Below are positions 1-64,000 of a stretch of DNA of 64,000 nucleotides, piece by piece (position 1 is the first letter of the stretch; every line of letters starts with the position of its first letter). The translations under genes were made by a program, and so were the position numbers. The stretch is from contig NZ_CP071444.1 in the NCBI RefSeq assembly GCF_017352215.1, positions 1,488,001 through 1,552,000 of the forward strand. Direction: 5' to 3'. The notes beneath the pieces are model-generated. The model saw nothing but the letters and a program-made list of their open reading frames with translations. It made no database searches and was not told the origin of the DNA. Source of the stretch: Alkalibacter rhizosphaerae (GTDB lineage: Bacteria; Bacillota; Clostridia; Eubacteriales; Alkalibacteraceae).

Positions 1-963
1 GTTCGAAAGAGCGTAGGTTGGTATTTCTGGACACACCAACTCTTGCAAGTCAAGGGAGAAGAGGCCACTGCGTTTTTGGACTTGATCTTCCCCAACTCCA
101 TCGCAAATCTCAAAGTGGGTAGCGCCCGCTATACGACCATGCTCAACGAGAAGGCAGAAATTATCGATGACGTGATCGTATTTCGGATGGAGGATCAAAA
201 ATACTGGATCTCTACCCTGTTTATCAACAAATTGACGGATTGGCTGTCCAACTTTAAAAAGGCTTTTGCTGTAAAATATTCAGATATTTCGGAGAATTAC
301 CAGATGTTTGCAGTGCAAGGTCCCCGTTCTAAAGATCTCATCAATGCCATTGTTGAGAACAATGTGGACGATCAGAAATTTTTTACCATCAGAGACAATA
401 AAATCGATGGAATCGATGTGAAAATCAACCGGGGTGGTTTCACCGGAGAGAAGTTTGGTTACGAGATATATGTTTTGCCGGAGGACATGGCCATCATTGA
501 AGAAAAATTAAGAAAAGAAGGGGAAGCGTTCGATGCGGTGGAAGTAACGGACGTTCAGATCATGGCTTGGTCCCTGCCTACTGAAGCCGGATTTTATTAT
601 ATGAGAAATCTGATGCATACCAATCCTCTGGAAGTTGGCTTGGATGAAGGGATCAACTGGAATAAAGAGTTTGTCGGTAAAGAAGCCCTTCTTCAAATCA
701 AAGAAAAGGGCCCGACCCGTGAAATGGTTGGGTTTACCCTTGACGAAGATGATGTTCGCATCAATGCCATGGATCTTGGCGGACCAGGAACACCGGTCAT
801 GCTCAATGGAGAAGAGATCGGTCGTGTATCCAAGTTCACGTACAGTTTTGTGTTAGAGAAAAACATCGGATATATACTCTGCATGAAAAACACAGTAAAG
901 CCAGGTGATCATGTCGCCATAAAAACCTATGATGCGGTCATTACAGAAAAAGTATTCATCTGA
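1..963 (+). CDS. GcvT-like aminomethyltransferase/demethylase family protein (5' end missing)
   Basis: The reading frame is open to the first base of the window, so the N-terminus is cut off; a TTG at 43 is not a credible start because the 14 codons before it also read as GcvT-type sequence. The protein has the folate-binding GcvT layout: YTTMLN and IIDDVIVFR near the N-terminus, then FTGEKFGYEIYVLPED in the middle and a C-terminal barrel. Family members move one-carbon groups to tetrahydrofolate: glycine cleavage T protein, sarcosine or DMSP demethylase, LigM-type O-demethylase. With no GcvH or GcvP beside it and an SDR directly downstream (43-bp gap), a catabolic demethylase is more likely than glycine cleavage. 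Its substrate cannot be read from the sequence. Confidence 0.8.
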   Translation, partial: VRKSVGWYFWTHQLLQVKGEEATAFLDLIFPNSIANLKVGSARYTTMLNEKAEIIDDVIVFRMEDQKYWISTLFINKLTDWLSNFKKAFAVKYSDISENYQMFAVQGPRSKDLINAIVENNVDDQKFFTIRDNKIDGIDVKINRGGFTGEKFGYEIYVLPEDMAIIEEKLRKEGEAFDAVEVTDVQIMAWSLPTEAGFYYMRNLMHTNPLEVGLDEGINWNKEFVGKEALLQIKEKGPTREMVGFTLDEDDVRINAMDLGGPGTPVMLNGEEIGRVSKFTYSFVLEKNIGYILCMKNTVKPGDHVAIKTYDAVITEKVFI

Positions 964-1006
964 GAGAGAAAGTTTTGAGAGAGTTGCATATTCATAAAGG
1001 AGATGT

Positions 1007-1831
1007 ATGGTTATGAGTTTCAATCGATTCATTGATAAGATCGTGCTTGTCATTGGCGCAGGTGCTGGAATGGGAAAGGCAACGGCCATGTCATTTTTAG
1101 CCGAAGGTGCCCAAGTCATAGGCCTCGACATGTTCGAAGATCGCCTTGAAGCCCTCGTTGATGAGACCAAAGATCTAGGAGGTACCCTTGATACATACGT
1201 TGGGGATATTACCGACATGAAAACAATAGACGGAGTAGTCGATTTTATACAAAAAAAGTATGGAACATTGGACATTCTTGCCCATGTAGCAGGCATTATG
1301 GACTTTATGTTGCCGCCGGACATGTTGACGGATGACATTTGGGATCGGGTCATGGATGTCAATGTAAAGGCACAATGGCGAATGGCAAAGGCGGCAATGC
1401 CCCTTATGAAAAATCACGAAGGAAACGGAGCTTGCGTGACCATTGTTTCTTCCCTGGGCGGTTATGTAGGATCTTCTTCAGGGTCAGCTTATATAACATC
1501 CAAACATGGGGTGGAAGGGCTCATGAAAAATCTTTCCTTTTCTTATAGAGACAACAAAGTTCGTTTTAATTGCGTTGCTCCAGGGGCTATAGCTACAGAA
1601 ATCATGGAGACGACCCTACGAATATTCCCGGAATATGAAGAGAAATGGGAATCGGGGATGTGTTCTGAAGGAATGGAGTTTTATTTGTTGAACGGCATCG
1701 GTCTTGTCAGACCTGTAGAGCTGGGAGAGGCACAGGATGTTGCAGATGCAATTTTATTCCTCTCTTCCGATCAGGCAAAATTTATAAACGGAGCAAGTCT
1801 TGTTGTCGACGGTGGTTGGTATAGCGCATGA
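1007..1831 (+). CDS. Short-chain dehydrogenase/reductase (SDR)
   Basis: A classical SDR of 274 aa that would oxidise or reduce an alcohol/carbonyl using NAD(P). The N-terminal Rossmann motif reads GAGAGMG, the NVKAQW segment and the SSLGGYVG catalytic serine region follow, and the active-site YITSK (Tyr-x3-Lys) is intact. The C-terminus ends in the usual VVDGGWYS. An AAAGGAG site lies 4 nt before the ATG at 1007 and 10 nt before a second ATG at 1013, so the start may be two codons later. It follows the GcvT-like gene closely and precedes a small helical protein gene, suggesting one catabolic operon. Substrate unknown. Confidence 0.88.
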   Translation: MVMSFNRFIDKIVLVIGAGAGMGKATAMSFLAEGAQVIGLDMFEDRLEALVDETKDLGGTLDTYVGDITDMKTIDGVVDFIQKKYGTLDILAHVAGIMDFMLPPDMLTDDIWDRVMDVNVKAQWRMAKAAMPLMKNHEGNGACVTIVSSLGGYVGSSSGSAYITSKHGVEGLMKNLSFSYRDNKVRFNCVAPGAIATEIMETTLRIFPEYEEKWESGMCSEGMEFYLLNGIGLVRPVELGEAQDVADAILFLSSDQAKFINGASLVVDGGWYSA

Positions 1832-1875
1832 AGAAATTAAAGCGAAGGCTTTAAAATAAAAAGGGAGGTACTCTC

Positions 1876-2100
1876 ATGTCATTAACGAAAAACACCAAGT
1901 TAAAGGAACTCGTAAACAACCCGGAAGCATTGGCGATCATCAACAAGTATATGCCGAATAAATTGGATCCCGATGATCCAAGGTTGAAACCTGCACTGGG
2001 CATGTCTTTAAAAGTTATTTGCGGATTCCCCCAAACGGGAATCAAAAAAGAAGATGCTGAAAAGATGTTCGAAGAATTGGAGGATGCTGATCTGGATTGA
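1876..2100 (+). CDS. Small conserved-type helical protein (74 aa)
   Basis: A 74-residue acidic protein with a good ribosome site (GGGAGG, 7 nt before ATG). It begins with TKLKELVNNPEALAIINKY, then a proline/aspartate-rich turn and a LGMSLKVICGF helix. This pattern resembles short helical modules seen alone or at the ends of larger enzymes in anaerobes, with alternating NPEA and MP motifs. I do not recognise a proven function. It is 44 bp downstream of the SDR and ends just before a hairpin, so it is probably the last gene of the first operon. No transmembrane segment or cysteine cluster is seen; only one cysteine is present. Confidence 0.65.
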   Translation: MSLTKNTKLKELVNNPEALAIINKYMPNKLDPDDPRLKPALGMSLKVICGFPQTGIKKEDAEKMFEELEDADLD

Positions 2101-2128
2101 TGGAATCTGGAGAAAGCGCATGCTAAAG

Positions 2129-2163
2129 AAGACACAGTGTCCAATCATTGGGTGCTGTGTCTT
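2129..2163 (+). terminator. Hairpin after the first operon
   Basis: AAGACACAG at 2129-2137 pairs with CTGTGTCTT at 2155-2163, with an inner CCAAT/ATTGG stem. It is followed by a modest pyrimidine tract (CTTTCTACTCC), so it is a probable but not ideal intrinsic terminator. Confidence 0.55.
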
Positions 2164-2295
2164 TCTACTCCAGCCTATTCCATATAGGTCCAGAGCGTTT
2201 TGATCCAACCCATTAGGGTATTAATTGGGTGCAAAGAGTTGGTCTCGTTTGATAGAAGCAGTATCATCGGTTTTAAAAAGAAAGAAGAGAAAAAA

Positions 2296-3186
2296 ATGAA
2301 TGAAGAACAATTAAACAGGATGTACAGTCCTTTTCCCAAAATGTCCCTGGGACAGAAGGGAAGAAAAACGATCCACTACTTGCAACAGTTGAAGGACGAC
2401 GGGGTCCATATTGTGCAGCACTGCCCGAGCATGCTGGGACCCATGTTCACCATGGCCGCTGAAATGGCCGGCGTGGATATTTGCCGTCTACCGCCATCCG
2501 GCGGAAGGATCGGGCCGGAAGAAGCTCTGAAGCGATCCATGGAATGGATCGGTGAAAATCGCAGCGTTGCTCCCCACATCCACATCAATTACGTGACGGA
2601 TACCATAGCTTTTGCATCCAAAGAATCGGCATTGGCCAACTTCTCCAAATTCCATATGGCAGGTGCAGATTCCATCCTGCCCATGGGGATCAACAACGAG
2701 ACCCTGGAGTTTGTCGCCAAAAATCATGTGATCGTGTACGGACACGTAGGAGCCATTTCCGGATGGCAAACCTTGGGGACCCACGGAGGATACAAACACT
2801 TGGGGAACACGGCGGAAGATGCCATGAGGATCTTCCGAATGGCTTACGAATATCAGGAATCGGGAATGAAGGCCATGTCCATTGAACTGACCCCCATCGA
2901 AGTCAGCAACGCCATCGCCAAAAAATTGCGAGTGCCGGTGATCAGCATTGCTGCTGGTGGAGCCTGTGATGGCAGCGAGATGGTGGATGCGGACCTGTTT
3001 GGCCTTATGGCCAACCCGGCAACACATGCCAAAACCTATGGACGCTTCCTGAAGTGGGCTGCAGAGATCTATGGAGCCTGGGGCAATGATGTGAGAACAG
3101 GAGCCTACCCGGAGGACAAACATGGATTCCATATGGAAGAAAGCGAACTGGACAAGTTCTTGAATACTTTAGAGCAAAAATATTGA
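2296..3186 (+). CDS. PanB-like (ketopantoate hydroxymethyltransferase family) protein
   Basis: A 296-aa TIM-barrel protein related to PanB, which adds a methylene-THF-derived hydroxymethyl group to 2-oxo acids. PanB-like signatures are VIVYGHVGAISGWQTLG followed by GGYKHLGNTAEDA, the SIELTPIEV segment and the closing AAGGACDGSEMVDADLFGL, which mirrors PanB IGAGxxCDGQxLVxxDLLG. It lacks panC/panD neighbours and is longer than usual at its C-terminus, so a paralogous catabolic role is more likely than pantothenate synthesis. I chose ATG 2296, preceded by a purine-rich GAAGAG stretch; an in-frame ATG at 2200 would add 32 unlikely residues. A GcvT-type one-carbon protein sits 1.3 kb upstream. Confidence 0.75.
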   Translation: MNEEQLNRMYSPFPKMSLGQKGRKTIHYLQQLKDDGVHIVQHCPSMLGPMFTMAAEMAGVDICRLPPSGGRIGPEEALKRSMEWIGENRSVAPHIHINYVTDTIAFASKESALANFSKFHMAGADSILPMGINNETLEFVAKNHVIVYGHVGAISGWQTLGTHGGYKHLGNTAEDAMRIFRMAYEYQESGMKAMSIELTPIEVSNAIAKKLRVPVISIAAGGACDGSEMVDADLFGLMANPATHAKTYGRFLKWAAEIYGAWGNDVRTGAYPEDKHGFHMEESELDKFLNTLEQKY

Positions 3187-3230
3187 GATATCGGTTGTAG
3201 AGAAGCAGACCAACTCAAAGAAGTCGAAGA

Positions 3231-3284
3231 AATCGAAGGGACGGTTCTTTTGATCACGTGATCAAAAGAACCGTCCCTTCGATT
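3231..3284. repeat. 54-bp perfect palindrome, interspersed repeat copy 1
   Basis: Two 27-nt arms meet at 3257/3258 with no loop; the centre reads TGATCACGTGATCA. The outer arm is AATCGAAGGGACGG and the inner arm TTCTTTTGATCAC. It lies between the convergent ends of the PanB-like gene and the DUF2812 gene. Related copies occur at 8057-8108, 14001-14034 and 16007-16042. Confidence 0.95.
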
Positions 3285-3293
3285 AGTAGTTTT

Positions 3294-3833
3294 CTAGTAA
3301 AAAAGGTCTTTTTGTTTGGTAAGAACCGTCACGCGAAGATGGGCCTTCAATGCGGCAAAGCCGATGATGATCCCCAATCCGATCAAAAGCCCAGGCAGTA
3401 TATAGATCGGGAATCCCAGTCCCAGGCGGCTGAGAGTGGACATTTGTGAAATACCCACATACAATTCGAAAGCAGCTACCACACCCATCATAAGGCGAAT
3501 TTTTTTGTACAGGTTGATTTGAGAATCCAGATCGGTATAGAGTTCAAAAGCTCCTTCCGAAACCGGCTTTCTGAAGTATGCCCATCGAGCCCATCCGCTG
3601 ACGTATTCGACACCGGTTTCTTCCAGGAACCGTATGTATTCCATGGAAGATTTCGTTGATACGAGGCCGTCCAAAAGGTCGATGCGGTAGGTGTATTCAC
3701 CAGGTTTGCATCGCTCGAAGGTATATTGTCCGAGAAAAAAACTTTTCATGGCCCAACCCTGCTCCACCATCTCGTTCAGCCATGCTTCTTCCTTGTCTTT
3801 GTCCCAATATAATCTAAATGCTCTCATCTTCAT
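3294..3833 (-). CDS. DUF2812 membrane protein
   Basis: A 179-aa protein of the DUF2812 family. The N-terminal soluble part contains MRAFRLYWDKDKEEAWLNEM and FERCKPGEYTYRIDLLD, typical of the family, and the C-terminal third holds two hydrophobic segments (around residues 113-130 and 137-160). Its start overlaps the end of the upstream padR gene by 20 bp, so the two are translationally coupled. Members of this family are habitually paired with a PadR regulator; their biochemical role is unknown, though an envelope-stress or drug-response role is often guessed. The gene ends just before the palindromic repeat at 3231-3284. Confidence 0.85.
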   Translation of the reverse strand: MKMRAFRLYWDKDKEEAWLNEMVEQGWAMKSFFLGQYTFERCKPGEYTYRIDLLDGLVSTKSSMEYIRFLEETGVEYVSGWARWAYFRKPVSEGAFELYTDLDSQINLYKKIRLMMGVVAAFELYVGISQMSTLSRLGLGFPIYILPGLLIGLGIIIGFAALKAHLRVTVLTKQKDLFY

Positions 3834-4146
3834 TCTCCTCCAAAATTTTAGTTCCGTGAGAAACCAGTTCTTTCAATCGTTGGATCTCCAAGGCCACGAT
3901 TTCTTTCCCCACGTCCGTGATCAGGTATTCCTTTTTTTTGCGGGATGCGGATTCCTCGCTGTACAGAGCGATCCAACCCCGTTCCATCATGGTGTTTAGT
4001 GCACCGTAGAGAGTTCCAGCACCCAGTTGCAAACGGTCTTTGGTCAACGCCTGGACATCTTGGATGATCCCGTAACCGTGGTTTGGTTTGAAGAGGGCCA
4101 AAAGGATATAATAAACACCCTCTGTTAATGGCAATTCATTTGACAT
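3814..4146 (-). CDS. PadR family transcriptional regulator
   Basis: A 110-aa winged-helix regulator. GVYYILLALFKPNHGYGI and the LGAGTLYGALNTM recognition region are classic PadR, followed by the EYLITDVGKEIV wing and a short C-terminal dimerisation helix. The ribosome site GGAGGTGA lies just upstream of the ATG. It heads a two-gene operon with the DUF2812 gene, and its own promoter region holds a 10-bp-arm inverted repeat at 4184-4208, so it very likely represses itself. The inducing ligand is unknown. Confidence 0.93.
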   Translation of the reverse strand: MSNELPLTEGVYYILLALFKPNHGYGIIQDVQALTKDRLQLGAGTLYGALNTMMERGWIALYSEESASRKKKEYLITDVGKEIVALEIQRLKELVSHGTKILEENEDESI

Positions 4147-4175
4147 TTAAATCACCTCCCGATATAACGTCAGCT

Positions 4176-4223
4176 GATATATCAAATATATCGCGTGTCG
4201 ATATATTTGTCAACGATATATTT
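4176..4223 (-). promoter_or_regulatory. Probable PadR operator cluster
   Basis: AAATATATCG (4184-4193) and CGATATATTT (4199-4208) form a perfect 10-bp inverted repeat around CGTGT. A further GATATAT half-site lies at 4176-4182 and a CGATATATTT direct copy at 4214-4223. The cluster starts about 30 bp upstream of the padR ATG, where repression would be expected. Confidence 0.65.
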
Positions 4224-4317
4224 AAAAAATTCACGTATTGTGATCACTTCGGCAAAATGAGATAATGGTTTGTAAGCAGCACTATGGAAAGTTTTAAAGA
4301 AACAGAGGGGAAAAAAT

Positions 4318-5567
4318 ATGAAAACAGAGTCACCAGATATGATGCAGATCATCAAAGAGTTTCACGATCAAATGGACAAACCGGGCTATCGGCCGTTGAT
4401 TCGAAGTGCCAGCAAGTTTTTTGATGCCCCTGTGGTTTTTACCGATGACAAATATGAGTTGGTTTCTCTTTATCCCGCAAAAAAGATCGGTGATTTTGTC
4501 TATGATACTCTTCTGGAGACGGGGGGTTGCCGGAGGAGACTATTGCGGCCTTTCACACTGCATATTTGAAGGAACCCGGGCGCAGATACAAGCCTTTTTA
4601 CAGGAAGGAAGGTTTGGTCGAGGATTGTCCGCGGATTTTTGCAGAGGTATATGATGAAATCAAAGTATTGGGGCATCTGGCCGTATTTTTAAAGGACAAA
4701 GAGTTCGAACCTTGGCAATTGGAAGTAACTTCCGCATTGTCGGATGTGTTGCGGATCAAGATCAATTTGACAAACCAGACGCCTACGGTCCTTTCTGATC
4801 TTCTGCAATACCTCTTGGACCGAAGAACTGGAAAACAATCTAAAATTCGAGCGATGGGGCAGCTTTCCAAGTTTCACTTGACGGACTCCTTGCTGCTGGT
4901 GGCACCGCTGGATCAAAGCAAGTCTCAACATGCGTTTGCCTCTCTGGCCATTAATTACCTTCTGCATAAGTATACCAATGCCATACCCACCGTTTTCAAC
5001 GACGACCTGGTGGTTCTGTTGACTCCCAGTGTTTATCAACCGGATCCGAGAGAAGATGGGGAAAAGATCTCAGAATATCTGAAGCAATATCAAATTTTGT
5101 GCGGCGCAGTCTATCCCATCAAAAATGTGGAAAAATTGCCGGATCATTATCTTCAGGGGCGATTGGCAGCAGAGACGCATTTCCGGAAAGTAAGCGGGAA
5201 ATCGGAAAAAACCGAAACAACAACGACAGTGCCCTATTATTCCGATCTGAAAGCGGATCCACTGTTGCTATATATAAGTAAAAGAAAGGATTCTTTGAGC
5301 CTTTTGGATCCAACCTTAGAAAAGATCCGTGCCTACGACGAGGAAAACAATACGGATTACCTGGATACGCTCTTTTGCTACTGCAAGAATATGTACCGAA
5401 AAAATGAAACCTCCGTCGATCTGCACATTCACAGAAACACGCTGAATTATCGGATCAGTCGCATGGAGGAACTTTTCTCCCTGGATCTGCAGGAGTACGC
5501 AACCATGCTTCATATCTTGCTGAGCATGGAATTGATGCGATTTGATAATGGCGAAACAACAATGTGA
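4318..5567 (+). CDS. PucR/CdaR-type transcriptional regulator (single-base frameshift at 4521-4526)
   Basis: About 416 aa once repaired. The N-terminal part (4318-4527) reads MKTESPDMMQIIKEFHDQ and ends ...YDTLLETGG; the rest continues in another frame as LPEETIAAFHTAYLKEPGRR. One extra G in the G6 run at 4521-4526 restores one continuous frame. The C-terminus carries the PucR-type helix-turn-helix DLHIHRNTLNYRISRMEELF, which defines this activator family, and the middle is a GGDEF-like/CdaR spacer region. It probably senses a substrate of the neighbouring catabolic genes and activates transcription. The ATG at 4318 follows GAGGGGAAAAAAT. The run is also a G GGG GGT heptamer in frame, so slippage is formally possible, but similar defects elsewhere favour a sequencing error. 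Confidence 0.8.
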
Positions 5568-5599
5568 ACAGAAAAGAATCAATAACGGTCAATGGACAT

Positions 5600-5632
5600 G
5601 AAAAAACACCCTCGATGAAGGGTGTTTTTTTC
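5600..5632. terminator. Bidirectional terminator
   Basis: AAAAAACACCCT and AGGGTGTTTTTTT flank a short loop (CGATGA) between the convergent PucR-type gene and the NTF2-like gene. A-run on one side and T-run on the other let it work in both directions. Confidence 0.9.
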
Positions 5633-5633
5633 G

Positions 5634-5954
5634 TCATCTTGGTCTAACGATATATTCTTTGATCAAACCATCCTGAAGAGTTGCACAACCGATACACTCC
5701 AACTTGACATCTCCCAAATATACGTCGTATTCCATGGAGTTGGCGTTGAGTTTTACGATCTCCGATCTTACTTTGTAGGCTTCGAATACGGATTTGAAGG
5801 CCTCTTTTAGTGCTTCGCTTCCATCTACTACCAGGTCGTCAACGCCGATGGTGCGAGCACCACCATCGTTGAAATGGCAATCTGAGGTGAACAGCTCGGA
5901 GACACCTTGGTGATCTCCTTGGTTCATTCGCTCGATATAGGTTTCCAGAATCAT
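5634..5954 (-). CDS. NTF2-like/SnoaL-like protein
   Basis: A 106-aa small alpha+beta-cone protein. MILETYIERMNQGDHQGVSELF followed by DCHFND is the usual opening of SnoaL-like proteins, and the C-terminal strands end ...GLIKEYIVRPR. Such proteins are small-molecule binders, isomerases or dehydratases. Its ATG overlaps the stop of the upstream flavin oxidoreductase by four bases (ATGA), so the two are translationally coupled and probably act on the same substrate. No firm catalytic residues can be assigned. Confidence 0.75.
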   Translation of the reverse strand: MILETYIERMNQGDHQGVSELFTSDCHFNDGGARTIGVDDLVVDGSEALKEAFKSVFEAYKVRSEIVKLNANSMEYDVYLGDVKLECIGCATLQDGLIKEYIVRPR

Positions 5955-7897
5955 AGTTTCATTCCCACTCGTGCACCTTCGTAAATGGCTTCCAATGCGC
6001 TGCGGGCTTCTTTGGCATCCCCGATGACATATACTTCCGGAGCCAGACCTTCTACATCACCAAAAGGCTTGTCTGCTTTGGATCCTACAGCAAAGACGAT
6101 GTTGTCGAATCCGTCCAGGACGATCTCTTTTCCGTCTTGCTCTGCGTATACGGAATTTCCCTCGATCTTTTGTACCTTGGTGTTTTTGTAGACTTCGATG
6201 CCTTCTTTTTTGAATCGTCCCAATAGATCATCGCGAACGGTCATGTATAGGTCGGTGGCAATGTCCTCTTTCATTTCCACTACAGCGACCCGACCACAGT
6301 AATCCTTGCAGAATTCGGCGGTTTCCACTCCGACAAGACCTCCGCCGATGACTAGTGCACTGTTGCCCAGGATCTTCTTACCAAGCAAAACGTCGTTTGC
6401 CATAAAGACGTTGTCTCCATCATTTCCGGGGATGTTCAACTTGAAAGGAGTCGCACCGGTAGCGACGACAAGTACATCTGGTTGCTGCTCTTTGATGAAA
6501 GCGGTGTTCACTTCTGTGTTGTATACCATCTTTACACCGTTCTTCTCGCACATGTGCTTGTAGTATTTGATGGGTCGGGTAAGTTCCTGTTTAAAAGGAG
6601 GATATGCAGCAACGAGGAACTGGCCACCTACCCGGTTTTCTCCATTTTTCTCATAAAGGGTGACATCATGTCCTCTTTCGGCAGCGATCCAGGCCGCTTC
6701 CATCCCGGCAACACCGGCACCGATGATCATGACTTTTTTCGGCGTTTCTGTCGGACTGTACTGAACGTCTTTTCGGTTGTTGCTCATGGGGTTAAAGATG
6801 CAGGATACGCCCCAGTCCCCTTCCTGCAAGGTATCGTGGTCATTGAAAGACATGCAGCGTTGGGTACAGCCGACACAGGGAACGATGTCTTCCACGTCGC
6901 CGCCAGCCATCTTGTTGGGGTATTCGGGATCGGCGATGGATTGTCTTCCTAGACATACAAAGTCCGTATCCCCACGTTCGATGGATTGCTCGATGATGAA
7001 AGGATCGGAAAATCGTCCTGCCAGCATGACGGGAACATTCACGGATTCCTTGATCCTACGACAGATCCTCCAGTTCCAGCCCTGCTGCCAAGCAGATGGG
7101 GGGACGATGACATCCCAGGATGCATAAGTGCCGGCAGAAACGTTGAGAGCGTCTGCACCGTAGGATTCCAAGAGGCGGGCAAAGACCACGGATTCTTCTT
7201 CTTCCAGACCACCAGCTCTTCCTTCGATGGAGTCGATTCGCACGATGATGGCAAAATCTTCGCCGCATTCTCTACGAATCCCTTCAATGATCAGTTTGTG
7301 GAAGTAAGACCTTCCGGTAACGCCGCCTCCAAATTCGTCGATGCGCTTATTGGTGCGCGGACTCATGAATTGAAGTCCCATGTATCCATGGGCGCTATGG
7401 AACTCGATGCCGTCAAATCCGGCTTTGTTGCACCGCACGGCAGATTGGATATAGGAATCGACCAATTCGTAGACTTGTTCGGTTGTGTACTCATTGACCG
7501 GTTCTCGATAAACCAAAGAGGGGATGGAAGAGGGTGCCGTTGGTGTTTGTCCGATCATTGCTTCGCAGGTTTCTCGTCCTGCATGGTGAAGTTGAACGAT
7601 GGCTTTTGCGCCACCTCGATGAATGGCATTAGCCAGTTTGGTCAGACCGGGGATGTAATCGTCAGAGTAAAGTCTCGGCTCACCGGGCATGCCCATGCCG
7701 CGCTCGTCTACTGCTGCGATCTCCGTAATGACCATGCCGAAGCCACCTTTTGCACGGGCTCCATAATAATCGCATGCCATTTTTTCGATGGTGCCGTCGT
7801 CTTCGCACATGGCAGAATCCATGGCAGGGACAACTAGTCGGTTCTTGACCAGCATTTTGCCAATATACATTGGTTCAAAAGTTGATGGGAAATTCAT
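5951..7897 (-). CDS. NADH:flavin oxidoreductase, Old Yellow Enzyme/2,4-dienoyl-CoA reductase type
   Basis: About 648 aa, the usual size for the FMN + [4Fe-4S] + FAD architecture of 2,4-dienoyl-CoA reductase, trimethylamine dehydrogenase and bile-acid BaiCD/BaiH enzymes. The N-terminal TIM barrel has QLHHAGRE and the HSAHGY(M) catalytic region. The cluster ligands are CVGCTQRC plus the later SCIFNP cysteine. The C-terminal half carries two Rossmann motifs, GAGVAGMEAAW and GGGLVGVETAE. I prefer ATG 7897 because GGAG lies 8 nt upstream; a GTG at 7906 is possible. It is followed by the coupled NTF2-like gene. Context suggests reduction of an unsaturated or methylamine-type catabolic intermediate. 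Confidence 0.92.
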   Translation of the reverse strand: MNFPSTFEPMYIGKMLVKNRLVVPAMDSAMCEDDGTIEKMACDYYGARAKGGFGMVITEIAAVDERGMGMPGEPRLYSDDYIPGLTKLANAIHRGGAKAIVQLHHAGRETCEAMIGQTPTAPSSIPSLVYREPVNEYTTEQVYELVDSYIQSAVRCNKAGFDGIEFHSAHGYMGLQFMSPRTNKRIDEFGGGVTGRSYFHKLIIEGIRRECGEDFAIIVRIDSIEGRAGGLEEEESVVFARLLESYGADALNVSAGTYASWDVIVPPSAWQQGWNWRICRRIKESVNVPVMLAGRFSDPFIIEQSIERGDTDFVCLGRQSIADPEYPNKMAGGDVEDIVPCVGCTQRCMSFNDHDTLQEGDWGVSCIFNPMSNNRKDVQYSPTETPKKVMIIGAGVAGMEAAWIAAERGHDVTLYEKNGENRVGGQFLVAAYPPFKQELTRPIKYYKHMCEKNGVKMVYNTEVNTAFIKEQQPDVLVVATGATPFKLNIPGNDGDNVFMANDVLLGKKILGNSALVIGGGLVGVETAEFCKDYCGRVAVVEMKEDIATDLYMTVRDDLLGRFKKEGIEVYKNTKVQKIEGNSVYAEQDGKEIVLDGFDNIVFAVGSKADKPFGDVEGLAPEVYVIGDAKEARSALEAIYEGARVGMKL

Positions 7898-8056
7898 AAC
7901 AAACACTCCATTCTTAAAATTTTATCTTTTGATTTGGGTGGGTTCTTTGCTGTCACTTGATGCATTGACAAAAGTATAACGTGATTGTTAAAAAAATACC
8001 ATATTCAAACCGACAAAAATTCGGCGCATCTTTGTGCATTTTGACGAAAGCGAATT

Positions 8057-8108
8057 ATCGAAGGGACGGTTCTTTTGATCACGTGATCAAAAGAACCGTC
8101 CCTTCGAT
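8057..8108. repeat. 52-bp perfect palindrome, interspersed repeat copy 2
   Basis: Same sequence as the repeat at 3231-3284 but one base shorter on each arm, centred at 8082/8083. It lies between the OYE-type gene and the 3' end of the MFS gene, both on the minus strand, and may terminate transcription leaving the MFS gene. Confidence 0.95.
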
Positions 8109-8126
8109 TTGTAATTTAAGGCCTAT

Positions 8127-9335
8127 TTAGGCAGCCGCTTTCTTGTCGCTTTTGCTGAATACGAAGAAGGAAACCACAGCTAGAGCCAAAAGGACTACAG
8201 ATGAAACAATGAGTTTTGCTTCGATGGTGGGTTCCGCCATGAAAATAGAGGTGACTGCTCCAACGATGTTTGGAGACAGGAAGATGGCGAATGCACCGAC
8301 TCCGTTCAAGATCCCAAGGGCAATGGTAGCCATGCTGGGAGCAACATTATTTGATACGTTGTAGAAGAAGGTGGGAATGGCACAGGTCAATCCAAATCCG
8401 CTCAAGATTCCTGCAATGAATACATTGGCCAATCCTCCAAAGACCACCAACTGGATCATGCCGATGGCGGTGATCACAAAAGAAAATGTTGCCAGTTGAG
8501 ATTTGAATCCTTTGAACATTTTTCCGTACAGGATCCCTGCGACTCCACCCAATGCGGAAGTTACCGTCTGAACCAGACCAGCCGTTGTTACAGTACCTAG
8601 TCCATAAGTTGTCATGTATAGGGAGAAGTTGGCGGAAAAGGTAAACATGAAGGCTGCATATATGATGTCAATGATTAATACTATGATGACAAAGGAGCTA
8701 AAGGAACCTTTTGCTTTGGTTGTGTTGGAATCAGCAGCTACCGGCGAATCTTCCCTTACCCGTTCCTTGTTTGGCAGGTTTGCCGAAACAAGAATGAAGA
8801 TGGGGATCGTAACAAAGGCCACTGCGTAGGCATAGATCCAGTCGATACCGGATAAGAGCGCTCCAATGAAAGCAATGATCATTCCGCCGAAATTGACAAA
8901 AGAGGATTGCAATCCCATCAGTGCTGCACGTTCTTGTCCCTCAAAATAATCGGCTGGAAGGGCCATGGTCAGGGTAGACAAAAGACCTTGTCCCACACCA
9001 AACAGGGCGCTTGCAGTCAGCAAGAGATTGAAGTTGGATTTTCCAAACACCAAAGCTACGATTCCCGCCACCAATATGACGACGATCCCCGCAAGCATGG
9101 TGACTTTTTTGGAAATGATTTTTGCGATTGGTCCGGCCAAGACGGAAAAGACCATGTTGATCATGAAGGGCAGAGTCAAAACCATAATCAAAATGTTGGG
9201 GGCAATCCCCGAGAAGGGTTCCCATGTGGCGATGGTTCCGAAAAGTCCGTTGATGATGTTGGAAGTCATCAGCAGCATGGCGCCGGCCATGATTGCCGAT
9301 TTGATTTGAAAAGCACTCTTGTTCAAAAAAATCAT
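8127..9335 (-). CDS. MFS transporter
   Basis: A 402-aa major facilitator with about 12 hydrophobic segments and a central hydrophilic loop (residues about 190-212, ending in SNTTKAKGS). The short loop-2/3 motif is degenerate (AGPIAKIISKK). No close named subfamily is recognisable, so the substrate is open. It is transcribed away from the URO-D gene at 9592, and their shared control region holds two TTAGAC-type TetR operators, which ties uptake to the same pathway. ATG 9335 has AAAGG immediately before it; a TTG three codons later (9326) has better spacing and may be the true start. Confidence 0.88.
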   Translation of the reverse strand: MIFLNKSAFQIKSAIMAGAMLLMTSNIINGLFGTIATWEPFSGIAPNILIMVLTLPFMINMVFSVLAGPIAKIISKKVTMLAGIVVILVAGIVALVFGKSNFNLLLTASALFGVGQGLLSTLTMALPADYFEGQERAALMGLQSSFVNFGGMIIAFIGALLSGIDWIYAYAVAFVTIPIFILVSANLPNKERVREDSPVAADSNTTKAKGSFSSFVIIVLIIDIIYAAFMFTFSANFSLYMTTYGLGTVTTAGLVQTVTSALGGVAGILYGKMFKGFKSQLATFSFVITAIGMIQLVVFGGLANVFIAGILSGFGLTCAIPTFFYNVSNNVAPSMATIALGILNGVGAFAIFLSPNIVGAVTSIFMAEPTIEAKLIVSSVVLLALAVVSFFVFSKSDKKAAA

Positions 9336-9408
9336 CCTTTCTGTTATGAATACATAATAATTGCTGTCGAATTGAGCCGAGTTGTTTTGTATTTCCTGTG
9401 CAGTTTAA

Positions 9409-9430
9409 TAATTAGACCCGAGTCTAATTA
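9409..9430. promoter_or_regulatory. TetR operator, MFS side
   Basis: TAATTAGAC-CCGA-GTCTAATTA, a 9-bp-arm inverted repeat about 75 bp upstream of the MFS start. The same core occurs at 9559-9572 and 13939-13970. Confidence 0.8.
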
Positions 9431-9545
9431 AAACATATCATCGTTTATAAGGTTTGTCAATGAATAAAATCAATTAAATTTACAAAGAAGAAAAAGCGTC
9501 TGATCATTTGATTTTTCATTGACATTTGGCAATAAAAAGCATATA

Positions 9546-9572
9546 TTAGACCTAAGTATAGACCCGAGTCTA
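9546..9572 (+). promoter_or_regulatory. TetR operator, URO-D side
   Basis: TAGAC-CCGA-GTCTA at 9559-9572, with an additional TTAGACC half-site at 9546-9552. It lies 20 bp upstream of the ATG at 9592, where a bound repressor would block transcription or early elongation. Confidence 0.75.
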
Positions 9573-9591
9573 ATATTTGAGGAGGACGATC

Positions 9592-10581
9592 ATGCTAACA
9601 AAAAGAGAGAATTTAATCGAAACCCTTCGAGGTGGAAAACCGGACCGATTCGTGAAACAGTACGAATTTTTGAATATGATCATGGAAGCGGCCTTTGCCA
9701 TGGAAGGCATCCCCATGCAGCCTGTGGAAGGTCTTTCAAAGGATTCCTGGGGCATCACTTGGAGTTTTCCAAAAGGGCAAATTGGGGGATTTCCTGTCCA
9801 TGATGCGCAGCATAAGGTGATCAAAGATATCACCCAGTGGGAGAAGTACGTCAAAAAACCTGAAGTTCCCACATCCAAAGAGAAATGGGCTCCAGCCGTT
9901 GCCCATGCCAATGCCATTGACCGGGAGCAGGAATTCGTTGCTTCCATATATGCACCTGGAGTTTTTGAAATGACCCATCACTTGATGGGGATGGAAGACG
10001 CCTTGATGTCGTACTATGAAGAACCAGAAGCCATGCATGCCTTGTTGGACCTGATCACCGAGTTTGAATTGGAAAATGCGGAGATGGTCATCGATAAGCT
10101 GCGTCCTGATGCATTGTTCCACCATGATGACTGGGGCAGTCAGATATCTTCTTTTATGTCCCCGGAAATGTTTGCAGAATTTTTGGTTCCGAGGTATAAA
10201 AAGATTTACGGATTTTATAAGGCGAATGGGGTTGAACTCATTGTTCACCACAGTGATTCCTACGCAGCTAACCTGGTTCCCCACATGATCGACGTGGGAA
10301 TCGATATCTGGCAAGGGACCATGAAAACGAACAAAATACCCCAGCTGATCGAGACTTACGGCAAAGAGATCTCCTTTATGGGCGGTCTGCACAGTGGAGA
10401 AATGGATTTTCCCGGTTGGACAGAGGAGCTCATTGCCCAGGAAGTGGAAAAAGCCTGTAAAACCAACGGCAAGCTACATTACATTCCCTGCATCACCCAC
10501 GGTGGTCCAATGAGTCATTTTCCCGGGGTATATGAAGAGATCGATCGACAGATCGACCAGATGAGCAAGGAAATGTTTTAA
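9592..10581 (+). CDS. Uroporphyrinogen decarboxylase-fold protein (methyltransferase-like)
   Basis: A 329-aa URO-D-fold protein like the MtaA/MtbA/CmuA methyltransferases, which use this barrel to move methyl groups to or from corrinoid or CoM. It opens MLTKRENLIETLRGGKPDRF, the usual family start, and has FHHDDWGSQ near residue 177. At the place where zinc-dependent members have His-x-Cys it reads HHSDS (residues 219-223), and a possible later ligand is Cys300. The missing cysteine argues for a changed metal site or a non-methyltransfer reaction. GGAGG is 6 nt before ATG 9592. Divergent from the MFS gene and controlled by the TTAGAC operators. Confidence 0.82.
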   Translation: MLTKRENLIETLRGGKPDRFVKQYEFLNMIMEAAFAMEGIPMQPVEGLSKDSWGITWSFPKGQIGGFPVHDAQHKVIKDITQWEKYVKKPEVPTSKEKWAPAVAHANAIDREQEFVASIYAPGVFEMTHHLMGMEDALMSYYEEPEAMHALLDLITEFELENAEMVIDKLRPDALFHHDDWGSQISSFMSPEMFAEFLVPRYKKIYGFYKANGVELIVHHSDSYAANLVPHMIDVGIDIWQGTMKTNKIPQLIETYGKEISFMGGLHSGEMDFPGWTEELIAQEVEKACKTNGKLHYIPCITHGGPMSHFPGVYEEIDRQIDQMSKEMF

Positions 10582-10608
10582 GCAGTGTCAATTTGAGGAA
10601 GTTGCGTA

Positions 10609-10637
10609 CGGGAAGAGAAAATTCTCTTCCCGTTTTT
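10609..10637 (+). terminator. Intrinsic terminator after URO-D gene
   Basis: CGGGAAGAGAA (10609-10619) pairs with TTCTCTTCCCG (10622-10632) and is followed by TTTTTC. It ends the 9592-10581 transcript before the tetR gene. Confidence 0.93.
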
Positions 10638-10703
10638 CTTTTCCTGTTTTTCAAGAAATGATATAGTATAGGTATGTCAAACTATGAATGGGAGAAGAGA
10701 TGA

Positions 10704-11354
10704 ATGGCCCAACACAAGGTGGGAAAGGAAACAAAGGAAAGAATATATCAAGCAGCGAAGAAGCTGTTTTATGAAAATGGATACATCGAGACGAAAGTTA
10801 CGGATATCATCGATCTGTCCGAAACCAATAAAGGAAGTTTCTATCACCATTACGAAAACAAGGTGGAATTGGGTTTTCGGGTGTTCAATGCAACGGTGGA
10901 ACAGCATTTCAATGCTTCAAAGATCGCAGCACTGGAAGATTCGCTAGTGCAATTTTCCCTGGAGATCGCCATCTTCTGGTACATCTACTTTCACGATGAA
11001 AAATTCCGACGGTTTTCTTCTGAGCTGAATGCTAATGACATCATCCAGGAACACGATCGAGTCTATCAGGTATGTCTGGAAAATACAGATCGAAAAATTG
11101 AGGAGAAGGAATTTGACTTGATTCGAATCGCCAATGTGGCACTCTACAAACAGTTGGCCGTTTATTTTTTTGATCAGGTAGAACGGTACACATTTGACGA
11201 AGCGAGGAGTTTTTATTTGAGGAACCTCTTTGATTTGTTCGGGATTCCTCAAAAAAGAATCGAAGGGGTGCTGGAGGAATCTTTAAGGGTCCTCGGTACA
11301 ATGGAGCTGTCCTTTGGAGAATTTCAGGTAAAAGCGACCCTCCTCCACAAATAG
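10704..11354 (+). CDS. TetR family transcriptional regulator
   Basis: A 216-aa TetR-type regulator. The N-terminal helix-turn-helix runs from KERIYQAAKKLFYENGY to GSFYHHYENKVELG; the remaining 150 residues are a ligand-binding helical domain with an aromatic IFWYIYFHDEKF segment. It sits between the two groups of URO-D genes, and three copies of the TTAGAC-N4-GTCTAA palindrome precede those groups and the MFS gene, so it is the obvious candidate to bind them. The start at 10704 is preceded by GGGAGAAGAG. No copy of the operator is seen in front of tetR itself, so it may not be autoregulated. Confidence 0.92.
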   Translation: MAQHKVGKETKERIYQAAKKLFYENGYIETKVTDIIDLSETNKGSFYHHYENKVELGFRVFNATVEQHFNASKIAALEDSLVQFSLEIAIFWYIYFHDEKFRRFSSELNANDIIQEHDRVYQVCLENTDRKIEEKEFDLIRIANVALYKQLAVYFFDQVERYTFDEARSFYLRNLFDLFGIPQKRIEGVLEESLRVLGTMELSFGEFQVKATLLHK

Positions 11355-11355
11355 T

Positions 11356-11402
11356 AAAACAGCAATTCGACCTGAAAAAATTCAGGAGAGAATTGCTGTT
11401 TT
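11356..11402. terminator. Bidirectional terminator
   Basis: AAAACAGCAATTC (11356-11368) pairs with GAATTGCTGTTTT (11390-11402), with an inner CCTGAA/TTCAGG stem. It separates the convergent tetR and URO-D genes. Confidence 0.93.
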
Positions 11403-11419
11403 ATTTTTCGATTACAGGA

Positions 11420-12526
11420 TCATTTGGCCGCGTAGTTGATCCTTGATTGCTTGTAAAGCTCTTCCCGATAGGCTTTCGTCAAAATTTCTTCGTTGAACTG
11501 GGCGTACACACTTAAAGCGGACGGCTTTTCCGGCTTGCAAAATTGGTTGGCAAAGGCCCTTGCGTACTCCCGTTGTTCTTCTTCGGTTGTAGTATTGATG
11601 TCGAACAGATCGGGCATGACTCCAAGAACAATTTGATCGCCGAATTCTTTGTATAATTTCTGGGTGTCGTTCATGGTCTGGGGTGTCCAAGCATCCCAGC
11701 CTGCATCGATGATGTTCTGAATCTGTTTTTCGTTCATGCCGCAACTGTGAAATTCTGCAAACCGGCCTTTGCTATGGATGAAATCCGTGACCTTTCTCAT
11801 GTATGGAACAAGCAGGTTTTTTGCGGCGGAAGGAGAGAAAAAGGTATCCTTTTGGGCGCCCCAGTCGTCGTGTACATAAAACACGTCGATTTGTGGAAAA
11901 TAATCCAAATATTTGTCGATCAGTCGGACGTACAGATCAGACAGTCGGTCAAAAAATTCCTTCACTGCGGCTTCCTGGTCCTCGTCGATAAGAGCCATTG
12001 CGGCGTTTTCGAAATCCATGAAAGAAATCAGGCGTTCGTAAAAGCCTGTGAAGATCCAGGTTTCCACCAACTTGTCCGATTCGAAATAGCCTTTATTTTT
12101 TTCTTTCTCCCCTTCCCAGTCCCAGGAATCAATATCCGGGAAGACGACATGCTTTTTCCAGTCATTCATGTCGGTAAACATTGGATTTCCGGGAACCACC
12201 ATGGAACCACCGGCTTCTTTCTCAAACAGCCAATTGATGCCAAACATATCTTTGCCTCCGCACAAGTTGCTGATGCCGGGAACAAAGCTGTGGTCGAAGA
12301 CGAAAGCACGGGCCACGTTGTCTGGTACGAAATTTGGATTGAACATTTGAAACTCTGATCCGACGCCGAGGATGATCTGCCAGATCGGTGCTTTTTTGTA
12401 GGTGGCCAAAGCCCCTTCTTTTCCAGTCACCGGGGTATCAAAAACAGGGATGGGCTCTCCACCCATCATGTCGGGTATCTCTTGGGTTACTTTAAGTTCT
12501 TTATCATCAAATGCAGGGTTCGTCAC
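11420..12526 (-). CDS. URO-D-fold methyltransferase-like protein with HxC zinc motif
   Basis: A 368-aa member of the uroporphyrinogen decarboxylase/MtaA-CmuA superfamily. Of the URO-D proteins in this window it alone keeps the zinc-type motif: His260-Ser261-Cys262 in FHSCGMNE, with Cys330 a fitting third ligand 68 residues on. It also has YVHDDWGAQ near 217. This pattern fits a methyl-transfer enzyme acting with a corrinoid protein or CoM-like acceptor. GTG 12526 is the start, preceded by AAGGAGG. It is the last gene of a minus-strand operon with the small ORF at 12584 and the URO-D gene at 12735, under a TetR-type operator. Confidence 0.85.
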   Translation of the reverse strand: MTNPAFDDKELKVTQEIPDMMGGEPIPVFDTPVTGKEGALATYKKAPIWQIILGVGSEFQMFNPNFVPDNVARAFVFDHSFVPGISNLCGGKDMFGINWLFEKEAGGSMVVPGNPMFTDMNDWKKHVVFPDIDSWDWEGEKEKNKGYFESDKLVETWIFTGFYERLISFMDFENAAMALIDEDQEAAVKEFFDRLSDLYVRLIDKYLDYFPQIDVFYVHDDWGAQKDTFFSPSAAKNLLVPYMRKVTDFIHSKGRFAEFHSCGMNEKQIQNIIDAGWDAWTPQTMNDTQKLYKEFGDQIVLGVMPDLFDINTTTEEEQREYARAFANQFCKPEKPSALSVYAQFNEEILTKAYREELYKQSRINYAAK

Positions 12527-12583
12527 AGAAAATCCTCCTTCATAGTTTATAAATTTGCAGCATCTTAAATCGATAATGCATGA

Positions 12584-12718
12584 TCAGGTAATGGAAAAGA
12601 ACAGTTGGAAGACCAGGCCATCCACCAATTCTTCCCGCAATGTTTGGGATTGCTCCCATTGGGGATCGTTTTTTGCACGTTCAAACAGTTCTTGCAACGT
12701 ATAGTCTTCGGTGTTCAT
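12584..12718 (-). CDS. Small acidic protein (44 aa) inside the URO-D operon
   Basis: Begins MNTEDYTLQELFERAKNDPQ and ends VFQLFFSIT. A strong AAGGGAGAGG ribosome site precedes the ATG, 17 bp after the stop of the upstream URO-D gene, and the ORF fills most of the gap to the next one. The N-terminal half looks like an amphipathic helix and the C-terminus is hydrophobic. I recognise no family. It could be a small subunit, or the remnant of a longer protein. Confidence 0.55.
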   Translation of the reverse strand: MNTEDYTLQELFERAKNDPQWEQSQTLREELVDGLVFQLFFSIT

Positions 12719-12734
12719 TGAAACCTCTCCCTTC

Positions 12735-13916
12735 TTATTTCTTTCCATATGCATTGGCAAATTCATAGACGGCGATCAGGTTGTCCAAATTTGCATCTTT
12801 AGCTCCCATGAGAGGACGATCCTGCATGAAGATGAAGCCTCCACCGGGAGCAAAGGTGTCAAAGCACTTTTTCACATAGTCGATGCATTGCTGTTTGGAG
12901 CCGTATTTGAGTAAATCTGCGGTGATGCCTGTGGCCAGCGTGGCCCAATCTCCGATCTCCTGGTGGCATTCGAAGGGATCGTCTTCTTCTAGCATGATGA
13001 CCATGGCGCCTTTTGGCAGATCCCGATAACGGTTCAAGGTGTGGAGAAATTTGCCTTCTCCTTTCAAAAACATGTGGACCCCTGCTTCAAAAAATTTCAT
13101 GAAACCCTTTTTCAAATAGTGCATGAACATGTCATCGAACTGGTTCGGGTTTAAGAAACAAGCACTGTGGTATACGGTGACTCCGCAGAACAAATCGTCT
13201 TTGTCGGCGTAATCGGAAGGTTTTTCCTTCATGTTTGCCATGTCCATTTCAAAGATCTTGTCGCAGGCACGCTTGACAACTTCTGGTCTCCTTCGCAAAT
13301 CAAGCAAGGTGTTTTTCATTCCTCGGACCTGGTCAAACAGCGTGTCGAGAGGAACACTGTAGTGGGGCCCATTATGGGTCAAAGGGTATATTCCCCGATC
13401 TGTCAGGGCGTCCCCGATGAGCTTGTTGGTTTCATGAAAAGGGCGAAAGGCGTTCAATGCTTTTACAAAAGCCAGATATGCTTCTTCGTAACTTCCTTGA
13501 AAAGCAGGCAAACGTTTTCGGAGCAGAATTTCCCGCCAATACGTTGGAGGGTCCTTAATAAACTCTTCGTATTCACCCTCTTCCATGGGCATTTCATTAG
13601 TTTGGGCGTGAACGATGGAATTCCCGTCGGAACCAATCAAAAAACTGTCCGATCCCAGTTCGCCAAAGGAGTCAATGGGTTTTGTTATACCGGCAGGTCC
13701 CCACATATAATCGATGGATATGTCATCCAAAAACTTTACGTACTCGGATGCTGCTGTCTTTGGGTCTTCCTTCACCTGTGCATAGCTGGTCCCAGCATAG
13801 GCATAGGGCCACATGGCCACCTCGATGCCGATGGGAACCTTTTCAGGCTCTTTAAAGGACAATGCGTCTTTCAGGTTTTTCTTGTTGATCGACAATTTGT
13901 CTTCTGCTACTTTCAA
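12735..13916 (-). CDS. URO-D-fold protein, long variant
   Basis: A 393-aa URO-D-superfamily protein. It starts with KKNLKDALSFKEPEKVPIGI, the usual family N-terminus, and has a barrel with FFEAGVHMFLKGEGKF where methyltransferases place HxC; here no cysteine pair is seen, so the classical zinc site is absent. The C-terminal GGGFIFMQDRPLMGAKDANL resembles the family closing motif. The TTG start at 13916 follows GGAGGTGATC. First gene of the three-gene TetR-controlled operon, with a 14-bp-arm operator just upstream. Probably partners the HxC-bearing protein at 11420 in one demethylation or C1 pathway. Confidence 0.82.
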   Translation of the reverse strand: MKVAEDKLSINKKNLKDALSFKEPEKVPIGIEVAMWPYAYAGTSYAQVKEDPKTAASEYVKFLDDISIDYMWGPAGITKPIDSFGELGSDSFLIGSDGNSIVHAQTNEMPMEEGEYEEFIKDPPTYWREILLRKRLPAFQGSYEEAYLAFVKALNAFRPFHETNKLIGDALTDRGIYPLTHNGPHYSVPLDTLFDQVRGMKNTLLDLRRRPEVVKRACDKIFEMDMANMKEKPSDYADKDDLFCGVTVYHSACFLNPNQFDDMFMHYLKKGFMKFFEAGVHMFLKGEGKFLHTLNRYRDLPKGAMVIMLEEDDPFECHQEIGDWATLATGITADLLKYGSKQQCIDYVKKCFDTFAPGGGFIFMQDRPLMGAKDANLDNLIAVYEFANAYGKK

Positions 13917-13938
13917 AAGATCACCTCCAGAAAATTTG

Positions 13939-13970
13939 GACTTAAATTAGACTCGGGTCTAATTTAAGTC
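13939..13970 (-). promoter_or_regulatory. TetR operator, URO-D operon
   Basis: GACTTAAATTAGAC (13939-13952) and GTCTAATTTAAGTC (13957-13970) form a perfect 14-bp inverted repeat around TCGG, 23 bp upstream of the TTG start. Its core TTAGAC-N4-GTCTAA matches the 9409 site. Confidence 0.85.
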
Positions 13971-14000
13971 TATCACCATTTTCATTCAGTGTCAACGCAT

Positions 14001-14034
14001 AATCGAAGTAATCAAAAGAACCGTCCCTTCGATT
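14001..14034. repeat. Interspersed palindromic repeat copy 3 (deleted arm)
   Basis: AATCGAAG followed, after TA, by ATCAAAAGAACCGTCCCTTC and GATT: the right arm of the 54-bp palindrome is intact but about 20 bases of the left arm and centre are lost. It lies between the operator at 13939 and the BCCT gene. Confidence 0.88.
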
Positions 14035-14202
14035 TGACAGATGGGGTCCTGACCAGTTACACTGATAGGGTTTTCCTTAACTGGAATGCAGCAAAAATTT
14101 GTACTAGTAGAGAAGGTTCTGTTGTGATTTTACAAACAACAGGGAGGGTATAGAGTCTATATCTAATACGGAATACGGAAATAACCAAGGGGAGGAATAT
14201 GT

Positions 14203-16002
14203 ATGGACGAGGAAAGAAGACAGCAGTTGGAATCCAAAAAGGTTTTGGCCAACAAACTGAGAAAAGCGGAAATTGATGCTAGAAAGAAAGCCATCAAGAA
14301 CAGGCAACCCTTTAAGGGGCTGCAGGTCCGGCCGACTACATCCCTCTTTGACAAGGCGGGCAGGCAGGAGCCCGGCGAAAACAACTGGACCGGTTTTGGC
14401 TTTGATATCCATCCCCAGGTGACCTTGATCTCGGCGATATTGCTGGTCGTGTTCATTTCATTGACTCTGATCTATCCGGAAGTGGCGGAAAAATCTTTTG
14501 CTGGCATGATGGATGCGATCACCAAAAACGCAGGCTGGTTTTTCATTTTGGCAGCCAACATTTTCATAGTGGCGGCTTTGTACTTTGCCTTTGGCAAGTT
14601 TGGAAACATCAAACTTGGGGGGAACGACGCCCAACCGGAATTCACCAAATTTGGATGGTATGCCATGCTGCTTAGTGCAGGCATGGGTATCGGCCTTCTC
14701 TTTTGGAGTGTGGGAGAACCCATCAGCCACTTGCTGACTCCTTCCCCCATGTTCGGAAACATCGCTTCTTCCTCACCGGAAGCAGTCCAAGCGGCCATGG
14801 CAACGACTTTTTTCCATTGGGGCGTCCATCCATGGGCCATCTATTCCGTGGTTGGCCTTGGCTTGGCATTTTTCGCCTTCAATCGAGGATTGCCCTTGAC
14901 CATACGATCCGTGTTTTATCCCCTGATCGGAAACAAGATCTATGGATTTTGGGGCAATTTGATCGATGTGTTGTCGGTTCTGGCAACATTGACAGGCCTG
15001 GCAACATCCTTGGGATTGGGAGTAGCCCAGATCAATGCAGGTCTGAATTATCTTTTCGGAATCAACATCAGCATAGGGATCCAAGTGATACTGATCGTTG
15101 GGATCACCGGATTGGCGACGGCTTCGGTGGTCATGGGGTTGGATGGAGGCGTAAAGCGTCTCAGCGAAATCAACATGGTCTTAGCGGGCGTTTTCATGGT
15201 CTTCATACTGATCGCAGGACCCACCGTGTATATCTTAAGCGGATTTACCCAAAATATCGGGTATTACCTTTCCAACCTGATGGAAATGAGTCTTTGGACG
15301 GAAACCTTCCGAGATACCAACTGGCAGGGTGCCTGGACCATATTTTATTGGGCATGGTGGATCTCATGGTCTCCCTTTGTCGGAATGTTTATCGCCCGGA
15401 TCTCCAAGGGCAGAACCGTTAGGGAATTCATTCTGGGCGTTTTATTGGTCCCATCCTTGCTGTCTTTTTTCTGGATGAGCGTTTTTGGCGGGACCGCCAC
15501 CTATCTTCAGACCAATGGGATCGGGGACATAGCGTCTGTAGTATCCAAGGATGTATCCATCGCCCTCTTCGCCATGTTGGAATATTTGCCCTGGACCCAG
15601 CTACTTTCCGCCATCGGGATCATTTTGGTCACCGTATTCTTTGTGACCTCGTCGGATTCCGGGTCCCTGGTGGTCGATCACCTCACATCGGGAGGGAAGC
15701 TGGATTCTCCGGTGCCACAAAGGGTCTTTTGGGCGGTGATGGAAGGATTGGTGGCGGCCACTTTGCTTATGGGTGGAGGACTTTCCGCCTTGCAGACAGC
15801 ATCGGTATTGACCGGATTGCCCTTTGCCATCATACTTTTGGTTTTGATTTTTTCGCTGAACGTAGGGTTGAACCAGGAGTACGATGTGGAAGAGGCTGTC
15901 CGAAAAAGACTGCAGGAAGTGGAGGAAGCCCATTTCTTGAATGAAGCCATTACGGCAGCTGTGCAGGACGAAGCCCTTGTGGGCAACGAAAACGAATATT
16001 AA
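14203..16002 (+). CDS. BCCT family transporter (glycine betaine/choline/carnitine type)
   Basis: A 599-aa sodium- or proton-coupled transporter with a charged cytoplasmic N-terminus of about 70 residues and 12 membrane spans. Signatures are LSAGMGIGLLFWSVGEP in TM3, HWGVHPWAIY, the aromatic substrate box FYWAWWISWSPFVGMFIAR and GRTVREFILGVLLVPS. The family takes up quaternary-ammonium or betaine-like solutes. Next to methyl-transfer-type enzymes it more likely supplies a methylated substrate for catabolism than an osmolyte. GGGGAGGAAT precedes the ATG. Ends at a repeat-derived terminator (16007-16050). Confidence 0.93.
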   Translation: MDEERRQQLESKKVLANKLRKAEIDARKKAIKNRQPFKGLQVRPTTSLFDKAGRQEPGENNWTGFGFDIHPQVTLISAILLVVFISLTLIYPEVAEKSFAGMMDAITKNAGWFFILAANIFIVAALYFAFGKFGNIKLGGNDAQPEFTKFGWYAMLLSAGMGIGLLFWSVGEPISHLLTPSPMFGNIASSSPEAVQAAMATTFFHWGVHPWAIYSVVGLGLAFFAFNRGLPLTIRSVFYPLIGNKIYGFWGNLIDVLSVLATLTGLATSLGLGVAQINAGLNYLFGINISIGIQVILIVGITGLATASVVMGLDGGVKRLSEINMVLAGVFMVFILIAGPTVYILSGFTQNIGYYLSNLMEMSLWTETFRDTNWQGAWTIFYWAWWISWSPFVGMFIARISKGRTVREFILGVLLVPSLLSFFWMSVFGGTATYLQTNGIGDIASVVSKDVSIALFAMLEYLPWTQLLSAIGIILVTVFFVTSSDSGSLVVDHLTSGGKLDSPVPQRVFWAVMEGLVAATLLMGGGLSALQTASVLTGLPFAIILLVLIFSLNVGLNQEYDVEEAVRKRLQEVEEAHFLNEAITAAVQDEALVGNENEY

Positions 16003-16006
16003 AAGG

Positions 16007-16050
16007 GACGGTTCTTTTGATTACGACATCAAAAGAACCGTCTTTTTTTT
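16007..16050 (+). terminator. Terminator formed by interspersed repeat copy 4
   Basis: GACGGTTCTTTTGAT (16007-16021) pairs with ATCAAAAGAACCGTC (16028-16042), followed by eight T. The stem is the core of the 54-bp palindrome, here with a 6-nt loop, directly after the BCCT stop codon. Confidence 0.92.
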
Positions 16051-16064
16051 GTTATTTTTGATTT

Positions 16065-16688
16065 TTACCCTTTTCCCATGTGTTTGTCGTGCCAGGGTCC
16101 CAAAGGGAGTATGGCAAGGACGGCGCCGGTCAAGGCCATGATCATGTCCCATTGGGTATCCCATACATCACCTTGAAATCCCATAATGACTTCTCCGGGA
16201 AATCCTGTGACCCAGGAGGCAGCCAATTCCAGCAGTTCATAGAAGCCGCTGATCCCGAGGCACAAGCCAATAACGATGAGGTTCAGCACGGGCCCCTTTT
16301 TTACATGTCCTCTTCGAAATAAAAATTCCTTGATCATGAAGGCGGGAACAAAGCCCTGGGCGAAATGGCCCACCCGGTCATAGTAGTTCCTTTCCAGTTG
16401 GAATTCATTCATCAAGAAGTCGAAAAACGGATTGCGGGAATAGGTGTGATGTGCACCGATCAGCAAAATAATGGTATGGATCAAAACCATCACATAGACA
16501 AAGGTGGAAAAGGTGAATTTTCGATAGGTCAACACCAGACCCAAAACGATCAACATGGCCGGCAGCGCCTGCATGAACCAGAACAACAAATCAAAGGGTT
16601 GAATGACCGACCAGATCAAGACAAGAAAAAATATACCCAATAGGATCAGATGGGTCTTGACTGCTTGTTCTGAGGTTTTCTGCTTCAT
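16065..16688 (-). CDS. DUF2238 (YjdF-like) membrane protein
   Basis: A 207-aa integral membrane protein with about six hydrophobic spans. The family hallmark FERNYYDRVGHFAQGF appears here as QLERNYYDRVGHFAQGFVPA, and WDTQWDM near the C-terminus is also conserved in the YjdF/DUF2238 family. Function unknown. The ATG at 16688 has GGAAGGG 9 nt upstream; two upstream in-frame ATGs (16706, 16697) lack usable spacing. A monocistronic gene convergent with the BCCT transporter. Confidence 0.85.
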   Translation of the reverse strand: MKQKTSEQAVKTHLILLGIFFLVLIWSVIQPFDLLFWFMQALPAMLIVLGLVLTYRKFTFSTFVYVMVLIHTIILLIGAHHTYSRNPFFDFLMNEFQLERNYYDRVGHFAQGFVPAFMIKEFLFRRGHVKKGPVLNLIVIGLCLGISGFYELLELAASWVTGFPGEVIMGFQGDVWDTQWDMIMALTGAVLAILPLGPWHDKHMGKG

Positions 16689-16912
16689 CGAAACCATCCC
16701 TTCCATGGCACTACATGCGGATCCCTTAAGGAGCTCTAAAAAAATCAGGTTCTATCAGTAAAGCATACCCAGGAAAGGTGCGGGTGCAACAGGGGAAAAG
16801 TTGTGTTGGGAAAGATTTGGCATGGATATGATCAAAAAGAAGGAAATCCGGTGAAAATGTAGTAAAAGAAGGAGAATCCTTGATAGAAACAGGTAACATA
16901 AGCTTCTTGTAT

Positions 16913-16956
16913 TTACATATATACTTAAATGGATTACAATATACGTATATATGTAA
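16913..16956 (+). promoter_or_regulatory. Inverted repeat upstream of AbiEi-like gene (probable operator)
   Basis: TTACATATATAC (16913-16924) and GTATATATGTAA (16945-16956) are perfect 12-bp arms separated by 20 nt. The second arm ends 13 bp before the ATG. AbiEi antitoxins autoregulate by binding promoter inverted repeats, so this fits. Confidence 0.7.
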
Positions 16957-16969
16957 AGAGGTGAACGAA

Positions 16970-17560
16970 ATGAAATACATGGAAAAATTAGAGGAATTAG
17001 TTAAGAAAAGACATGGGACCGTATTGAGTACGGACTTGGATCAACAAGGCATACCGAGAACATATTTGCAACAGATGGTGAAAATGGGCAAACTGGAAAA
17101 AGTAGACCACGGAACATATGTTGCAGTTGATGCAATCGAAGATGAAATGTATACGATCCAAACAAAATATTCGAAAATAATCTTTTCTCATGAAACCGCG
17201 TTATTTTTACATGGTTTATCAGATCGAACTCCTTTTGAGTATGCCGTAACCGTTCCGAGCGGATATAAGGCAGTTTCACGTTTAAAAGAAAGTTGTAAAA
17301 TTTATTACATTAGACGTGAGCTTCATGATCTTGGCTGTACTACAATGGTTAGCGCATTTGGAAATCCGATACGAGTCTATGATGTTGAGAGAACGATTTG
17401 CGATATTGTGAGAAGCAGAAACAGGATGGATGTTCAGATTTTTTTACAAGCAATAAAGGAATATTTTTCTTCGGAAAGCAACGCTCGAAAAATTATCAAG
17501 TATGGGAAGCAGTTTGGCATCGAAGAGAAAATTCGCACATATATGGAAGTTCTATCTTGA
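16970..17560 (+). CDS. AbiEi-family antitoxin-like transcriptional regulator, orphan
   Basis: A 196-aa protein of the AbiEi antitoxin type: an N-terminal winged helix (VLSTDLDQQGIPRTYLQQMV, then KLEKVDHGTYV) and the family core FSHETALFLHGLSDRTP, followed by YDVERTICDIVRSRN. AbiEi normally represses its operon and neutralises the nucleotidyltransferase toxin AbiEii encoded just downstream. Here no toxin gene follows: the next gene (17572) is a Mo-cofactor lipoprotein on the other strand. AGAGGTG is 6 nt before ATG 16970; an earlier in-frame ATG (16880) would run through the operator. Orphan regulator, or the remainder of a lost abortive-infection pair. Confidence 0.85.
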   Translation: MKYMEKLEELVKKRHGTVLSTDLDQQGIPRTYLQQMVKMGKLEKVDHGTYVAVDAIEDEMYTIQTKYSKIIFSHETALFLHGLSDRTPFEYAVTVPSGYKAVSRLKESCKIYYIRRELHDLGCTTMVSAFGNPIRVYDVERTICDIVRSRNRMDVQIFLQAIKEYFSSESNARKIIKYGKQFGIEEKIRTYMEVLS

Positions 17561-17571
17561 GAGGAGTGCAC

Positions 17572-18240
17572 CTACCGCTCCACATCCGCCTCGTTGTCAT
17601 AGCCTCTGCTTTCCCAGTAGCCTTTATAGTTGGAATCGTCGGACAGTTCGATCTCCTGGACCCAGCGGGCCCATTTGTAGCCCAGCTTGTCTTCTGCAAC
17701 GACCATGAAAGGGTAACCCAGTTCCGCCGGCAGGTCCAGTCCGTTGGAGGAGTAGGCTAAGATCAGATCGTTTTGTTGGATCTGTTCCAGTGGCAGGGAG
17801 GTGGTATACCCGTCCACGGAGTGGAAAATAACAGTATTGGCACCAGATTGGATCCCGGCCAGATCCATGATGTCTTCGATCAAGACGCCCTTCCACAGGA
17901 TGGTGGCATCCCAGCCCGTTACGCAGTAGAGGGTGATCAGCCGCTCGTAAGGATCCAGCTCCAAAATGTCGTCGTAGGTGAGTTCCAGATTGCGGTCTAC
18001 GAGACCGCTTATGGTCAACCGATAGGAGCCCATGTCCACGGTTTGGACCCCTTTGATGGAGTTGTCATAGGGGCCGATGGCCGGATCCAGATTGGCACCC
18101 TGGTACTCCCTGATCTCCATTTCCCGGTAGCGTTCGACGGTCGCTTTTACTACGTCATCTACATCCCCATCGGAAAAACAGCCAAAGGAGAGCAGGATAG
18201 CGATCAACGACGGAAGCAAGAGAAAATATTTTGGTTTCAT
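17572..18240 (-). CDS. YedY/MsrP-like molybdopterin oxidoreductase, lipoprotein
   Basis: A 222-aa exported protein of the sulfite oxidase/YedY molybdopterin fold. The lipobox LLSFGC (Cys21) predicts a lipoprotein on the outer face of the membrane. The Mo-ligating cysteine is in LITLYCVTGWDATILWKG, and GYPFMVVAEDKLGYKWARWV with the WVQEIEL ending is the typical C-terminal core. Family members reduce oxidised methionine residues or other oxides. No membrane haem partner (MsrQ/YedZ) is seen nearby. It stands alone and runs toward the AbiEi gene with 11 bp between them. Confidence 0.87.
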   Translation of the reverse strand: MKPKYFLLLPSLIAILLSFGCFSDGDVDDVVKATVERYREMEIREYQGANLDPAIGPYDNSIKGVQTVDMGSYRLTISGLVDRNLELTYDDILELDPYERLITLYCVTGWDATILWKGVLIEDIMDLAGIQSGANTVIFHSVDGYTTSLPLEQIQQNDLILAYSSNGLDLPAELGYPFMVVAEDKLGYKWARWVQEIELSDDSNYKGYWESRGYDNEADVER

Positions 18241-18457
18241 GGCGACACATCCTTCTCATATTCAAGATATTCTATGGTTCGTACATGTTTTACCCGATAT
18301 GGGAAAACGAAAACGCAAACTTGTGCTGTTTGTCAGGCAATGTTGGAAAACAAAGCCGTTATATATACAATAGAGGATGGTATAAGGCCAATGCGGATAT
18401 CAAGACTCAACGTGGAAGTCCCAAAAAGTAGACAAGTAAATAGAACCATGATATTAT

Positions 18458-18492
18458 AACTGTATCGTGATAAAGTTTATTTAGATACAGTT
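18458..18492 (+). promoter_or_regulatory. Inverted repeat upstream of the AAA ATPase gene
   Basis: AACTGTATC (18458-18466) and GATACAGTT (18484-18492) form perfect 9-bp arms with a 17-nt spacer, 28 bp before the ATG. Possible operator. The rest of 18241-18457 shows no gene that I can support. Confidence 0.4.
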
Positions 18493-18519
18493 TATTTAGG
18501 CGCAGATGGAGGGATCAAG

Positions 18520-19902
18520 ATGTTTGTTGGAAGAGAGAAAGAAATAAAAATACTGGAAAAAAGAGTTCAGTCAAAAGGATTTGAATTTGGGTTGGTTTAT
18601 GGTCGAAGAAGAATAGGGAAGACCAGGCTTCTGCAGGAAATCGTAAGCAAATTTGATGCGATCTACTATGTTGCCAATGAAATGGGCTTGGAATACAATC
18701 TAAAACAACTCAGTGCTACGATCACTTCATACTACAATGAATCTTTTGTATTCGAAAACTTTGATCAAGTTTTTCAGTATCTTGCCAAAAGAAGTCATGA
18801 GAAAAGAACCATATTCATCCTTGATGAATTCACGTATCTGATGTCATCGAACAAAGAATTGCTCTCTGTATTTCAAAATGCCGTTGATCAACATTTGTTG
18901 AATTCTAATCTAAAAATGATTCTATCTGGGAGCCAGGTGGGTATGGTAGAAGATGCCATTTCCTATAAAAAACCTTTATATGGCAGAACAACTTTTAAAA
19001 TGAAATTGGAACCTTTTGATTACTATGATGCAGCAAAATTTTATCCGAATTGTACGGCAACAGAGAAAGTGTGTCTTTATAGCGTCTTTGGAGGGGTCCC
19101 CTTTTATACGAGCAGAATTGATGATTCAAAAAGCGTCAAAGAGAATATTCTTGATTTGATCATCGAGCCAGGATCTATATTTGAAGACGAAATCGCATTT
19201 TTTTTGAGTCAAGAGGTGAGGAGTGTCGCTACTTATGGAAAGATCATGAATGCCATCGCATCAGGAGCAACAAAACTAAGTGAGATTTCCACAAAAAGTG
19301 GTAGTACCAATACTGGGACTACATCAAAGTATTTGGATCTTTTGCTATCACTCGGGATCGTAGAAAAAGAATTTTGCTTTGGAGAAAGTAATAAATCAAA
19401 AAAGACGATCTACAGAATACAAGATCAACTATTTCGCTTTCATTTTTCGTTTATTGAAAAAAATAAATCCAAAAAAGTTATAATGGATCCTGAAAATTTT
19501 TATAATACGATGGTGCAACCTCATTTGGAAGAGTATGTCTCTAATGAATTTGAAAACATATGTAGAGATTTTTTAAAAAGGAAGTATGAAAACACGATCC
19601 AGGAGATTGGCCGCTATTGGTTTAATGATGCAGCAAAGCGCCAAGATATAGAAATCGACATCGTTATGAAAACCAACCATCAGCTTCATGTATATGAATG
19701 CAAATGGACGAACAGTAGAATTGGTATGGGTATCGTGAATAATTTACAAACCAAGGTTGATCATTTTGAGGGTGCGCAACTTGGATTCTTTTCTAAAAAG
19801 GGATATCATAGCGAGTTGAGCGACAAAGGATATGCGCTTTACCAGGTAGACGATTTGTATAATGTAAGTAACAACGAATTGGAACATAATCGTGAAAGTT
19901 GA
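18520..19902 (+). CDS. AAA+ ATPase with C-terminal DUF234-type nuclease-like domain
   Basis: A 460-aa protein of the archaeal/bacterial ATPase_2 family. MFVGREKEIKILE opens it; Walker A is GRRRIGKT (residues 28-35), Walker B IFILDEFTYL near 100, and the sensor motif ILSGSQVGM follows. A winged helix covers the region of TSKYLDLLLSLGIVEKE, and the C-terminal DUF234 part has DIEIDIVMK and VYECKW, which resembles a PD-(D/E)XK nuclease core. Such genes are common in accessory DNA; roles in defence or DNA metabolism are proposed but unproven. It is more AT-rich than the genes downstream. A GGAGGG site precedes the ATG. Confidence 0.88.
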   Translation: MFVGREKEIKILEKRVQSKGFEFGLVYGRRRIGKTRLLQEIVSKFDAIYYVANEMGLEYNLKQLSATITSYYNESFVFENFDQVFQYLAKRSHEKRTIFILDEFTYLMSSNKELLSVFQNAVDQHLLNSNLKMILSGSQVGMVEDAISYKKPLYGRTTFKMKLEPFDYYDAAKFYPNCTATEKVCLYSVFGGVPFYTSRIDDSKSVKENILDLIIEPGSIFEDEIAFFLSQEVRSVATYGKIMNAIASGATKLSEISTKSGSTNTGTTSKYLDLLLSLGIVEKEFCFGESNKSKKTIYRIQDQLFRFHFSFIEKNKSKKVIMDPENFYNTMVQPHLEEYVSNEFENICRDFLKRKYENTIQEIGRYWFNDAAKRQDIEIDIVMKTNHQLHVYECKWTNSRIGMGIVNNLQTKVDHFEGAQLGFFSKKGYHSELSDKGYALYQVDDLYNVSNNELEHNRES

Positions 19903-19903
19903 C

Positions 19904-20397
19904 CTACATCCCTATAAGATCCACAAAAATCTTCTTGAACTTTATCGTAAACAAGTATCCGATGACCGACCCAACGGCACCCTGGATCAGGTTGAAGGGG
20001 ATGCTGGCCAGGGGGGAGAGAAGGTTGGAGTAGATGATGGTCTCCGACACATAGTATCCGCCTGCCATGATCAGGCAGCCTGCAACCACCGCTTTTAGAG
20101 GGTGGTTTTTTTGAAACAGATAGCCGGAAACCAGACCCATGGTCCCTTTGACAAGAAAGGTGGGGATCATGTAGATGAAAAAACCCAGGTAGTAATCCCC
20201 AAGGCAGACCCGAAAGCAGCGGCAATGAAGCCCAGTTTGGGTCCCAAAAGGGCGGCGGCGATGTAGATGGCTCCATCTCCCAGGTTGATATAACCCAAGG
20301 GCATGGGGATGGCGATGACTACCGTGGCAATGAAGACGATGGTGACCATCAGGGATGTATGGATCAGTCTTTTCAACGTAATATTCATAGGGTACAA
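19904..20397 (-). CDS. ECF transporter S component (frameshift at 20197-20200)
   Basis: About 164 aa when repaired. The N-terminal part, MYPMNITLKRLIHTSLMVTI to GPKLGFIAAAFGSALG, and the C-terminal part, DYYLGFFIYMIPTFLVKG to the end, lie in different frames; one extra G in the GGGG run at 20197-20200 (CCCC on the plus strand) joins them. The sequence has the layout of substrate-binding S components of energy-coupling-factor vitamin transporters, with about five membrane spans. It is divergent from a MocR regulator, an arrangement known for vitamin B6 transporters controlled by PdxR. No ECF A/A'/T genes are adjacent, as expected for group II systems with shared modules. Confidence 0.78.
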
Positions 20398-20420
20398 CTC
20401 CTTTGCATAAGTTCCTTCCT

Positions 20421-20442
20421 ATGGTACAATGAAATTGTCCAT
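20421..20442. promoter_or_regulatory. Imperfect inverted repeat between ECF S and MocR genes
   Basis: ATGGTACAAT and ATTGTCCAT flank GAA; one base is bulged. It sits in the short divergent region and may bind the MocR protein. Confidence 0.35.
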
Positions 20443-20486
20443 GTGAAAATGCACAAAATAAATAAAAATGATAAGGACAGATGAAA

Positions 20487-21845
20487 ATGATCGATGCTTT
20501 TATGCTGAAAGACCAAAGCGACAAACACCTGTACCTGCGGATCTACGAATACTACAAGGAGCAGATCTTGACCGGTGCCATGACCAAGGGGGAGAAACTG
20601 CCCTCCATTCGGGCCCTGGCCAAGGCCATCCATGTCAGCAAAATCACTGTGGAGGGAGCTTACAGCCAGCTGCTGGCGGAAGGCTACATCGAAAATCGGC
20701 CCAGGCAGGGATACTTTGCGGTGGATCTTTTTGGCTACGAGTTTTCCAAGGAAGCTCCAAAAGTAGAGGAACCGGAGGAGGAACGGCGGTATGTGAATAC
20801 GGGGGTGGACCAGACCAGCCTGGATCTGGGGACCTGGCGCCGGATGTACACCAACGTCCTCAAAGACTACGCCGAGCTTCTTCACGATGCCGGATCCCTG
20901 AAAGGGGAATTGCTCCTTCGCCAGCAGATCAAGGAATTCATCGCCAAGAGCCGGGGGGTGGTCTGCAATGCCAACCAGATCGTCATCGGTTCCGGCAGCC
21001 AGTATCTGCTTGGGATCCTTTGCGGCCTCATGGGCCGGGAGATCCGAGAGGTGATCGTGGAGGACCCGGGGTTCGTCCAGGCCAGAAACACTTTCGAAGA
21101 CCATGGCTTTCCCATTCGGGCCATCCCGGTGGATGAAGAAGGGATCCAGACTGACCTCATGGAGGGAGCGGGGCGATGTCTGGCCTACCTGAGTCCATCC
21201 CACCAGTATCCCACTGGATCCGTCATGACCATCCGGCGGCGACTGGAAGTGCTCCAGTGGGCGAAAAGACGACAGGCCCTTATTGTGGAAGACGACTACG
21301 ACAGCATCTTCCGCTACGAAACAGAACCCATCCCCTCCCTGCAAGGATTGGATGAAGGCCGCCACGTTGTCTACCTGGGATCCTTTTCCAAGCTTCTCAC
21401 TCCCGCCATCCGCATCAGCTACATGGTATTGACGGAAGAACTGCTGGAGAAGTACGAAGCCACAAAACATCGCTATACCCAGACGGCATCCCGTTTGGAA
21501 CAGCTGACCCTGGGATATTATATGAAGGAAGGTCATTTCGAACGCCATTTGAGGCGGGCCAACAAGATGTACCACAAGAAAAACGAGCTACTGAAAGAGC
21601 TGCTGCAACAAAGGTTTGGGGATGCCATTCAGATCATAGGCGGTAATTCCGGCCTTCACTTGATGCTGCAGATGAAAACGGAACAAGCGGCAGAAAAGTT
21701 GCTGGTGACGTGCAGAAACAACGCCATTCAGGTGGAAGTCATTCCAGGCTCCGATGACAATGGGGACCATATCCTTCTGCCCTACAGCGGCATGTCCCTG
21801 GATGCCATGAAAGCCATTTTCGGTCAAGGCCATTCCGTGGTATAA
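20487..21845 (+). CDS. MocR/PdxR-type regulator (GntR DNA-binding domain fused to PLP aminotransferase fold)
   Basis: About 452 aa. The N-terminal GntR winged helix spans residues 10-75 (LPSIRALAKAIHVSKITVEG). The C-terminal fold-type I aminotransferase domain has GSGSQYLLGILCGL, VEDPGFVQARNTF, IVEDDYDSIFRYE and the PLP-lysine motif LGSFSKLLTPAIRISYM. Proteins of this kind sense PLP and regulate PLP synthesis or transport. It is divergent from an ECF S-component gene, its likely target. AAGGA lies 9 nt before ATG 20487 and only 3 nt before ATG 20481; I prefer the former. Confidence 0.88.
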   Translation: MIDAFMLKDQSDKHLYLRIYEYYKEQILTGAMTKGEKLPSIRALAKAIHVSKITVEGAYSQLLAEGYIENRPRQGYFAVDLFGYEFSKEAPKVEEPEEERRYVNTGVDQTSLDLGTWRRMYTNVLKDYAELLHDAGSLKGELLLRQQIKEFIAKSRGVVCNANQIVIGSGSQYLLGILCGLMGREIREVIVEDPGFVQARNTFEDHGFPIRAIPVDEEGIQTDLMEGAGRCLAYLSPSHQYPTGSVMTIRRRLEVLQWAKRRQALIVEDDYDSIFRYETEPIPSLQGLDEGRHVVYLGSFSKLLTPAIRISYMVLTEELLEKYEATKHRYTQTASRLEQLTLGYYMKEGHFERHLRRANKMYHKKNELLKELLQQRFGDAIQIIGGNSGLHLMLQMKTEQAAEKLLVTCRNNAIQVEVIPGSDDNGDHILLPYSGMSLDAMKAIFGQGHSVV

Positions 21846-21846
21846 T
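21838..21846 (+). promoter_or_regulatory. Extended -10 promoter element
   Basis: TGGTATAAT overlaps the last codons of the MocR gene, 39 bp before the flavodoxin-like gene. The -35 region is poor (TTTCGG), but the TG extension can compensate. Confidence 0.4.
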
Positions 21847-21884
21847 GAAAGAACAGAAGGAATCGAGGAGAAAGGGGATTCAAC

Positions 21885-22466
21885 ATGAAGATAACCGTAA
21901 TGATCGCCAGTCACCGGCGAAAGAGAAACACCCAGGCAATGGTGGATGCATTTTTGGAAAACCTGCAGGATGGAAACGACATCGAGATCGTCAACCTCCT
22001 GGACAAGAAGGTGGAGATCTGTCTGGCCTGCGACTATTGCAAGGAGCACTACGACGAATGCATCATCAAGACGGACGACATGGCGGATATTTTGACATCT
22101 TTCAAGCACAGCGACTTGATCGTCATCGCCACCCCCCTTTATTTCAACAGCATCACCAGCCGGTTGAAGATCTTCATCGACCGTACCCAGACCCTGTACA
22201 ACGGATGGTACCACTTCAAGGATCCCATTTTCAAGGAACCCAAGAACGTGGTGATCCTGGCCAACGGCGGATCCCCCACTTATCCGGACCATTTTTTGGG
22301 CGTCGATGTGGAGATGAAGCATTTTCTCAAAAACCTCAATGCCACGGTGATCGAAGACCTTCGCTACAACAACACGGACCGCAACCCCATCAAGGAAAAC
22401 GAAAAGGCCCAGAAGGAGCTGCGGGAAGCCGCCCTACGGGTAAAGGCATTGATGGAAAAACAGTGA
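21885..22466 (+). CDS. Flavodoxin-like NAD(P)H:FMN oxidoreductase
   Basis: A 193-aa flavodoxin-fold protein. The FMN phosphate loop is ASHRRKRNTQAMVDAF, followed by the cysteine-rich CLACDYCKEHYDECIIKTDDM typical of iron-sulfur-flavoprotein-like and multimeric flavodoxin-type reductases, then IVIATPLYFNSITSRLKIFI. It would reduce flavin, quinone or a small electrophile with NAD(P)H. The ATG follows GAGAAAGGGG. It lies between the MocR gene and the ileS T-box with its own possible promoter, so there is no clear pathway link. Confidence 0.88.
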   Translation: MKITVMIASHRRKRNTQAMVDAFLENLQDGNDIEIVNLLDKKVEICLACDYCKEHYDECIIKTDDMADILTSFKHSDLIVIATPLYFNSITSRLKIFIDRTQTLYNGWYHFKDPIFKEPKNVVILANGGSPTYPDHFLGVDVEMKHFLKNLNATVIEDLRYNNTDRNPIKENEKAQKELREAALRVKALMEKQ

Positions 22467-22476
22467 AAAGAAAGCC

Positions 22477-22504
22477 TTGACACCGTCAAGGAGATTTGTA
22501 TAAA
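22477..22504 (+). promoter_or_regulatory. ileS promoter
   Basis: TTGACA (22477-22482), 16-nt spacer, TATAAA (22499-22504). It directly precedes the T-box leader. Confidence 0.85.
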
Positions 22505-22509
22505 ATGTA

Positions 22510-22750
22510 GTGAACAATCAAAAACAAGGCGTTGAAAAGACCAGTAGATAGGCCTACAGGCTTTCCAGAGAGGCGGTCCCCGGCTGAAAGACCACCAGGC
22601 ACAGGCATATTGAATATCAACTTGGAGCCTGATCCCCTTGGATCCGGTGCAAACCGTTATCATTTGAGGCATCTTTTTTGGATGCGAAATAAGATGGTAC
22701 CACGAAGTCCGGCACTTTCGTTCTTATAAAGAGCGAAGGTGCTTTTTTTG
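22510..22750 (+). promoter_or_regulatory. T-box riboswitch leader (isoleucine)
   Basis: The 5' leader of ileS. Stem I covers about 22525-22640 with an ATC triplet in GAATATCAAC (about 22612-22621) as candidate isoleucine specifier. The antiterminator bulge has TGGTACC at 22695-22701. The terminator GCACTTTCGTTC / GAGCGAAGGTGC (22712-22742) is followed by a run of seven T. Uncharged tRNA-Ile binding would favour the antiterminator and allow ileS transcription. Confidence 0.92.
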
Positions 22751-22782
22751 TTTATTTCAACCATGAAAGTAGGAGGAAGCTT

Positions 22783-25700
22783 ATGGCAAAGTTCAAGGAA
22801 TTGTCCAACCAGCCGGTGGCCCAGCGGGAAAAAGCCCTGGCAGACCGGTGGGAAGACATCCAGATTTTAAAAAAGAGCATCGACAACCGGGAAGGCAAGA
22901 CCAATTATGTATTCTATGAAGGGCCGCCAACGGCCAACGGAAAGCCGGGGATCCATCACGTCATCTCCAGGACCCTGAAGGATTCCGTCTGCAAATACCA
23001 GACCATGAAGGGACACCGGGTGGTACGAAAAGCCGGATGGGACACCCACGGCCTGCCGGTGGAGATCGAGGTGGAAAAGCAGCTCAACTTGTCCAGCAAG
23101 ACGGACATTGAAAAGTACGGCATCGACAAGTTCAACAAGAAGTGCAAGGAGTCCGTCTTCACCTACGAAGCCCAATGGCGGGAGATGACCAAGCGGATGG
23201 GATACTTCGTGGACATGGACGATCCCTACATCACCCTGGACAACGACTACATCGAGACCGTCTGGTGGCTGCTCAAGCAGTTCTTTGACGGCGACATGAT
23301 CTACGAAGGACACAAGATCCTTCCCTACTGCCCCCGATGCGGAACGGGACTGGCCTCTCACGAAGTGGCTCAAGGCTACCAGGAGATCAAGACCACGACA
23401 GTCATCGTCCCCATGAAGCGAAAAGACGCCGACGAGTACTTCCTGGTGTGGACCACCACTCCATGGACCCTGGCCTCTAACGTGGCCCTGGCCGTCCATC
23501 CGGAAGCAGACTACGTCCGCGCCACCTCTGCCGGCAACACCTTCATCCTTGCCAAGGAACTTTTGGGCAAGGTGCTGGGAGAAGACTATGAGATCCTGGA
23601 AGAAATGAAGGGATCCCAGCTGGAATACCTGGAATACGAACAGCTCATGCCTTTCTTGAAAACAGAGCAAAAGGCCTTTTATGTGACGGTGGCCGACTAC
23701 GTCACCACCGACGACGGAACGGGGATCGTCCACATCGCCCCGGCCTTTGGGGAGGACGACTACCAGATCGGACGGCGATACGGACTGCCTGTATTCAATC
23801 CGGTGGATGAAGAAGGAAAATACACGGAGACCCCCTGGAAGGGGAAAGTGGTCATGGATGCGGATCCGGACATCATAGTCTGGTTGAAGGAACAGGGGAA
23901 ACTCTTCAAAAAAGAGAAGATCACCCACAACTATCCTCACTGCTGGCGCTGCAAGACCCCATTGGTCTATTACGCAAAGCCCAGCTGGTACATCGAAATG
24001 ACCAAGATCAAGGAACAGCTCATCGAAAACAACAACGAGGTGAACTGGTATCCCGACTATGTGGGAGAAAAGCGCTTCGGCAACTGGCTGGAGAACCTGA
24101 ACGACTGGGCCATCTCCCGTAGCCGGTACTGGGGAACGCCTCTGAACATCTGGCGCTGCGAGTGCGGTCATCTGGAGTCCGTCGGTTCCAGACAGGAACT
24201 CAAAGACAAGGCCATGGAAGACATTTCCGTGGACATCGAGCTTCACCGCCCCTACGTGGACGACGTCCACATCGCCTGCCCCAAATGCGGAGAGACCATG
24301 ACCCGGGTGCCGGACGTCATCGACTGCTGGTTCGATTCCGGATCCATGCCCTTCGCCCAGTATCACTACCCCTTTGAAAACAAGGAACTCTTTGAAGAGC
24401 AGTTCCCGGCGGATTTTATCTGCGAAGGGATCGACCAGACACGGGGATGGTTTTACAGCCTCATCGCCATTTCTTCCTTCATCATGAAGAAATCCCCCTA
24501 CAAGCGGGTGCTGGTCAACGATCTGATCCTGGACAACGAGGGACGAAAGATGTCCAAGTCCAGAGGCAACACGGTGGATCCTTTTGAACTGTTCGACCAG
24601 TTCGGCGCCGACGCCCTCCGCTGGTATCTGCTCCATGTTTCACCGGCCTGGACGCCTACCAAGTTTGACATCGAGGGATTAAAAGAAGTTCAAAGCAAGT
24701 TCTTCAACACCTTGAAGAATGTATATGCCTTCTTTGCCCTGTACGCCAATGCCGACGATCTGGATCCCGCCTCATTTTTTGTGGAGTACAAGGACCGTCC
24801 GGAGATCGACCGGTGGATCTTGTCCAAGTACAACAACCTGGTCAAAGACGTGACGGAAGAGATGGAGATCTTCGACCTGACCCGTGTGGTCCGAAAGATC
24901 CAGGAGTTCGTCAACGAGGACCTGTCCAACTGGTACATCCGTCGAAACCGACGACGTTTCTGGGCCAAGGAAATGACCCGGGACAAGCAGGCCGTATTCA
25001 ACACCACCTACGAAGTGCTGACGGGCATCGCCAAAATGATCGCCCCCTTTGCGCCATATATTTCAGAAGAACTCTACACCACCCTGACGGGAGAAGAATC
25101 CGTTCATCTGGCCGATTTCCCGGAATGCCGGGAGGAACTCCTGGATGCAGGAGTGGAAGAGCGGATGGACCTGGTTCGGGACCTGGTCAGCCTTGGCCGT
25201 GCCGCCAGGGAAGAAGCCCAGATCAAGGTGCGCCAGCCCCTCCAAAAGATTTTGGTGGACGGGAAGTACAAGGACGTCATCGACTATCTGGTGCCCCTGA
25301 TCAAGGAAGAACTCAACATCAAGGACGTGACCTTTGAAGAAGACCTTCACGGCTTCATGGATTTCACCCTGAAGCCGGACTTTAAAGTGGCCGGACCCAT
25401 CTTTGGACCGAAAGTAAAAGTGTTGGCCAAGGCCCTGGCCCAAGCCGACACGGCAGAGCTGGTCAGCAAGGTGAAGTCGGAAGGATCCATCATGCTGGAT
25501 CTGGACGGAGAGGAAGCGGAAGTAAAGGAAGAATACCTGGATGTGCGCATCAGCGCCAAGGAAGGCTTCAACGTCCAGATGGAAAACAACGTTTTCGTCA
25601 TCCTGGACACCACCTTGAACGAAGACCTTCTGCAGGAAGGCTATGCCCGGGAAGTGGTCTCCAAAGTGCAGCAACTGCGAAAGCAAAGCGGTTTCGACGT

Positions 25701-25878
25701 GATGGACCACATTCGCCTGACCCTGCAAGCGGACCAGGATGTGGCACAAGCCGTAAAAGCCTTTGAAGAATTCATCAAGGGAGAAACCCTGGCAGTGGAA
25801 GTGGTATTTACCGAGAACGCCCTGGATGTGCAAAACATCAACGGCCATGACACGGGAATCAACGTGGAACGGGTGTAG
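22783..25878 (+). CDS. ileS: Isoleucyl-tRNA synthetase
   Basis: 1031 aa, the length of the long IleS2-like class. It charges tRNA-Ile with isoleucine in the cytoplasm. The class I signature appears as GKPGIHHV (His58-His59) and the second as KMSKS (residues 589-593). Between them are the CP1 editing domain and paired CPRCGTG and CWRCKTP sequences that resemble metal-binding knuckles; IACPKCGE is a third. The ATG follows GGAGGAAGC. It is controlled by the upstream T-box and ends in the terminator at 25911-25955. Its last 189 bp and the terminator are repeated at 39605-39880, bracketing a catabolic island. IleS2-type enzymes are often mupirocin-tolerant, which the sequence alone cannot prove. 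Confidence 0.97.
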   Translation: MAKFKELSNQPVAQREKALADRWEDIQILKKSIDNREGKTNYVFYEGPPTANGKPGIHHVISRTLKDSVCKYQTMKGHRVVRKAGWDTHGLPVEIEVEKQLNLSSKTDIEKYGIDKFNKKCKESVFTYEAQWREMTKRMGYFVDMDDPYITLDNDYIETVWWLLKQFFDGDMIYEGHKILPYCPRCGTGLASHEVAQGYQEIKTTTVIVPMKRKDADEYFLVWTTTPWTLASNVALAVHPEADYVRATSAGNTFILAKELLGKVLGEDYEILEEMKGSQLEYLEYEQLMPFLKTEQKAFYVTVADYVTTDDGTGIVHIAPAFGEDDYQIGRRYGLPVFNPVDEEGKYTETPWKGKVVMDADPDIIVWLKEQGKLFKKEKITHNYPHCWRCKTPLVYYAKPSWYIEMTKIKEQLIENNNEVNWYPDYVGEKRFGNWLENLNDWAISRSRYWGTPLNIWRCECGHLESVGSRQELKDKAMEDISVDIELHRPYVDDVHIACPKCGETMTRVPDVIDCWFDSGSMPFAQYHYPFENKELFEEQFPADFICEGIDQTRGWFYSLIAISSFIMKKSPYKRVLVNDLILDNEGRKMSKSRGNTVDPFELFDQFGADALRWYLLHVSPAWTPTKFDIEGLKEVQSKFFNTLKNVYAFFALYANADDLDPASFFVEYKDRPEIDRWILSKYNNLVKDVTEEMEIFDLTRVVRKIQEFVNEDLSNWYIRRNRRRFWAKEMTRDKQAVFNTTYEVLTGIAKMIAPFAPYISEELYTTLTGEESVHLADFPECREELLDAGVEERMDLVRDLVSLGRAAREEAQIKVRQPLQKILVDGKYKDVIDYLVPLIKEELNIKDVTFEEDLHGFMDFTLKPDFKVAGPIFGPKVKVLAKALAQADTAELVSKVKSEGSIMLDLDGEEAEVKEEYLDVRISAKEGFNVQMENNVFVILDTTLNEDLLQEGYAREVVSKVQQLRKQSGFDVMDHIRLTLQADQDVAQAVKAFEEFIKGETLAVEVVFTENALDVQNINGHDTGINVERV

Positions 25879-25966
25879 GAAAAGAGAATAGAAGGTAACA
25901 AGAAAAGAAAAAAGCGAGCTTCTGCCTGTGATAAACAGGTAAAAGCTCGCTTATTCTAATTGAAGG
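25690..25966 (+). repeat. Direct repeat, copy A: ileS 3' end plus terminator
   Basis: Begins GGTTTCGACGTGATGG inside ileS and runs through its stop and terminator. Copy B (39605-39880) matches with only a handful of differences, two of them in the coding part (ACCGAGAACGCCCTG versus ACGGAGAACGCACTG). The copies flank 13.6 kb. Confidence 0.97.
25911..25955 (+). terminator. ileS terminator
   Basis: AAGCGAGCTT and AAGCTCGCTT form the outer stem, CCTGT/ACAGG the inner stem, followed by ATT and mixed T-rich sequence. The identical hairpin is present in copy B. Confidence 0.88.
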
Positions 25967-26015
25967 TTTTCAAAGAACCATCAAATTATTTTATAATTTT
26001 TTTTTCGAGAACCTG

Positions 26016-26044
26016 TTGACAAGATATCTACTTTGAAGTATTAT
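26016..26044 (+). promoter_or_regulatory. Island promoter
   Basis: TTGACA (26016-26021), 17-nt spacer, TATTAT (26039-26044). A near-consensus sigma-A promoter; the start point would be near 26051. Confidence 0.88.
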
Positions 26045-26058
26045 AAAGAAAATTGAAT

Positions 26059-26122
26059 GAATACGTATACATACAATAAATCAAAGGGAGAATTTTTTTT
26101 ATCCCAAAATGAATACGTATTC
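26059..26122 (+). promoter_or_regulatory. Pair of LacI-type operators
   Basis: GAATACGTATAC at 26059-26070 and the perfect palindrome GAATACGTATTC at 26111-26122 are 52 bp apart, about five helical turns. The central CG palindrome is typical of LacI-family sites. Both lie after the predicted transcription start and before the LacI start codon chosen here. Confidence 0.72.
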
Positions 26123-26143
26123 AAAAAAGGATGGATTGCTACT

Positions 26144-27154
26144 ATGGATAATTCTAATAAGAAAGACATTAAAAAAAGTATTGTAACTTCAGTAGACGTG
26201 GCGAGACATGCAAAAGTTTCTCAAGCATCTGTTTCGCGAGCATTCACACCGGATAGCAGCATGAGTGACAAGATGAGAACAAAAATATTAAAAGCGGCTC
26301 ATGAGCTGGGATATACGCCCAATGCAATTGCCCGAGGCTTGATCTCTCAAAAAACGAATATTATTGGCGTTGTTATGGACAATCCGGCAAATCCGTTTTA
26401 TAGCTTGATGCTGGGAGAGTTTACTGAAAAATTGAAGGAGTCTGGGAGACAGACGTTATTATTCAATGCCGCTACTGATGCAGAGTTGGAACATGTGATC
26501 CGAGCTATAAGCGGCTATAGAGTTGATGGAATCATTCTGACCATTCCAAATCGAATCAGCGAATTTAATGCATTGGGTATTCCGCTGGTTTTATTCAATC
26601 GACGTGATTTTGATGAAAAAATTAGTGCAGTATGTTGCGACAATGTCCAAAGTGGAAGACTGGTTGCAGACTATGTGGTAGATCGAAAATATAAAGAGAT
26701 TGCATTTATGGGCGGCTTGGCAGATTCCTCAACAACTATTGACCGGAGAAAAGGGTTTGCTGATGGGTTGAAAGAAAGAGGTGTAGGTAAACTTACTGAA
26801 ATTAATGGAGACTATACTTTCCAATCAGGATATGACGCAACAAGAAGACTTTATGAAAAGAACAAAAATATAGATGCCATATTTTGTGCGAACGATTTAA
26901 TGGCCATTGGAGCAATTGAATACATCAAGTTTGGTTTAAAGAAAAGAGTGCCGGAAGATGTGTCGGTTATCGGATTTGATGATATAACCGAAGCGAGTTG
27001 GCCATCTTTCGATCTTACGACCATTCATCAGCCTATAAAAAGAATGATAACGGAAACAATCAGGGTTCTAGATGATCAAATCAAAGGTGAAGAAGTGAAG
27101 CCTACAATCAATTATTATAACGGCGAATTGGTTATCAGAAAATCAACAAAGTAA
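26144..27154 (+). CDS. LacI family transcriptional regulator
   Basis: About 336 aa. The N-terminal HTH reads TSVDVARHAKVSQASVSRAF with the hinge KAAHELGYTPNAIARGL; the periplasmic-binding-protein-like effector domain follows, with GVVMDNPANPFY, IFCANDLMAIGAIEYIK and VIGFDDITEASWP. It probably represses the island operon and is induced by a sugar acid or its derivative. I chose ATG 26144; an ATG at 26057 would run through both operators and add 29 atypical residues. First gene of the island, 43 bp before the Ldh2-family gene. Confidence 0.92.
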   Translation: MDNSNKKDIKKSIVTSVDVARHAKVSQASVSRAFTPDSSMSDKMRTKILKAAHELGYTPNAIARGLISQKTNIIGVVMDNPANPFYSLMLGEFTEKLKESGRQTLLFNAATDAELEHVIRAISGYRVDGIILTIPNRISEFNALGIPLVLFNRRDFDEKISAVCCDNVQSGRLVADYVVDRKYKEIAFMGGLADSSTTIDRRKGFADGLKERGVGKLTEINGDYTFQSGYDATRRLYEKNKNIDAIFCANDLMAIGAIEYIKFGLKKRVPEDVSVIGFDDITEASWPSFDLTTIHQPIKRMITETIRVLDDQIKGEEVKPTINYYNGELVIRKSTK

Positions 27155-27197
27155 AAAGAAACTAATTTGAATACAGGCAGGGAAAGGAGAGAGTTAT

Positions 27198-28262
27198 TTG
27201 AGTGAAAAGATGATGGTATATAGAAGAGAAGTTCTTAGCGAGTTTTTAACAGAATTATTTTTAAAAACGGATATGAGCAGGGAAGATGCAGAATATCACG
27301 CATATGCGTTAACGGAAACGAATTTGTGGGGCGTTGATTCCCATGGTGTTATTCGAGTCCCGGCATATTTCAGAAGGATGATGAATGGAGCAATAAACAC
27401 CAAGCCGGATACAAAAACAATCAAAGGATCTTTAGGGTTGGAAGTGATCGATGGTGACGATGGATCCGGTTTCATAGTGGGAAAAAGAGCGATGGAAAGA
27501 GCTGTTGAGTTGGCCAAAGAACATAATGTGGGGATAGTGGGAGCTATTCGCAGCAATCACTTTGGAGCATCTGGATTGTATGCAAAAATAGCGGCAGAAA
27601 ACAATATGGTGGGAATCGCAATGACCAATGTATTGCCATTGATCGTAGCGCCAGGAGCCAGCAGGCCGGTGGTGGGAAATAATCCCTTTGCCATATCCAT
27701 ACCTACACATGGAGAATTTCCCTTTCTTCTGGATATGTCTTTGTCTAAAGTTGCTGGAGGGAAACTGACCTTGGCAATAAAAAAAGGTGAAAAGATTCCG
27801 ACAGATTGGGCTACGGACTCAGAAGGCAAACCAACGGATGATCCGCAGAAAGCTTTTGAGGGATTCTTATTGCCCATGGGAGAATTTAAAGGGTTGGGCC
27901 TGGCCTATGCAGTGGATATTCTCGCAGGTGTAATAACCGGAGGAGTTTTTTCGCACCAAATGAGAAGCATGTATGCAAACCCGGAAGATCCCAGTTTGAC
28001 AGGACATTTGATGATGGCAATCAATATTCCGGCAATTATCGACAACGATGAGATGAAAAATCGGATGAGCGAATATTACGAGCGTTTGGTGGAAACACCC
28101 ATGTGGAATGGCGGAAGGATGTATCTACCGGGTGAATTGGAGTATTTAAAGAAGCAGGAGCGACTAAAAGACGGTATTCCATTACCTAAAAAAACGGTAG
28201 AAGAATTGGAAGCGCTAGCCGCTGAAATGAATGTTAAAACCCCTCTTGCGAGGGTTGAATAA
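27198..28262 (+). CDS. Ldh2/malate-lactate dehydrogenase family oxidoreductase
   Basis: A 354-aa NAD(P)-dependent dehydrogenase of the Ldh2/YlbC/ureidoglycolate/2,3-diketogulonate reductase family. Hallmarks are the catalytic DSHGV near residue 48, SNHFGASGLYA, and the NPFAISIPT and LPMGEFKGLGLAY segments. These enzymes oxidise 2-hydroxy acids or reduce 2-oxo acids. TTG 27198 is the start, after GGAGAGAG. In this operon it likely oxidises the hydroxyl alpha to the carboxylate of an imported aldonic-type acid, or performs the reverse reaction. Confidence 0.9.
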   Translation: MSEKMMVYRREVLSEFLTELFLKTDMSREDAEYHAYALTETNLWGVDSHGVIRVPAYFRRMMNGAINTKPDTKTIKGSLGLEVIDGDDGSGFIVGKRAMERAVELAKEHNVGIVGAIRSNHFGASGLYAKIAAENNMVGIAMTNVLPLIVAPGASRPVVGNNPFAISIPTHGEFPFLLDMSLSKVAGGKLTLAIKKGEKIPTDWATDSEGKPTDDPQKAFEGFLLPMGEFKGLGLAYAVDILAGVITGGVFSHQMRSMYANPEDPSLTGHLMMAINIPAIIDNDEMKNRMSEYYERLVETPMWNGGRMYLPGELEYLKKQERLKDGIPLPKKTVEELEALAAEMNVKTPLARVE

Positions 28263-28282
28263 ACTAAAAAGGAGATTTGATT

Positions 28283-29092
28283 ATGTTGAAAAGAAAGCAT
28301 TTATGGTGGGACGAATTATCAAAGGATGAAATTTTAGAGGATGTAAAAAATTGCGATGTTGCGATTTTACCTATTGGCGCAATTGAGCAACATGGACCAC
28401 ATTGTCCTTGCGGAAGCGACGCGTACAATGCAAAAGGATTGGCGGAAAAAGTAGCAGAGCGCACAGGAGCCATGTTGCTTCCGTTGCTGCAATATGGTTC
28501 TCATCCGTACCATCACTGGTATATGCCTGGTACCATTCCAATCAGCTACGAGACCCACATCAATCTGTTGTGCGATATTGTAAAGGGAGCAGCAGTTGCC
28601 GGTTATAAAAAGTTTTTTATTCTATCGGCACATGGGCAGGTTGCAGCTACTTTGGTGGCTATGAACAAGCTTGGTTTGGAGGGGCACTTTGTATTGACCT
28701 GTCACTGGTATGACTTTTTAAGAGATAGCCAGAACATTCTTGAAACACCGATGACACATGCTGATGAAGCGGAAACCTCTATGGCTTTGTCACTGTATCC
28801 GCAATACATCGATATGAGCAAGGCGGTGGATGACGGTGGCGAAAGCTTGATCAATCCAGACTTCCAAATCAAACCGGGAATGACACCCAAACCGGGACAG
28901 ATGTATCACTTTGAAGGAACATTTGCACGACCGGAGTACAAGGAATTGAAGAGTGGCGTTATTGGATTCCCGTCAAAAGCAACCAAGGAAAAAGGCGATA
29001 AGTTAGTGGAAACGGCAGTTGATCTGATGAGCCAGGTGATCGAGGATGTCATTGAAAGATTCCCGGCAGGAGTACAACCGCCTGTTAAATAA
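28283..29092 (+). CDS. Creatininase-family amidohydrolase/lactonase
   Basis: About 269 aa, creatininase/MftE fold with bound divalent metals. The opening MLKRKHLWWDELSKDEI leads to the family core AILPIGAIEQHGPHCPCGSD (His-containing metal site); a second cluster is HYHHWYMPGTI-like (PYHHWYMPGT) and ADEAETSMAL supplies an acidic ligand. Known members open cyclic amides (creatinine) or remove peptides; relatives in sugar operons are often unassigned hydrolases or isomerases. GGAG is 8 nt before ATG 28283. Between dehydrogenase genes, a lactone or lactam step is plausible but not shown. Confidence 0.85.
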   Translation: MLKRKHLWWDELSKDEILEDVKNCDVAILPIGAIEQHGPHCPCGSDAYNAKGLAEKVAERTGAMLLPLLQYGSHPYHHWYMPGTIPISYETHINLLCDIVKGAAVAGYKKFFILSAHGQVAATLVAMNKLGLEGHFVLTCHWYDFLRDSQNILETPMTHADEAETSMALSLYPQYIDMSKAVDDGGESLINPDFQIKPGMTPKPGQMYHFEGTFARPEYKELKSGVIGFPSKATKEKGDKLVETAVDLMSQVIEDVIERFPAGVQPPVK

Positions 29093-29097
29093 GAAGG

Positions 29098-29132
29098 TTT
29101 TGTAAAGGCTGCACCAAGCGGCCTTTACAAAA
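29098..29132 (+). other. Intergenic hairpin
   Basis: TTTTGTAAAGGC (29098-29109) and GCCTTTACAAAA (29121-29132) form a 12-bp perfect stem between the creatininase-like and SDR genes. It has no T-run, so it is more likely an RNA-processing or stability element than a full terminator. Confidence 0.65.
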
Positions 29133-29151
29133 TATATTGAGGTGATCAAAA

Positions 29152-29985
29152 ATGAAACTTAAAGATAAGGTAGCAATTATTACAGGCGGAACTAGGGGAA
29201 TTGGTTATGGAATCGCTGAAGAGTACCTGAAAGAGGGAGCAAAAGTAGTTATAGGCGCTCAAAACATGGTTACTGGTCAACACGCAGAGGAAGAATTAAG
29301 AAAAATTGGTGATGTCAAATTTGTTCATTGCGATGTATCTTCCATGAAAGATCTGAACAACATCGTAGAAGAAACGATCAATACATTCGGTCAGCTTGAC
29401 ATATACGTAGCGAATGCAGGGACGAATGATTCACAAAAGACGCATTATTTGGATATTACACCAGAACAATATGAACACATAATGAATGTAAATTTGAGAG
29501 GCGTATTTTTCGGCGGCCAGATTGCTGCCAAGCAGATGGTAAAGCAAGGTCATGGTGGAGTGATCATTAATGTATCCTCTGTAAATGCATATTTGGCATT
29601 GGATAGTCAGATGGTATACACGACTTCAAAAGGGGGCGTGCAACAATTGACCAAGGTACAGGCATGTGCGCTTCAACCTTACAATATAAAAGTGAATGCT
29701 ATTGCTCCAGGGCCGATCGAAACGGATTTAATGAGAAATGTAGGCTCGGATCCTCAACTATACAATACTGTAATATCACGAACACCGGAAGGCAGAATCG
29801 GATCGCCTACAGAGTGCGGAAGATTAGCGGTTTTTTTAGCCAATGAAGATTCAAACTTTATATTTGGACAGTCCATTTATATTGATGGGGGTAGAAGCTT
29901 CCAAGCATTTCCTACGCCTGGATACAAGACCGTAACAGATGAAGACTTTGAGTTGTTGGAGAAATATAAAAAGAAAGAGGTTTGA
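29152..29985 (+). CDS. Short-chain dehydrogenase/reductase
   Basis: A 277-aa classical SDR: the cofactor loop TGGTRGIGYGIA, NAGTNDSQ, the catalytic serine in NVSSVNAY and an intact YTTSKGG (Tyr-x3-Lys). It ends FGQSIYIDGGRSFQ before a short charged tail. The motif ILGAQN after the second strand does not decide between NAD and NADP. It is preceded by GAGGTGATC and followed 4 bp later by the isomerase-like gene. A sugar-acid or alditol dehydrogenase role fits the island. Confidence 0.9.
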   Translation: MKLKDKVAIITGGTRGIGYGIAEEYLKEGAKVVIGAQNMVTGQHAEEELRKIGDVKFVHCDVSSMKDLNNIVEETINTFGQLDIYVANAGTNDSQKTHYLDITPEQYEHIMNVNLRGVFFGGQIAAKQMVKQGHGGVIINVSSVNAYLALDSQMVYTTSKGGVQQLTKVQACALQPYNIKVNAIAPGPIETDLMRNVGSDPQLYNTVISRTPEGRIGSPTECGRLAVFLANEDSNFIFGQSIYIDGGRSFQAFPTPGYKTVTDEDFELLEKYKKKEV

Positions 29986-29989
29986 GTTT

Positions 29990-31411
29990 ATGATGCAATC
30001 CAAAGTGGCAGTTATGACTTTTGGAGACCCAAGAGAACATGAATGGAATAGCTTTATTAAAAACTATGCAATACCTAGACATAAACAGGCAGTTGAGTAT
30101 CTGAAGTCAAGATCTATCGATGTGATCTATAATGAGGAATTACCAAGAAGCAATGCAGAAATCGATCTGCAAATAGAAGAAATGAAAAAGAAAAATCCGG
30201 AAGTTTTTATTGCACACGTTTCTACTTGGGCTTGGCCCAGCATGGTTGTGCGTGCAGTGCAAACAATGAACTTGCCAACGATTCTTTTAGGCAATGACCA
30301 TCCGGGCACTGCCTCGTTGGTTGGATTCTTTGGCTCGGGAGGAGCGTTGAACCAGATCGGTTATCCTCATTTAAGAGTTTGCAGCGAGTTTTCGGATGAA
30401 GATGACAACGATATGGATAAACAAATATTACCTTATGTTCGATCAGCAAGTGCGGTAAGCCGATTAAAAGGTGGTGTCATGGGATTCTTCGGTGGACGAT
30501 CTCTTGGGATCGATACAGGTTCTTTTGATTCCATGCAATGGAGATCACAATTCGGCATTGATGCGGATCATATCGACCAATTGGAGATCATTCGACAAAG
30601 TGAGCTGATCGATGAAAATCGAACAGTAAAAATGCGAGAGTGGCTTTTAGGAAACGTAAAAAGTGTCAAGTACAACGAAAAACTTACTTCCGAAAAACTG
30701 GACTTTCAAATAAGGTGTTATTTGGCGACCAAAGACATCATAGAAGAAAGAGGTTTAGATTTTGTAGCTATCAAATGTATGCCGGATCTATCCAATCATT
30801 ATGTACCTCAATGCTTGTCGGCGGCATTTTTACCATCCCCCTTCGATGCGGAAGGTCCAAAAAATCCAGTTAGTATGGCATGTGAAGCGGATGCAGACGG
30901 CGCATTGAGCATGGAAATTCTCAAACATGTTTCAGGAGGGAATCCTCCAATGTTTGGCGATGTGAGTGCCATTGATAAAGAGAACAGCATGTTTTACATA
31001 CCCAATTGTGGGGCGATCTGTTCATGGTATGCAACCAGAAAAGATAGTGCAGAAGATAACTTGAAAGAAATTGAGTTGCGGCCGGCAAACAGACCTGCAG
31101 GTGGTGCCATTCCCTTTATGCCGGTCGCTCCCGGAGAAATCACATTAGCTAGATTGTATAGAAAATCAGGAAAATATCACATGGCAATTATACCTGGTCA
31201 GGTTGTAAAACCCAATGATGAAATCTACGAGAATTATAAAAAAGCTCGGGGAGAGCATGTATTGCCTACGGCTTTTGTCAAGCTGAGTATTGACTTTGAA
31301 CGATTTATTGGAGAATTTGGATCCAATCACATTTCCGGAGTAGCAGGGATTTGGACAGAAGAACTGGAATTGGTTTGTGAAATGTTGGATATAACACCTG
31401 TAAAGTTTTAA
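29990..31411 (+). CDS. L-fucose/L-arabinose isomerase-like protein
   Basis: About 473 aa. The sequence FFGGRSLGIDTGSFDSMQW followed by FGIDADHIDQLEI matches the fucose/arabinose isomerase superfamily, and NPVSMACEADADGALSMEIL supplies the acidic metal ligands; H of GNDHPGTASL and later GSNHISGVAG are also conserved. Such enzymes interconvert aldoses and ketoses, or act on related sugars. The ATG at 29990 follows AAAGAGG by 9 nt; an earlier in-frame ATG at 29939 lies inside the SDR gene. The N-terminal half is divergent, so the substrate is probably not fucose itself. Confidence 0.83.
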   Translation: MMQSKVAVMTFGDPREHEWNSFIKNYAIPRHKQAVEYLKSRSIDVIYNEELPRSNAEIDLQIEEMKKKNPEVFIAHVSTWAWPSMVVRAVQTMNLPTILLGNDHPGTASLVGFFGSGGALNQIGYPHLRVCSEFSDEDDNDMDKQILPYVRSASAVSRLKGGVMGFFGGRSLGIDTGSFDSMQWRSQFGIDADHIDQLEIIRQSELIDENRTVKMREWLLGNVKSVKYNEKLTSEKLDFQIRCYLATKDIIEERGLDFVAIKCMPDLSNHYVPQCLSAAFLPSPFDAEGPKNPVSMACEADADGALSMEILKHVSGGNPPMFGDVSAIDKENSMFYIPNCGAICSWYATRKDSAEDNLKEIELRPANRPAGGAIPFMPVAPGEITLARLYRKSGKYHMAIIPGQVVKPNDEIYENYKKARGEHVLPTAFVKLSIDFERFIGEFGSNHISGVAGIWTEELELVCEMLDITPVKF

Positions 31412-31422
31412 GGAGGAGAATC

Positions 31423-32571
31423 GTGAAAAGACGAGAAATATTTGAAAAAAACATGAATCACGAAGAAACGGGCTATGTATTGGTCGATTTAGGAAAACAC
31501 ATCGGATCCATCCATAAATTTGGATACGATCGTCTTAAAAAGATCATGCCTGAAATTGAATTTGAAAAAGAGAATCAAATTCTAGACCGGATGGCGCAAA
31601 CGGTCGTACTCAATGAAGATTTGTTAAAAGAATGGGATATCGACTTCAGGTGGCTTCATCCCAATATTAATGCATTGATGACAGATGTCAGCGATACCAT
31701 ATATGAGGATATGTGGGGCGTAGGATTTAAGGCAGTTGAAGATTATTGGGCGCCAGAGTACTCCCCCATGTCCAAATGGGAAGAGGAAGACTTTGATAAG
31801 TTAGAGAGTTACAATTGGCCGGATCCCAATGATCCTAGACTTTTCGACGGAATGAATACGTATGCTGAAGATCTATATAAAAATACGGATTACATCATTG
31901 GAGCGGATGGGCTAAAAAATGGGTTATTAATGACGGCATTGCAAATGCGAGGTTATGAACAGTTTATGATGGACCTTTCGGAAGAACCTGAATTTGTCGA
32001 AGCGCTACTGGATAAAATTTTGGATATAACAAAAAAAATGTGGACCAACTATCTAAAAGATGTGAAAGAATACGTTCAAATCGTTTATTTGACAGATGAC
32101 TATGGGACGCAAACTTCGATGTTGATCTCTCCGAATGCATTTAGAGAGTGGATCCAACCGCGCAATAAAGAGTTGATCGATCACATTAAAGGAATTGCTC
32201 CTCATGTTAAAATCATGTTCCATACAGACGGATCCATTTTGCCGATTCTCGATGATCTGATTGAATCAGGAGTAGACATTTTGAATCCTGTACAAACATC
32301 TACAGAAGGTTTGCACGATACGGTTGCTTTAAAAGAAAAGTATGGTGATCGAATTTGCTTCCATGGTGCCATCGATGTTCAAAAGGTGTTGCCAAATGGC
32401 ACACCTGAAAGCATAAAGGAGGAAGTTCGAAAGCGAATGTTGGAATTGGGATCCAATGGAGGATATATATGCGCTGCATGTCATAACATCGGTCATGATA
32501 TAAATGAAGAAAATATTAAAGCAATGTATGAAGCAGCCAAAGAATTTAAAACTACGCTATTCAAAGCATAG
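31423..32571 (+). CDS. URO-D-fold protein of the sugar-acid island
   Basis: A 382-aa uroporphyrinogen-decarboxylase-fold protein. It opens MKRREIFEKNMNHEETGYV (RE-x-F-x-x-x-L type start), with YLTDDYGTQTSM near 222 and MFHTDGSI at 265-272, where methyltransferases would have HxC. GGYICAACHNIGHDI holds Cys350 and Cys353. The H-x-D-G and C-x2-C combination is shared by URO-D proteins found in sugar operons that lack corrinoid partners; no reaction is established for them. The GTG start follows AAGGAGGAG. It lies between the isomerase-like and kinase genes and probably acts on a pathway intermediate. Confidence 0.83.
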   Translation: MKRREIFEKNMNHEETGYVLVDLGKHIGSIHKFGYDRLKKIMPEIEFEKENQILDRMAQTVVLNEDLLKEWDIDFRWLHPNINALMTDVSDTIYEDMWGVGFKAVEDYWAPEYSPMSKWEEEDFDKLESYNWPDPNDPRLFDGMNTYAEDLYKNTDYIIGADGLKNGLLMTALQMRGYEQFMMDLSEEPEFVEALLDKILDITKKMWTNYLKDVKEYVQIVYLTDDYGTQTSMLISPNAFREWIQPRNKELIDHIKGIAPHVKIMFHTDGSILPILDDLIESGVDILNPVQTSTEGLHDTVALKEKYGDRICFHGAIDVQKVLPNGTPESIKEEVRKRMLELGSNGGYICAACHNIGHDINEENIKAMYEAAKEFKTTLFKA

Positions 32572-32593
32572 TGTAAAAGAGAGTTGAAAACAC

Positions 32594-33985
32594 ATGAAAT
32601 CTTTGAATGAGAGCAATGTACATAAGTGCCGCAATGTTCGTGAAAAGCTTGAACTTCATTTGGCAAGAGATCCCAGAAAGGTCGTCATCTTGGATGATGA
32701 CCCTACTGGAACTCAAACTGTAAAAGATGTTCCGGTTTTGACTACTTGGGATAAGGATTTGCTGATCGAAGAATTTAGAAATGATCGAAAAGCTTTCTTT
32801 ATCTTGACGAATACACGAGCATTTTCGGAAAATGAAGCGAAGCGAATCAATAGAGAAATTGTAGAATATCTAGACGACGTTTCTCGAATGACCAGCAAAG
32901 ATTACGTCTTGATCAGTCGGGGTGATTCCACGTTGCGGGGACATTTTCCTCACGAATTAGAAGATTTGTGGACTGATGGTCTCCACAGATTTGACGGAAT
33001 TTTGTTCTACCCTTTTTTCGAGGAAGGGAAACGATACACGTCAGAAGACATTCACTATGTAGAGGAAGAAGGGAAATGGACTCCAGTCTCAGAAACAGCG
33101 TTTGCAAAGGATACAACCTTTGGTTTTAAGTGTTCCAACTTAAAAGATTACATCGCAGAAAAAACAGGTGGGGTAACAAGAATTGAAGAGATCCAGTCCA
33201 TCTCACTGGAAGATATTCGAATCGGCGGTGCTGATGCAGTAGCAAGCAAGTTAAAATCTTTAAAAAACAATCAATACTGTGTTATCAATTCAACGGAATT
33301 TAGCGATGCGATTATCGTTGCATTGGCTGTTGCCAGATGCGAAGCGGAAGGAAAACGCTATATGATTCGATCCGCGGCATCTTTTGTGAAAGCGAGACTG
33401 GGGATATTCGAAAACACGTTGATTTCAGGCGAAGATCTTAAGGTTAACGATCAATCAAAAGCGGGAATTATATTTATTGGCTCCCACGTTCCAAAAACGA
33501 CGATGCAGTTGAATTATTTATTGGAAAACAGTGAATTGGCTTCCATCGAAGTAAATGTTGTAGCATTGCTTGACGAAAAAAGCAGGGAACAAACCATCGA
33601 TGATTACGCCAAGCAAATTGATGCATATTTGCAGGACAAGAAAGATGTCGTAGTATTTACGAGCAGATCTGTTGTTGCATTTGATAATCTTGAAGAAAAT
33701 TTAAAAATCAGCGTGTCCATATCGGAGGGGTTGATAGGTATCGCAAGAAGGATACAAGTTGCACCAAGATATGTCATCTCAAAAGGAGGTATTACTTCCA
33801 GTGATATGGCAACAAGGGGGCTGAATATCCAACGGGCCATGGTACAAGGGCAGATCATTCCTGGTGTACCGGTTTGGCTGACGGAAAAAGATAGTAAATT
33901 TCCCGATTTAAGTTTTGTTGTTTTCCCAGGAAACGTTGGAGAAAAAAGTTCTTTGTGTGATGCCTATGAAATCATTAGCAAGTAG
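32594..33985 (+). CDS. Four-carbon acid sugar kinase family protein (OtnK/DtnK-like)
   Basis: A 463-aa member of the DUF1537 kinase family, which phosphorylates four-carbon sugar acids such as 3-oxo-tetronates. The N-terminal substrate-binding domain starts with VVILDDDPTGTQTVKDV and has FFILTNTRAFSENEA and ISRGDSTLRGHFPHEL. The C-terminal nucleotide-binding domain has ISKGGITSSDMATRGL and VVFPGNVGEKSSLCDAYE. It anchors the interpretation of the island as a sugar-acid pathway: phosphorylation would be followed by cleavage by the aldolase-type proteins encoded downstream. Confidence 0.92.
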   Translation: MKSLNESNVHKCRNVREKLELHLARDPRKVVILDDDPTGTQTVKDVPVLTTWDKDLLIEEFRNDRKAFFILTNTRAFSENEAKRINREIVEYLDDVSRMTSKDYVLISRGDSTLRGHFPHELEDLWTDGLHRFDGILFYPFFEEGKRYTSEDIHYVEEEGKWTPVSETAFAKDTTFGFKCSNLKDYIAEKTGGVTRIEEIQSISLEDIRIGGADAVASKLKSLKNNQYCVINSTEFSDAIIVALAVARCEAEGKRYMIRSAASFVKARLGIFENTLISGEDLKVNDQSKAGIIFIGSHVPKTTMQLNYLLENSELASIEVNVVALLDEKSREQTIDDYAKQIDAYLQDKKDVVVFTSRSVVAFDNLEENLKISVSISEGLIGIARRIQVAPRYVISKGGITSSDMATRGLNIQRAMVQGQIIPGVPVWLTEKDSKFPDLSFVVFPGNVGEKSSLCDAYEIISK

Positions 33986-34009
33986 TCTTGATAGAAGGGA
34001 CAAAACCAA

Positions 34010-34840
34010 ATGTTAGCATCTTTAAGTGAACTTTTGCATTTTGCAAAAGAGAAAAAAATAGCCATAGGGGCATTCAATGTGTATAACATGGAAGGGATCC
34101 TGGCAGTAGAAAAAGCAACGGAAACCTGCAAGTGTCCGGCGATCATACAAGTTCAGACAGCATCGCTGCTAACGACTGATTATTTTCTGCTGGAAATAGC
34201 ACTTGAAGCAGCGAGAAAATCAAAGCAAACAATTGCAGTCCATTTGGATCATTGCAAAGACAAAAATGTAATCAAAAATGCTGTCGAACGAGGAATAACT
34301 TCGGTCATGGCGGATGGATCTGAACTGAAATATAATGAAAATATTTCATTTGTTTCTCACATATCCGGTTTATATCGAGCAGCTTCGGTTGAAATCGAAG
34401 CGGAACTAGGTAGGATTTCCGGAGACGAAGAAGGTGAAATGAAAAATAAACTAACCCAATTGATGACAGATCCGGAGCAGGTCGAAGAATATACAAAGAA
34501 AACCGGGGCCCATGCTTTAGCCGTCTGTATTGGTAATGTGCATGGAAAATACGACAGAGAACCAAAACTGGATTTGGAACGATTGAAAAGAATAGCAGAG
34601 CGATCAGAGATACCGTTGGTATTGCACGGAGCATCGGGTTTAAGTGAAAATTTATTAAAAAGTGTCATTCAACATGGAGTAACAAAAATTAATGTAAACA
34701 CAGAACTAAGAGAAACTTTTACTAATTCATGGATGGATGGATTGGCACAAAAGCATTCCTTGACAGAAGTACAGCAAGCAACAATAAGTGCCATGACGAG
34801 AGTAGTTGTTTCTAAAATTCGAATTTTTCAAGGGGGATGA
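34010..34840 (+). CDS. Class II (zinc) aldolase, fructose/tagatose-bisphosphate type
   Basis: A 276-aa class II aldolase of the FbaA/GatY/KbaY group. Expected zinc ligands are visible: HLDH near residue 80, HG in GNVHGKYDRE, and the HGASGL loop near 206; the catalytic Asp is in HLDHCKD. It cleaves a phosphorylated keto-sugar to dihydroxyacetone phosphate and an aldehyde, or acts on a related phospho-sugar-acid. It is 24 bp downstream of the OtnK-like kinase, whose product it may use. In described OtnK pathways this position is often held by a decarboxylase-aldolase (OtnC) or by an Fba-like protein. Confidence 0.92.
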   Translation: MLASLSELLHFAKEKKIAIGAFNVYNMEGILAVEKATETCKCPAIIQVQTASLLTTDYFLLEIALEAARKSKQTIAVHLDHCKDKNVIKNAVERGITSVMADGSELKYNENISFVSHISGLYRAASVEIEAELGRISGDEEGEMKNKLTQLMTDPEQVEEYTKKTGAHALAVCIGNVHGKYDREPKLDLERLKRIAERSEIPLVLHGASGLSENLLKSVIQHGVTKINVNTELRETFTNSWMDGLAQKHSLTEVQQATISAMTRVVVSKIRIFQGG

Positions 34841-34841
34841 C

Positions 34842-35747
34842 ATGTTGAAAATTACAGTATTTGATGAAGCATTTCATACTCTGATCGATATGAATGAAAA
34901 ACTTGTTGAAATTGCCGATTGTTTTGAGTTTGTTGAAGGACCCACGTGGAATAGAAAACTTGGTTATCTGGTTTTCAACGATATTCCAACAAGTAAAACA
35001 TATCGTTGGTCTGATATAGATGGAGTTGAACAGATTCGAGATCATACAAACAAAGCTAATGGGAACACCTACGATCACTCTGGAGCATTGATTGTGTGCG
35101 AACACACGTCAAGCAGAGTGGCGAAATTTAATGAGACAACGCAGGAATACACCGTTTTGGCGTCTCACTACAAAGGAAAAGAGTTGAACAGCCCAAATGA
35201 TGTCATCGTGGATGAGAATGGAACTATTTACTTTACAGACCCCAAATTTGGACGCAATCCTTCTAAAGTAGGCCTAGAAAGAGAACAAGAATTAGATTTT
35301 CAAGGTGTCTTTTGCTTTGATGAAAAAAGGAATCAATTAGATTTGCTGGCTAAAGATTTTGAAGCTCCAAACGGATTGTGTTCTGGAATGCAAAAGAATG
35401 TCCTATACGTTAATGACTCCATAAAAAGCCATATTAGAAAACTGACTTTAAACGATGAAAGAAAAGTAGTTGAAGACAGTGTTTGGGCAGTGACAAAAGG
35501 GGAAGGGCCAGGTTTACCGGACGGAATGAAAATGGACGAATTTGGAAACGTTTACTGTTGTGCACAAGGAGGCATTCATGTTTTTGATTCCGAAGCAAAT
35601 TATTTAGGGATCATCCATATAAATGAACAAGCAGCCAATTTTTGTTGGGGTGGGCCGGATAATAAAACCATATTTATTACAGCAACCTCTAAGCTGTATA
35701 AATTGAAGTTGAAAGTGAGTGGATTCTTGTATGAAAAGAAAGGGTGA
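34842..35747 (+). CDS. SMP-30/gluconolactonase family protein
   Basis: About 301 aa, six-bladed beta-propeller of the SMP-30/gluconolactonase family, which opens sugar lactones using a divalent metal. FVEGPTWNRKLGYLVFNDIP is the family opening (metal-binding Glu), LNSPNDVIVDENGTIYFTDP holds the Asn ligand, and GLPDGMKMDEFGNVYC carries the final Asp. ATG 34842 has GGGGG 5 nt upstream and overlaps the end of the aldolase gene closely; ATG 34806 lies inside that gene. It would hydrolyse a lactone made by one of the island dehydrogenases. Confidence 0.9.
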   Translation: MLKITVFDEAFHTLIDMNEKLVEIADCFEFVEGPTWNRKLGYLVFNDIPTSKTYRWSDIDGVEQIRDHTNKANGNTYDHSGALIVCEHTSSRVAKFNETTQEYTVLASHYKGKELNSPNDVIVDENGTIYFTDPKFGRNPSKVGLEREQELDFQGVFCFDEKRNQLDLLAKDFEAPNGLCSGMQKNVLYVNDSIKSHIRKLTLNDERKVVEDSVWAVTKGEGPGLPDGMKMDEFGNVYCCAQGGIHVFDSEANYLGIIHINEQAANFCWGGPDNKTIFITATSKLYKLKLKVSGFLYEKKG

Positions 35748-35751
35748 TTGT

Positions 35752-36531
35752 GTGCTGTTAAGAAAAAACAATGTCAAGCAGCGGTTATTGGATGGAAAAA
35801 CCGTGATCGGTTCTTTTTCAAAACTGGCAGATCCGAGCGCCATTGAAATCATGGGACTTGCTGGTTTGGATTTCTTCGTAATTGACAATGAACATGTTGC
35901 AATGAACAAAGAATCCATTACAAATTTGGTTCGAGCATCTGATATTACAGAGATTGTACCTATTGTGAGAGTTAAAGAAAATAACGCGTCTGAAATACTG
36001 CAAGCACTAGACTGTGGTGCATTGGGAGTGCATGTTCCAAATATTGATACCTATGAAGAAGCGTTGAGGGCAATTCGTTCCACAAAGTATATACCTCAGG
36101 GAAATCGAGGATTTGCCTTATCCCATCGTGCTGCAGGTTATGGATTTTACGATAAAGATGATTATTTAAAACGCGTCAATCAAGAAATCTTGACTGTATT
36201 GCATTGTGAAACTTTAGAATCGGTTGACAACTTGGATAAAATTCTTGATTTAGAAGACTTGGATGTCATTTTCATCGGACCAATGGATCTTTCTCAGTCT
36301 ATGGGATCGGATGTAATGGGAAATGGAACACACCCAAACCTGGTTGAGCTAAAAAAGAAGATCATTCAAAAGGTGATAGAGGCAGGAAAAGTTGTAGGAA
36401 CTGTCGCAGGTAACGTGCAAGAAGCGAAAGAATTAATGGAGTTGGGAGTTCGTTATATTCCCATAAGCTCAGATCAAGGAATGATCGCAACAGTGTCAAA
36501 ACAGATTGTTCATGAGTGTATTATGGATTAA
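35752..36531 (+). CDS. HpcH/HpaI-family aldolase
   Basis: About 259 aa, class II pyruvate-type aldolase family (HpcH/HpaI, GarL, RhmA). IDNEHVAM, the arginine in PIVRVKEN, the ALDCGALGVHVPNIDTYEEA segment and VIFIGPMDLSQSMG are the family signatures. It cleaves 2-keto-3-deoxy sugar acids into pyruvate (or an analogue) plus an aldehyde. GTG 35752 after AAAGGGTGAT is the likely start; the upstream in-frame ATG overlaps the lactonase gene. Two different aldolases in one operon suggest either two cleavage steps or two substrates. Confidence 0.9.
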   Translation: MLLRKNNVKQRLLDGKTVIGSFSKLADPSAIEIMGLAGLDFFVIDNEHVAMNKESITNLVRASDITEIVPIVRVKENNASEILQALDCGALGVHVPNIDTYEEALRAIRSTKYIPQGNRGFALSHRAAGYGFYDKDDYLKRVNQEILTVLHCETLESVDNLDKILDLEDLDVIFIGPMDLSQSMGSDVMGNGTHPNLVELKKKIIQKVIEAGKVVGTVAGNVQEAKELMELGVRYIPISSDQGMIATVSKQIVHECIMD

Positions 36532-36578
36532 ATGAATTGTTATTATAACCGAAAAGGTTAAAAAATAAGGAGGAAAAA

Positions 36579-37607
36579 ATGAAAAAGTTTGCAAAACTCA
36601 TTGGTTTATTGTTAATTGTTGCCCTGGTTGTTTCTGGATGCGGAGGAAGTAATGAGGGAGAAAATGAAGGAGAAAGCACGGAACCGGTAGTCATTCGATT
36701 GGCCCACGATAACAGTGTACAATCGCCGACCCATGTCTCCTTTGAAAAATTCAAAGAAATTGTAGAGTCAGAATCAGACGGTCAAATTGAAGTGACGATC
36801 TTTCCAGGCGGGCAAATGGGATCTACTCAAGATACTTTGGAGCAAACACGATTGGGTGACATCCAAATGAGCGCCGGAGCTACTACTGTATTTACTCAAT
36901 CCATACCAGAGTTTGCCGTATGGGACAGTTTTTATTTGTTTGACGATCATGCGCATGCGCACAGAGTACTGGATAGCGAAGTAGGCGTGGAGTTGATGAA
37001 ACCCCTTGAAAAGAGCGGTTTGACTGGTTTGGGATACATGGAAATTGGTTTCAGAAACTTTTCCAATAGCAAAAGACCGGTTGAGACAGTTGAAGACTTG
37101 GCGGGATTGAAAATTCGAGGATACAATCCTGTGCAAATCAAAGCTTGGGAATCTACTGGAGCGATCTTGTCTAGTGTGAGTTTTAATGAACTCTTTACTT
37201 CCCTGCAACAAAGTTTGATCGACGGGCAGGAAAGCGCAATTGAAACATATAATAGCAACAAGTTTTATGAAGCAAACAAATACCTGTCTTTGACTGAACA
37301 CATCTACACCAACTTCCTTTGGTATGCAAATGGTGATTTTATGGACAGCCTTTCTGACGAACATCGTGCAATTATTGAAAATGCTGTGAAAGAAACTATT
37401 GAATTCAATCGAGATTCCATGGCACAGGCAGAGCAGAATTTATTGGAAGAATTGCCGGCGAAAGGTGTAGAAATTAATGAAGTAACGTTGGATGCAAAAA
37501 AACAGCTTGGTGAGTTAATGAATAATGCAGTTAAAAACGACATCATCGCAAGTTGTGGACAAGACATTTATGACATGGTCATGGAAGAAGTAGAGAATCA
37601 AAGATAG
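36579..37607 (+). CDS. TRAP transporter solute-binding protein, DctP type (lipoprotein)
   Basis: A 342-aa extracytoplasmic binding protein. The signal ends in the lipobox VVSGC (Cys21), predicting membrane anchoring, followed by a Gly/Glu-rich linker. The DctP core has SPTHVSFEKFKEIVE, FPGGQMGST and DLAGLKIRGYNPVQIKAW, whose arginine contacts the carboxylate of ligands in this family. It delivers a sugar acid to the DctQM pair encoded just downstream. AAGGAGG precedes the ATG. A hairpin between this gene and dctQ probably keeps the binding protein in excess over the membrane proteins. Confidence 0.95.
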   Translation: MKKFAKLIGLLLIVALVVSGCGGSNEGENEGESTEPVVIRLAHDNSVQSPTHVSFEKFKEIVESESDGQIEVTIFPGGQMGSTQDTLEQTRLGDIQMSAGATTVFTQSIPEFAVWDSFYLFDDHAHAHRVLDSEVGVELMKPLEKSGLTGLGYMEIGFRNFSNSKRPVETVEDLAGLKIRGYNPVQIKAWESTGAILSSVSFNELFTSLQQSLIDGQESAIETYNSNKFYEANKYLSLTEHIYTNFLWYANGDFMDSLSDEHRAIIENAVKETIEFNRDSMAQAEQNLLEELPAKGVEINEVTLDAKKQLGELMNNAVKNDIIASCGQDIYDMVMEEVENQR

Positions 37608-37644
37608 TATAGATGAAATAATTTTGAGGAAATAAATGGTTTTC

Positions 37645-37676
37645 GTGTTGTGCCATGCGAAAGCACGGCACAACAC
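37645..37676 (+). other. Hairpin between DctP and DctQ genes
   Basis: GTGTTGTGCC (37645-37654) pairs with GGCACAACAC (37667-37676). No T-run follows, so partial termination or 3'-end protection of the DctP message is more likely than full termination. Confidence 0.75.
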
Positions 37677-37698
37677 TTAAGATTAGGAGAGGGCAAAA

Positions 37699-38304
37699 AT
37701 GAAAAAGATTGTATCATGGCTGGATGTGAATTTTGAACCGATATTCATGACAATCATATTTTTTTCGATGATGGGCTTGGTTACATTGCAAGTTATACTA
37801 AGATTTTTCTTCAAAATGGGATTTTCTTGGGGGGAAGAATTGGCAAAAATAATGTTCGTTTGGTTGATGTATTTTAGTTTTTCTTACGCAACTAGAAATC
37901 AGCGGCATATAAATATTACTTATTTGACCGATAAATTGAACGATACCCTGCGGAAAATCGTCATGATTTTTGTGGATTTGGCTTTTGGCTTTTTTATGGC
38001 GGTTGCACTCCTGGCAGCGTTTAAAGTCACGAAATCAGCTTCAATAAATCAAGACATGCTTGTAACAATAAAAATCTCATTGAACATTATATATGGTGCA
38101 GGCATATTGGGTTTTGTAATGATGTTGCTTCGGGTAACTCAAAACCTAATCTGGAAAATAAAACGTATAAAAGAACCAATTGAAGTATTTGCCAACGAAG
38201 GCGGAGTTCTTTATAATAACGAGATCGTATTTGGTACTGTTCGTAAGTTGGGCGAAAGCGATCAAGAAAAAGCGCCGAAATCTGAAACTGGGGAGGTGAA
38301 ATAA
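37699..38304 (+). CDS. TRAP transporter small permease, DctQ type
   Basis: A 201-aa membrane protein with four hydrophobic spans, the DctQ layout: SMMGLVTLQVILRFFFKMGF then FSWGEELAKIMFVWLMYFSF, the usual WxEExAr-type motif. A charged C-terminal tail of about 45 residues follows. It forms the transporter with DctM, which begins at the last base of its stop codon region (overlap at 38304), so translation is coupled. Confidence 0.93.
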   Translation: MKKIVSWLDVNFEPIFMTIIFFSMMGLVTLQVILRFFFKMGFSWGEELAKIMFVWLMYFSFSYATRNQRHINITYLTDKLNDTLRKIVMIFVDLAFGFFMAVALLAAFKVTKSASINQDMLVTIKISLNIIYGAGILGFVMMLLRVTQNLIWKIKRIKEPIEVFANEGGVLYNNEIVFGTVRKLGESDQEKAPKSETGEVK

Positions 38305-39593
38305 TGACTGCAGCCGTATTGTTTGGAAGTTTTTTAGTACTCTTGCTTTTGTCCGTTCCTATTGCTATTTCCCTTGGTTTGGCATCGGTTATAACTATCT
38401 TTACAACTGACGCGATTACAATAAACTCCTTTACGCAAACGATGATTCAGGGTTTGAATTCTTTTCCTCTGATGGCGGTGCCGTTATTTACTTTTGCAGG
38501 AGACATTATGGGAAGAGGCGGAATTTCTAGAAGACTTTTAAATGTAACGAATATCTTCTTTGGACGATTCAATGGCGGACTGGGAATCGTTGCCATAGTG
38601 ACTTGTTTGATTTTTGCAGCAATATCTGGAACGGGTTCCGCAACTGTTGCCGCAATCGGGATGCTAATGATTCCGGAGATGGTTCGAAAAAACTATGATA
38701 AGACGTTTTCGAGCGCATTGATAGCAACCTCTGGAACGGTGGGAGTTGTTATTCCTCCAAGTGTGCCTATGGTTATATATTCTGTAGCTGCTGGTGTCTC
38801 TGTTACAGGTTTGTTCATATCAGGTGTAATTCCCGGGTTGCTCATTGGCGGTGTTTTGATTTTCTACACATATATATATTCGAAAAAACATGGGTATGAA
38901 GGCGACGATCGCAGGTACACCTTTAAGGAGATCGTGAAAATTATTATTGATGCCATTCCCGCCTTGCTGGTTCCAGTGATTATTCTTGGTGGAATCTACG
39001 GTGGGATCTTCACTCCAACTGAAGCAGCGGCTGTGGGTTGTGTTTATGGGATCATTATTAGTATATTCATTTACAAAGAAGTGAAAATTAAAGATTTGCC
39101 AGCAATAGGATTTAATTCTATATATTTGTGTGCAGCGGTATTGATCATTATTGGAATATCCACAGGATTTGGAAGAATTCTAACGATTAGTCAAGTGCCA
39201 GTTATGATAGCGGAAGCAATCCTTAGTATTACCAGTAGTAAGATCTTGATCTTGATGGCTATCAATATTTTGCTGTTGGTTGTTGGAACGTTTATGGAAA
39301 CAAACGCAGCCATCATAATCCTGACTCCAATTTTATTGCCGGTAGTGGTATCCTTAGGCGTTAATCCAATCCACTTTGGTGTTATTATGATTGTGAATCT
39401 TGCAATTGGCTTTATAACACCTCCATTAGGTGCTAATTTGTTCATGGCGTGTCAAGTCACGGGTGTAAAATTTGATGCTTTGGCCAAGGCAATCATTCCA
39501 TGGATCGCTATAATGATTTTTGCTTTGCTGTTGATTACTTATTTGCCGAGCATCACTCTGTGGTTGCCGAGGTTGTTGAAGATTCCAGTTTGA
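38304..39593 (+). CDS. TRAP transporter large permease, DctM type
   Basis: A 429-aa protein with about 12 spans, the sodium-coupled transport subunit of the TRAP system. Recognisable DctM motifs are FPLMAVPLFTFAGDIMGRGG, SGTGSATVAAIGMLMIP, GTVGVVIPPSVPMVIY and GGIFTPTEAAAVGCVYG. It ends at 39593, only 12 bp before the duplicated ileS 3' fragment, so it is the last intact gene of the island. The short junction sequence (TTTTTTCGGAGG) has no gene. Confidence 0.95.
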   Translation: MTAAVLFGSFLVLLLLSVPIAISLGLASVITIFTTDAITINSFTQTMIQGLNSFPLMAVPLFTFAGDIMGRGGISRRLLNVTNIFFGRFNGGLGIVAIVTCLIFAAISGTGSATVAAIGMLMIPEMVRKNYDKTFSSALIATSGTVGVVIPPSVPMVIYSVAAGVSVTGLFISGVIPGLLIGGVLIFYTYIYSKKHGYEGDDRRYTFKEIVKIIIDAIPALLVPVIILGGIYGGIFTPTEAAAVGCVYGIIISIFIYKEVKIKDLPAIGFNSIYLCAAVLIIIGISTGFGRILTISQVPVMIAEAILSITSSKILILMAINILLLVVGTFMETNAAIIILTPILLPVVVSLGVNPIHFGVIMIVNLAIGFITPPLGANLFMACQVTGVKFDALAKAIIPWIAIMIFALLLITYLPSITLWLPRLLKIPV

Positions 39594-39604
39594 TTTTTTC
39601 GGAG

Positions 39605-39793
39605 GGTTTCGACGTGATGGACCACATTCGCCTGACCCTGCAAGCGGACCAGGATGTGGCACAAGCCGTAAAAGCCTTTGAAGAATTCATCAAGGGAGAA
39701 ACCCTGGCAGTGGAAGTGGTATTTACGGAGAACGCACTGGATGTGCAAAACATCAACGGCCATGACACGGGAATCAACGTGGAACGGGTGTAG
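39605..39793 (+). pseudogene. ileS 3'-end fragment (island right boundary)
   Basis: Encodes the last 62 residues of IleS in frame, from GFDVMDHIRLTLQADQD to the normal TAG stop, with no start codon or ribosome site of its own. An ORF through it reaches back to 39500 inside dctM in another frame and is fortuitous. Together with the terminator it forms copy B of the repeat. Confidence 0.95.
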
Positions 39794-39880
39794 TAAAAAG
39801 AATAGAAGGAAATAAGAAAAGAAAAAAGCGAGCTTCTGCCTGTGATAAACAGGTAAAAGCTCGCTTATTTCTTTTGAAGG
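39605..39880 (+). repeat. Direct repeat, copy B: ileS 3' end plus terminator
   Basis: Matches 25690-25966 almost base for base, including the AAGCGAGCTT/AAGCTCGCTT hairpin (about 39826-39869). The terminator now also lies at the 3' end of the minus-strand AbiEii gene, which stops at 39865. Confidence 0.97.
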
Positions 39881-40732
39881 CTATCCGTAATTCCGCAAAA
39901 AAAGTCTGCACTCCAAATATCCAGCACTTTTGGATTTTTTATGAACGGTTCAACATCTTGCTTGGCTTGTGCATAATCGATCGACCGAAATCGGTTGCGA
40001 AGCATTTCTTTGATGTCTTCGAGGGTGATTTCTTTTTCTGAAGGAATGTAGCCTGATTGAGCAAGTCGGGCAACAAGATGTTTGAGATTAACAGAAGTTC
40101 CTTTGGAAAGATAAAATATATAATCATAAAGATCTCTACCTTTAACTCGGTTTTTCCATGATCTACAAATCACAGCGTGTAACTTGCCGGCAAAAAGAGA
40201 TGGCATATCGTACAACGTGACTTCATATGGTATAGGGATGAGTCTATATTTGGTTTCATAGGTTGCATAATCTGGCGGGTTGATATCCACTTCAAATTTG
40301 ATCTTGATCAGCTCTCCGGAACCAACAGTATTTGCGAGGGGTTCATTTGGGAAAAACATCATGAGATGCTCTTTCGTATTGCCCTTTAGAAATGCAGACT
40401 TGATATTGGAGTCAGCGGTTTTTTCCTTTGTCTCGATTTTGAAATTTACGCCATAAGAGCGAATTTCTTTTTCCAGTGATGGTATGTAATCAAGCAAGTC
40501 AAACGAAGGATCTGGTTTTTTCAGCGAAAAGTCCAGATCTTCTGAAAATCTGTCAAGACCATGAAAGATGCGAAGTGCGGTGCCACTGTAAAATGCAGTG
40601 TTTTGAAAAAATCCTCCTCTACTTAATCCGCAAAGAACAATTTCTTGCATGACTTCCTTGATGCTGTTTTTTTTTGTCGGTTGAAGTTAGGATGCTATGT
40701 TGTTGTAACATTTGCTCAATAATTTGATCCAT
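39865..40732 (-). CDS. AbiEii-family nucleotidyltransferase toxin (frameshift in T9 run at 40667-40675)
   Basis: About 288 aa after repair. It begins MDQIIEQMLQQHSILTSTDK at 40732, then continues in another frame as NSIKEVMQEIVLCGLSR; one base too many in the nine-T run separates them. The nucleotidyltransferase core is FYSGTALRIFHGLDRFSEDL (GG/GS...DxD) and a later FAGKLHAVICR with GRDLYDY, typical of AbiEii/DUF1814. AbiEii toxins add nucleotides to tRNA acceptor ends and stop growth during phage infection. The restored start overlaps the antitoxin stop by 17 bp, as is normal for abiE operons. A homopolymer of this length could be phase-variable or a sequencing error. Confidence 0.85.
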
Positions 40733-41318
40733 GTTTCACCCTCCTTTTGAGATACGTCTGCAGTAGTTTGTGATTTTGCGTATTATAATAAGAAGCAATT
40801 TCGATCATATCCTGAATATTGAGATGGAAAAAGTCCTCCTCGTCCACTCGGAGATCTTGAAACACGTATTGCAATAACTCACTTCTGTTCTTTAGCGGCG
40901 ATATTTTGTAGAGCTGATCGCAAATCGCTTTTTCAGGGGATGCGATCTGAAATCCATATCCGTTTTCAATATGAAGTACGACGCCAAGAGGATAGGCTTT
41001 GCTTGGAACATCGCGATAGGTAAAGGTGCCATAGGGTGTCGTATACCTTTTTGTCTTCTTTTTTTCAAAGGTCGCAGAAGTGTAATTGTACACCGCTTCG
41101 GGAATAAGAGAGTGGTATGCCAATGCAAACTCAAAGGACAAATAGGAGGGTCCATAAATGATTGGCGCCAAATAATGTCCAGGAATTTTTGCATCTGTTT
41201 CATACAACCCGCGGATGATCGGTACCAATTCACCGTTGGTGACGAGTCGCCGAATTTTTGCGGTTGGATTTACGTACTCTTTCAGTTCTTGCAGCAGCAT
41301 TGCTGTTGTTTTTATCAT
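40716..41318 (-). CDS. AbiEi-family antitoxin
   Basis: A 200-aa antitoxin with an N-terminal winged helix (TTAMLLQELKEYVNPTAKI, RRLVTNGELVPIIRGLYET) and the AbiEi core GPSYLSFEFALAYHSLIPEA, YTSATFEKKKTKRY and SPEKAICDQLYK. It neutralises AbiEii and represses the operon. ATG 41318 follows AGGTGG by 7 nt; an upstream ATG at 41387 is unlikely. A small inverted repeat AAAGCA/TGCTTT (41332-41350) lies directly upstream and may be its operator. Not closely similar to the orphan AbiEi at 16970. Confidence 0.88.
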   Translation of the reverse strand: MIKTTAMLLQELKEYVNPTAKIRRLVTNGELVPIIRGLYETDAKIPGHYLAPIIYGPSYLSFEFALAYHSLIPEAVYNYTSATFEKKKTKRYTTPYGTFTYRDVPSKAYPLGVVLHIENGYGFQIASPEKAICDQLYKISPLKNRSELLQYVFQDLRVDEEDFFHLNIQDMIEIASYYNTQNHKLLQTYLKRRVKHGSNY

Positions 41319-41350
41319 ATTTGCACCACCTAAAGCAATTATAGTGCTTT

Positions 41351-41687
41351 TAATGGATAGAATCAAGGAAATAATTTCAACAGTCAACTTTACTTCAGAG
41401 CGGCCAGTCCAATGAATAGGGCTGAGTCAGATCAAGTGTCAGTAACAACACGCATTCGTTGGTTCAGTGCGGGTAATTAAGTGTATTAACCCACGATTTG
41501 TATTATTTCACAACGAGTTCAATTATGTGCGCACCATCGTTAGTAGCTATTCCTATCCAAACAATTTAAAATAGTGTAAAATTTGCATTGAATATGTTAT
41601 GATAAAATCAAAACTTACTAAAGTGTTGATTTTTCAATGTTTGACCGTAAGGTTGGCGCCAATGATCAGTGACGGGAGATGCGCACC
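41351..41687. other. Intergenic region without a supported gene
   Basis: Between the abiE operon and the lipoprotein gene at 41688, on divergent strands. I see AT-rich, promoter-like sequence (for example TTATGATAAAAT near 41597) but no convincing ORF, RNA or repeat. Confidence 0.5.
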
Positions 41688-42389
41688 ATGAATATGAAAA
41701 AATATGTTGTTGTCTTCATGATCGCTGTACTTTTGCCGCTTATTTGGGGATGTACGGATTCGAATGAATATTTCGAATTGAAAATGGAGACGGATAACCT
41801 TTCCGAAACAATGCAGAACTATCTGAAGGATCCAAGTCCAAACCACAAAGGATCCGCTTTTCAAGTCAAAGTCAACGATATATATGCGGTACCATATGAA
41901 AATGGCTCGAAAAGGATAACATATTACCGGTACAGTCTGTTGATCGCGCCAGTCACCGATGAACCAATTGAAATTCACTCTATGAAAATTCAACCTATGG
42001 ACAAGAAAATCCAAGACTACCTCAATGGATACACTGCAGTTCTTGGACTTGGCGATCTTCATGAATGGAATTCGCTGACCAACGACATGGTATCGTTTGT
42101 TTTTCGCGATGTTGAAGAAATGATCGCATATCGATGGGAAGTCACGTTCAATGATTTAGGGGAGGATACCTTGCAAAACAGTGAAATTACTGCTGAAGAA
42201 TTGGAACAGGGGATCCGGAATTTTGAGATCGTTGTTGAATACAATAGAAAAAAAGAAGTCATTCCTATTCAAAACGCAGAACTGCGGAGTGTGTCGTCGG
42301 ATCAAGATGAAGTACTCATGAAGAGGGCGGATATTGCAAAATTATATGAAAAGGGATCTGCCTACAGCGTGATGGAACCTTATAGGTAG
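41688..42389 (+). CDS. Lipoprotein of unknown function
   Basis: About 233 aa. The signal peptide has the lipobox LIWGC, so it is anchored outside the membrane. The mature part is acidic and predicted mixed alpha/beta, without a motif I recognise (for example NLSETMQNYLKDPSPNHKGS and ITYYRYSLLIAPVTDEP). ATG 41688 lies 9 nt after GGGAG; ATG 41679 is directly against it. First in a run of small envelope genes leading to the agr region, possibly part of the same accessory locus. Confidence 0.75.
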   Translation: MNMKKYVVVFMIAVLLPLIWGCTDSNEYFELKMETDNLSETMQNYLKDPSPNHKGSAFQVKVNDIYAVPYENGSKRITYYRYSLLIAPVTDEPIEIHSMKIQPMDKKIQDYLNGYTAVLGLGDLHEWNSLTNDMVSFVFRDVEEMIAYRWEVTFNDLGEDTLQNSEITAEELEQGIRNFEIVVEYNRKKEVIPIQNAELRSVSSDQDEVLMKRADIAKLYEKGSAYSVMEPYR

Positions 42390-42455
42390 TTTGCAGGGAT
42401 TGAAGAAGCAATCATCAAATAAGAAACGATGTAGTTCGAATAAAATGACAAGAGG

Positions 42456-42923
42456 GTGATCTACATTACAAGTAAAAATCTGTTGAACAAACTAGGCTTT
42501 CTCATTGTTCTGGTCGTGGTACATGCTGTTGAAATTTTTTATGCATCGCTGTTTCAAGATACGTTTCCCTACTTCGCTTTTCAAGCAGCTGTTCTATTGA
42601 TCATAGGTCTGGCCATGGCATTTGACGACAAGGAAAAGGTGGATTGGAAAAACCGTACGATCTTTTTTGTATTGCCTGCAACGATCCTGATGATGATTCG
42701 GGGATACATTGTTGTGATCGGTGCCATGCTTCGATCGGGAGCGGCTCATGGTGCGTTTCAAGATGGTCTGCCGGTTGTCTTTGAGCAAATCGCCCATCTG
42801 TACAGATTCGGGATTTTTCGAACGTTGTTCTATTCAGAAATGTTGTTTGTTGTTATGGCGGTCCTATTGGGATATGCCTCGGCAACGGCATTCTCAGCAA
42901 GAAAAAGATCAAAGAAAATCTGA
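42456..42923 (+). CDS. Small integral membrane protein, unknown function
   Basis: About 155 aa with four predicted membrane spans (LGFLIVLVVVHAVEIFYASL, FAFQAAVLLIIGLAMAF, IFFVLPATILMMIRGYIVVIG, FYSEMLFVVMAVLLGYAS) and a basic tail SARKRSKKI. The start is uncertain: GTG 42456 overlaps its own AAGAGG site, and an ATT or TTG slightly later might be used. No family recognised. Confidence 0.65.
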   Translation: MIYITSKNLLNKLGFLIVLVVVHAVEIFYASLFQDTFPYFAFQAAVLLIIGLAMAFDDKEKVDWKNRTIFFVLPATILMMIRGYIVVIGAMLRSGAAHGAFQDGLPVVFEQIAHLYRFGIFRTLFYSEMLFVVMAVLLGYASATAFSARKRSKKI

Positions 42924-43000
42924 TCGCTCGTATGATCTCAGTAAAATGTGATTATTTTCTTTTCATTTGGGATGTCCAGTGATGGAAAGGGAGTGGCGAT

Positions 43001-43147
43001 CTGAAATCGGTGTTGTTTATTGAAGACGATTAGGTTCAACGAAATTATATGGTCGATATAGCCCGGTGCTAGGATGCAAATGTCATGAGCCATCAAACAG
43101 ATCTTGTATCAACGGCGATGTACATTGCAATGTACATCGAAATACAA
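43001..43147 (+). pseudogene. agrA fragment (LytTR response-regulator remnant, agr copy 1)
   Basis: In one frame it reads LKSVLFIEDD-stop-VQRNYMVDIARC-stop-DANVMSHQTDLVSTAMYIAM, which aligns without gaps to the receiver start of the intact regulator at 50395 (LKAVLFLEDDKDQRNYLVDI and on). The two stops are TAG at 43031 and 43070. Homology ends near 43147. The preceding GAAAGGGAGTGG is also shared with the intact copy. Confidence 0.9.
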
Positions 43148-43178
43148 GTTCTTTTCTCGATTGAAAAGGAGGATTATT

Positions 43179-43517
43179 GTGGTATTAGAGCAAGAAATCA
43201 GAGTGTACATGTTAATTGGATTTATTATAATTTGGCTAATTATCGGTGTGTTTTTATTCCTTAAATGGAAACATACACGAAATAAAGGAATTGTTTGGTT
43301 TGTGGGACAATTCTTGTCTCAATGTGTTTGTTTTTATTTATTTACTCGTCTTATTAACTTCAACAAAGGTCTTGAAGGGGATATGCTATCTGGATTTAAT
43401 AGTTTAACAATTGGGTTTATGACTTTAGTTTGGGGGATGAGTATGATTTTTATGATTGTTGGAGTTTTGGATTCTTTAAAATATGCAGAGAGTAAAAACA
43501 AAAATATATCACTTTGA
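43179..43517 (+). CDS. Small membrane protein, unknown function
   Basis: 112 aa with three hydrophobic spans (MLIGFIIIWLIIGVFLFLKW, IVWFVGQFLSQCVCFYLFT, LTIGFMTLVWGMSMIFMIVG) and a lysine/asparagine-rich tail. GTG 43179 has AAGGAGG 6-7 nt upstream. It begins 31 bp after the agrA fragment, in the space where the rest of agrA and agrC would have been. No family recognised. Confidence 0.7.
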   Translation: MVLEQEIRVYMLIGFIIIWLIIGVFLFLKWKHTRNKGIVWFVGQFLSQCVCFYLFTRLINFNKGLEGDMLSGFNSLTIGFMTLVWGMSMIFMIVGVLDSLKYAESKNKNISL

Positions 43518-43695
43518 ATTAAAGAAAAGCTGTTTGTAATGGAATCTCTTGCTTCAAACCTCTGGTTAAGCGTGGTAGTTAAATCTGTTAAATTAATAGT
43601 AGAATAGCAAATCAAGTTCTTAGTCTTTATACGAAGGATGGAGTTCATACAGCAACGCTAGGATCTATAAACTAATTCATTGGAGGTTTTGTAGA

Positions 43696-44685
43696 ATGGG
43701 AAATCGATTACGCGGAAAAGTTGCACTTGTTACAGGGTCCGGACAGGGGATCGGAAGGGCGGTTGCCATCGCTCTTGCAGAAGAAGGGGCGAAGGTCGTT
43801 ACAAACAACCGGGGTCCGGTCAAACAGAATGTGGCGAATCAATTGGAGGGCAGGCTTGAACGCCTGACGCCAGAGCAACTCCAATGGTACAACGAAGAAC
43901 TGGAAAAATATACTGGTGATGCGGAAACGACGGCACAGAAGATCCGGGACTTGGGATTCGAGGCGGCAGCTGTTTTTGGCGATATCGCCGATTTTGACAC
44001 AGCAAAAGAGATCGTTGACAAGACGGTGGAGATCTATGGCTCGGTAGATATTGTCGTTAATGTGGCAGGTGCATTTGGCTTTGCCCCCATCGAAAAAATA
44101 ACGGAAGAGCTTTGGGACAAGGTGACCGATGTCAAACCAAAAGGCCACTTCAACATCATTCGCCACGCCGTTCCTTATATGAAGAAAAACAGATGGGGCC
44201 GGATCATCAACTGCTCCTCGCCGGCTTGGACGGGCGGAGGAATTCGTCAGTCCGAGTACTGCGCAGCCAATGCGGGCACAGTGGGCTTGACCTGGGCACT
44301 GGCGGAAGAGCTTGCCGATGACGGCATCACAGCCAATGTTTTCTGTCCGGCTGCAAAGACGCGAGCATCGGTGGATATGGAGCTGTTTGACAAAGTCGTG
44401 GATGAAGACGAGAAGGCCACCAAGTCTGGCGAGCCCCTGGTCAAATATGATGAGACGGCCCCACCCGAGTTGTTTTCCGCTTTTATTCCTTACCTTGCAT
44501 CGGATGAGGCCGCCCATGTTACGGGTTCTGTTTTCTTCACAATGGGAACATTTATTGGCCGCTACTCCAATCCTGCGATCTCCGCCCACATGATTGGTGT
44601 GGATGGTCCGTGGACGGTGGATAAAATTATCCAGGAAGCACCTGAAACCTTATTAAAAGATTACAAGAATATCAACCAGAAATAG
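43696..44685 (+). CDS. SDR-family protein with YxxxN active-site change
   Basis: A 329-aa protein of the SDR superfamily. The dinucleotide loop is TGSGQGIGRAVAIAL, NVAGAFGF follows, and the catalytic region reads INCSSPAWTGGG then SEYCAANAG. The lysine of Tyr-x3-Lys is replaced by asparagine (AAT at the K position). An unusual insertion of about 35 residues follows the second strand. The gene is richer in GC than its neighbours and unrelated to quorum sensing, so it looks like a later arrival between agr remnants. Without the lysine, catalysis may be altered or lost; a base error at that codon should also be considered. Confidence 0.85.
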   Translation: MGNRLRGKVALVTGSGQGIGRAVAIALAEEGAKVVTNNRGPVKQNVANQLEGRLERLTPEQLQWYNEELEKYTGDAETTAQKIRDLGFEAAAVFGDIADFDTAKEIVDKTVEIYGSVDIVVNVAGAFGFAPIEKITEELWDKVTDVKPKGHFNIIRHAVPYMKKNRWGRIINCSSPAWTGGGIRQSEYCAANAGTVGLTWALAEELADDGITANVFCPAAKTRASVDMELFDKVVDEDEKATKSGEPLVKYDETAPPELFSAFIPYLASDEAAHVTGSVFFTMGTFIGRYSNPAISAHMIGVDGPWTVDKIIQEAPETLLKDYKNINQK

Positions 44686-44707
44686 CAGCATTCCAGTTAC
44701 TGCACTA

Positions 44708-44733
44708 CTCCGTTTAGCCATTGCGTAAGGATT
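44708..44733 (+). pseudogene. agrC 3'-terminal remnant (agr copy 1)
   Basis: CTCCGTTTAGCC plus ATTGCGTAAGGATT encodes L-R-L-A-I-A-stop and matches the last codons of the intact agrC at 52391-52416 (L-R-L-A-V-A-stop) in 24 of 26 bases. On the other strand it is the end of agrD. Confidence 0.7.
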
Positions 44734-44854
44734 CCGGGATTTCCGGTTCGCCCCAAAAAAACAGGGATGCTTGCTGGTTTACGATCATTGGCGCGAGCAT
44801 TACAAGCAAGCTAAGAACGGGATAGATGAATATTCGACCGATTCTTTTTCTCAT
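44714..44854 (-). CDS. agrD: AgrD-type autoinducer prepeptide with serine (lactone) ring
   Basis: A 46-aa prepeptide: amphipathic N-terminal helix RKRIGRIFIYPVLSLLVMLA, then VNQQA, the ring segment SLFFW (residues 30-34), and the acidic recognition tail GEPEIPESLRNG. The tail matches the DEPEVPKEL tail that AgrB removes in staphylococcal AgrD. The residue that normally forms the thiolactone is cysteine; here it is Ser30, predicting a five-membered lactone like that of some serine-containing AIPs. AAAGGAG lies 9 nt before the ATG, and the gene overlaps the end of agrB by 44 bp. It would be processed by AgrB, exported, and sensed by AgrC (51128). Confidence 0.88.
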   Translation of the reverse strand: MRKRIGRIFIYPVLSLLVMLAPMIVNQQASLFFWGEPEIPESLRNG

Positions 44855-45410
44855 GAAGATGTTCTCCTTTCATAATGATTAATTGTATGGATTGAAAGAT
44901 GATTGTAAGTGGACCCAATAGAAAAATGGGTTCGCTTTTTTTCAAGCTGATCGCAATGTAAATCAGAGCAAAGAAGGCTGCCGTCGCCTTTAAGCGTTGT
45001 GGGCTGATGGTTAGGACTCTTCTGCTGTTGCTGGGAATTTGAGGAGTGAGGAGAGTGAGGATTCCGCCAAAAACAACACCGAGACCCAGTATGATCCATC
45101 GCAAGTGGGACAGCTTGAATGCGATGCCCATCATTACAGCAAAATACGCGAAAGAAAAGACAAGACACTGGGTGTACGATTTGAAATGTTTTCCTCCGAC
45201 CTTCATTCGCAGCAAGAGGGTGGTGATGGAACCGTACAGAAATTCCAAGCCATGTCCAAAAACACTGAAGGTGAAAAACAGTAGAAGAAGCTTGGACAAG
45301 TCACCGCCAATGGCAAGGAGAGCGTACTGGATTCTCGCCCATTGATCGTTGTCAAACCGGTTGTCCGGATCCAATTTTTTTAAAGCACTAATGCTATTTA
45401 AACGATTCAT
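44811..45410 (-). CDS. agrB: AgrB-type peptide-processing membrane protease
   Basis: A 199-aa membrane endopeptidase that cleaves the AgrD tail and cyclises the peptide. The catalytic pair is His75 and Cys82 in MKVGGKHFKSYTQC, spaced exactly as His77/Cys84 of S. aureus AgrB, after LLLRMK. Four to six membrane spans are predicted. ATG 45410 follows GGAG by 8 nt; ATG 45431 is less likely. It overlaps agrD, forming agrBD. The promoter has a LytTR direct repeat (45495-45524), so the operon is probably autoinduced. No agrCA follows it: the usual kinase/regulator pair is 5 kb away at 50395-52411. Confidence 0.9.
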   Translation of the reverse strand: MNRLNSISALKKLDPDNRFDNDQWARIQYALLAIGGDLSKLLLLFFTFSVFGHGLEFLYGSITTLLLRMKVGGKHFKSYTQCLVFSFAYFAVMMGIAFKLSHLRWIILGLGVVFGGILTLLTPQIPSNSRRVLTISPQRLKATAAFFALIYIAISLKKSEPIFLLGPLTIIFQSIQLIIMKGEHLHEKKNRSNIHLSRS

Positions 45411-45458
45411 TTCAACAACTCCATTGTCCATCGTTTTTTGGGATTACCTGTTACAAAA

Positions 45459-45524
45459 AATATACCACAACAGTTAAGAGGGTTTTGCTACAAAATCGAC
45501 TAAAAAAAGGGGCAAATAGACTAA
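45459..45524 (-). promoter_or_regulatory. agrBD promoter with AgrA/LytTR direct repeats
   Basis: On the minus strand TTAGTCTAT (45516-45524) and TTAGTCGAT (45495-45503) are 9-bp direct repeats, 12 bp apart, the geometry of AgrA sites. A -10 TATATT lies at 45459-45464 (extended by TG) with a poor -35 at about 45482-45487, which suits an activator-dependent promoter. Confidence 0.82.
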
Positions 45525-45673
45525 ATGGGTTGAATTGCCAATTTTATTATGCTAAGTTCTAAGTAGTAGGGGGGTGATGTACCAGTGAGAATGAATAAGG
45601 TGTTTTTATGAAAACTATAGCCGCATAGACAACTATTTTACTACGAAAATAAGATGATATTAAGACCAGCTAA

Positions 45674-47313
45674 TTAGGGCTTACTGAATGAAGCTATAAC
45701 CATTGAAAACACTGACTTTGAGGCGATTTTTTGGTATAATAGATGCAAGGATTATACACTTTTAGTCAAAAAATCTTTGCAGATGGAGGCGCCTCATGTA
45801 CATCAGAAAAACCAACCAGATCAAGTTTTCGGACGACTTTTTCCTGCCTTTTGGCGGAACGCTCAACAAAAACAATCGTTGGTCATATTAGCCGGTATGA
45901 TCCCTTGGTCCGATTTCGAGGATGCCTATGCCAAGAACTTCAAACCCTCCAACAAGGGAGAGGAAGCACTATCTGTCCGAGTAGCTCTGGGAACGTTGAT
46001 ATTGCAAACCAAGATGAAACTGGTGGATGCCGAAGTACCCTTGCAAGTAATGGAAAATCCATACCTCCAGTATTTCCTTGGGTATGACAGCTTTGAAGAC
46101 GATAAGCCGCCGTTTGATTCATCCCTGATCACCCACTTTCGAAAGCGGTTCAAGCCGGACATCCTTATGGAGATAAACAACATCATTGCCATGAAAGAGT
46201 TGGAAACCATTGCTGACAAAAACAATGAGGACGATTCCGATAATAATAATGGCTCTGGTCTAACACCGCCATCAAATGAGGATGTTCAAATCAGCTTTGA
46301 TGACATCCCGAAGAAAGGGAAGCTGATCCTTGATGCGACCTGTGCACCCAGCGACATTCGCTTTCCGACGGACCTGCGCCTTCTCAATGAAGCCCGTGAA
46401 AAGCTGGAAGAGATGATTGATATTCTCCATGCCCCAGACATCAGTGTTTTGCCAAAACCCAGAACCTATAGGAATCGGGCCCGCAAAGACTATTTGTCCC
46501 TGGAGAAGCAGCGCAAGAAACGCAGCAAGGCAATACGAAAAGCAATTCGTAAACAGCTTGGCTATGTGAAGCGGGACCTGGAATATGTAAAATCCTATCT
46601 TGAAGATCCCACAAGGGCTGAACTACTAACAAAACGCCAGAGCGATCAGCTTGGTACCATAGAAAAACTGTACGGACAGCAGCAATACATGTACGATGAG
46701 AGAACCCACAGTGTAGAAGAGAGAATTGTGAGCATTTCTCAGCCATACATCAGACCCATTGTCCGAGGGAAAGCAGGCTCAGACGTAGAGTTTGGGTGCA
46801 AAGTCATGACAAGTGTCGTGGATGGTTACACCTTCGTGGAAAAGCTTGACTTTGATACTTTCAACGAAGGTATTCTACTACAGGAAGCGGTGGAGCAATA
46901 CCGCAGGCGCTTTGGCTGCTATCCGGAAGCAGTTTTAGCGGATTCCATCTTTCGTAACCGCAAGAACCTGGCATGGCTCAAACTTCGAGGGATTCGCATC
47001 AGCGGACCCAGGCTTGGACGAAAACCGAAAGTTGTTCCACCGGAAGTCAAGAAGATACAAAAGGCAGACAATGGTGAACGTAATGTGGTAGAAGGATCCT
47101 ACGGTGTCGGTAAGAGGAAGTATGGCTTGGGCCTTATTAAAACCAAGCTTGAAGATACGACGAAAAGCGTTATCATTCTACAGTTTCTGGTAATGAACTT
47201 GGACCGGAGGCTCCGGTCCCTTTTGTCGCAATTTTGGATTCGCTTCATTTACGACATTAAAGCTAAGAATTTGGCTGCTGCCAACGGTCTGTGAATCGTT
47301 CAGCAAGCCCTAA
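45674..47313 (+). mobile_element. IS5-type insertion sequence
   Basis: About 1.64 kb. The terminal inverted repeats are TTAGGGCTTACTGAA (45674-45688) and TTCAGCAAGCCCTAA (47299-47313), with one mismatch. It carries one transposase gene. No clear target-site duplication is visible beyond AT-rich flanks. It separates agrBD and its promoter from the genes downstream and probably interrupted the gene whose end is at 47314-47548. Confidence 0.88.
45796..47294 (+). CDS. IS5/IS1182-group transposase (frameshift at 45881-45882)
   Basis: About 499 aa when repaired. ATG 45796 reads MYIRKTNQIKFSDDFFLPFG to NKNNRW, then the frame changes and continues ILAGMIPWSDFEDAYAKNF; adding one G after CGTTGG restores NRWVILAGMIPW, the conserved N-terminus of this group. 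The DDE core is visible as LILDATCAPSDIRFPTDL, AVLADSIFRNRKNLAWL and VVEGSYGVGKRKYGLG. It excises and inserts the element. If the frameshift is real the copy is dead; it matches the other one-base defects in this window, so it may be an artefact. Confidence 0.88.
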
Positions 47314-47548
47314 ATTAGATTATGATATTTATACAAATCAAACTGGTTACCAGATTTATGAAAATTCATTTAGTTACAGCTATTCCTGTACCTCGTGGGC
47401 CAGATTATCTTCAGCTCCTCCAAGATGGAAATACACTGGAAGAACTGGTGGTGGTGTAGGTTTCTATATATATAATGATTTTGTAATAACTGCTACACCG
47501 AATATTAACTATTTTAAAGGCCTCCAACTAAGTGCTTACGTTGACTAA
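47314..47548 (+). pseudogene. 3' remnant of a gene cut by the IS element
   Basis: After the right IS end an open frame continues with LDYDIYTNQTGYQIYENSFS and ends GLQLSAYVD. It is rich in Tyr, Ser and Asn, like a secreted bacteriocin- or adhesin-type C-terminus, and has no start of its own. No matching 5' part is visible before the IS, so it was probably deleted. Confidence 0.55.
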
Positions 47549-47600
47549 TATTTGGTCAGGTGCAAGAATGATTTTTGGAAAACAGAAAGAGGTGAAAAGG

Positions 47601-48224
47601 TTGAGCAAATCAGCAGCTGGAAATAAGGTAACTTACCGAATGTGTTTGGTGATTATAGTATTGTTTTCAATATTATTTCTAAGCAGTTGTAGTGAACAAA
47701 ATCAGACAAGCGGTCCATATAAAACAATGCTTGAAGGAGTCAATGCTGTAGTTCATTCTACTGATGAAGATTTAATCTTTGCAAGTGGTGCATATTTGTA
47801 TGAAAACCAAGAAGAATTTGATAATAATCAGCCAGCTTACTCATTAATATTCTATGCAAAGGAACTTGATGGAAATGAGCTGCCTATGTATCATTATATT
47901 GTTCGAGATGATATTGAATTAGCCGAAGAATTCAATATGCCTTTTGTTTCAGAGGAGATGAAGAAAATTGTTGAAACTGCGGAGCTTCAAGATCAACTTA
48001 AACTCATAGAAAAATTTGAAGATCTAACACACAAGGTGGTTGACCTGGCTAAGGAGAAGGATCGACAATTGGACAAAGAGGCATTCTCTGCAGGTTATGC
48101 CCTGTCAGGACACTACGAGGGTTCTGTATTTCATGTTAATACCGTTGGGGATCAAGGATTATTACAAGCATCATACAATACGGACACGGAAGAGCTTGTG
48201 GTTGCTGAGTCACTTGAATATTGA
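47601..48224 (+). CDS. Lipoprotein of unknown function
   Basis: About 207 aa. The signal peptide (MCLVIIVLFSILFLSSC) ends in the lipobox FLSSC. The mature part is acidic, with a helical middle (LAEEFNMPFVSEEMKKIVE) and a glycine-rich C-terminal strand region; no family recognised. TTG 47601 follows AAGAGGTG by 6 nt and gives a normal-length signal peptide; ATG 47568 (after AGGTG) is an alternative. It ends before a strong hairpin terminator at 48263-48310. Confidence 0.75.
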   Translation: MSKSAAGNKVTYRMCLVIIVLFSILFLSSCSEQNQTSGPYKTMLEGVNAVVHSTDEDLIFASGAYLYENQEEFDNNQPAYSLIFYAKELDGNELPMYHYIVRDDIELAEEFNMPFVSEEMKKIVETAELQDQLKLIEKFEDLTHKVVDLAKEKDRQLDKEAFSAGYALSGHYEGSVFHVNTVGDQGLLQASYNTDTEELVVAESLEY

Positions 48225-48262
48225 CGTAAGCATCAAACGGTTCAGGTTCGTATAGAAAAGAT

Positions 48263-48310
48263 AAATGCATAAACAAAAATCCCTCTTTGGGATTTTTTGT
48301 TTATGCATTT
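48263..48310. terminator. Long hairpin terminator
   Basis: AAATGCATAAACAAAAATCCC (48263-48283) pairs with GGGATTTTTTGTTTATGCATTT (48289-48310) with a single bulged T. It closes the lipoprotein transcript; the A/T symmetry could serve either strand. Confidence 0.85.
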
Positions 48311-48396
48311 AGAGTGTAAACGAGCAAAATATTTGACGAAGTCAGAGTGAACAGGTAATCTGTTAGTAGACGTACGAGTTTACAAGAAGGAGTGTT

Positions 48397-50363
48397 GTGC
48401 TGATGATGAGGTGGAGTATTAGGATTGCAAGGTTGATGTTCGCATTATTGGCCGCATTGCTCTTTGTATGGACTCCAACAACTGCCCAGGCGGCTGTATC
48501 CAAGGTTGATTTCGAGATAACGAGTTACCGAATTGATGCCTTTGTGGAATTGGACGGCTCAATGAGCGTACAGGAAGTTCTTGCTTACGAGGGCAGTTTC
48601 AACGGTCAATTTTGGAATTTGGAATATGCCGCCGGTGGGGAAAAATCGAATACCACAACGAATTTGGAGGATCTTGAAGGGAATGCAATCATCTACAACG
48701 CCCATGACATTCAAGACATGAAAGTATACGCTCTCTTAGATCCGAGTGGAACCCTCGGAGCCGATAATTTGCTTGAGTATTCTTTCATTTGGTCTGGTAC
48801 GGGCAATCCTGGTGATTCAGGCGTCTACGAACAAAGAATGGATGATGCCTCGGTAGCCTTAAAAATATTTTCGCCAACCCAGAACCAACAAAAGGTTCTG
48901 CTGATCACGTATCGATTGGAGAATGTGGCGGTATTGCATCGGGATGTTGCCGAAGTTTTTTGGAATTTCATTGGATCCAAGTGGGAGGAACCCCTTCATA
49001 ATGTAGAAATCAACATTCACCTTCCAAAGGCAAGCGAAGAGCTGAAAGTGTTTGCCCATGGCCCTTTGTATGGGACCTCAGAAATTGTCGACCAACAGCA
49101 GGTACGCTTGTCCATTGAAAAAATTACACCGGGTGAAATGCTGGATGGCAGGGTCGTATTCTCAAAAGAGGTACTGGATTCTTCTGAAAAAAGGACCGAC
49201 ATGGAGGCATTGCCTGAAATACTTCGTATCGAACAGCTGAAAGCCAATAAGGCCAACGACATGCGGAGAAATTTTTTGCTGTTGAAATATTTGATCGCCG
49301 GGTTGTCCCTTCTCGGATTGGTCGGGTCAATCGTTGGTGTTTTTCATATTTATAACAAATATATTAAAGAGAAAAAAACCGAGTTCCGTGGGAAATATTA
49401 CAGGGAGTTGCCTTCAGATTACGGCCCTGCCGTGATGAGCTATAATTACCATCAAAAGTTAAACACACCCAAGGATCTGACAGCCAGTATTTTAGATATG
49501 ATCCGCAAGAGAATATTCCGGATTGACATGGAAAAAGTAGAGAAAAAGAGCATTCTAGGGGAAGCAAACAGGGTGAAGAATACACGATCACAGATATCAG
49601 CAAAAATCTGCAAAGACCTTTGACGCCCTACGAGGAATTCATACGCCATTGGCTGATCGAAAAAATCGGAAATGGGATTTCCGCTACTTTTGATGAGATC
49701 GAAGCGTATTCAAAAGACAAAGTAAATGGCGCAGAGTTTTACAAGGACTATGGATTGTGGATGGTTATGGTTCGGGAGGAAGCGGAGAACTATGAGTTTT
49801 TCGATCCAACGGCGAACAAAGGAATCGCATCGGGGATCTTGATCGGTATAACAGGGATAGGCCTTGGTGTTTTCGCAATATTTCATGGAATTGTTTTAGG
49901 GATCGCGAATATCCCCGTTGGGATTCTGGTGATTGTTTGTTCTGCACTCATCAAACAGCGAACAAAGGAAGGCAATGAAGAATACGTCAAGTGGAAGGCT
50001 TTTTCCAGGTTTTTAAAAGACTTCAGCAAATTGGAAGATGCTGTTGTACCATCCGTCATTTTGTGGGAGCATTATCTGGTATATGCAGTATCCTTGGGCA
50101 TTGCCGACAGGGTCATAGATGCCATGCAGGTTTTTTTGAAACCGGATGACTTTGCCAATCCGGGGTTGACTTTCCTTGGAAGTAGTTACATGTATGGCGG
50201 GTTAACCGCAGTGCATGCGCTGAACACTTCCTTTACAAATGTTACCAGAAGTGCCATGCAAATTGCTTCAACCCAGAATTCCTCCGGCGCAGGTGGCGGT
50301 GGTGGTTTCAGTGGAGGAGGCGGCAGTGGCGGCGGCGGTGGCACAGGTGGTGGGGGATTTTGA
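48397..50363 (+). CDS. DUF2207 membrane protein with glycine-rich tail (frameshift at 49558-49561)
   Basis: About 655 aa when repaired. The signal peptide (residues 8-32, ending AQA) leads into the extracellular DUF2207 domain: VDFEITSYRIDAFVELDGSM and VQEVLAYEGSFNGQFW. A membrane span (LLKYLIAGLSLLGLVGSIVG) and a cytoplasmic part follow; the frame breaks after KKSILG and resumes as SKQGEEYTITDISKNLQRPL when one G is added to the GGGG run. Two more spans and the typical Gly/Ser tail (GGGGGFSGGGGSGGGGG) close it. GTG 48397 or ATG 48403 after AAGGAG starts it. The family function is unknown. It directly precedes agrAC. Confidence 0.87.
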
Positions 50364-50394
50364 TCCAAAATTCTTCCTGAAGAGTTGACGATTC

Positions 50395-51141
50395 ATGTGC
50401 AAGAAAGGGAGTGGGAATCTGAAAGCGGTATTGTTTTTGGAAGACGACAAAGACCAACGCAATTATTTGGTTGATATAGCGCGTCGCTACGATGCGGATC
50501 TTACGATTCACCAGACAGAGCTTGTATCAACGGCGATGTACATGGCGATGAACAACGAAATACATGCCTTTTTCATCGATGTTGTTCTGCCTGACGGCAA
50601 TGGCATTGATTTTGCCAGAAAGATCAGAAGCTTCGAGCAGTATCAGTTCACGCCCATTGTTTTTATTACAGGGGATATTCAAAGAGAATTGGAAGCTTTT
50701 CGAGAAGTGCATTGCTATGATTTTATTACCAAGCCCTATCATGAAAAAGTCGTTGAAGAGACATTGCAAAAGATCTTGGTGGACTACTTGGGGATGGAGA
50801 AAAGAGATGCCGATAATAAATTCTTCGATTTGGAATTTAAAAGCCAAACCCATCGCATCAACATCAAAGACATCATTTATTTTGAACGCATGAATCGGAA
50901 GATCTTTATCAAGACCCTTTATGAAGAGATCATGTACAAGCAAACCAGTTTATCTCAAATCCTGGAACAACTCCCCGCTCAATTTATGCAAATCCATCAA
51001 TCCATCATAGTAAATTTGAACTACGTGGAACGAATCGATTTCAAGGCAAACGAGCTACATTTGAAAAATGGTGGAGCGCCTCTGCCTGTAGGAACCAGTT
51101 TTCGAAAGAAAGTGGGGGAACAATTCAGTGACATTCGTTGA
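50395..51141 (+). CDS. agrA: AgrA-type LytTR response regulator (agr copy 2)
   Basis: A 248-aa two-component regulator: receiver domain (residues 10-125) with acidic pocket LEDD, phospho-acceptor Asp in FFIDVVLPDGNGIDFA, and switch lysine in FITKPYHEKVV; C-terminal LytTR DNA-binding domain (about 140-245) with HRINIKDIIYFERMNRKIF and FMQIHQSIIVNLNYVERID. It should bind the 9-12-9 direct repeats at 45495-45524 and 52521-52550. The GTG start of agrC lies within its last codons. Its N-terminal coding sequence is duplicated as the pseudogene at 43001. Confidence 0.92.
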   Translation: MCKKGSGNLKAVLFLEDDKDQRNYLVDIARRYDADLTIHQTELVSTAMYMAMNNEIHAFFIDVVLPDGNGIDFARKIRSFEQYQFTPIVFITGDIQRELEAFREVHCYDFITKPYHEKVVEETLQKILVDYLGMEKRDADNKFFDLEFKSQTHRINIKDIIYFERMNRKIFIKTLYEEIMYKQTSLSQILEQLPAQFMQIHQSIIVNLNYVERIDFKANELHLKNGGAPLPVGTSFRKKVGEQFSDIR

Positions 51142-52411
51142 GACGTTTTTGCTTTCGATCTTTGACACGGTGATGATTTTGATCATCAGCCATCGAATCA
51201 GGAGGGATGTATTCACAACGTTCCTGCAAAAGGTTTTCTTTGTTGTCCTTACGACCGGCTTCATTGCTTTTTTTAGCACCTATGTTTCAAACAATCATAT
51301 ATCCCATCTTCTATCTGTAATTTTTACCATAACCAGCATCAACATGTACTTGCGTTTCGGTGGAGAGAAAAGCATTGTACGTAATACTCTGTTGTTTTTC
51401 ACCACATCCATCATGCTCATCGCAATTCAAATGCTGACCATTGTAATCGTGCATTTGGTTTTTGGAAACATCGAGTATACCTTTACCAATGGCTTGCTTG
51501 CCCAATCCACCAGCATCATCATCGTGGTTCTGTTGGCAAAATTTGCTCCACTGCAAAAAATCGATGCATTTATTGTAGGAACCAATACGTTGTTTCGCTT
51601 TGTGATCACAACGACTTTTGTATTGTATTATGGCATCACCATTCTTTGGTTCAGCGACATTCAGTTGGTCACAGCGACACCTCTGGGGGCGATTGTTTTG
51701 ATCATGTTGGCAGTGGTTGTCAATACGATCATTCTTCGGGAAGGTTTCGTCAACGAGATGTACAAGAACAAGCTGGAGGTTTTGGAAACCTACACCCCCA
51801 TAGTGGAGGACATGATCACCGAATTGCGCTCCAGACAGCACGACTATCACAACCATATTCAGACACTGATCTCCATGAATTCCGGTGAAACCTTTGCATC
51901 GGAACAAGCCGACAAGTATATTGACGACATCACCAACAACGAACTGTTAAACATACTCAGGAAGATGGACGATCCCATAGTAGGTGCCTTTCTTCATAGC
52001 AAGGCCAGGGAAGCATCCAAGTATGGAATGGACATGATCCTGGATATCAAACGCCGCATACCGGATTCCATTTTCGAGACCTATGAACTCATTGAAATGT
52101 ATGGGATTCTCATAGACAATGCCTTTGATGCTGCAAAATGTGTGGATGCTTTCCCAAAGTCGGTTTTTGTTACAGTGGATCAGAAAGACAACCACATCCT
52201 ATTCGAAGTCAGAAACCACTACGGGTATGTGAGCATTAAAGACATCAACGGTTTCTTTCAGAAAGGAAACACCACAAAGACCGTACCCGGCCATGGATTT
52301 GGCTTATATAAGTTGAAAAGAATGTTGGAGAAGAAAAGCAGTTCCATACTTTTGTCCTATGACACAGAAAGGGAGCAAATCGTTGCCCAACTCCGTTTAG
52401 CTGTTGCGTAA
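51128..52411 (+). CDS. agrC: AgrC-type sensor histidine kinase (agr copy 2)
   Basis: A 427-aa HPK10-type kinase: six or seven N-terminal membrane spans (to about residue 215) form the peptide sensor, then the H-box LRSRQHDYHNHIQTLISM, the N-box YGILIDNAFDAAK and the G-box GHGFGLYKLKRML of a GHKL ATPase. It would detect the cyclic peptide made from AgrD and phosphorylate AgrA. GTG 51128 overlaps agrA by 14 bp. Downstream, where agrDB should lie convergently, only scars and the terminator GTGAACCC/GGGTTCAC plus T7 (52438-52468) remain. Confidence 0.92.
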   Translation: MTFVETFLLSIFDTVMILIISHRIRRDVFTTFLQKVFFVVLTTGFIAFFSTYVSNNHISHLLSVIFTITSINMYLRFGGEKSIVRNTLLFFTTSIMLIAIQMLTIVIVHLVFGNIEYTFTNGLLAQSTSIIIVVLLAKFAPLQKIDAFIVGTNTLFRFVITTTFVLYYGITILWFSDIQLVTATPLGAIVLIMLAVVVNTIILREGFVNEMYKNKLEVLETYTPIVEDMITELRSRQHDYHNHIQTLISMNSGETFASEQADKYIDDITNNELLNILRKMDDPIVGAFLHSKAREASKYGMDMILDIKRRIPDSIFETYELIEMYGILIDNAFDAAKCVDAFPKSVFVTVDQKDNHILFEVRNHYGYVSIKDINGFFQKGNTTKTVPGHGFGLYKLKRMLEKKSSSILLSYDTEREQIVAQLRLAVA

Positions 52412-52483
52412 GGATTTTGCTTGATTGATCATTGAAGGTGAACCCAAGAAAAAGGGTTCACTTTTTTTATGGGGACAGCAATG
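52391..52483 (-). pseudogene. agrDB scar (agr copy 2)
   Basis: The 26 bp at 52391-52416 match the end of agrD in copy 1 (minus strand reads ...SLRNS-stop against SLRNG-stop). The 52430-52482 segment matches an internal stretch of agrB at 44901-44959 (GATTG..AGTGGACCCA..GAAAAA..GGGTTCGCTTTTTTT pattern). In between and beyond, agrD and agrB are deleted. The GTGAACCC-loop-GGGTTCAC-T7 hairpin here ends agrAC. Confidence 0.75.
52438..52468 (+). terminator. agrAC terminator
   Basis: GTGAACCC (52438-52445), 8-nt A-rich loop, GGGTTCAC (52454-52461), then seven T. A G-U-paired version of the same hairpin is buried inside agrB of copy 1 (about 44909-44940). Confidence 0.9.
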
Positions 52484-52520
52484 CCGTTCACTACATAATC
52501 AAAGCTTGTTTTGCTATAAA

Positions 52521-52550
52521 ATCGACTAAAAAAAGGGGCAAATAGACTAA
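52521..52550 (-). promoter_or_regulatory. Second LytTR direct repeat (relic of agrBD promoter)
   Basis: TTAGTCTAT (52542-52550) and TTAGTCGAT (52521-52529) on the minus strand, 21 bp apart, in a block of about 40 bp almost identical to 45484-45525. It points toward the agrDB scar, so it is the promoter remnant of the deleted operon. It may still influence the plus-strand lipoprotein gene at 52651. Confidence 0.78.
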
Positions 52551-52650
52551 CGGGGTTGTATTCATTGATGCGTTTCGATATTTTTAAAGGAAACAAGTCC
52601 GCATTTGCCCTTGACTTGGAAAAGGTAAAAACGAACGGAGGATCAAAAGT

Positions 52651-53184
52651 ATGGCGAAAAAAATAGCTGTTCTCCTGGCGCTCTCTTTGTGTTTTACGAT
52701 GCTGGGTTGCAGCAACATCACTAATAGAAGAAGAGACAAAGAAGTCTTTGAAACCTTCCTGCAAGATTATTACGCTCAACTCACCATGACAAGCAGCGAA
52801 TGGCATGAGATAAAAGAGCTTTTGAAAGAGGATTCAAAATATAGGAAATGTAGATATGTAAACAACTTCAATGGGATCTTATCGGAAACGTGTCTTGAAC
52901 GAATGGTTTACAACCAATTGTTGCCGAACTATGAGATGGAAAAAACCGGCATTGAAACCATAGCATTCAGTGACTTGATCCTGAAGAAGAAATACGAAGG
53001 AATCTATCATGATCTTGAAAAGGACGAGAATGTACCCTTTACCATATACGAAGTGAGCTATATCTTACGTGTTAAGAAAAATGGGGAGGTAACCTCATTT
53101 ACAAATAAAAGCGAAGTCCGTTTCATTTCGAAAGACGAAAGACGGATGATCGACCACGTCATAGGGGATTTTGTTTGGAGGTAA
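52651..53184 (+). CDS. Lipoprotein of unknown function
   Basis: A 177-aa protein with a clean signal peptide MAKKIAVLLALSLCF and the lipobox TMLGC. The mature part is charged, with ETFLQDYYAQLTMTSSEWHE near its start and the C-terminal ISKDERRMIDHVIGDFVW. No family recognised. It starts 100 bp after the relic LytTR repeat and 240 bp after agrC; it could be a target of the Agr system. AACGGAGGATC precedes the ATG. Confidence 0.78.
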   Translation: MAKKIAVLLALSLCFTMLGCSNITNRRRDKEVFETFLQDYYAQLTMTSSEWHEIKELLKEDSKYRKCRYVNNFNGILSETCLERMVYNQLLPNYEMEKTGIETIAFSDLILKKKYEGIYHDLEKDENVPFTIYEVSYILRVKKNGEVTSFTNKSEVRFISKDERRMIDHVIGDFVWR

Positions 53185-53322
53185 AAATAAAGATAAAGTA
53201 TACTATTTTTACAAAATGTTGTAAAATGGAAATAAACATTTCTAACTATTTTAGATATCGTTTGAAATTTGCTTTGTTCAGGGAATAATCAATTAGAAAA
53301 ATTTAAGTCTGGAGGATGTGGC

Positions 53323-53502
53323 ATGAAAAAAACCTTTCTAGCGGGACTTTTCGTGCAAGTGGTGTTGTTTGTTGCCGCCTTGGTGATGAAGGATTGGCAA
53401 GTCATGGCCAAAGGAAACATCCCCGTGTTGATGATCGGGTTCGTAGCCATGGGTGCCAATGCGCAAGGCGCCGGTGGTTGGGAATTTGTTGGTGCGAAGT
53501 AG
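53323..53502 (+). CDS. Small membrane protein, DUF5316-like, ends at an in-frame TAG
   Basis: ATG 53323 (after GGAGGATGTGGC) encodes 59 aa: MKKTFLAGLFVQVVLFVAAL, a second span PVLMIGFVAMGANAQ, then GGWEFVGAK and TAG (53500-53502). The same frame stays open for 43 further codons to TGA 53634, and those codons read DEKNRIFSYRSRVLLKWF and a third hydrophobic span (FMLPGILVMVGIYLAL), just as DUF5316-type proteins continue. So the gene is likely a full 100-residue protein broken by a nonsense change or a base error. No pyrrolysine machinery is seen and TAG is a normal stop here. Confidence 0.55.
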   Translation: MKKTFLAGLFVQVVLFVAALVMKDWQVMAKGNIPVLMIGFVAMGANAQGAGGWEFVGAK

Positions 53503-53718
53503 GATGAAAAAAATCGCATCTTCAGCTACCGCTCCCGAGTGCTGTTGAAATGGTTTCTGTTCATGCTGCCCGGTATCCTGGTCATGGTGGGAATTTATCT
53601 GGCACTTGGAGAGTTGCCGGGTTTCATGAGTTGATCCATCCTCATTACAATCCATTAGCATAAAGACCATTAGGTCTAAATTGAATCAGGATCACGAAAT
53701 TTTCTGGAGGTAATATCT

Positions 53719-54270
53719 ATGAAGTCGTCAGCTTCAAAAAAAGTGGGAATCCTTTTGCTGTTGCTCATGGTACTGTTTAGCATAGTAGGTTGCAGTAAAA
53801 CCGATCAGCTTGACTTAGGTGAAGGTGTCGGAGCGGTTTGTATGCCCGGCAAAGCAGGTGAGAGCAGAACGTATGCAGGAACCTATGTTGTACATGACGG
53901 GAACCGGGAGATCACTGTTGTAGAGATTTCCCTGATCAACCCTAAGGATGTTGACATACTGGAGGCGTGGTTTTTAGAGATCGATCCATCCGATACCACT
54001 CTGGTGGGTTATGTGAATTGGCCTTTGGAGAGGATCCCATTGCTTTGGGATGAACGAGTTCCTGTGGAAGGGGTGGTTTTGAAACCGGGTGATGAGCGAA
54101 ACCTTGTGGTTGTTGTTACCTCCACGGCTGAAGACATCGCATCCTTCGAAGGTGTCCGGATCGTGTATAAAGATAAACTTGGAAGGAAATACACACAAAA
54201 TACTTTGGATTGGTGTTACATCTCAACAAATGGTTGTGATGGTGTTATAGACGAATATTATCAAAAATAA
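53719..54270 (+). CDS. Lipoprotein of unknown function
   Basis: A 183-aa protein with signal KKVGILLLLLMVLF and the lipobox SIVGC. The mature domain is mostly beta-strand (ITVVEISLINPKDVDILEAW, RNLVVVVTSTAEDIASFEGV) and has two cysteines near its C-terminus (DWCYISTNGCDG) that could form a disulfide. No family recognised. It ends at a perfect hairpin (54271-54302). TCTGGAGGTAAT precedes the ATG. Confidence 0.8.
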   Translation: MKSSASKKVGILLLLLMVLFSIVGCSKTDQLDLGEGVGAVCMPGKAGESRTYAGTYVVHDGNREITVVEISLINPKDVDILEAWFLEIDPSDTTLVGYVNWPLERIPLLWDERVPVEGVVLKPGDERNLVVVVTSTAEDIASFEGVRIVYKDKLGRKYTQNTLDWCYISTNGCDGVIDEYYQK

Positions 54271-54302
54271 GAAGCAGTGGACAACATTTTGTCCACTGCT
54301 TC
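54271..54302. terminator. Hairpin between lipoprotein and rib operon
   Basis: GAAGCAGTGGACAA (54271-54284) and TTGTCCACTGCTTC (54289-54302) form a 14-bp stem with a 4-nt loop. It lies between convergent genes; T-runs are short, so strength is uncertain. Confidence 0.8.
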
Positions 54303-54963
54303 TACATATTTTCCAGTAAAGGAATCAATTCTTCCATGTGGTCAATAACCCCGGTGGCGTGCACAAATTCCTGGGGCATACCATAACCGTAGCGGCAAGC
54401 CACTGACGGGAGGCCGTTTCGAAAACCTGCCTCCACATCGTGGATACGGTCACCCACCACCAAGATCTCTCTTTGGTATTGATCCATCACTTGTTTCAAA
54501 ATGACATGCTTTGGCTGAAAATCGTAGGATTCACTGATGATGTAGTCATGAAAGAATTCATCCAGTCCGTAGATCTCTCGAACCGCATCCTTGTAGGAAC
54601 CCCGGCAATTGCTGAAAAAGACCAGTTTGATTCCCATTAAGCGCAAGGCTCCCAAAGTTTCCTTCACCCCCGGATACAATCGTCCCTGCCCATTTTTCAA
54701 CAGCAGGAGCATTTCCCGTCGGATCTGTTCGCTGGCTTGCAGCTTTTCTTCTGCAGGAAGATGTGGCATAAACTCCTCCCACATGTCTTTGGCATTATGA
54801 CCCAGCCACTGTTGGATCTCTTCATCGGAAAAGGAGCGGGGGGAGCCAGCCCCTTTTCCGTCAGAGTTTGATAAGCTTTTCGAAAAGCCGGCAGATAGAT
54901 CCGTCCCGTTTCGTGAAGGGTGCCGTCAAAATCCAGAAAGACCGTTTGAATGTTTGCGGTCAT
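54302..54963 (-). CDS. HAD-family phosphatase in the riboflavin operon (frameshift at 54838-54843)
   Basis: About 220 aa when repaired. The N-terminus FLDFDGTLHETGRIYLPAF carries the HAD nucleophile motif; the frame then breaks in a C6 run and resumes at RSFSDEEIQQWLGHNAKDMW if one base is added. Later motifs are FFSNCRG (Thr/Ser motif II), QPKHVILKQ (Lys) and ILVVGDRIHDVEAGF (acidic motif). Its ATG begins one base after the stop of ribH, so it is the last gene of the FMN-riboswitch operon. A HAD phosphatase is required to dephosphorylate the ribitylaminouracil phosphate before RibH acts, and this gene is a strong candidate for that step. Confidence 0.85.
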
Positions 54964-54964
54964 G

Positions 54965-55426
54965 TTACAGTTGGGCCAAAAGATTGGCCATCTCTATAGC
55001 AGTGACAGCGGCTTCGAATCCTTTGTTGCCTGCTTTGGTGCCTGCCCGCTCGATGGCTTGCTCGATGGTGTCCGTAGTGAGGACGCCGAAGATGACCGGG
55101 ACATTGCTTTCCAGGGAAACACTGGCAACCCCCTTGGATACTTCGTTGGCGACAAAATCAAAGTGTGGCGTGGAGCCTCGAATGACTGCCCCAAGGGTGA
55201 TGACGGCGTCGTATTTTTTAGAGACGGCCATTTTTTTTGCCACCAGAGGGATCTCGTAAGCACCGGGAACCCAGGCGATTTCGATGTTTTCATCCTTCAC
55301 ACCGTGGCGTACCAGGGCGTCGATGGCGCCGGAGAGAAGCTTGCCTCCAATGAATTCGTTGAATCGTCCTACGGCGATCCCAAATTTTTGTTCTTTCGCA
55401 ATCAGTTGTCCTTCATACGTTTTCAT
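54965..55426 (-). CDS. ribH: 6,7-dimethyl-8-ribityllumazine synthase
   Basis: A 153-aa protein of normal size. It joins 5-amino-6-ribitylaminouracil with dihydroxybutanone phosphate to make lumazine. The family motifs [44 protein letters not shown] with the catalytic histidine region, and [19 protein letters not shown] (a phosphate-binding and dimer motif) are all present. Fourth gene of the rib operon, 20 bp after ribBA, with GAGGAAAAC before the ATG; it probably assembles into a pentamer or a 60-mer cage. Confidence 0.97.
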
Positions 55427-55445
55427 AATGTTTTCCTCCTTGGAT

Positions 55446-56636
55446 TTAAAAAATATGTCCCATTTTTTCTTCTTTGACTTTCAGGTATTGCTCGTTGTCC
55501 GTGTGGCATTCGGTGACGATGGGGACCCGCTGGGTCACTTCGATGCCGTAGACGCTGACGTTGGCGATCTTGTCCGGGTTGTTGGTCATCAACTTGATTC
55601 TTTTGATGCCCAAGTCTTTCAAAATTTGTGCTCCTGTGTGGTAGTCCCTCATGTCAGGAGCAAAGCCCAGGGCCACGTTGGCTTCCACCGTGTCCAGACC
55701 TGTATCTTGCAGGGCGTAGGCTTTCAACTTATTCAATAAGCCGATGCCCCGGCCTTCCTGGCGCAAATACACCAGAACACCCCGGCCTTCCTCTTCGATC
55801 ATCCGGGCGGCGGCATCAAACTGATCCTTGCAGTCGCAGCGCAGGGAACCCAAGACTTCGCCGGTAAGACACTCGGAGTGGACTCTTGTCAGCACCGGTT
55901 CGTTTCCCGATACGTCTCCTTTGATCAGGGCAATGTGTTCCTCGCCGGTAATGACATGACGGTACCCAATGATTTTGAAAACGCCGTTTCGGGTGGGCAT
56001 TTGCGCTTCCGTCACCCGTTCCACCAGCTTGTCGTTGATTTTCCGGTAGGCGACCAGGTCTTCGATGGTGACGATCTTCAAGTCGTGCTTTTTCACATAG
56101 CCTTCCAGATCCGGGATCCGGGCCATGGTGCCGTCGTCATTCATGATCTCGCAGATGATCCCGGCTGGATACAGGCCCGCCAATCGGGGCAGATCCACGG
56201 CAGCTTCCGTATGGCCGGTACGTACCAATACGCCCCCTTCCTTGGCAGCCAAAGGCAGAATGTGTCCCGGCTTGGTAAAGTCGGTGGGTTTGGTTTCATC
56301 CATCAATAATTTTTCGATGGTAAAGGACCGCTCGTGAGCGGAGATGCCCGTGGTGGTGCCGATGGCGTCCACGGTTTCCGTGAAGGCGGTTCCTTTGGGG
56401 TCGGAGTTGCGGGTGATCATTTGATAGATCCCCAGTTCTTCCAATCTCTTTCGCTCCATGGGGGTGCAGATCAGGCCCCGGCCGTAGGTGGCCATGAAGT
56501 TGATGGCTTCCGGCGTCACTTTTTTCGCCGCCATAAGCAGATCCCCTTCGTTTTCCCGGTCTTCATCATCGACAACGACGATCATTTTTCCGGCGCGAAT
56601 GTCTTCCAATGCTTCTTCAATGGTATTGAATTTCAT
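55446..56636 (-). CDS. ribBA: Bifunctional DHBP synthase/GTP cyclohydrolase II
   Basis: A 396-aa fusion. The N-terminal RibB domain makes 3,4-dihydroxy-2-butanone 4-phosphate from ribulose 5-phosphate: [23 protein letters not shown] and the [15 protein letters not shown] motif. The C-terminal RibA domain opens [22 protein letters not shown] holds the zinc cysteines, followed by [11 protein letters not shown]. This gives both starting materials for riboflavin. Third gene of the operon, 41 bp after ribE. GGAGGAAAAAAAC precedes the ATG. Confidence 0.97.
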
Positions 56637-56677
56637 AGTTTTTTTCCTCCACTATATATTTGTATTGTGTTTGTTGT

Positions 56678-57316
56678 TTAAAATCCGTTTTCCATAAGAT
56701 AGTCCAGATCCATGACCTTGGAAGAATCCTGAAAGGTCATGAGGCGTTCCACATATTTTCCCAACAAGTCGCACTCGATGTTGATCCGATCCCCGACGGA
56801 TTTGCCCAGCAAGGTGGTATCTGCTGCTGTCAATGGGATGATGGAAACTTCGAACCATTGGGATCCCAGGGAGGCCACCGTCAGGCTGATGCCGTCCAGA
56901 GTCACGCTTCCCTTATGGATGATGTACTTCAAGATGGATTTGTCTGCCGTGATGCGGATCCGCACCGCGTTGTCGTCCCTTGTTTTCGACAGGATCCGTC
57001 CCGTGCCGTCAATGTGGCCGGAGACGATGTGTCCCCCGAATCGGCCGTTCATGGCCATGGCCCGCTCCAGATTGACCCTGGCGCCGCTGGGGGCATCCCC
57101 CAGACTGCTTCGCTGCAAGGTCTCCGGCATGACATCCACCGTAAAACTGGTTTGATCGAAGGAGGTGACGGTAAGGCAAATGCCGTTGACGCTGATGGAA
57201 TCTCCCACCTTCACATCCTCAAGCACTGTTTTCGCCCGGATCCGCAGGGATGCAGATTTGGTTCCTCGTTTGATTTCCGCCAGTTCGCCCATTTCTTCAA
57301 TCAGTCCTGTAAACAT
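56678..57316 (-). CDS. ribE: Riboflavin synthase, alpha chain
   Basis: A 212-aa protein made of two lumazine-binding repeats: [16 protein letters not shown] opens the first and [14 protein letters not shown] the second, with [17 protein letters not shown] and [15 protein letters not shown] as the matching inner motifs. It dismutates two lumazines to riboflavin and the uracil precursor. It overlaps the end of ribD by 20 bp, so translation is coupled. Second gene of the FMN-riboswitch operon. Confidence 0.97.
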
Positions 57317-58412
57317 GTTTCACCCTTCCTTCCATCATGAGATCGTCGTCGAAGCGACGGATCTGAATGTTTTCCAGTGCAATGGCCTCGGCAAGGCTTG
57401 AAAATCCTTCTCCTTCCACCGGAGTCGGTGCATCTTTGCCTCCGATGAGCACGGGGGCGATGAAGGAGACCACCTTGTTCACGATACCTGCTTTCAGGGC
57501 ACTGAAATTCAGGGTCCCGCCCCCTTCCAACAGAAGACCGTCGATCTGCCGTTGCCCCAACAGCTCCATGAGATGCTGCAGATCCACTTTTCCATCCTTG
57601 GAACGAGTCTGCAAAACAGGGATGCCCCGTTCTTCCAGAATCTGAATTTTCTCCGGATCCTTTCCGTCCACGGTAGCGATCCAGGTGAGGTGAGGGCATT
57701 CGTCATTAAGTACATGAGCGTCCATGGGGATCCTTAGAGCGGAATCCACGATGATGCGGATGGGTTGGCGGGAAGGAGATTCCCTTCGACAAGTCAGGGA
57801 TGGATCGTCCGCCAGGACGGTACCGATCCCCACCATGATGGCTGGCAGTTGAGCTCTCAGTTCGTGGACGAAAGCCCGGGAACCTTCATTGGAGATCCAC
57901 TTGGAATCGCCGGTGTGGCAGGCGATCTTCCCATCCAGGGACATGGCCGTTTTCATCACCACGAAAGGGGTTTTCGTTTGAATGTACTGGAGGAAGACTT
58001 CGTTGAGTTGTGCAGCCTCCTTTTCCAAGATCCCGGTATGAACGGAGATCCCCCCTTCCTGCAGGATGCGAATGCCCTTGCCGGCCACCAAAGGATTGGG
58101 GTCTTCCATGGCGATGATCACTTCCCGGATCCCGCTGATTAAAATAGCCTGGGCGCAGGGCGGGGTTTTTCCGTAGTGGGAGCAGGGTTCCAAGGTCACA
58201 TAGATGGTGGCGCCTTCCACCGGTTCCGTGGCGTTATTCAATGCGTTGATCTCTGCGTGAGCTTGCCCGTGCTTTTGGTGGAATCCTTCTCCGATGATGC
58301 GGCCCTTCTTGACGATCACCGCACCCACCATGGGATTGGGGTTGGTCCATCCACGACCCAGTTCGGCCAGTTCCAGGGCCCGTTTCATATATTCGATATC
58401 TGGTTGTTTCAT
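57297..58412 (-). CDS. ribD: Bifunctional pyrimidine deaminase/reductase
   Basis: A 371-aa protein. The N-terminal deaminase has the zinc motif HAEINALNN and PCSHYGKTPPCAQAI (residues about 50 and 75-90). The C-terminal NADPH-dependent reductase includes MKTAMSLDGKIACHTGDS, and LLLEGGGTLNFSALKAGIVN. It deaminates and reduces the first pyrimidine intermediate after GTP opening. First gene of the operon, expressed through the FMN riboswitch, with AGGAGATGCC at the start. Confidence 0.97.
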   Translation of the reverse strand: MKQPDIEYMKRALELAELGRGWTNPNPMVGAVIVKKGRIIGEGFHQKHGQAHAEINALNNATEPVEGATIYVTLEPCSHYGKTPPCAQAILISGIREVIIAMEDPNPLVAGKGIRILQEGGISVHTGILEKEAAQLNEVFLQYIQTKTPFVVMKTAMSLDGKIACHTGDSKWISNEGSRAFVHELRAQLPAIMVGIGTVLADDPSLTCRRESPSRQPIRIIVDSALRIPMDAHVLNDECPHLTWIATVDGKDPEKIQILEERGIPVLQTRSKDGKVDLQHLMELLGQRQIDGLLLEGGGTLNFSALKAGIVNKVVSFIAPVLIGGKDAPTPVEGEGFSSLAEAIALENIQIRRFDDDLMMEGRVKHVYRTD

Positions 58413-58448
58413 GGCATCTCCTTTCTACAAGAATGGGAGCAATAAAAA

Positions 58449-58475
58449 ATGCCCCGAAGAAAAAATTCGAGGCAT
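58449..58475 (-). terminator. FMN-riboswitch terminator
   Basis: On the minus strand ATGCCTCGAA pairs with TTCGGGGCAT around a T/C loop and is followed by six T (58443-58448). It lies between the aptamer and ribD as expected for transcriptional control. Confidence 0.85.
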
Positions 58476-58523
58476 ATCTTGACCAACATTCATCGGACAC
58501 AAAAAATCGTCCCATAAAAAAAA

Positions 58524-58631
58524 CATCTTCTCTCATCCAGACTATACTGTCGGTTCCGGAATTGCACCAGATCAGCCGTTAAGCTCGCGGACTATTACCG
58601 CCGGTAGGGAATTGCACCCTGCCCCGAAGAT
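58524..58631 (-). promoter_or_regulatory. FMN riboswitch (RFN element)
   Basis: The minus strand contains the conserved RFN parts in order: ATCTTCGGGGCAGGGTG, AATTCCCTACCGGCGGTA, ATAGTCCGCGAGC, a variable arm, GGTGCAATTCCGGAACCGAC, AGTATAGTCTGGATGAGAGAAG. FMN binding would favour the terminator at 58449-58475 and shut off the rib operon. Confidence 0.97.
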
Positions 58632-58771
58632 CATTATTCAATTGTCTGCATGGTATCATCTTCGTCAAGTCTTTGTCAAGAAATTTTTCTTTCAAAAAAT
58701 GAAATCGTCTTCACGTTTCATTGGAAAAGAATCAAGGGTATAATGGAGGCAACAGGAAAGGAGAGGATGAC

Positions 58772-60243
58772 ATGGATCTATCCAAACTGCAAAACGGTTC
58801 CGACGTACGAGGTGTGGCGTTGGACGGAATTCCGGGAGAATCGGTGAATTTGACGCCGGAGATCGCAAAGAGAATAAGCGGGGCTTTTTATACCTGGCTG
58901 CAGCATAAAACGGGCAAGGAAACGCTGGTCATCGCGGTGGGGAGAGACTCCCGCTTGTCGGGACCGGACTTGATGGAAGGGGTCCTGGAAGGGATCGTAA
59001 AGATGGGTGGCACTGCCTGCGACTGCCAAATGGCTTCCACACCGGCCATGTTCATGGTGACACAGGATCCGGAAGTGGACGGAGACGGCGGTATCATGAT
59101 CACCGCCAGTCATCTGCCTTTCAACCGAAACGGCATGAAGTTTTTCACCAAGGAAGGCGGGGCGGACAAAAAGGACATCAAGGAGATTTTGACCCTGGCG
59201 GAGACCCTGGATGTTGCCTCGAAAAAACAGGGAGAACGGCGGGCCCTGGATTTCATCAGCACCTATGCCCAAGGACTGGTGGAGACCATCCGAAAAGAAA
59301 CCGGCTTGGAAAAGCCTTTTGACGGGACCCGGATCGTGGTGGATGCAGGCAATGGTGCCGGAGGGTTCTTTACCGGGAAGGTCTTGGAACCGCTTGGAGC
59401 GGACACCACCGGCAGCGTATTTCTGGAGCCGGACGGACGCTTCCCCAACCACGAGCCCAATCCGGAAAACCCCAAAGCCATGGAAGCCATCGTCAAAGCG
59501 GTACAGGACAGCGGTGCGGATCTGGGGATCATTTTCGATACGGATGTGGACCGGGCGGCCCTGGTGGACGGGACCGGACGGTCCGTCAACCGAAACGCCC
59601 TGGTGGCCCTCATGGCGGCCATCGTCCTGGAAGACCATCCCGGGACCACGGTGGTCACCGACTCCATCACCTCCCGAGGACTGACGACCTTCATCGAAGG
59701 ACTGGGGGCAAACACCACCGGTTCATGCGGGGTTACAAAAACGTCATCAACGAGTCCATCCGTCTCAATAAAGAAGGAGTGGACAGCCAGCTGGCCATGG
59801 AAACCAGCGGCCACTGCGCCTTTAAGGAAAATTACTTCCTGGACGACGGGGCCTATCTGATCACCAAGGCCTTGATCAAGTTTGCTAAACTGCAAAAAGA
59901 GGGCAAGATCTTGGGAGACCTGTTGAAGGATTTGAAGGAACCTCTGGATGAGCTGGAATTCCGGGTGAAGATCACAGAGGCGGATTTCAAAACCTATGGC
60001 ACCGGTGTGTTGGAGGACTTTGCCCGACATGTGCCCACAGTGGAAGGCTGGTCCCTGGTAACACCCAATTACGAAGGGGTCCGGGTGGACTGCACTCCTC
60101 AGGAAGGATGGGTCCTCATTCGCATGTCCCTTCACGACCCGGTCATGGCCATCAATGCAGAGTCGGATCTGGATGGAGGCTGTTCAGCCATCGAAGAGAA
60201 GATGAAAGCATTTTTGTCCAAGTACGAGGGATTGACATTTTAG
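58772..60243 (+). CDS. Phosphoglucomutase/phosphomannomutase family protein (frameshift at 59704-59708)
   Basis: About 490 aa when repaired. Motifs are GRDSRLSGPDLMEG, the phosphoserine loop MITASHLPFNRNGMKFF, the metal loop IFDTDVDRAALVD and, after the frame change, HRFMRGYKNVINE and the substrate loop METSGHCAF. The break is in the G5 run at 59704-59708: one extra G gives LGGKHHRFMRGYKN. The enzyme interconverts hexose 1- and 6-phosphates for cell-wall or glycogen precursors. ATG 58772 follows GGAGAGGATGAC; a TATAAT at 58739 could be the promoter, overlapping a weaker upstream ORF start. Ends at the terminator at 60250. Confidence 0.9.
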
Positions 60244-60249
60244 ACAAGA

Positions 60250-60273
60250 AAAAAAGGCCGAAAGGCCTTTTTT
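60250..60273. terminator. Bidirectional terminator
   Basis: AAAAAAGGCC-GAAA-GGCCTTTTTT, a compact stem with a stable GAAA tetraloop between the convergent hexomutase and PspC genes. Confidence 0.92.
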
Positions 60274-60282
60274 GTGTGTTCC

Positions 60283-60513
60283 TTATTCTTCTTTATCCAG
60301 AGGATTTACTTTGTAGTCCGTGAAGTTTATGGTGCTTTTGTCCGGCAGGATCAGCGCCATGATGATGTAGAGGAACAAGCCGGTGCCCCACCAGAATACG
60401 GAAACCGCCCAAACGATCCGAACGATGGAGGGGTCGATGTCGAAATATTCCGCCACGCCCTGGCATACGCCGGAGATCTTTCCTTCTGCCTTGTTTTTGT
60501 ATAGTTTTTTCAT
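60283..60513 (-). CDS. PspC-domain small membrane protein
   Basis: A 76-aa PspC-type protein: KKLYKNKAEGKISGVCQGVA is followed by EYFDIDPSIVRIVWAVSVFW and a membrane span GLFLYIIMALILP. PspC relates to phage-shock or envelope-stress responses and in Firmicutes often stands alone. The charged tail NFTDYKVNPLDKEE is unremarkable. AAGGAGTGGAT precedes the ATG. Monocistronic. Confidence 0.92.
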   Translation of the reverse strand: MKKLYKNKAEGKISGVCQGVAEYFDIDPSIVRIVWAVSVFWWGTGLFLYIIMALILPDKSTINFTDYKVNPLDKEE

Positions 60514-60676
60514 ATCCTATCCACTCCTTCTAACATTGGTATCATTGTCTCACTATAGTATTAAGTACCCATTATCGGGAAATTAGAAACAGATTAGAAT
60601 TTTGGATGAGATCATGAGTAATTTTATCTTTCGAGGGGTAGAATAGAACTAGTTTAATTTTAGAGGAGGGTTGGAT

Positions 60677-61345
60677 TTGGACACATACTATGCTACCTTT
60701 CGCCGGCTTCTGGAAGAAGAGCGGAAGGATGAGGCCATTGCCTATTCCCTGGAGCTGATCCGGGATAAGAAAGTGACCATTGTGGACTTTTACGAACAGA
60801 TCCTGGCCAAAACCATGAATTCCATCGAGTGCCACAACGACGAGAAGAGTTTATGCATTTGGAAGGAACACGTCCGAAGCGCCATTTGCCGGACCATCAT
60901 TGAATCCCTCTATCCAATGGTATTGGAAGAGCGGAACCGCAACTACGACCAGGCCCCGTCTCAAAAGGTGGCAGTGATCTGCCCCGACGGGGAGTACCAC
61001 GACATGGGAGCCCGCATCGTCTCCGATTATTTCACCCTGCTCAATTGGGAAGTGATCTTTGTGGGAAACAGCACCCCCAAGGAAGAATTCGTCAGCGTAT
61101 CCCGGCATCTGGAGCTGGAGGCCCTGGCCATCAGCGTCACCAATCCCTACAACCTGGTGGCGGCAAAACGGACCATCGACCTCCTTCGGGAAAAAAGCGA
61201 TCGGGATCTGAAGATCTATTTAGGCGGCTATGGATTTACCAAAGTGGCCGACTGGAAAAAGGATTTTCACGCCGACGGTCTTGTACGGAGTTTTCAAGAA
61301 CTGAAAGAAATGCTGGAAGGAGGGATGGAGGATGTTTCCCTTTAA
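60677..61345 (+). CDS. Cobalamin (B12)-binding domain protein
   Basis: About 222 aa. The N-terminal helical cap (residues 1-90, DTYYATFRRLLEEERKDEA) precedes a B12-binding Rossmann-type domain: CPDGEYHDMGARIVSDYF is the D-x-H-x-x-G signature that supplies the histidine ligand to cobalt, followed by VIFVGNSTPKEEFV and LKIYLGGYGF. It is like the sensor half of CarH or a corrinoid shuttle but has no HTH. TTG 60677 has GAGGAGGG at proper spacing; TTG 60671 is too close. Its end overlaps the ABC permease gene by 14 bp, so the two are translationally coupled. Confidence 0.87.
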   Translation: MDTYYATFRRLLEEERKDEAIAYSLELIRDKKVTIVDFYEQILAKTMNSIECHNDEKSLCIWKEHVRSAICRTIIESLYPMVLEERNRNYDQAPSQKVAVICPDGEYHDMGARIVSDYFTLLNWEVIFVGNSTPKEEFVSVSRHLELEALAISVTNPYNLVAAKRTIDLLREKSDRDLKIYLGGYGFTKVADWKKDFHADGLVRSFQELKEMLEGGMEDVSL

Positions 61346-62486
61346 AATCGCGTCCCGCTTTCTTCGCTACAGCCTGGGGCAGACCATCTTGATCATCGTG
61401 GGCATCGCCATTGGCGTTTCCGTCCAGGTATTCATCGGACTCTTGATCCAGGGTCTGCAAAAGGACCTGGTGGACACCACCATCGGCAATTCCTCTCAGA
61501 TCACCATCAGCCCCGTTCGGGGAGAGGATGCCATCCAGGATTGGGAGACCATCTATTCCGACATCGACGCCGACCAGCCGGATGTGAATGCCCTCAGCGC
61601 CTCTGCCGACGGTCCGGCATTTTTGATCGGGGAAGACCAGGGGGATTCCGTATTGATCCGCGGTTGGGAATTTGACAGGGCGGAAGGCATCTACGGTGTG
61701 GAGGAAAAGATCACGAAAGGCAGTCTTCCGTCGGAAGGAGAAGTTCTCATGGGTGTGACCCTCCAGGAAGAACTGGGATTGTCCCTGGGAGACGAGATCG
61801 ACCTGGTCACTCCGGAAGGAACCACAGAGACCTTCGTCCTGTCCGGTTTTTTTGACTTCAAGGTATCCAACATCAACCGTTCCTGGCTGTTGACGGATCT
61901 GAAAACGGCCCAGGACCTCTTCGGTCTGGACGGGGCCGTCACTTCCATGGAAATGCAGGTGGAGGATGTGTTTGCAGCGGACCTGGTGGCAGAAAGCATT
62001 GGAGAAGGGCTGGATCCTTCCCTGGTGGAGATCACCAACTGGAAGGAACAAAACGAGGAGCTCCTCAGCGGACTCAACGGCCAGAGCATCTCCAGCATCA
62101 TGATCCAGGTCTTCGTCATGGTCTCCGTCATCCTGGGGATCAGCAGCGTCCTGGCCATTTCCGTACTCCAGAAATCCAAGGAGATCGGCATCCTCAAGGC
62201 CATGGGCATCAAGGACGGGTCCGCCAGCGCCATCTTCCTGCTTCAGGGGTTGATCCTGGGTATCTTTGGCGCCATTCTGGGCGTGGCATTGGGTCTGGGC
62301 CTGTCTGTGGCCTTTACCAAGTTTGCGGTGAACACGGACGGAAGCCCCATCATTGCTTTGTACTTGAACTATGAATTTATTGCACTTTCCGGCGGGATCG
62401 CCGTGGTGGCCTGTTTGCTGGCATCCCTGATCCCTGCAAGAAAATCGTTGAAATTAAACCCCATCGAGGTGATCCGCAATGGCTGA
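61332..62486 (+). CDS. ABC transporter permease, LolC/MacB (FtsX-type) family
   Basis: A 384-aa membrane protein with one N-terminal span (LGQTILIIVGIAIGVSVQVF), a periplasmic-type domain of about 220 residues and three C-terminal spans (SIMIQVFVMVSVILGISSVL; LLQGLILGIFGAILGVALG; GGIAVVACLLASLIPARKS). The LQKSKEIGILKAMG segment before TM3 is the coupling element found in FtsX/LolC permeases, and the end [13 protein letters not shown] is typical. These systems move lipoproteins, peptides or antibiotics out of the membrane. It is the middle gene of a three-gene unit with the B12-binding protein and the ATPase. Confidence 0.92.
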   Translation: MFPFKIASRFLRYSLGQTILIIVGIAIGVSVQVFIGLLIQGLQKDLVDTTIGNSSQITISPVRGEDAIQDWETIYSDIDADQPDVNALSASADGPAFLIGEDQGDSVLIRGWEFDRAEGIYGVEEKITKGSLPSEGEVLMGVTLQEELGLSLGDEIDLVTPEGTTETFVLSGFFDFKVSNINRSWLLTDLKTAQDLFGLDGAVTSMEMQVEDVFAADLVAESIGEGLDPSLVEITNWKEQNEELLSGLNGQSISSIMIQVFVMVSVILGISSVLAISVLQKSKEIGILKAMGIKDGSASAIFLLQGLILGIFGAILGVALGLGLSVAFTKFAVNTDGSPIIALYLNYEFIALSGGIAVVACLLASLIPARKSLKLNPIEVIRNG

Positions 62487-63165
62487 TATGGTACGACTGG
62501 AAAAAATAAACAAGATCTACGGCGAAAAAATAAAGACCCAGGTCCTCTACGACATTGATCTGTCCTTTGAGGAAGGATCCTTCAACAGCATCATCGGTGC
62601 TTCCGGAAGCGGAAAGTCCACCCTGCTCAACATCATCGGCACGCTGGACCAGCCCACCAGCGGCCGGGTCTTTATCAACAGCAAGGAGACCAGCGCCATG
62701 AACAAGGGAGAGCTGGCCATCCTTCGCAACGAGACCCTGGGCTTCATCTTCCAATTTCATCATCTGCTTCCCGAATTCACGGCATTTGAGAATGTCCTCA
62801 TGCCCTACCGCATCAAGGGAAAGCCCGTTACCAACGAGATCCAGGACCTGGCGGAGGAGCTGATGGACCTGGTGGGACTGAGCAAGGTGAAAAACAACCC
62901 TGCTCCCAACATGTCCGGCGGCCAGCAGCAGCGGACCGCCATCGCCCGGGCCCTTATGAACCGGCCCAAGGTCATTCTGGCGGACGAGCCTACGGGAAAT
63001 CTGGATACGGATTCCACGGAAAACATCTATTCCATCCTTCGGGATGTGAACGAGCGCTTCCAAACCACCTTCATTATCATCACCCACGACCGGAAGATCG
63101 CCGAGAAGGCAGACCGGATCGTGGAAGTGAAGGACGGCCGCATCGAAATGGACATCCGCCCCTAG
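62479..63165 (+). CDS. ABC transporter ATP-binding protein, LolD/MacB type
   Basis: A 228-aa ATPase. Walker [13 protein letters not shown] (about residues 40-51), Q-loop [18 protein letters not shown], signature [15 protein letters not shown], Walker [13 protein letters not shown] and H-loop [10 protein letters not shown] are all complete. It powers the coupled permease; its ATG lies inside the last codons of that gene (8-bp overlap). It is followed by the convergent deoD gene with 2 bp between them, so both transcripts must overlap at their ends. Confidence 0.95.
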
Positions 63166-63167
63166 GC

Positions 63168-63866
63168 TTATGCCAAAGAGAGGGCCAGCTCCATCATGTC
63201 GGTGAAGGTCTTCTCCCGTTCTTCGGCAGTGGTCAAGGCGCCGGTGACCAGGGAGTCGCTGACCGTCAAAATGGCCAGGGCCCGCTTTTTCAACCGGGCG
63301 GCGTTCATGTACAAGGCCGCTGCCTCCATTTCCACCGCCAGGACGTTCATCATGGCCCATTTCATCCAGGAATTGGGGTCGTTGTCGCAAAAGATGTCGC
63401 TGGACAAGATATTGCCTGCCTTTACCGGCAGGTTTTTTTCTTGGGCATTTTCCATGGCCTTCATGAAAAGTTGGGGATCGGCAATGGCGCTGTAGGTCCC
63501 CGGCAGGCCATACTGGGAGGCAAAGTTGGAGTTGGTGGAGGCTCCCATGGCGATGATCACGTCCCGGACCCGGACATCTTCCTGAAAAGACCCGCAGGAT
63601 CCGATGCGGACGATGGATTCCACGTCGTATTCCGTGTACAACTCATAGGAGTAGATCCCCATGGAGGGCATGCCCATGCCGGAGCCCATGACGGTGACGT
63701 CCTTGCCGTCGAAGGTGCCGGTAAAACCCAGCATCCCCCGGATGGAGGTGACTTCCTTGGGGTCTTTCAGATAGGTTTCTGCAATGAATTTTGCCCGCAG
63801 GGGGTCTCCCGGCATGAAGACCATGGGGGCGATCTGGCCCTTTTCGGCGCCGATGTGTACGGTCAT
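63168..63866 (-). CDS. deoD: Purine nucleoside phosphorylase (DeoD type)
   Basis: About 232 aa, the normal bacterial hexameric form. It splits purine nucleosides with phosphate to base and ribose 1-phosphate. The opening TVHIGAEKGQIAPMVFMPGD holds the His near the N-terminus and the Gly-Asp phosphate site; GSGMGMPSMGIYSYEL and the late NVLAVEMEAAALYMNA (Glu-Met-Glu ribose site) and TVSDSLVTG (catalytic Asp) complete the family pattern. ATG 63866 follows GAAGGAGGAAT; earlier in-frame codons to 63986 do not look like coding sequence. No deo partners are seen in the window. Confidence 0.95.
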   Translation of the reverse strand: MTVHIGAEKGQIAPMVFMPGDPLRAKFIAETYLKDPKEVTSIRGMLGFTGTFDGKDVTVMGSGMGMPSMGIYSYELYTEYDVESIVRIGSCGSFQEDVRVRDVIIAMGASTNSNFASQYGLPGTYSAIADPQLFMKAMENAQEKNLPVKAGNILSSDIFCDNDPNSWMKWAMMNVLAVEMEAAALYMNAARLKKRALAILTVSDSLVTGALTTAEEREKTFTDMMELALSLA

Positions 63867-64000
63867 GACAATTCCTCCTTCGCATTTCTTTTGTTTGATT
63901 ATATCAATTTTCCCCATGAAAGGAAACTTCCCCGGTTTCCGGCATGCTTTTTTGCAAGGGAGGCCGGCAGCGTCTTTATTTTTCAACCAATAAATGAGAT

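Follow-up and report, generated by a model that had tools for sequence, protein, structure and literature searches.

A putative Agr circuit divided between two decayed, complementary copies of a convergent cassette in Alkalibacter rhizosphaerae

The window analysed here (64,000 nucleotides of Alkalibacter rhizosphaerae, GCF_017352215.1, NZ_CP071444.1:1488001-1552000, one strand; positions are counted from its first letter) is part of a single-contig genome of 2.45 Mb with 98.9% completeness, and carries two remnants of a convergent agr cassette, in which agrA-agrC faces agrD-agrB. Copy 1 retains agrD-agrB and copy 2 retains agrA-agrC. With a probability of roughly 0.7, these remnants are considered to form one Agr circuit divided between two decayed cassette copies, the halves of which would signal to each other. 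Genome searches detected no other AgrB-family gene, AgrC relative or Agr-type regulator elsewhere in the genome, so that the parts of exactly one circuit are left, in two places. Two further candidates were rejected: a second AgrB match (genome position 692267) falls in part of an MFS transporter, and the second LytTR regulator of the genome is a member of a LytS-LytR pair. A sequence-only reading of the window had proposed two decayed, complementary Agr cassettes leaving one signal maker and one receiver, 5 kb apart with an IS between them; both points were borne out, the former by four collinear blocks of similarity beyond all shuffles, the latter by the genome searches and an IS5-family element. 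The four agr genes do not form one locus, the halves being separated by this IS and other genes; this non-linkage weighs against a canonical locus, not against the presence of Agr parts. Orphan agrBD loci are still called agr in the literature.

Comparison of positions 42900-45700 with positions 50350-52650 by BLASTN gave four blocks, collinear and on the same strand: the 5' part of agrA (42985-43161 with 50403-50580, 79% identity, E-value 2e-39), the 3' end of agrC (44701-44733 with 52384-52416, 88%), a block internal to agrB (44892-44942 with 52421-52468, 80%) and a control site (45482-45536 with 52508-52562, 93%, including 33 consecutive identical bases). Each of them exceeded 500 of 500 dinucleotide shuffles, and this pairwise alignment, which had been suggested as a check, thus places the matches far above chance. 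Terminators and regulator sites may be alike without common descent, and on this ground it could be supposed that only one cassette was ever present here and that the matches beyond agrA (agrC end, agrB block and site) are chance or independent look-alikes; such an explanation is hardly credible, being excluded by the order, the strand and the shuffle results of the four blocks, and by the similarity of the agrB block, which continues upstream of the hairpin described below. The copies are homologous and their lesions lie in different, complementary parts, as expected from a duplication with complementary loss.

In copy 1, the agrA remnant (42985-43161, + strand) contains in-frame stops at 43031 and 43070, followed by a frameshift. 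It had been described as a 49-codon fragment with two stops (43001-43147); the stops were retrieved, and the length was corrected to about 59 codons. An ORF of 137 aa resembling a membrane protein (43104-43517, +; taken from the ORF list, no match in a Pfam search) exits this remnant and occupies the agrA/agrC gap, and the place of agrC is occupied by an SDR dehydrogenase gene (43696-44685, +; adh_short). Since the latter shares 84% DNA identity with a gene of G005, which belongs to another genus, whereas core genes compared inside the genus share about 70%, it was probably acquired by horizontal transfer. The last codons and the stop of agrC persist at 44701-44728 (+), where they overlap the end of agrD; these codons, previously placed at 44708-44733, were confirmed by their 88% identity to the agrC end of copy 2. 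The signal genes agrD (44714-44854, -; 46 aa) and agrB (44811-45410, -; 199 aa, ATG at 45410, alternative start at 45431) had been read as intact (44714-45410), in agreement with their scores above the family cut-offs (TIGR04223, 22.2 bits for a cut-off of 19, and PF04647, 66 bits for a cut-off of 23, respectively). AgrD is a short precursor with a ring residue and an acidic, proline-containing tail (ASLFFWGEPEIPESL); its predicted ring, SLFFW, in which Ser would replace Cys, is identical in the intact cassette of G179. In alignment with relatives, AgrB conserves His 82 and Cys 89, seven residues apart, reads RMKVGG where these have an R-P-F-S-G-G motif, and lies on a long branch. The IS5-family element between the halves (45674-47313, +; transposase at 45777-47294, NF033578, 1e-112) is bounded by 18-nt inverted ends (45674-45691 and 47296-47313).

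In copy 2, agrA (50395-51141, +; 248 aa), the only Agr-type regulator of the genome, encodes REC and LytTR domains (PF00072 and PF04397 over cut-off; the score for the AgrA equivalog NF046049 falls far short of its cut-off), and agrC (51128-52411, +; 427 aa), its only AgrC relative, encodes a membrane sensor with a GHKL kinase domain (PF14501, 40.5 bits for a cut-off of 22) in which His 238 and Asn 331 are invariant. Both genes are intact, as described earlier (50395-52411). The match to 26 bp of the agrD end reported for copy 2 also stands; the same bases are at once the 3' end of agrC, because agrC and agrD overlap tail to tail.

The cassette was surveyed in relatives by searching 391 genomes of the class with profiles. 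In G005, which belongs to the same family, agrA-agrC converges on agrD-agrB without lesions, and the convergent cassette was found in nine further genomes (G179, G236, G143, G334, G245, G102, G129, G350 and G225). Comparison with relatives had been proposed as a check of the two-copy reading, and undisrupted convergent cassettes do exist, including those of G005, G179, G334, G245, G129, G225 and G102. A Ser-type AgrD is encoded in the convergent cassettes of G005, G179, G236, G143 and G334.

The agrB piece of copy 2 had been taken for a scar of about 53 bp. Its homology to agrB was verified (80% identity to 44892-44942), and it is the sole agrB leftover in this copy; it does not look like a passive scar, and reads instead as the predicted terminator of agrC (52434-52468, +; 8 Watson-Crick pairs and 7 T; -14.7 kcal/mol, z -4.3). 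The corresponding hairpin of copy 1 (44907-44942, +; -14.5 kcal/mol, z -3.7), a predicted intrinsic terminator, lies in the agrB coding sequence, on the opposite strand, which is that of agrC; it is also followed by seven T, and only 2% of synonymous-codon shuffles were as good. Pairs that are Watson-Crick in copy 2 are G-U in copy 1. Neither hairpin was listed by a simple terminator scan, both being detected by RNA folding. From the block coordinates, the deletions of copy 2 flank the terminator, about 150 and 500 bp being lost on its sides and the terminator itself being spared. The piece would thus correspond to an agrC terminator that is nested in agrB in intact cassettes, and at which agrC transcripts are predicted to end.

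Using synonymous-codon shuffles, an antisense terminator was found in 7 of the 13 agrB genes of the convergent-cassette type (at most 2% of shuffles as good), at 125-199 nt from the agrB stop, and in 0 of 7 usable control agrB genes with no agrC facing them (an eighth control was left out for a wrong reading frame). The combined p-value was 5e-6 over the 13 agrB genes, with related loci counted apart, and 0.92 for the controls; when related genomes were collapsed, the comparison was weaker (5/11 versus 0/7, p = 0.054). The same scan found no terminator in the agrB of G005, G179, G245 and G102a, and the predicted nested terminator is accordingly common but not universal among convergent cassettes. 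Conversely, a predicted agrBD terminator inside agrC exceeded nearly all shuffles in G334, G129, G102a and G245, and did not go beyond shuffles in the window. As the agrB-nested terminators surpass synonymous shuffles, many intact cassettes probably have a receiver mRNA whose end lies within the signal gene.

The fourth block contains an AgrA-type site, consisting of a pair of 10-mers with a 21-bp period (AAATCGACTA-11-AAATAGACTA), at 45493-45523 (+) in copy 1 and, in identical form, at 52519-52549 (+) in copy 2. At 0 mismatches, the genome contains two such sites, one at each agr copy; matches that would provide a third or further site were not above a reversed-pattern control. AgrA-type tandem repeats are therefore present at the promoters of the circuit, where AgrA would bind, and sites with the 21-bp period occupy the same position in several relatives, some of them as a divergent pair. 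Because a run of 33/33 identical bases, compared with about 80% identity in the other shared blocks, has a probability of about 6e-4 at an 80% background identity, the site has probably been maintained by selection.

Promoters were sought with a geometry scan in which the -35 element begins 15-17 nt beyond the second-repeat start, and the -10 element follows after a spacer of 16-18 nt. It predicted right-facing promoters in copy 1 (45530-45558, +; TTGAAT-17-TAAGTT, 16 nt after the second-repeat start) and in copy 2 (52556-52584, +; TTGTAT-17-TATTTT), a score one lower being reached in 1.4% (48/3400) of shuffled regions, and it gave no agrB-facing promoter of the usual AgrA geometry in either copy of the window. 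The segment 52521-52550, initially interpreted as the agrBD promoter, was accordingly reassigned: it is the AgrA-type repeat site of copy 2, whose promoter geometry points away from agrB. For copy 1, a candidate extended -10 for agrBD (45459-45467, -; TGG-TATATT) may use the same AgrA-type site.

The predicted promoter of copy 2 is directed towards a lipoprotein-like gene (52651-53184, +), for which a family search gave no match and which is proposed as an Agr output from its position after the site; the copy 2 site has probably survived as an output promoter. A second lipoprotein gene follows (53719-54270, +), whose homologue (45% identity, E-value 7e-52) occupies the output slot divergent from agrB in the intact cassette of G005. 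In copy 1, the predicted promoter leads to what appears from the reading frames to be a decayed output gene (45608-45673, +; MKTIAA, then a stop), cut by the IS5-family element. A possible 3' end of this gene may lie beyond the IS, at 47315-47548; the protein fragment encoded downstream of the IS was compared with the output proteins of relatives and rejected, none of them resembling it. No RNAIII of the S. aureus type of agr was found, protein genes occupying the slot divergent from the operon. An Rfam search of positions 38000-56000 at the gathering threshold gave no match, and no tRNA or Rfam family accounts for the island borders or for the intergenic site.

The two agrA copies differ at 10, 5 and 21 sites at codon positions 1, 2 and 3, respectively, and this third-position excess (p = 0.002) indicates that both were under selection, and working, for a time before the decay of copy 1. 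Together with matches far above chance and the existence of intact relatives, it supports the earlier proposal of a duplicated cassette followed by reciprocal loss. Tandem duplication is indistinguishable here from the acquisition of a second close cassette. The latter alternative, which bears only on how the second copy originated and is compatible with the divided circuit, supposes that a close relative donated the second cassette horizontally to a variable island, where the same reciprocal loss followed. In G002, of the same genus, the flanks of the 39.8-54.4 kb block are only about 160 bp apart (the left anchor being a single 128-bp match), and the block is either an island or was lost there; the SDR gene of copy 1 also looks transferred, and the copies are only about 80% identical. 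On the other hand, no donor is known, the copies being mutually the closest known relatives (the next AgrA is at 43% at the protein level), and the cassettes of G236 show what local duplication predicts, being 89-94% identical and 9 kb apart. A horizontal arrival is therefore regarded as somewhat improbable, though it deserves serious consideration. In G001, the place corresponding to this block is occupied by another LytTR-kinase pair.

Duplication with reciprocal loss appears to have recurred in other genomes. In G236 (a single contig), one cassette has intact agrA, agrC and agrD and an agrB split by a transposase gene, and the second, about 9 kb away, lacks agrA and the first third of agrC but has intact agrD and agrB. 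G143, a member of the G236 family, has a single complete agrA-agrC, which adjoins a frameshifted agrB, and an intact agrD-agrB that adjoins an agrC stump; five copies or fragments of agrB occur there within some 20 kb. The losses look independent because the lesions differ, and loss of opposite halves in both genomes suggests repeated duplication and splitting of this cassette layout. In G350 and G434, two agrC genes were kept with one agrDB. Such outcomes are expected from duplication and neutral loss if one signal and one receiver are required, with no need for a special force.

The course of events would then have been the following. The ancestral order would have been agrA-agrC converging on agrD-agrB, followed by the site and an output gene; duplication of this cassette, or arrival of a close copy, would have given two copies that were functional for a time. 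Copy 1 would then have lost agrA and agrC, the SDR gene and the membrane ORF taking their place, and copy 2 would have lost agrD and agrB by two deletions sparing the agrC terminator and the AgrA-type site, which would now drive the rightward lipoprotein gene. At present, AgrB would process AgrD, both from copy 1, to give a peptide with a Ser ring (SLFFW), which AgrC of copy 2 would sense, phosphorylating AgrA of copy 2; AgrA would act at both identical sites, that is, at the lipoprotein promoter of copy 2 and possibly at agrBD of copy 1.

A different possibility is that the halves no longer cooperate, agrA-agrC being a stand-alone receiver of foreign peptides or of another cue, and agrD-agrB, intact in appearance, being on the way out. 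Copy 2 could be such a receiver because its closest AgrC relatives (L009, L010 and L011) are all without an intact adjoining agrDB, a feature of the whole clade; AgrB could also be decaying, because its conserved motif is lost and its branch is long, as in a fast-evolving protein; and signal feedback could be weak or lost, because copy 1 lacks an agrB-facing site of the usual geometry. The genomes of L009-L011 carry a different AgrB elsewhere. Against this, the reading frames of agrB and agrD show no stop in 246 codons, although the adjoining agrA remnant has two stops in about 56 codons and its stop density would predict about 9 (assuming that all parts of copy 1 were released from selection simultaneously), AgrB retains its His and Cys, AgrD scores above the family cut-off, and the AgrA-type sites are identical in both halves. 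Loss of cooperation is consequently judged unlikely, and the divided, still signalling circuit is preferred.

Because signal and receptor have to match, the parts of Agr systems are believed to coevolve, and a circuit split over two decayed copies makes the match of diverged halves directly testable. The complementary decay in G236 and G143, with different lesions, suggests a cassette layout prone to such decay, and the terminators hidden in agrB suggest a physical coupling, at the RNA level, of the signal and receiver genes of one circuit. A speculative extension, doubtful at this stage, is that the receiver mRNA ends in agrB (and that, at some loci, the signal mRNA may end in agrC), that this mutual antisense acts as a built-in brake, and that tandem duplication and opposite-half loss have repeatedly released circuits from it; if so, the terminator retained in copy 2 would be a trace of that design. 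In a small search of open-licence papers, no report was found that describes duplicated agr cassettes decaying in complementary fashion, or an agrC terminator inside agrB. Overlapping convergent transcripts have reportedly been reviewed as regulators under the name of excludon; the likeness lies in an mRNA that runs antisense into the opposing gene before ending, and the difference in an overlap that, judging from the sequence, links the operons for signal and receiver within a single quorum-sensing circuit.

Among known systems, the serine-ring autoinducing peptide of Staphylococcus pseudintermedius (PMC3673130) resembles the AgrD of the window in having Ser for Cys in the ring, giving a lactone, although the ring is only predicted in the window. 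The agr2 locus of Clostridioides difficile is an agrACDB locus, with a suggested single transcript (PMC3754575), and C. acetobutylicum has agrBD and agrCA as two distinct operons (PMC10301443). The same four genes are involved in the window, where the order A-C-D-B of agr2 can be compared with that of the cassette, and the separate transcription units of C. acetobutylicum are a further likeness; both loci are described as complete and single at their site, whereas the window has two copies, each with half lost. Orphan agrBD loci, such as agr1 of C. difficile (PMC8534292) and agrBD of C. perfringens, for which VirRS was proposed as the receiver (PMC3673130), are like the window in having signal genes without an adjacent receiver. 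Unlike in these loci, the receiver would here stem from another copy of the cassette, at a distance of 5 kb, and the remnants of the lost halves are still visible.

The DUF2207 gene that adjoins agrA (48397-50363) is split over two overlapping frames in the window and has probably been frameshifted there, because comparison of this interval with the two congeneric genomes, the sister species G001 (locus L104) and G002 (L103), places both of its parts in a single frame. The site that corresponds to the agr island is occupied in the sister species by another pair, made up of a LytTR regulator and a kinase (L102, contig C29 of G001, reverse strand, 3782-5820). Within copy 1, an ORF of 137 aa that resembles a membrane protein (43104-43517) starts inside the agrA remnant in a different frame, so that its N-terminus consists of recycled agrA sequence.

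Among the nearest AgrC relatives of copy 2, the locus of an Alkaliphilus MAG (L009, 9523-9780) has an intact agrA-agrC and an agrB cut down to about 52 codons; it also holds an opposed pair of AgrA-type sites, with a AAGGGGCAAATA core common to the AgrA-type repeat site of the window. Two further loci of this clade (L010 and L011) have agrA-agrC with no adjoining agrD-agrB and are candidate stand-alone receivers.

In G143, a genome with complementary agr decay, a stretch of about 20 kb (L088 and L071, contig C18, 370900-391200) contains agrB five times, as copies or as fragments, together with four agrD-like genes, and two of its agrB-agrD units give identical hits; this is an agr cassette in local multiplication. 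In G350 (L065) and G434 (L064), one agrA and one agrD-agrB are common to two agrC genes, the second of which is divergent from agrB; here the receptor has been duplicated, instead of the circuit being split.

Follow-up and report, generated by a model that had tools for sequence, protein, structure and literature searches.

The agrBD genes and their products

The window, a stretch of 64,000 nucleotides from Alkalibacter rhizosphaerae, carries an overlapping agrD-agrB pair, a two-component pair of AgrA- and AgrC-like type, and remnants of further copies of these genes (Table 1).

Table 1. Features of the agr region, in window coordinates
Feature	Position	Strand	Remarks
Pseudogene, N-terminal response-regulator remnant	42985-43161	+	79% nt identity to 50403-50580; two in-frame stops
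Kinase-gene end remnant	44701-44733	+	88% nt identity to 52384-52416 (last codons)
agrD	44714-44854	-	46-aa AgrD-type propeptide; predicted ring Ser30-Leu-Phe-Phe-Trp34, tail GEPEIPESL
agrB	44811-45431	-	206-aa membrane peptidase; PF04647 and catalytic residue spacing
agrB upstream element	45482-45536		93% identical to 52508-52562
IS5-family transposase between copies A and B	45777-47294	+	
AgrA-like response regulator	50395-51141	+	Receiver and LytTR
AgrC-like membrane histidine kinase, putative receptor	51128-52411	+	SPOB_a/GHKL
Remnant of second agrB, 3' part	52421-52468	-	80% nt identity to 44892-44942
Second copy of agrB upstream element	52508-52562		Same 30-bp repeat at 52521-52550
Lipoprotein, synteny marker	53719-54270	+	45% identity to Alkalibaculum sporogenes lipoprotein beyond agrB (L183:5564-6124)

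The 46-aa reading frame is a genuine AgrD-type gene, confirmed at the exact position originally predicted, on the minus strand. It opens with ATG about 8 nt behind a strong ribosome-binding site (AAAGGAG), and its start overlaps the 3' end of agrB, the two genes sharing 44 nt. The full translation is MRKRIGRIFIYPVLSLLVMLAPMIVNQQASLFFWGEPEIPESLRNG, laid out as MRKRIGRIFIYPVLSLLVMLAPMIVNQQA-SLFFW-GEPEIPESLRNG. A profile search, proposed together with the original prediction, scored the peptide at 22.2 bits against TIGR04223 (AgrD, NCBIfam; curated cut-off 19), and across the whole 2.45-Mb genome agrD was the only match above the cut-off (20.8 bits in that search). Two Pfam identities, GPR_Gpa2_C and DUF2651, were weak, below cut-off, and were rejected. 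In Ser30-x4-GEPEIPESL the ring residue, Cys or Ser in this family, stands five positions ahead of an acidic, proline-bearing tail; this ring/tail pattern, which was drawn after relatives had been seen, occurs once in the short reading frames of the window against 0.017 expected from mononucleotide shuffles.

The leader had been described as amphipathic; basic and hydrophobic is the more fitting description of its N-terminus. The tail is likewise of the recognition type, as claimed, although the S. aureus letters offered for comparison (EPEVPKEL) were slightly off, the S. aureus AgrD tail being DEVEVPKEL.

The expected AgrB partner is the overlapping PF04647 gene, whose product matches that profile with 66 bits (E 2.7e-18). 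Its residues R75, G80, H82 and C89, near-invariant across about 100 AgrB sequences, correspond in identity and spacing (+5, +7, +14) to R70, G75, H77 and C84 of S. aureus AgrB, which are needed for activity (PMC10196373). Judged by these residues and the profile, AgrB is intact. In the predicted structure (pLDDT 87) AgrB is a membrane protein of several helices; neither its sequence nor its fold had a significant match in the PDB. It is the most divergent AgrB of its group (branch 1.72; 16-27% identity to relatives), which could reflect drift. When genome contigs were queried with the single protein, no AgrB relatives were returned; an alignment query did recover them. A second genomic match (C1:692267, 25.8 bits) is a false positive, because it lies inside an MFS-type transporter ORF, and no AgrB/AgrD pair other than agrB-agrD was found in the 2.45 Mb of the genome.

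Serine at the ring position

Ser30 is encoded by TCC, and the proposal that it occupies the place of the ring cysteine, ahead of a five-residue SLFFW ring and the tail, is supported. It had been conceded that homologous loci with Cys at this codon would betray a base error for TGC. That explanation is ruled out, since the nearest relatives found also have Ser. Alkalibaculum sporogenes M08DMB (G004), which belongs to the same GTDB family (NCBI Eubacteriaceae), has the AgrD SILWF followed by GEPDCPASL, with AAAGGAG before its start; the MAG Zod_Metabat.73 (Clostridia, another GTDB family) has SLFFW followed by GEEDCPECL, a ring identical to that of the window. Ser-type rings are also found in the AgrDs of Petroclostridium X23 (SFLLW and SFVFW) and of an Alkaliphilus MAG (SLFLW). 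Cys-type AgrDs do occur elsewhere within the AgrB clade of the window, and the ring of Defluviitalea phaphyphila, CFYMW, is of this type. In a genome of the same genus (G002), AgrB is truncated at a contig end resembling adapter sequence, which places its agrD beyond reach.

Ring sizes vary among clostridial AgrDs and closure is here a prediction from sequence, so it may be asked whether Ser30 is the ring nucleophile, or whether the peptide stays linear or reacts through another residue. Against this, the peptide contains no Cys, and in alignments with homologues Ser30 falls on their Cys, at a constant spacing from the tail. Moreover, a pentapeptide lactone closed by Ser was confirmed by LC-MS/MS in 2017 for C. 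thermocellum Clo1313_2818 (PMC5322536). We consider a role for Ser30 other than ring closure very improbable.

Serine-lactone chemistry is thus already known, in Clostridia too, and a serine-lactone AgrD in the window would be a further instance of it. Clo1313_2818 is likewise a clostridial AgrD-type peptide giving a five-residue Ser lactone without exocyclic tail (here predicted), but no agrB or agrCA was found beside it, whereas the window has an agrB overlapping its agrD, and a two-component pair at a distance of 5 kb. S. pseudintermedius and E. faecalis also make Ser lactones (PMC3673130, PMC12312760). The AIP of S. pseudintermedius/intermedius shares Ser for Cys, lactone for thiolactone and processing by AgrB (in the window, predicted), but it is a nonamer with an exocyclic tail and belongs to the Bacilli. 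GBAP of the E. faecalis Fsr system is likewise a Ser lactone, produced by a homologue of AgrB and served by AgrA/AgrC-like regulators; its ring, in contrast, has nine residues, and fsrD lies within fsrB.

A probable duplicated unit and a candidate circuit

DNA comparison within the window reveals two reciprocally decayed copies of a unit in which response regulator and kinase genes face agrD-agrB: copy A (42985-45540) and copy B (50395-52562). All matching blocks are collinear and on the same strand. Copy A retains agrBD with remnants of the regulator and of the kinase, the latter facing the end of agrD and overlapping its 3' end, while copy B retains the LytTR regulator, the GHKL kinase and a remnant of agrB, the remainder of that gene and its agrD being deleted. 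Given the collinearity of these remnants, copy A formerly had a regulator-kinase pair facing agrD, and copy B an agrD-agrB pair behind its kinase; duplication of the unit followed by reciprocal loss is the simplest history. The original prediction mentioned neither the neighbouring two-component system nor the decayed duplicate.

Intact counterparts exist among the relatives. In Alkalibaculum sporogenes (L183/L192) a Ser-type AgrD and AgrB accompany a regulator-kinase pair convergent with agrD and the same lipoprotein; unlike the window, it has one intact unit, with no duplication or split seen. The same tail-to-tail order, agrBD convergent with the kinase and regulator, is found with the SLFFW ring in Zod_Metabat.73 (L185/L195), which differs in GTDB family and tail and again has one intact unit. 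The window regulator and kinase share about 25-33% identity with those of both relatives. Behind the agr locus of A. sporogenes (L183:6482-9317) lie two closely similar lipoproteins in tandem, each about 470 aa long, which are possible targets of the system.

Two further features lie in the window between the copies. The IS5-family element has two genomic copies only, the other (G000:C1:859300-860942) being 95% identical. A DUF2207 membrane protein (48397-50363) is divided between neighbouring ORFs at 48397-49623 and 49620-50363, which a frameshift may explain.

With a GHKL/SPOB-type membrane kinase and a LytTR regulator, the components of an agrBDCA system are present. The pair lies 5 kb from agrBD, beyond the IS5 element and other genes, and is neither adjacent nor in the same operon. 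A complete agrBDCA operon is found in S. pseudintermedius/intermedius. The separation lowers the case for a canonical operon, not for an agr-type system, because unlinked agrBD genes are known, C. difficile agr1 being an example (PMC8534292).

The remnants, the long AgrB branch and the IS5 copy inserted some 0.35 kb from agrB might together mark a decaying locus, in which agrBD are functionless pseudogenes in the making. Both reading frames are nevertheless open, with a good ribosome-binding site and with catalytic residues and tail intact, and stops have accumulated in the adjacent remnant: two in 57 codons of the regulator remnant, against none in the 252 codons of copy-A agrB and agrD. At the rate of the remnant, a stop-free run of this length has a chance of about 1e-4; the estimate is rough, but it argues that agrBD have been kept by selection. 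Ongoing decay is accordingly an improbable account of the locus.

Upstream of agrB, the upstream element contains ATCGACTAA-N12-ATAGACTAA (45495-45524), a direct repeat of LytTR type with a 21-bp period. LytTR sites consist of nine-base direct repeats with a 21-bp period; the sequences of the 21-bp-period repeats fit the LytTR consensus only partly. The repeat is identical at copies A and B and has no exact match elsewhere in the genome, and its block is the most conserved of the matching blocks, with an identity above that of the regulator block (p ~0.02). Repeats with a 21-bp period, differing in sequence, also occur upstream of agrB in A. sporogenes and Zod_Metabat.73. Each of these repeats is individually weak, being matched by 7-17% of shuffles, and they are for this reason supportive rather than proof; their position is suggestive of autoinduction. 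A genome-wide pattern search for further LytTR-type sites, as of a regulon, returned only the two window copies and one background-like match.

We consider it probable that the locus encodes a working agr-type circuit, with a serine-lactone SLFFW signal from copy A and kinase and regulator from copy B. Genes, residues, synteny, remnants and repeats are read directly from the sequence, and the steps that go beyond this anatomy are inferred by homology with agr. AgrB would cut off the AgrD tail at the Trp34-Gly35 bond and hold the peptide on Cys89 as an acyl-enzyme until the Ser30 hydroxyl closes the five-residue lactone. The exported ring would be sensed by the copy-B membrane kinase and relayed to the LytTR regulator. 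The regulator may then bind the 21-bp-period repeat upstream of agrB, giving autoinduction, as well as the twin repeat, which is probably upstream of a lipoprotein gene at 52651. Such a circuit would descend from an ancestral regulator-kinase pair facing agrD-agrB that was duplicated, one copy losing sensing and the other signal making.

The main rival is that agrBD make a serine lactone which the copy-B kinase no longer recognises, the kinase having drifted to another ligand and the peptide acting on neighbours or on nothing. Signal genes and kinase derive from different copies, the kinase having evolved with an agrD since lost, and both it and the window AgrB are divergent from their relatives. 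However, the genome retains only a single AgrB, a single AgrD and a single strong match to the kinase family, and the promoter repeats at the two copies are identical; both facts fit a shared circuit, and we regard a drifted kinase as unlikely, if less so than decay of the locus.

Serine and cysteine across clostridial AgrDs

Serine lactones had been called rare in Clostridia, and this part of the original prediction did not hold. A survey of small ORFs adjoining AgrB genes in the class yielded 101 non-redundant AgrD-like peptides, with Cys at the ring position in 63, Ser in 34, Thr in 3 and none of these in 1; the subset from genomes sampled with the Pfam AgrB model alone comprised 38 Cys, 24 Ser and 3 Thr. 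Ser at this position is therefore common, not rare, at about one third of the surveyed peptides, and the C. thermocellum lactone (PMC5322536) points the same way. Ser-type AgrDs were distributed over 13 of 27 families and 28 of 74 genomes, both types occurring in eight genomes. The exact five-residue ring fits 26 of the Ser cases; six-residue and a few odd-tail cases are less certain. Our literature search, which was limited, returned no report of how frequent Ser is in clostridial AgrDs, although this does not prove that none exists.

On the AgrB tree, a quick tree with long branches flagged, the Ser label requires 12 changes, at least eight of them forced by well-supported branches. The label is at the same time strongly clustered (12 changes against a shuffled mean of 29.8), and the window AgrB falls in a marked set of 20, of which 15 are Ser-type. 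For the combined statement that reciprocal gene loss from a duplicated unit left a working circuit, with signal genes from one copy, sensor genes from the other and an identical regulator site at both, and that Ser (rarely Thr) AgrDs are regular in Clostridia and switch repeatedly with Cys on related AgrBs, our confidence is evenly balanced.

Several variants appeared among the surveyed peptides. Two with Thr at the ring position and no Cys there, L150 (G146:C25; TNTIS followed by YQPEIPESLLK) and L159 (G120:C64; TNGIG followed by YQPEVPESLLK), would by their sequence give threonine lactones. In family f30 (L053, L054, L057, L058, L038, L040) the tails are very short (ASKILWLYQPEK and similar), six-residue Ser rings are possible, and the peptides often have an AgrB gene on either side; in L040 the ring position holds none of Cys, Ser and Thr. 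In the recognition tail, many Ser-type AgrDs (L022, L026, L051, L011, L019) have Cys at the place of the Ile found in the window, the motifs being GEPKCP, GEPDCP and GEEDCP. The AgrD frames of L081 and L025 are apparently broken by a stop or shift, and the L081 genome (G146) retains more intact agr copies.

The window is a clear example of how an agr system can be split through the reciprocal decay of a duplicate. The reviews consulted treat Ser lactones as exceptions, the cases being S. pseudintermedius and E. faecalis; if about one third of clostridial AgrDs have Ser, lactone signals would be mainstream chemistry. AgrBs that are close relatives but act on Ser- or Cys-type peptides (e.g. L028 and L083) provide a route to the determinant of ester versus thioester formation in AgrB, and lactones may be expected to be more resistant to thiols than thiolactones in reducing anaerobic habitats.
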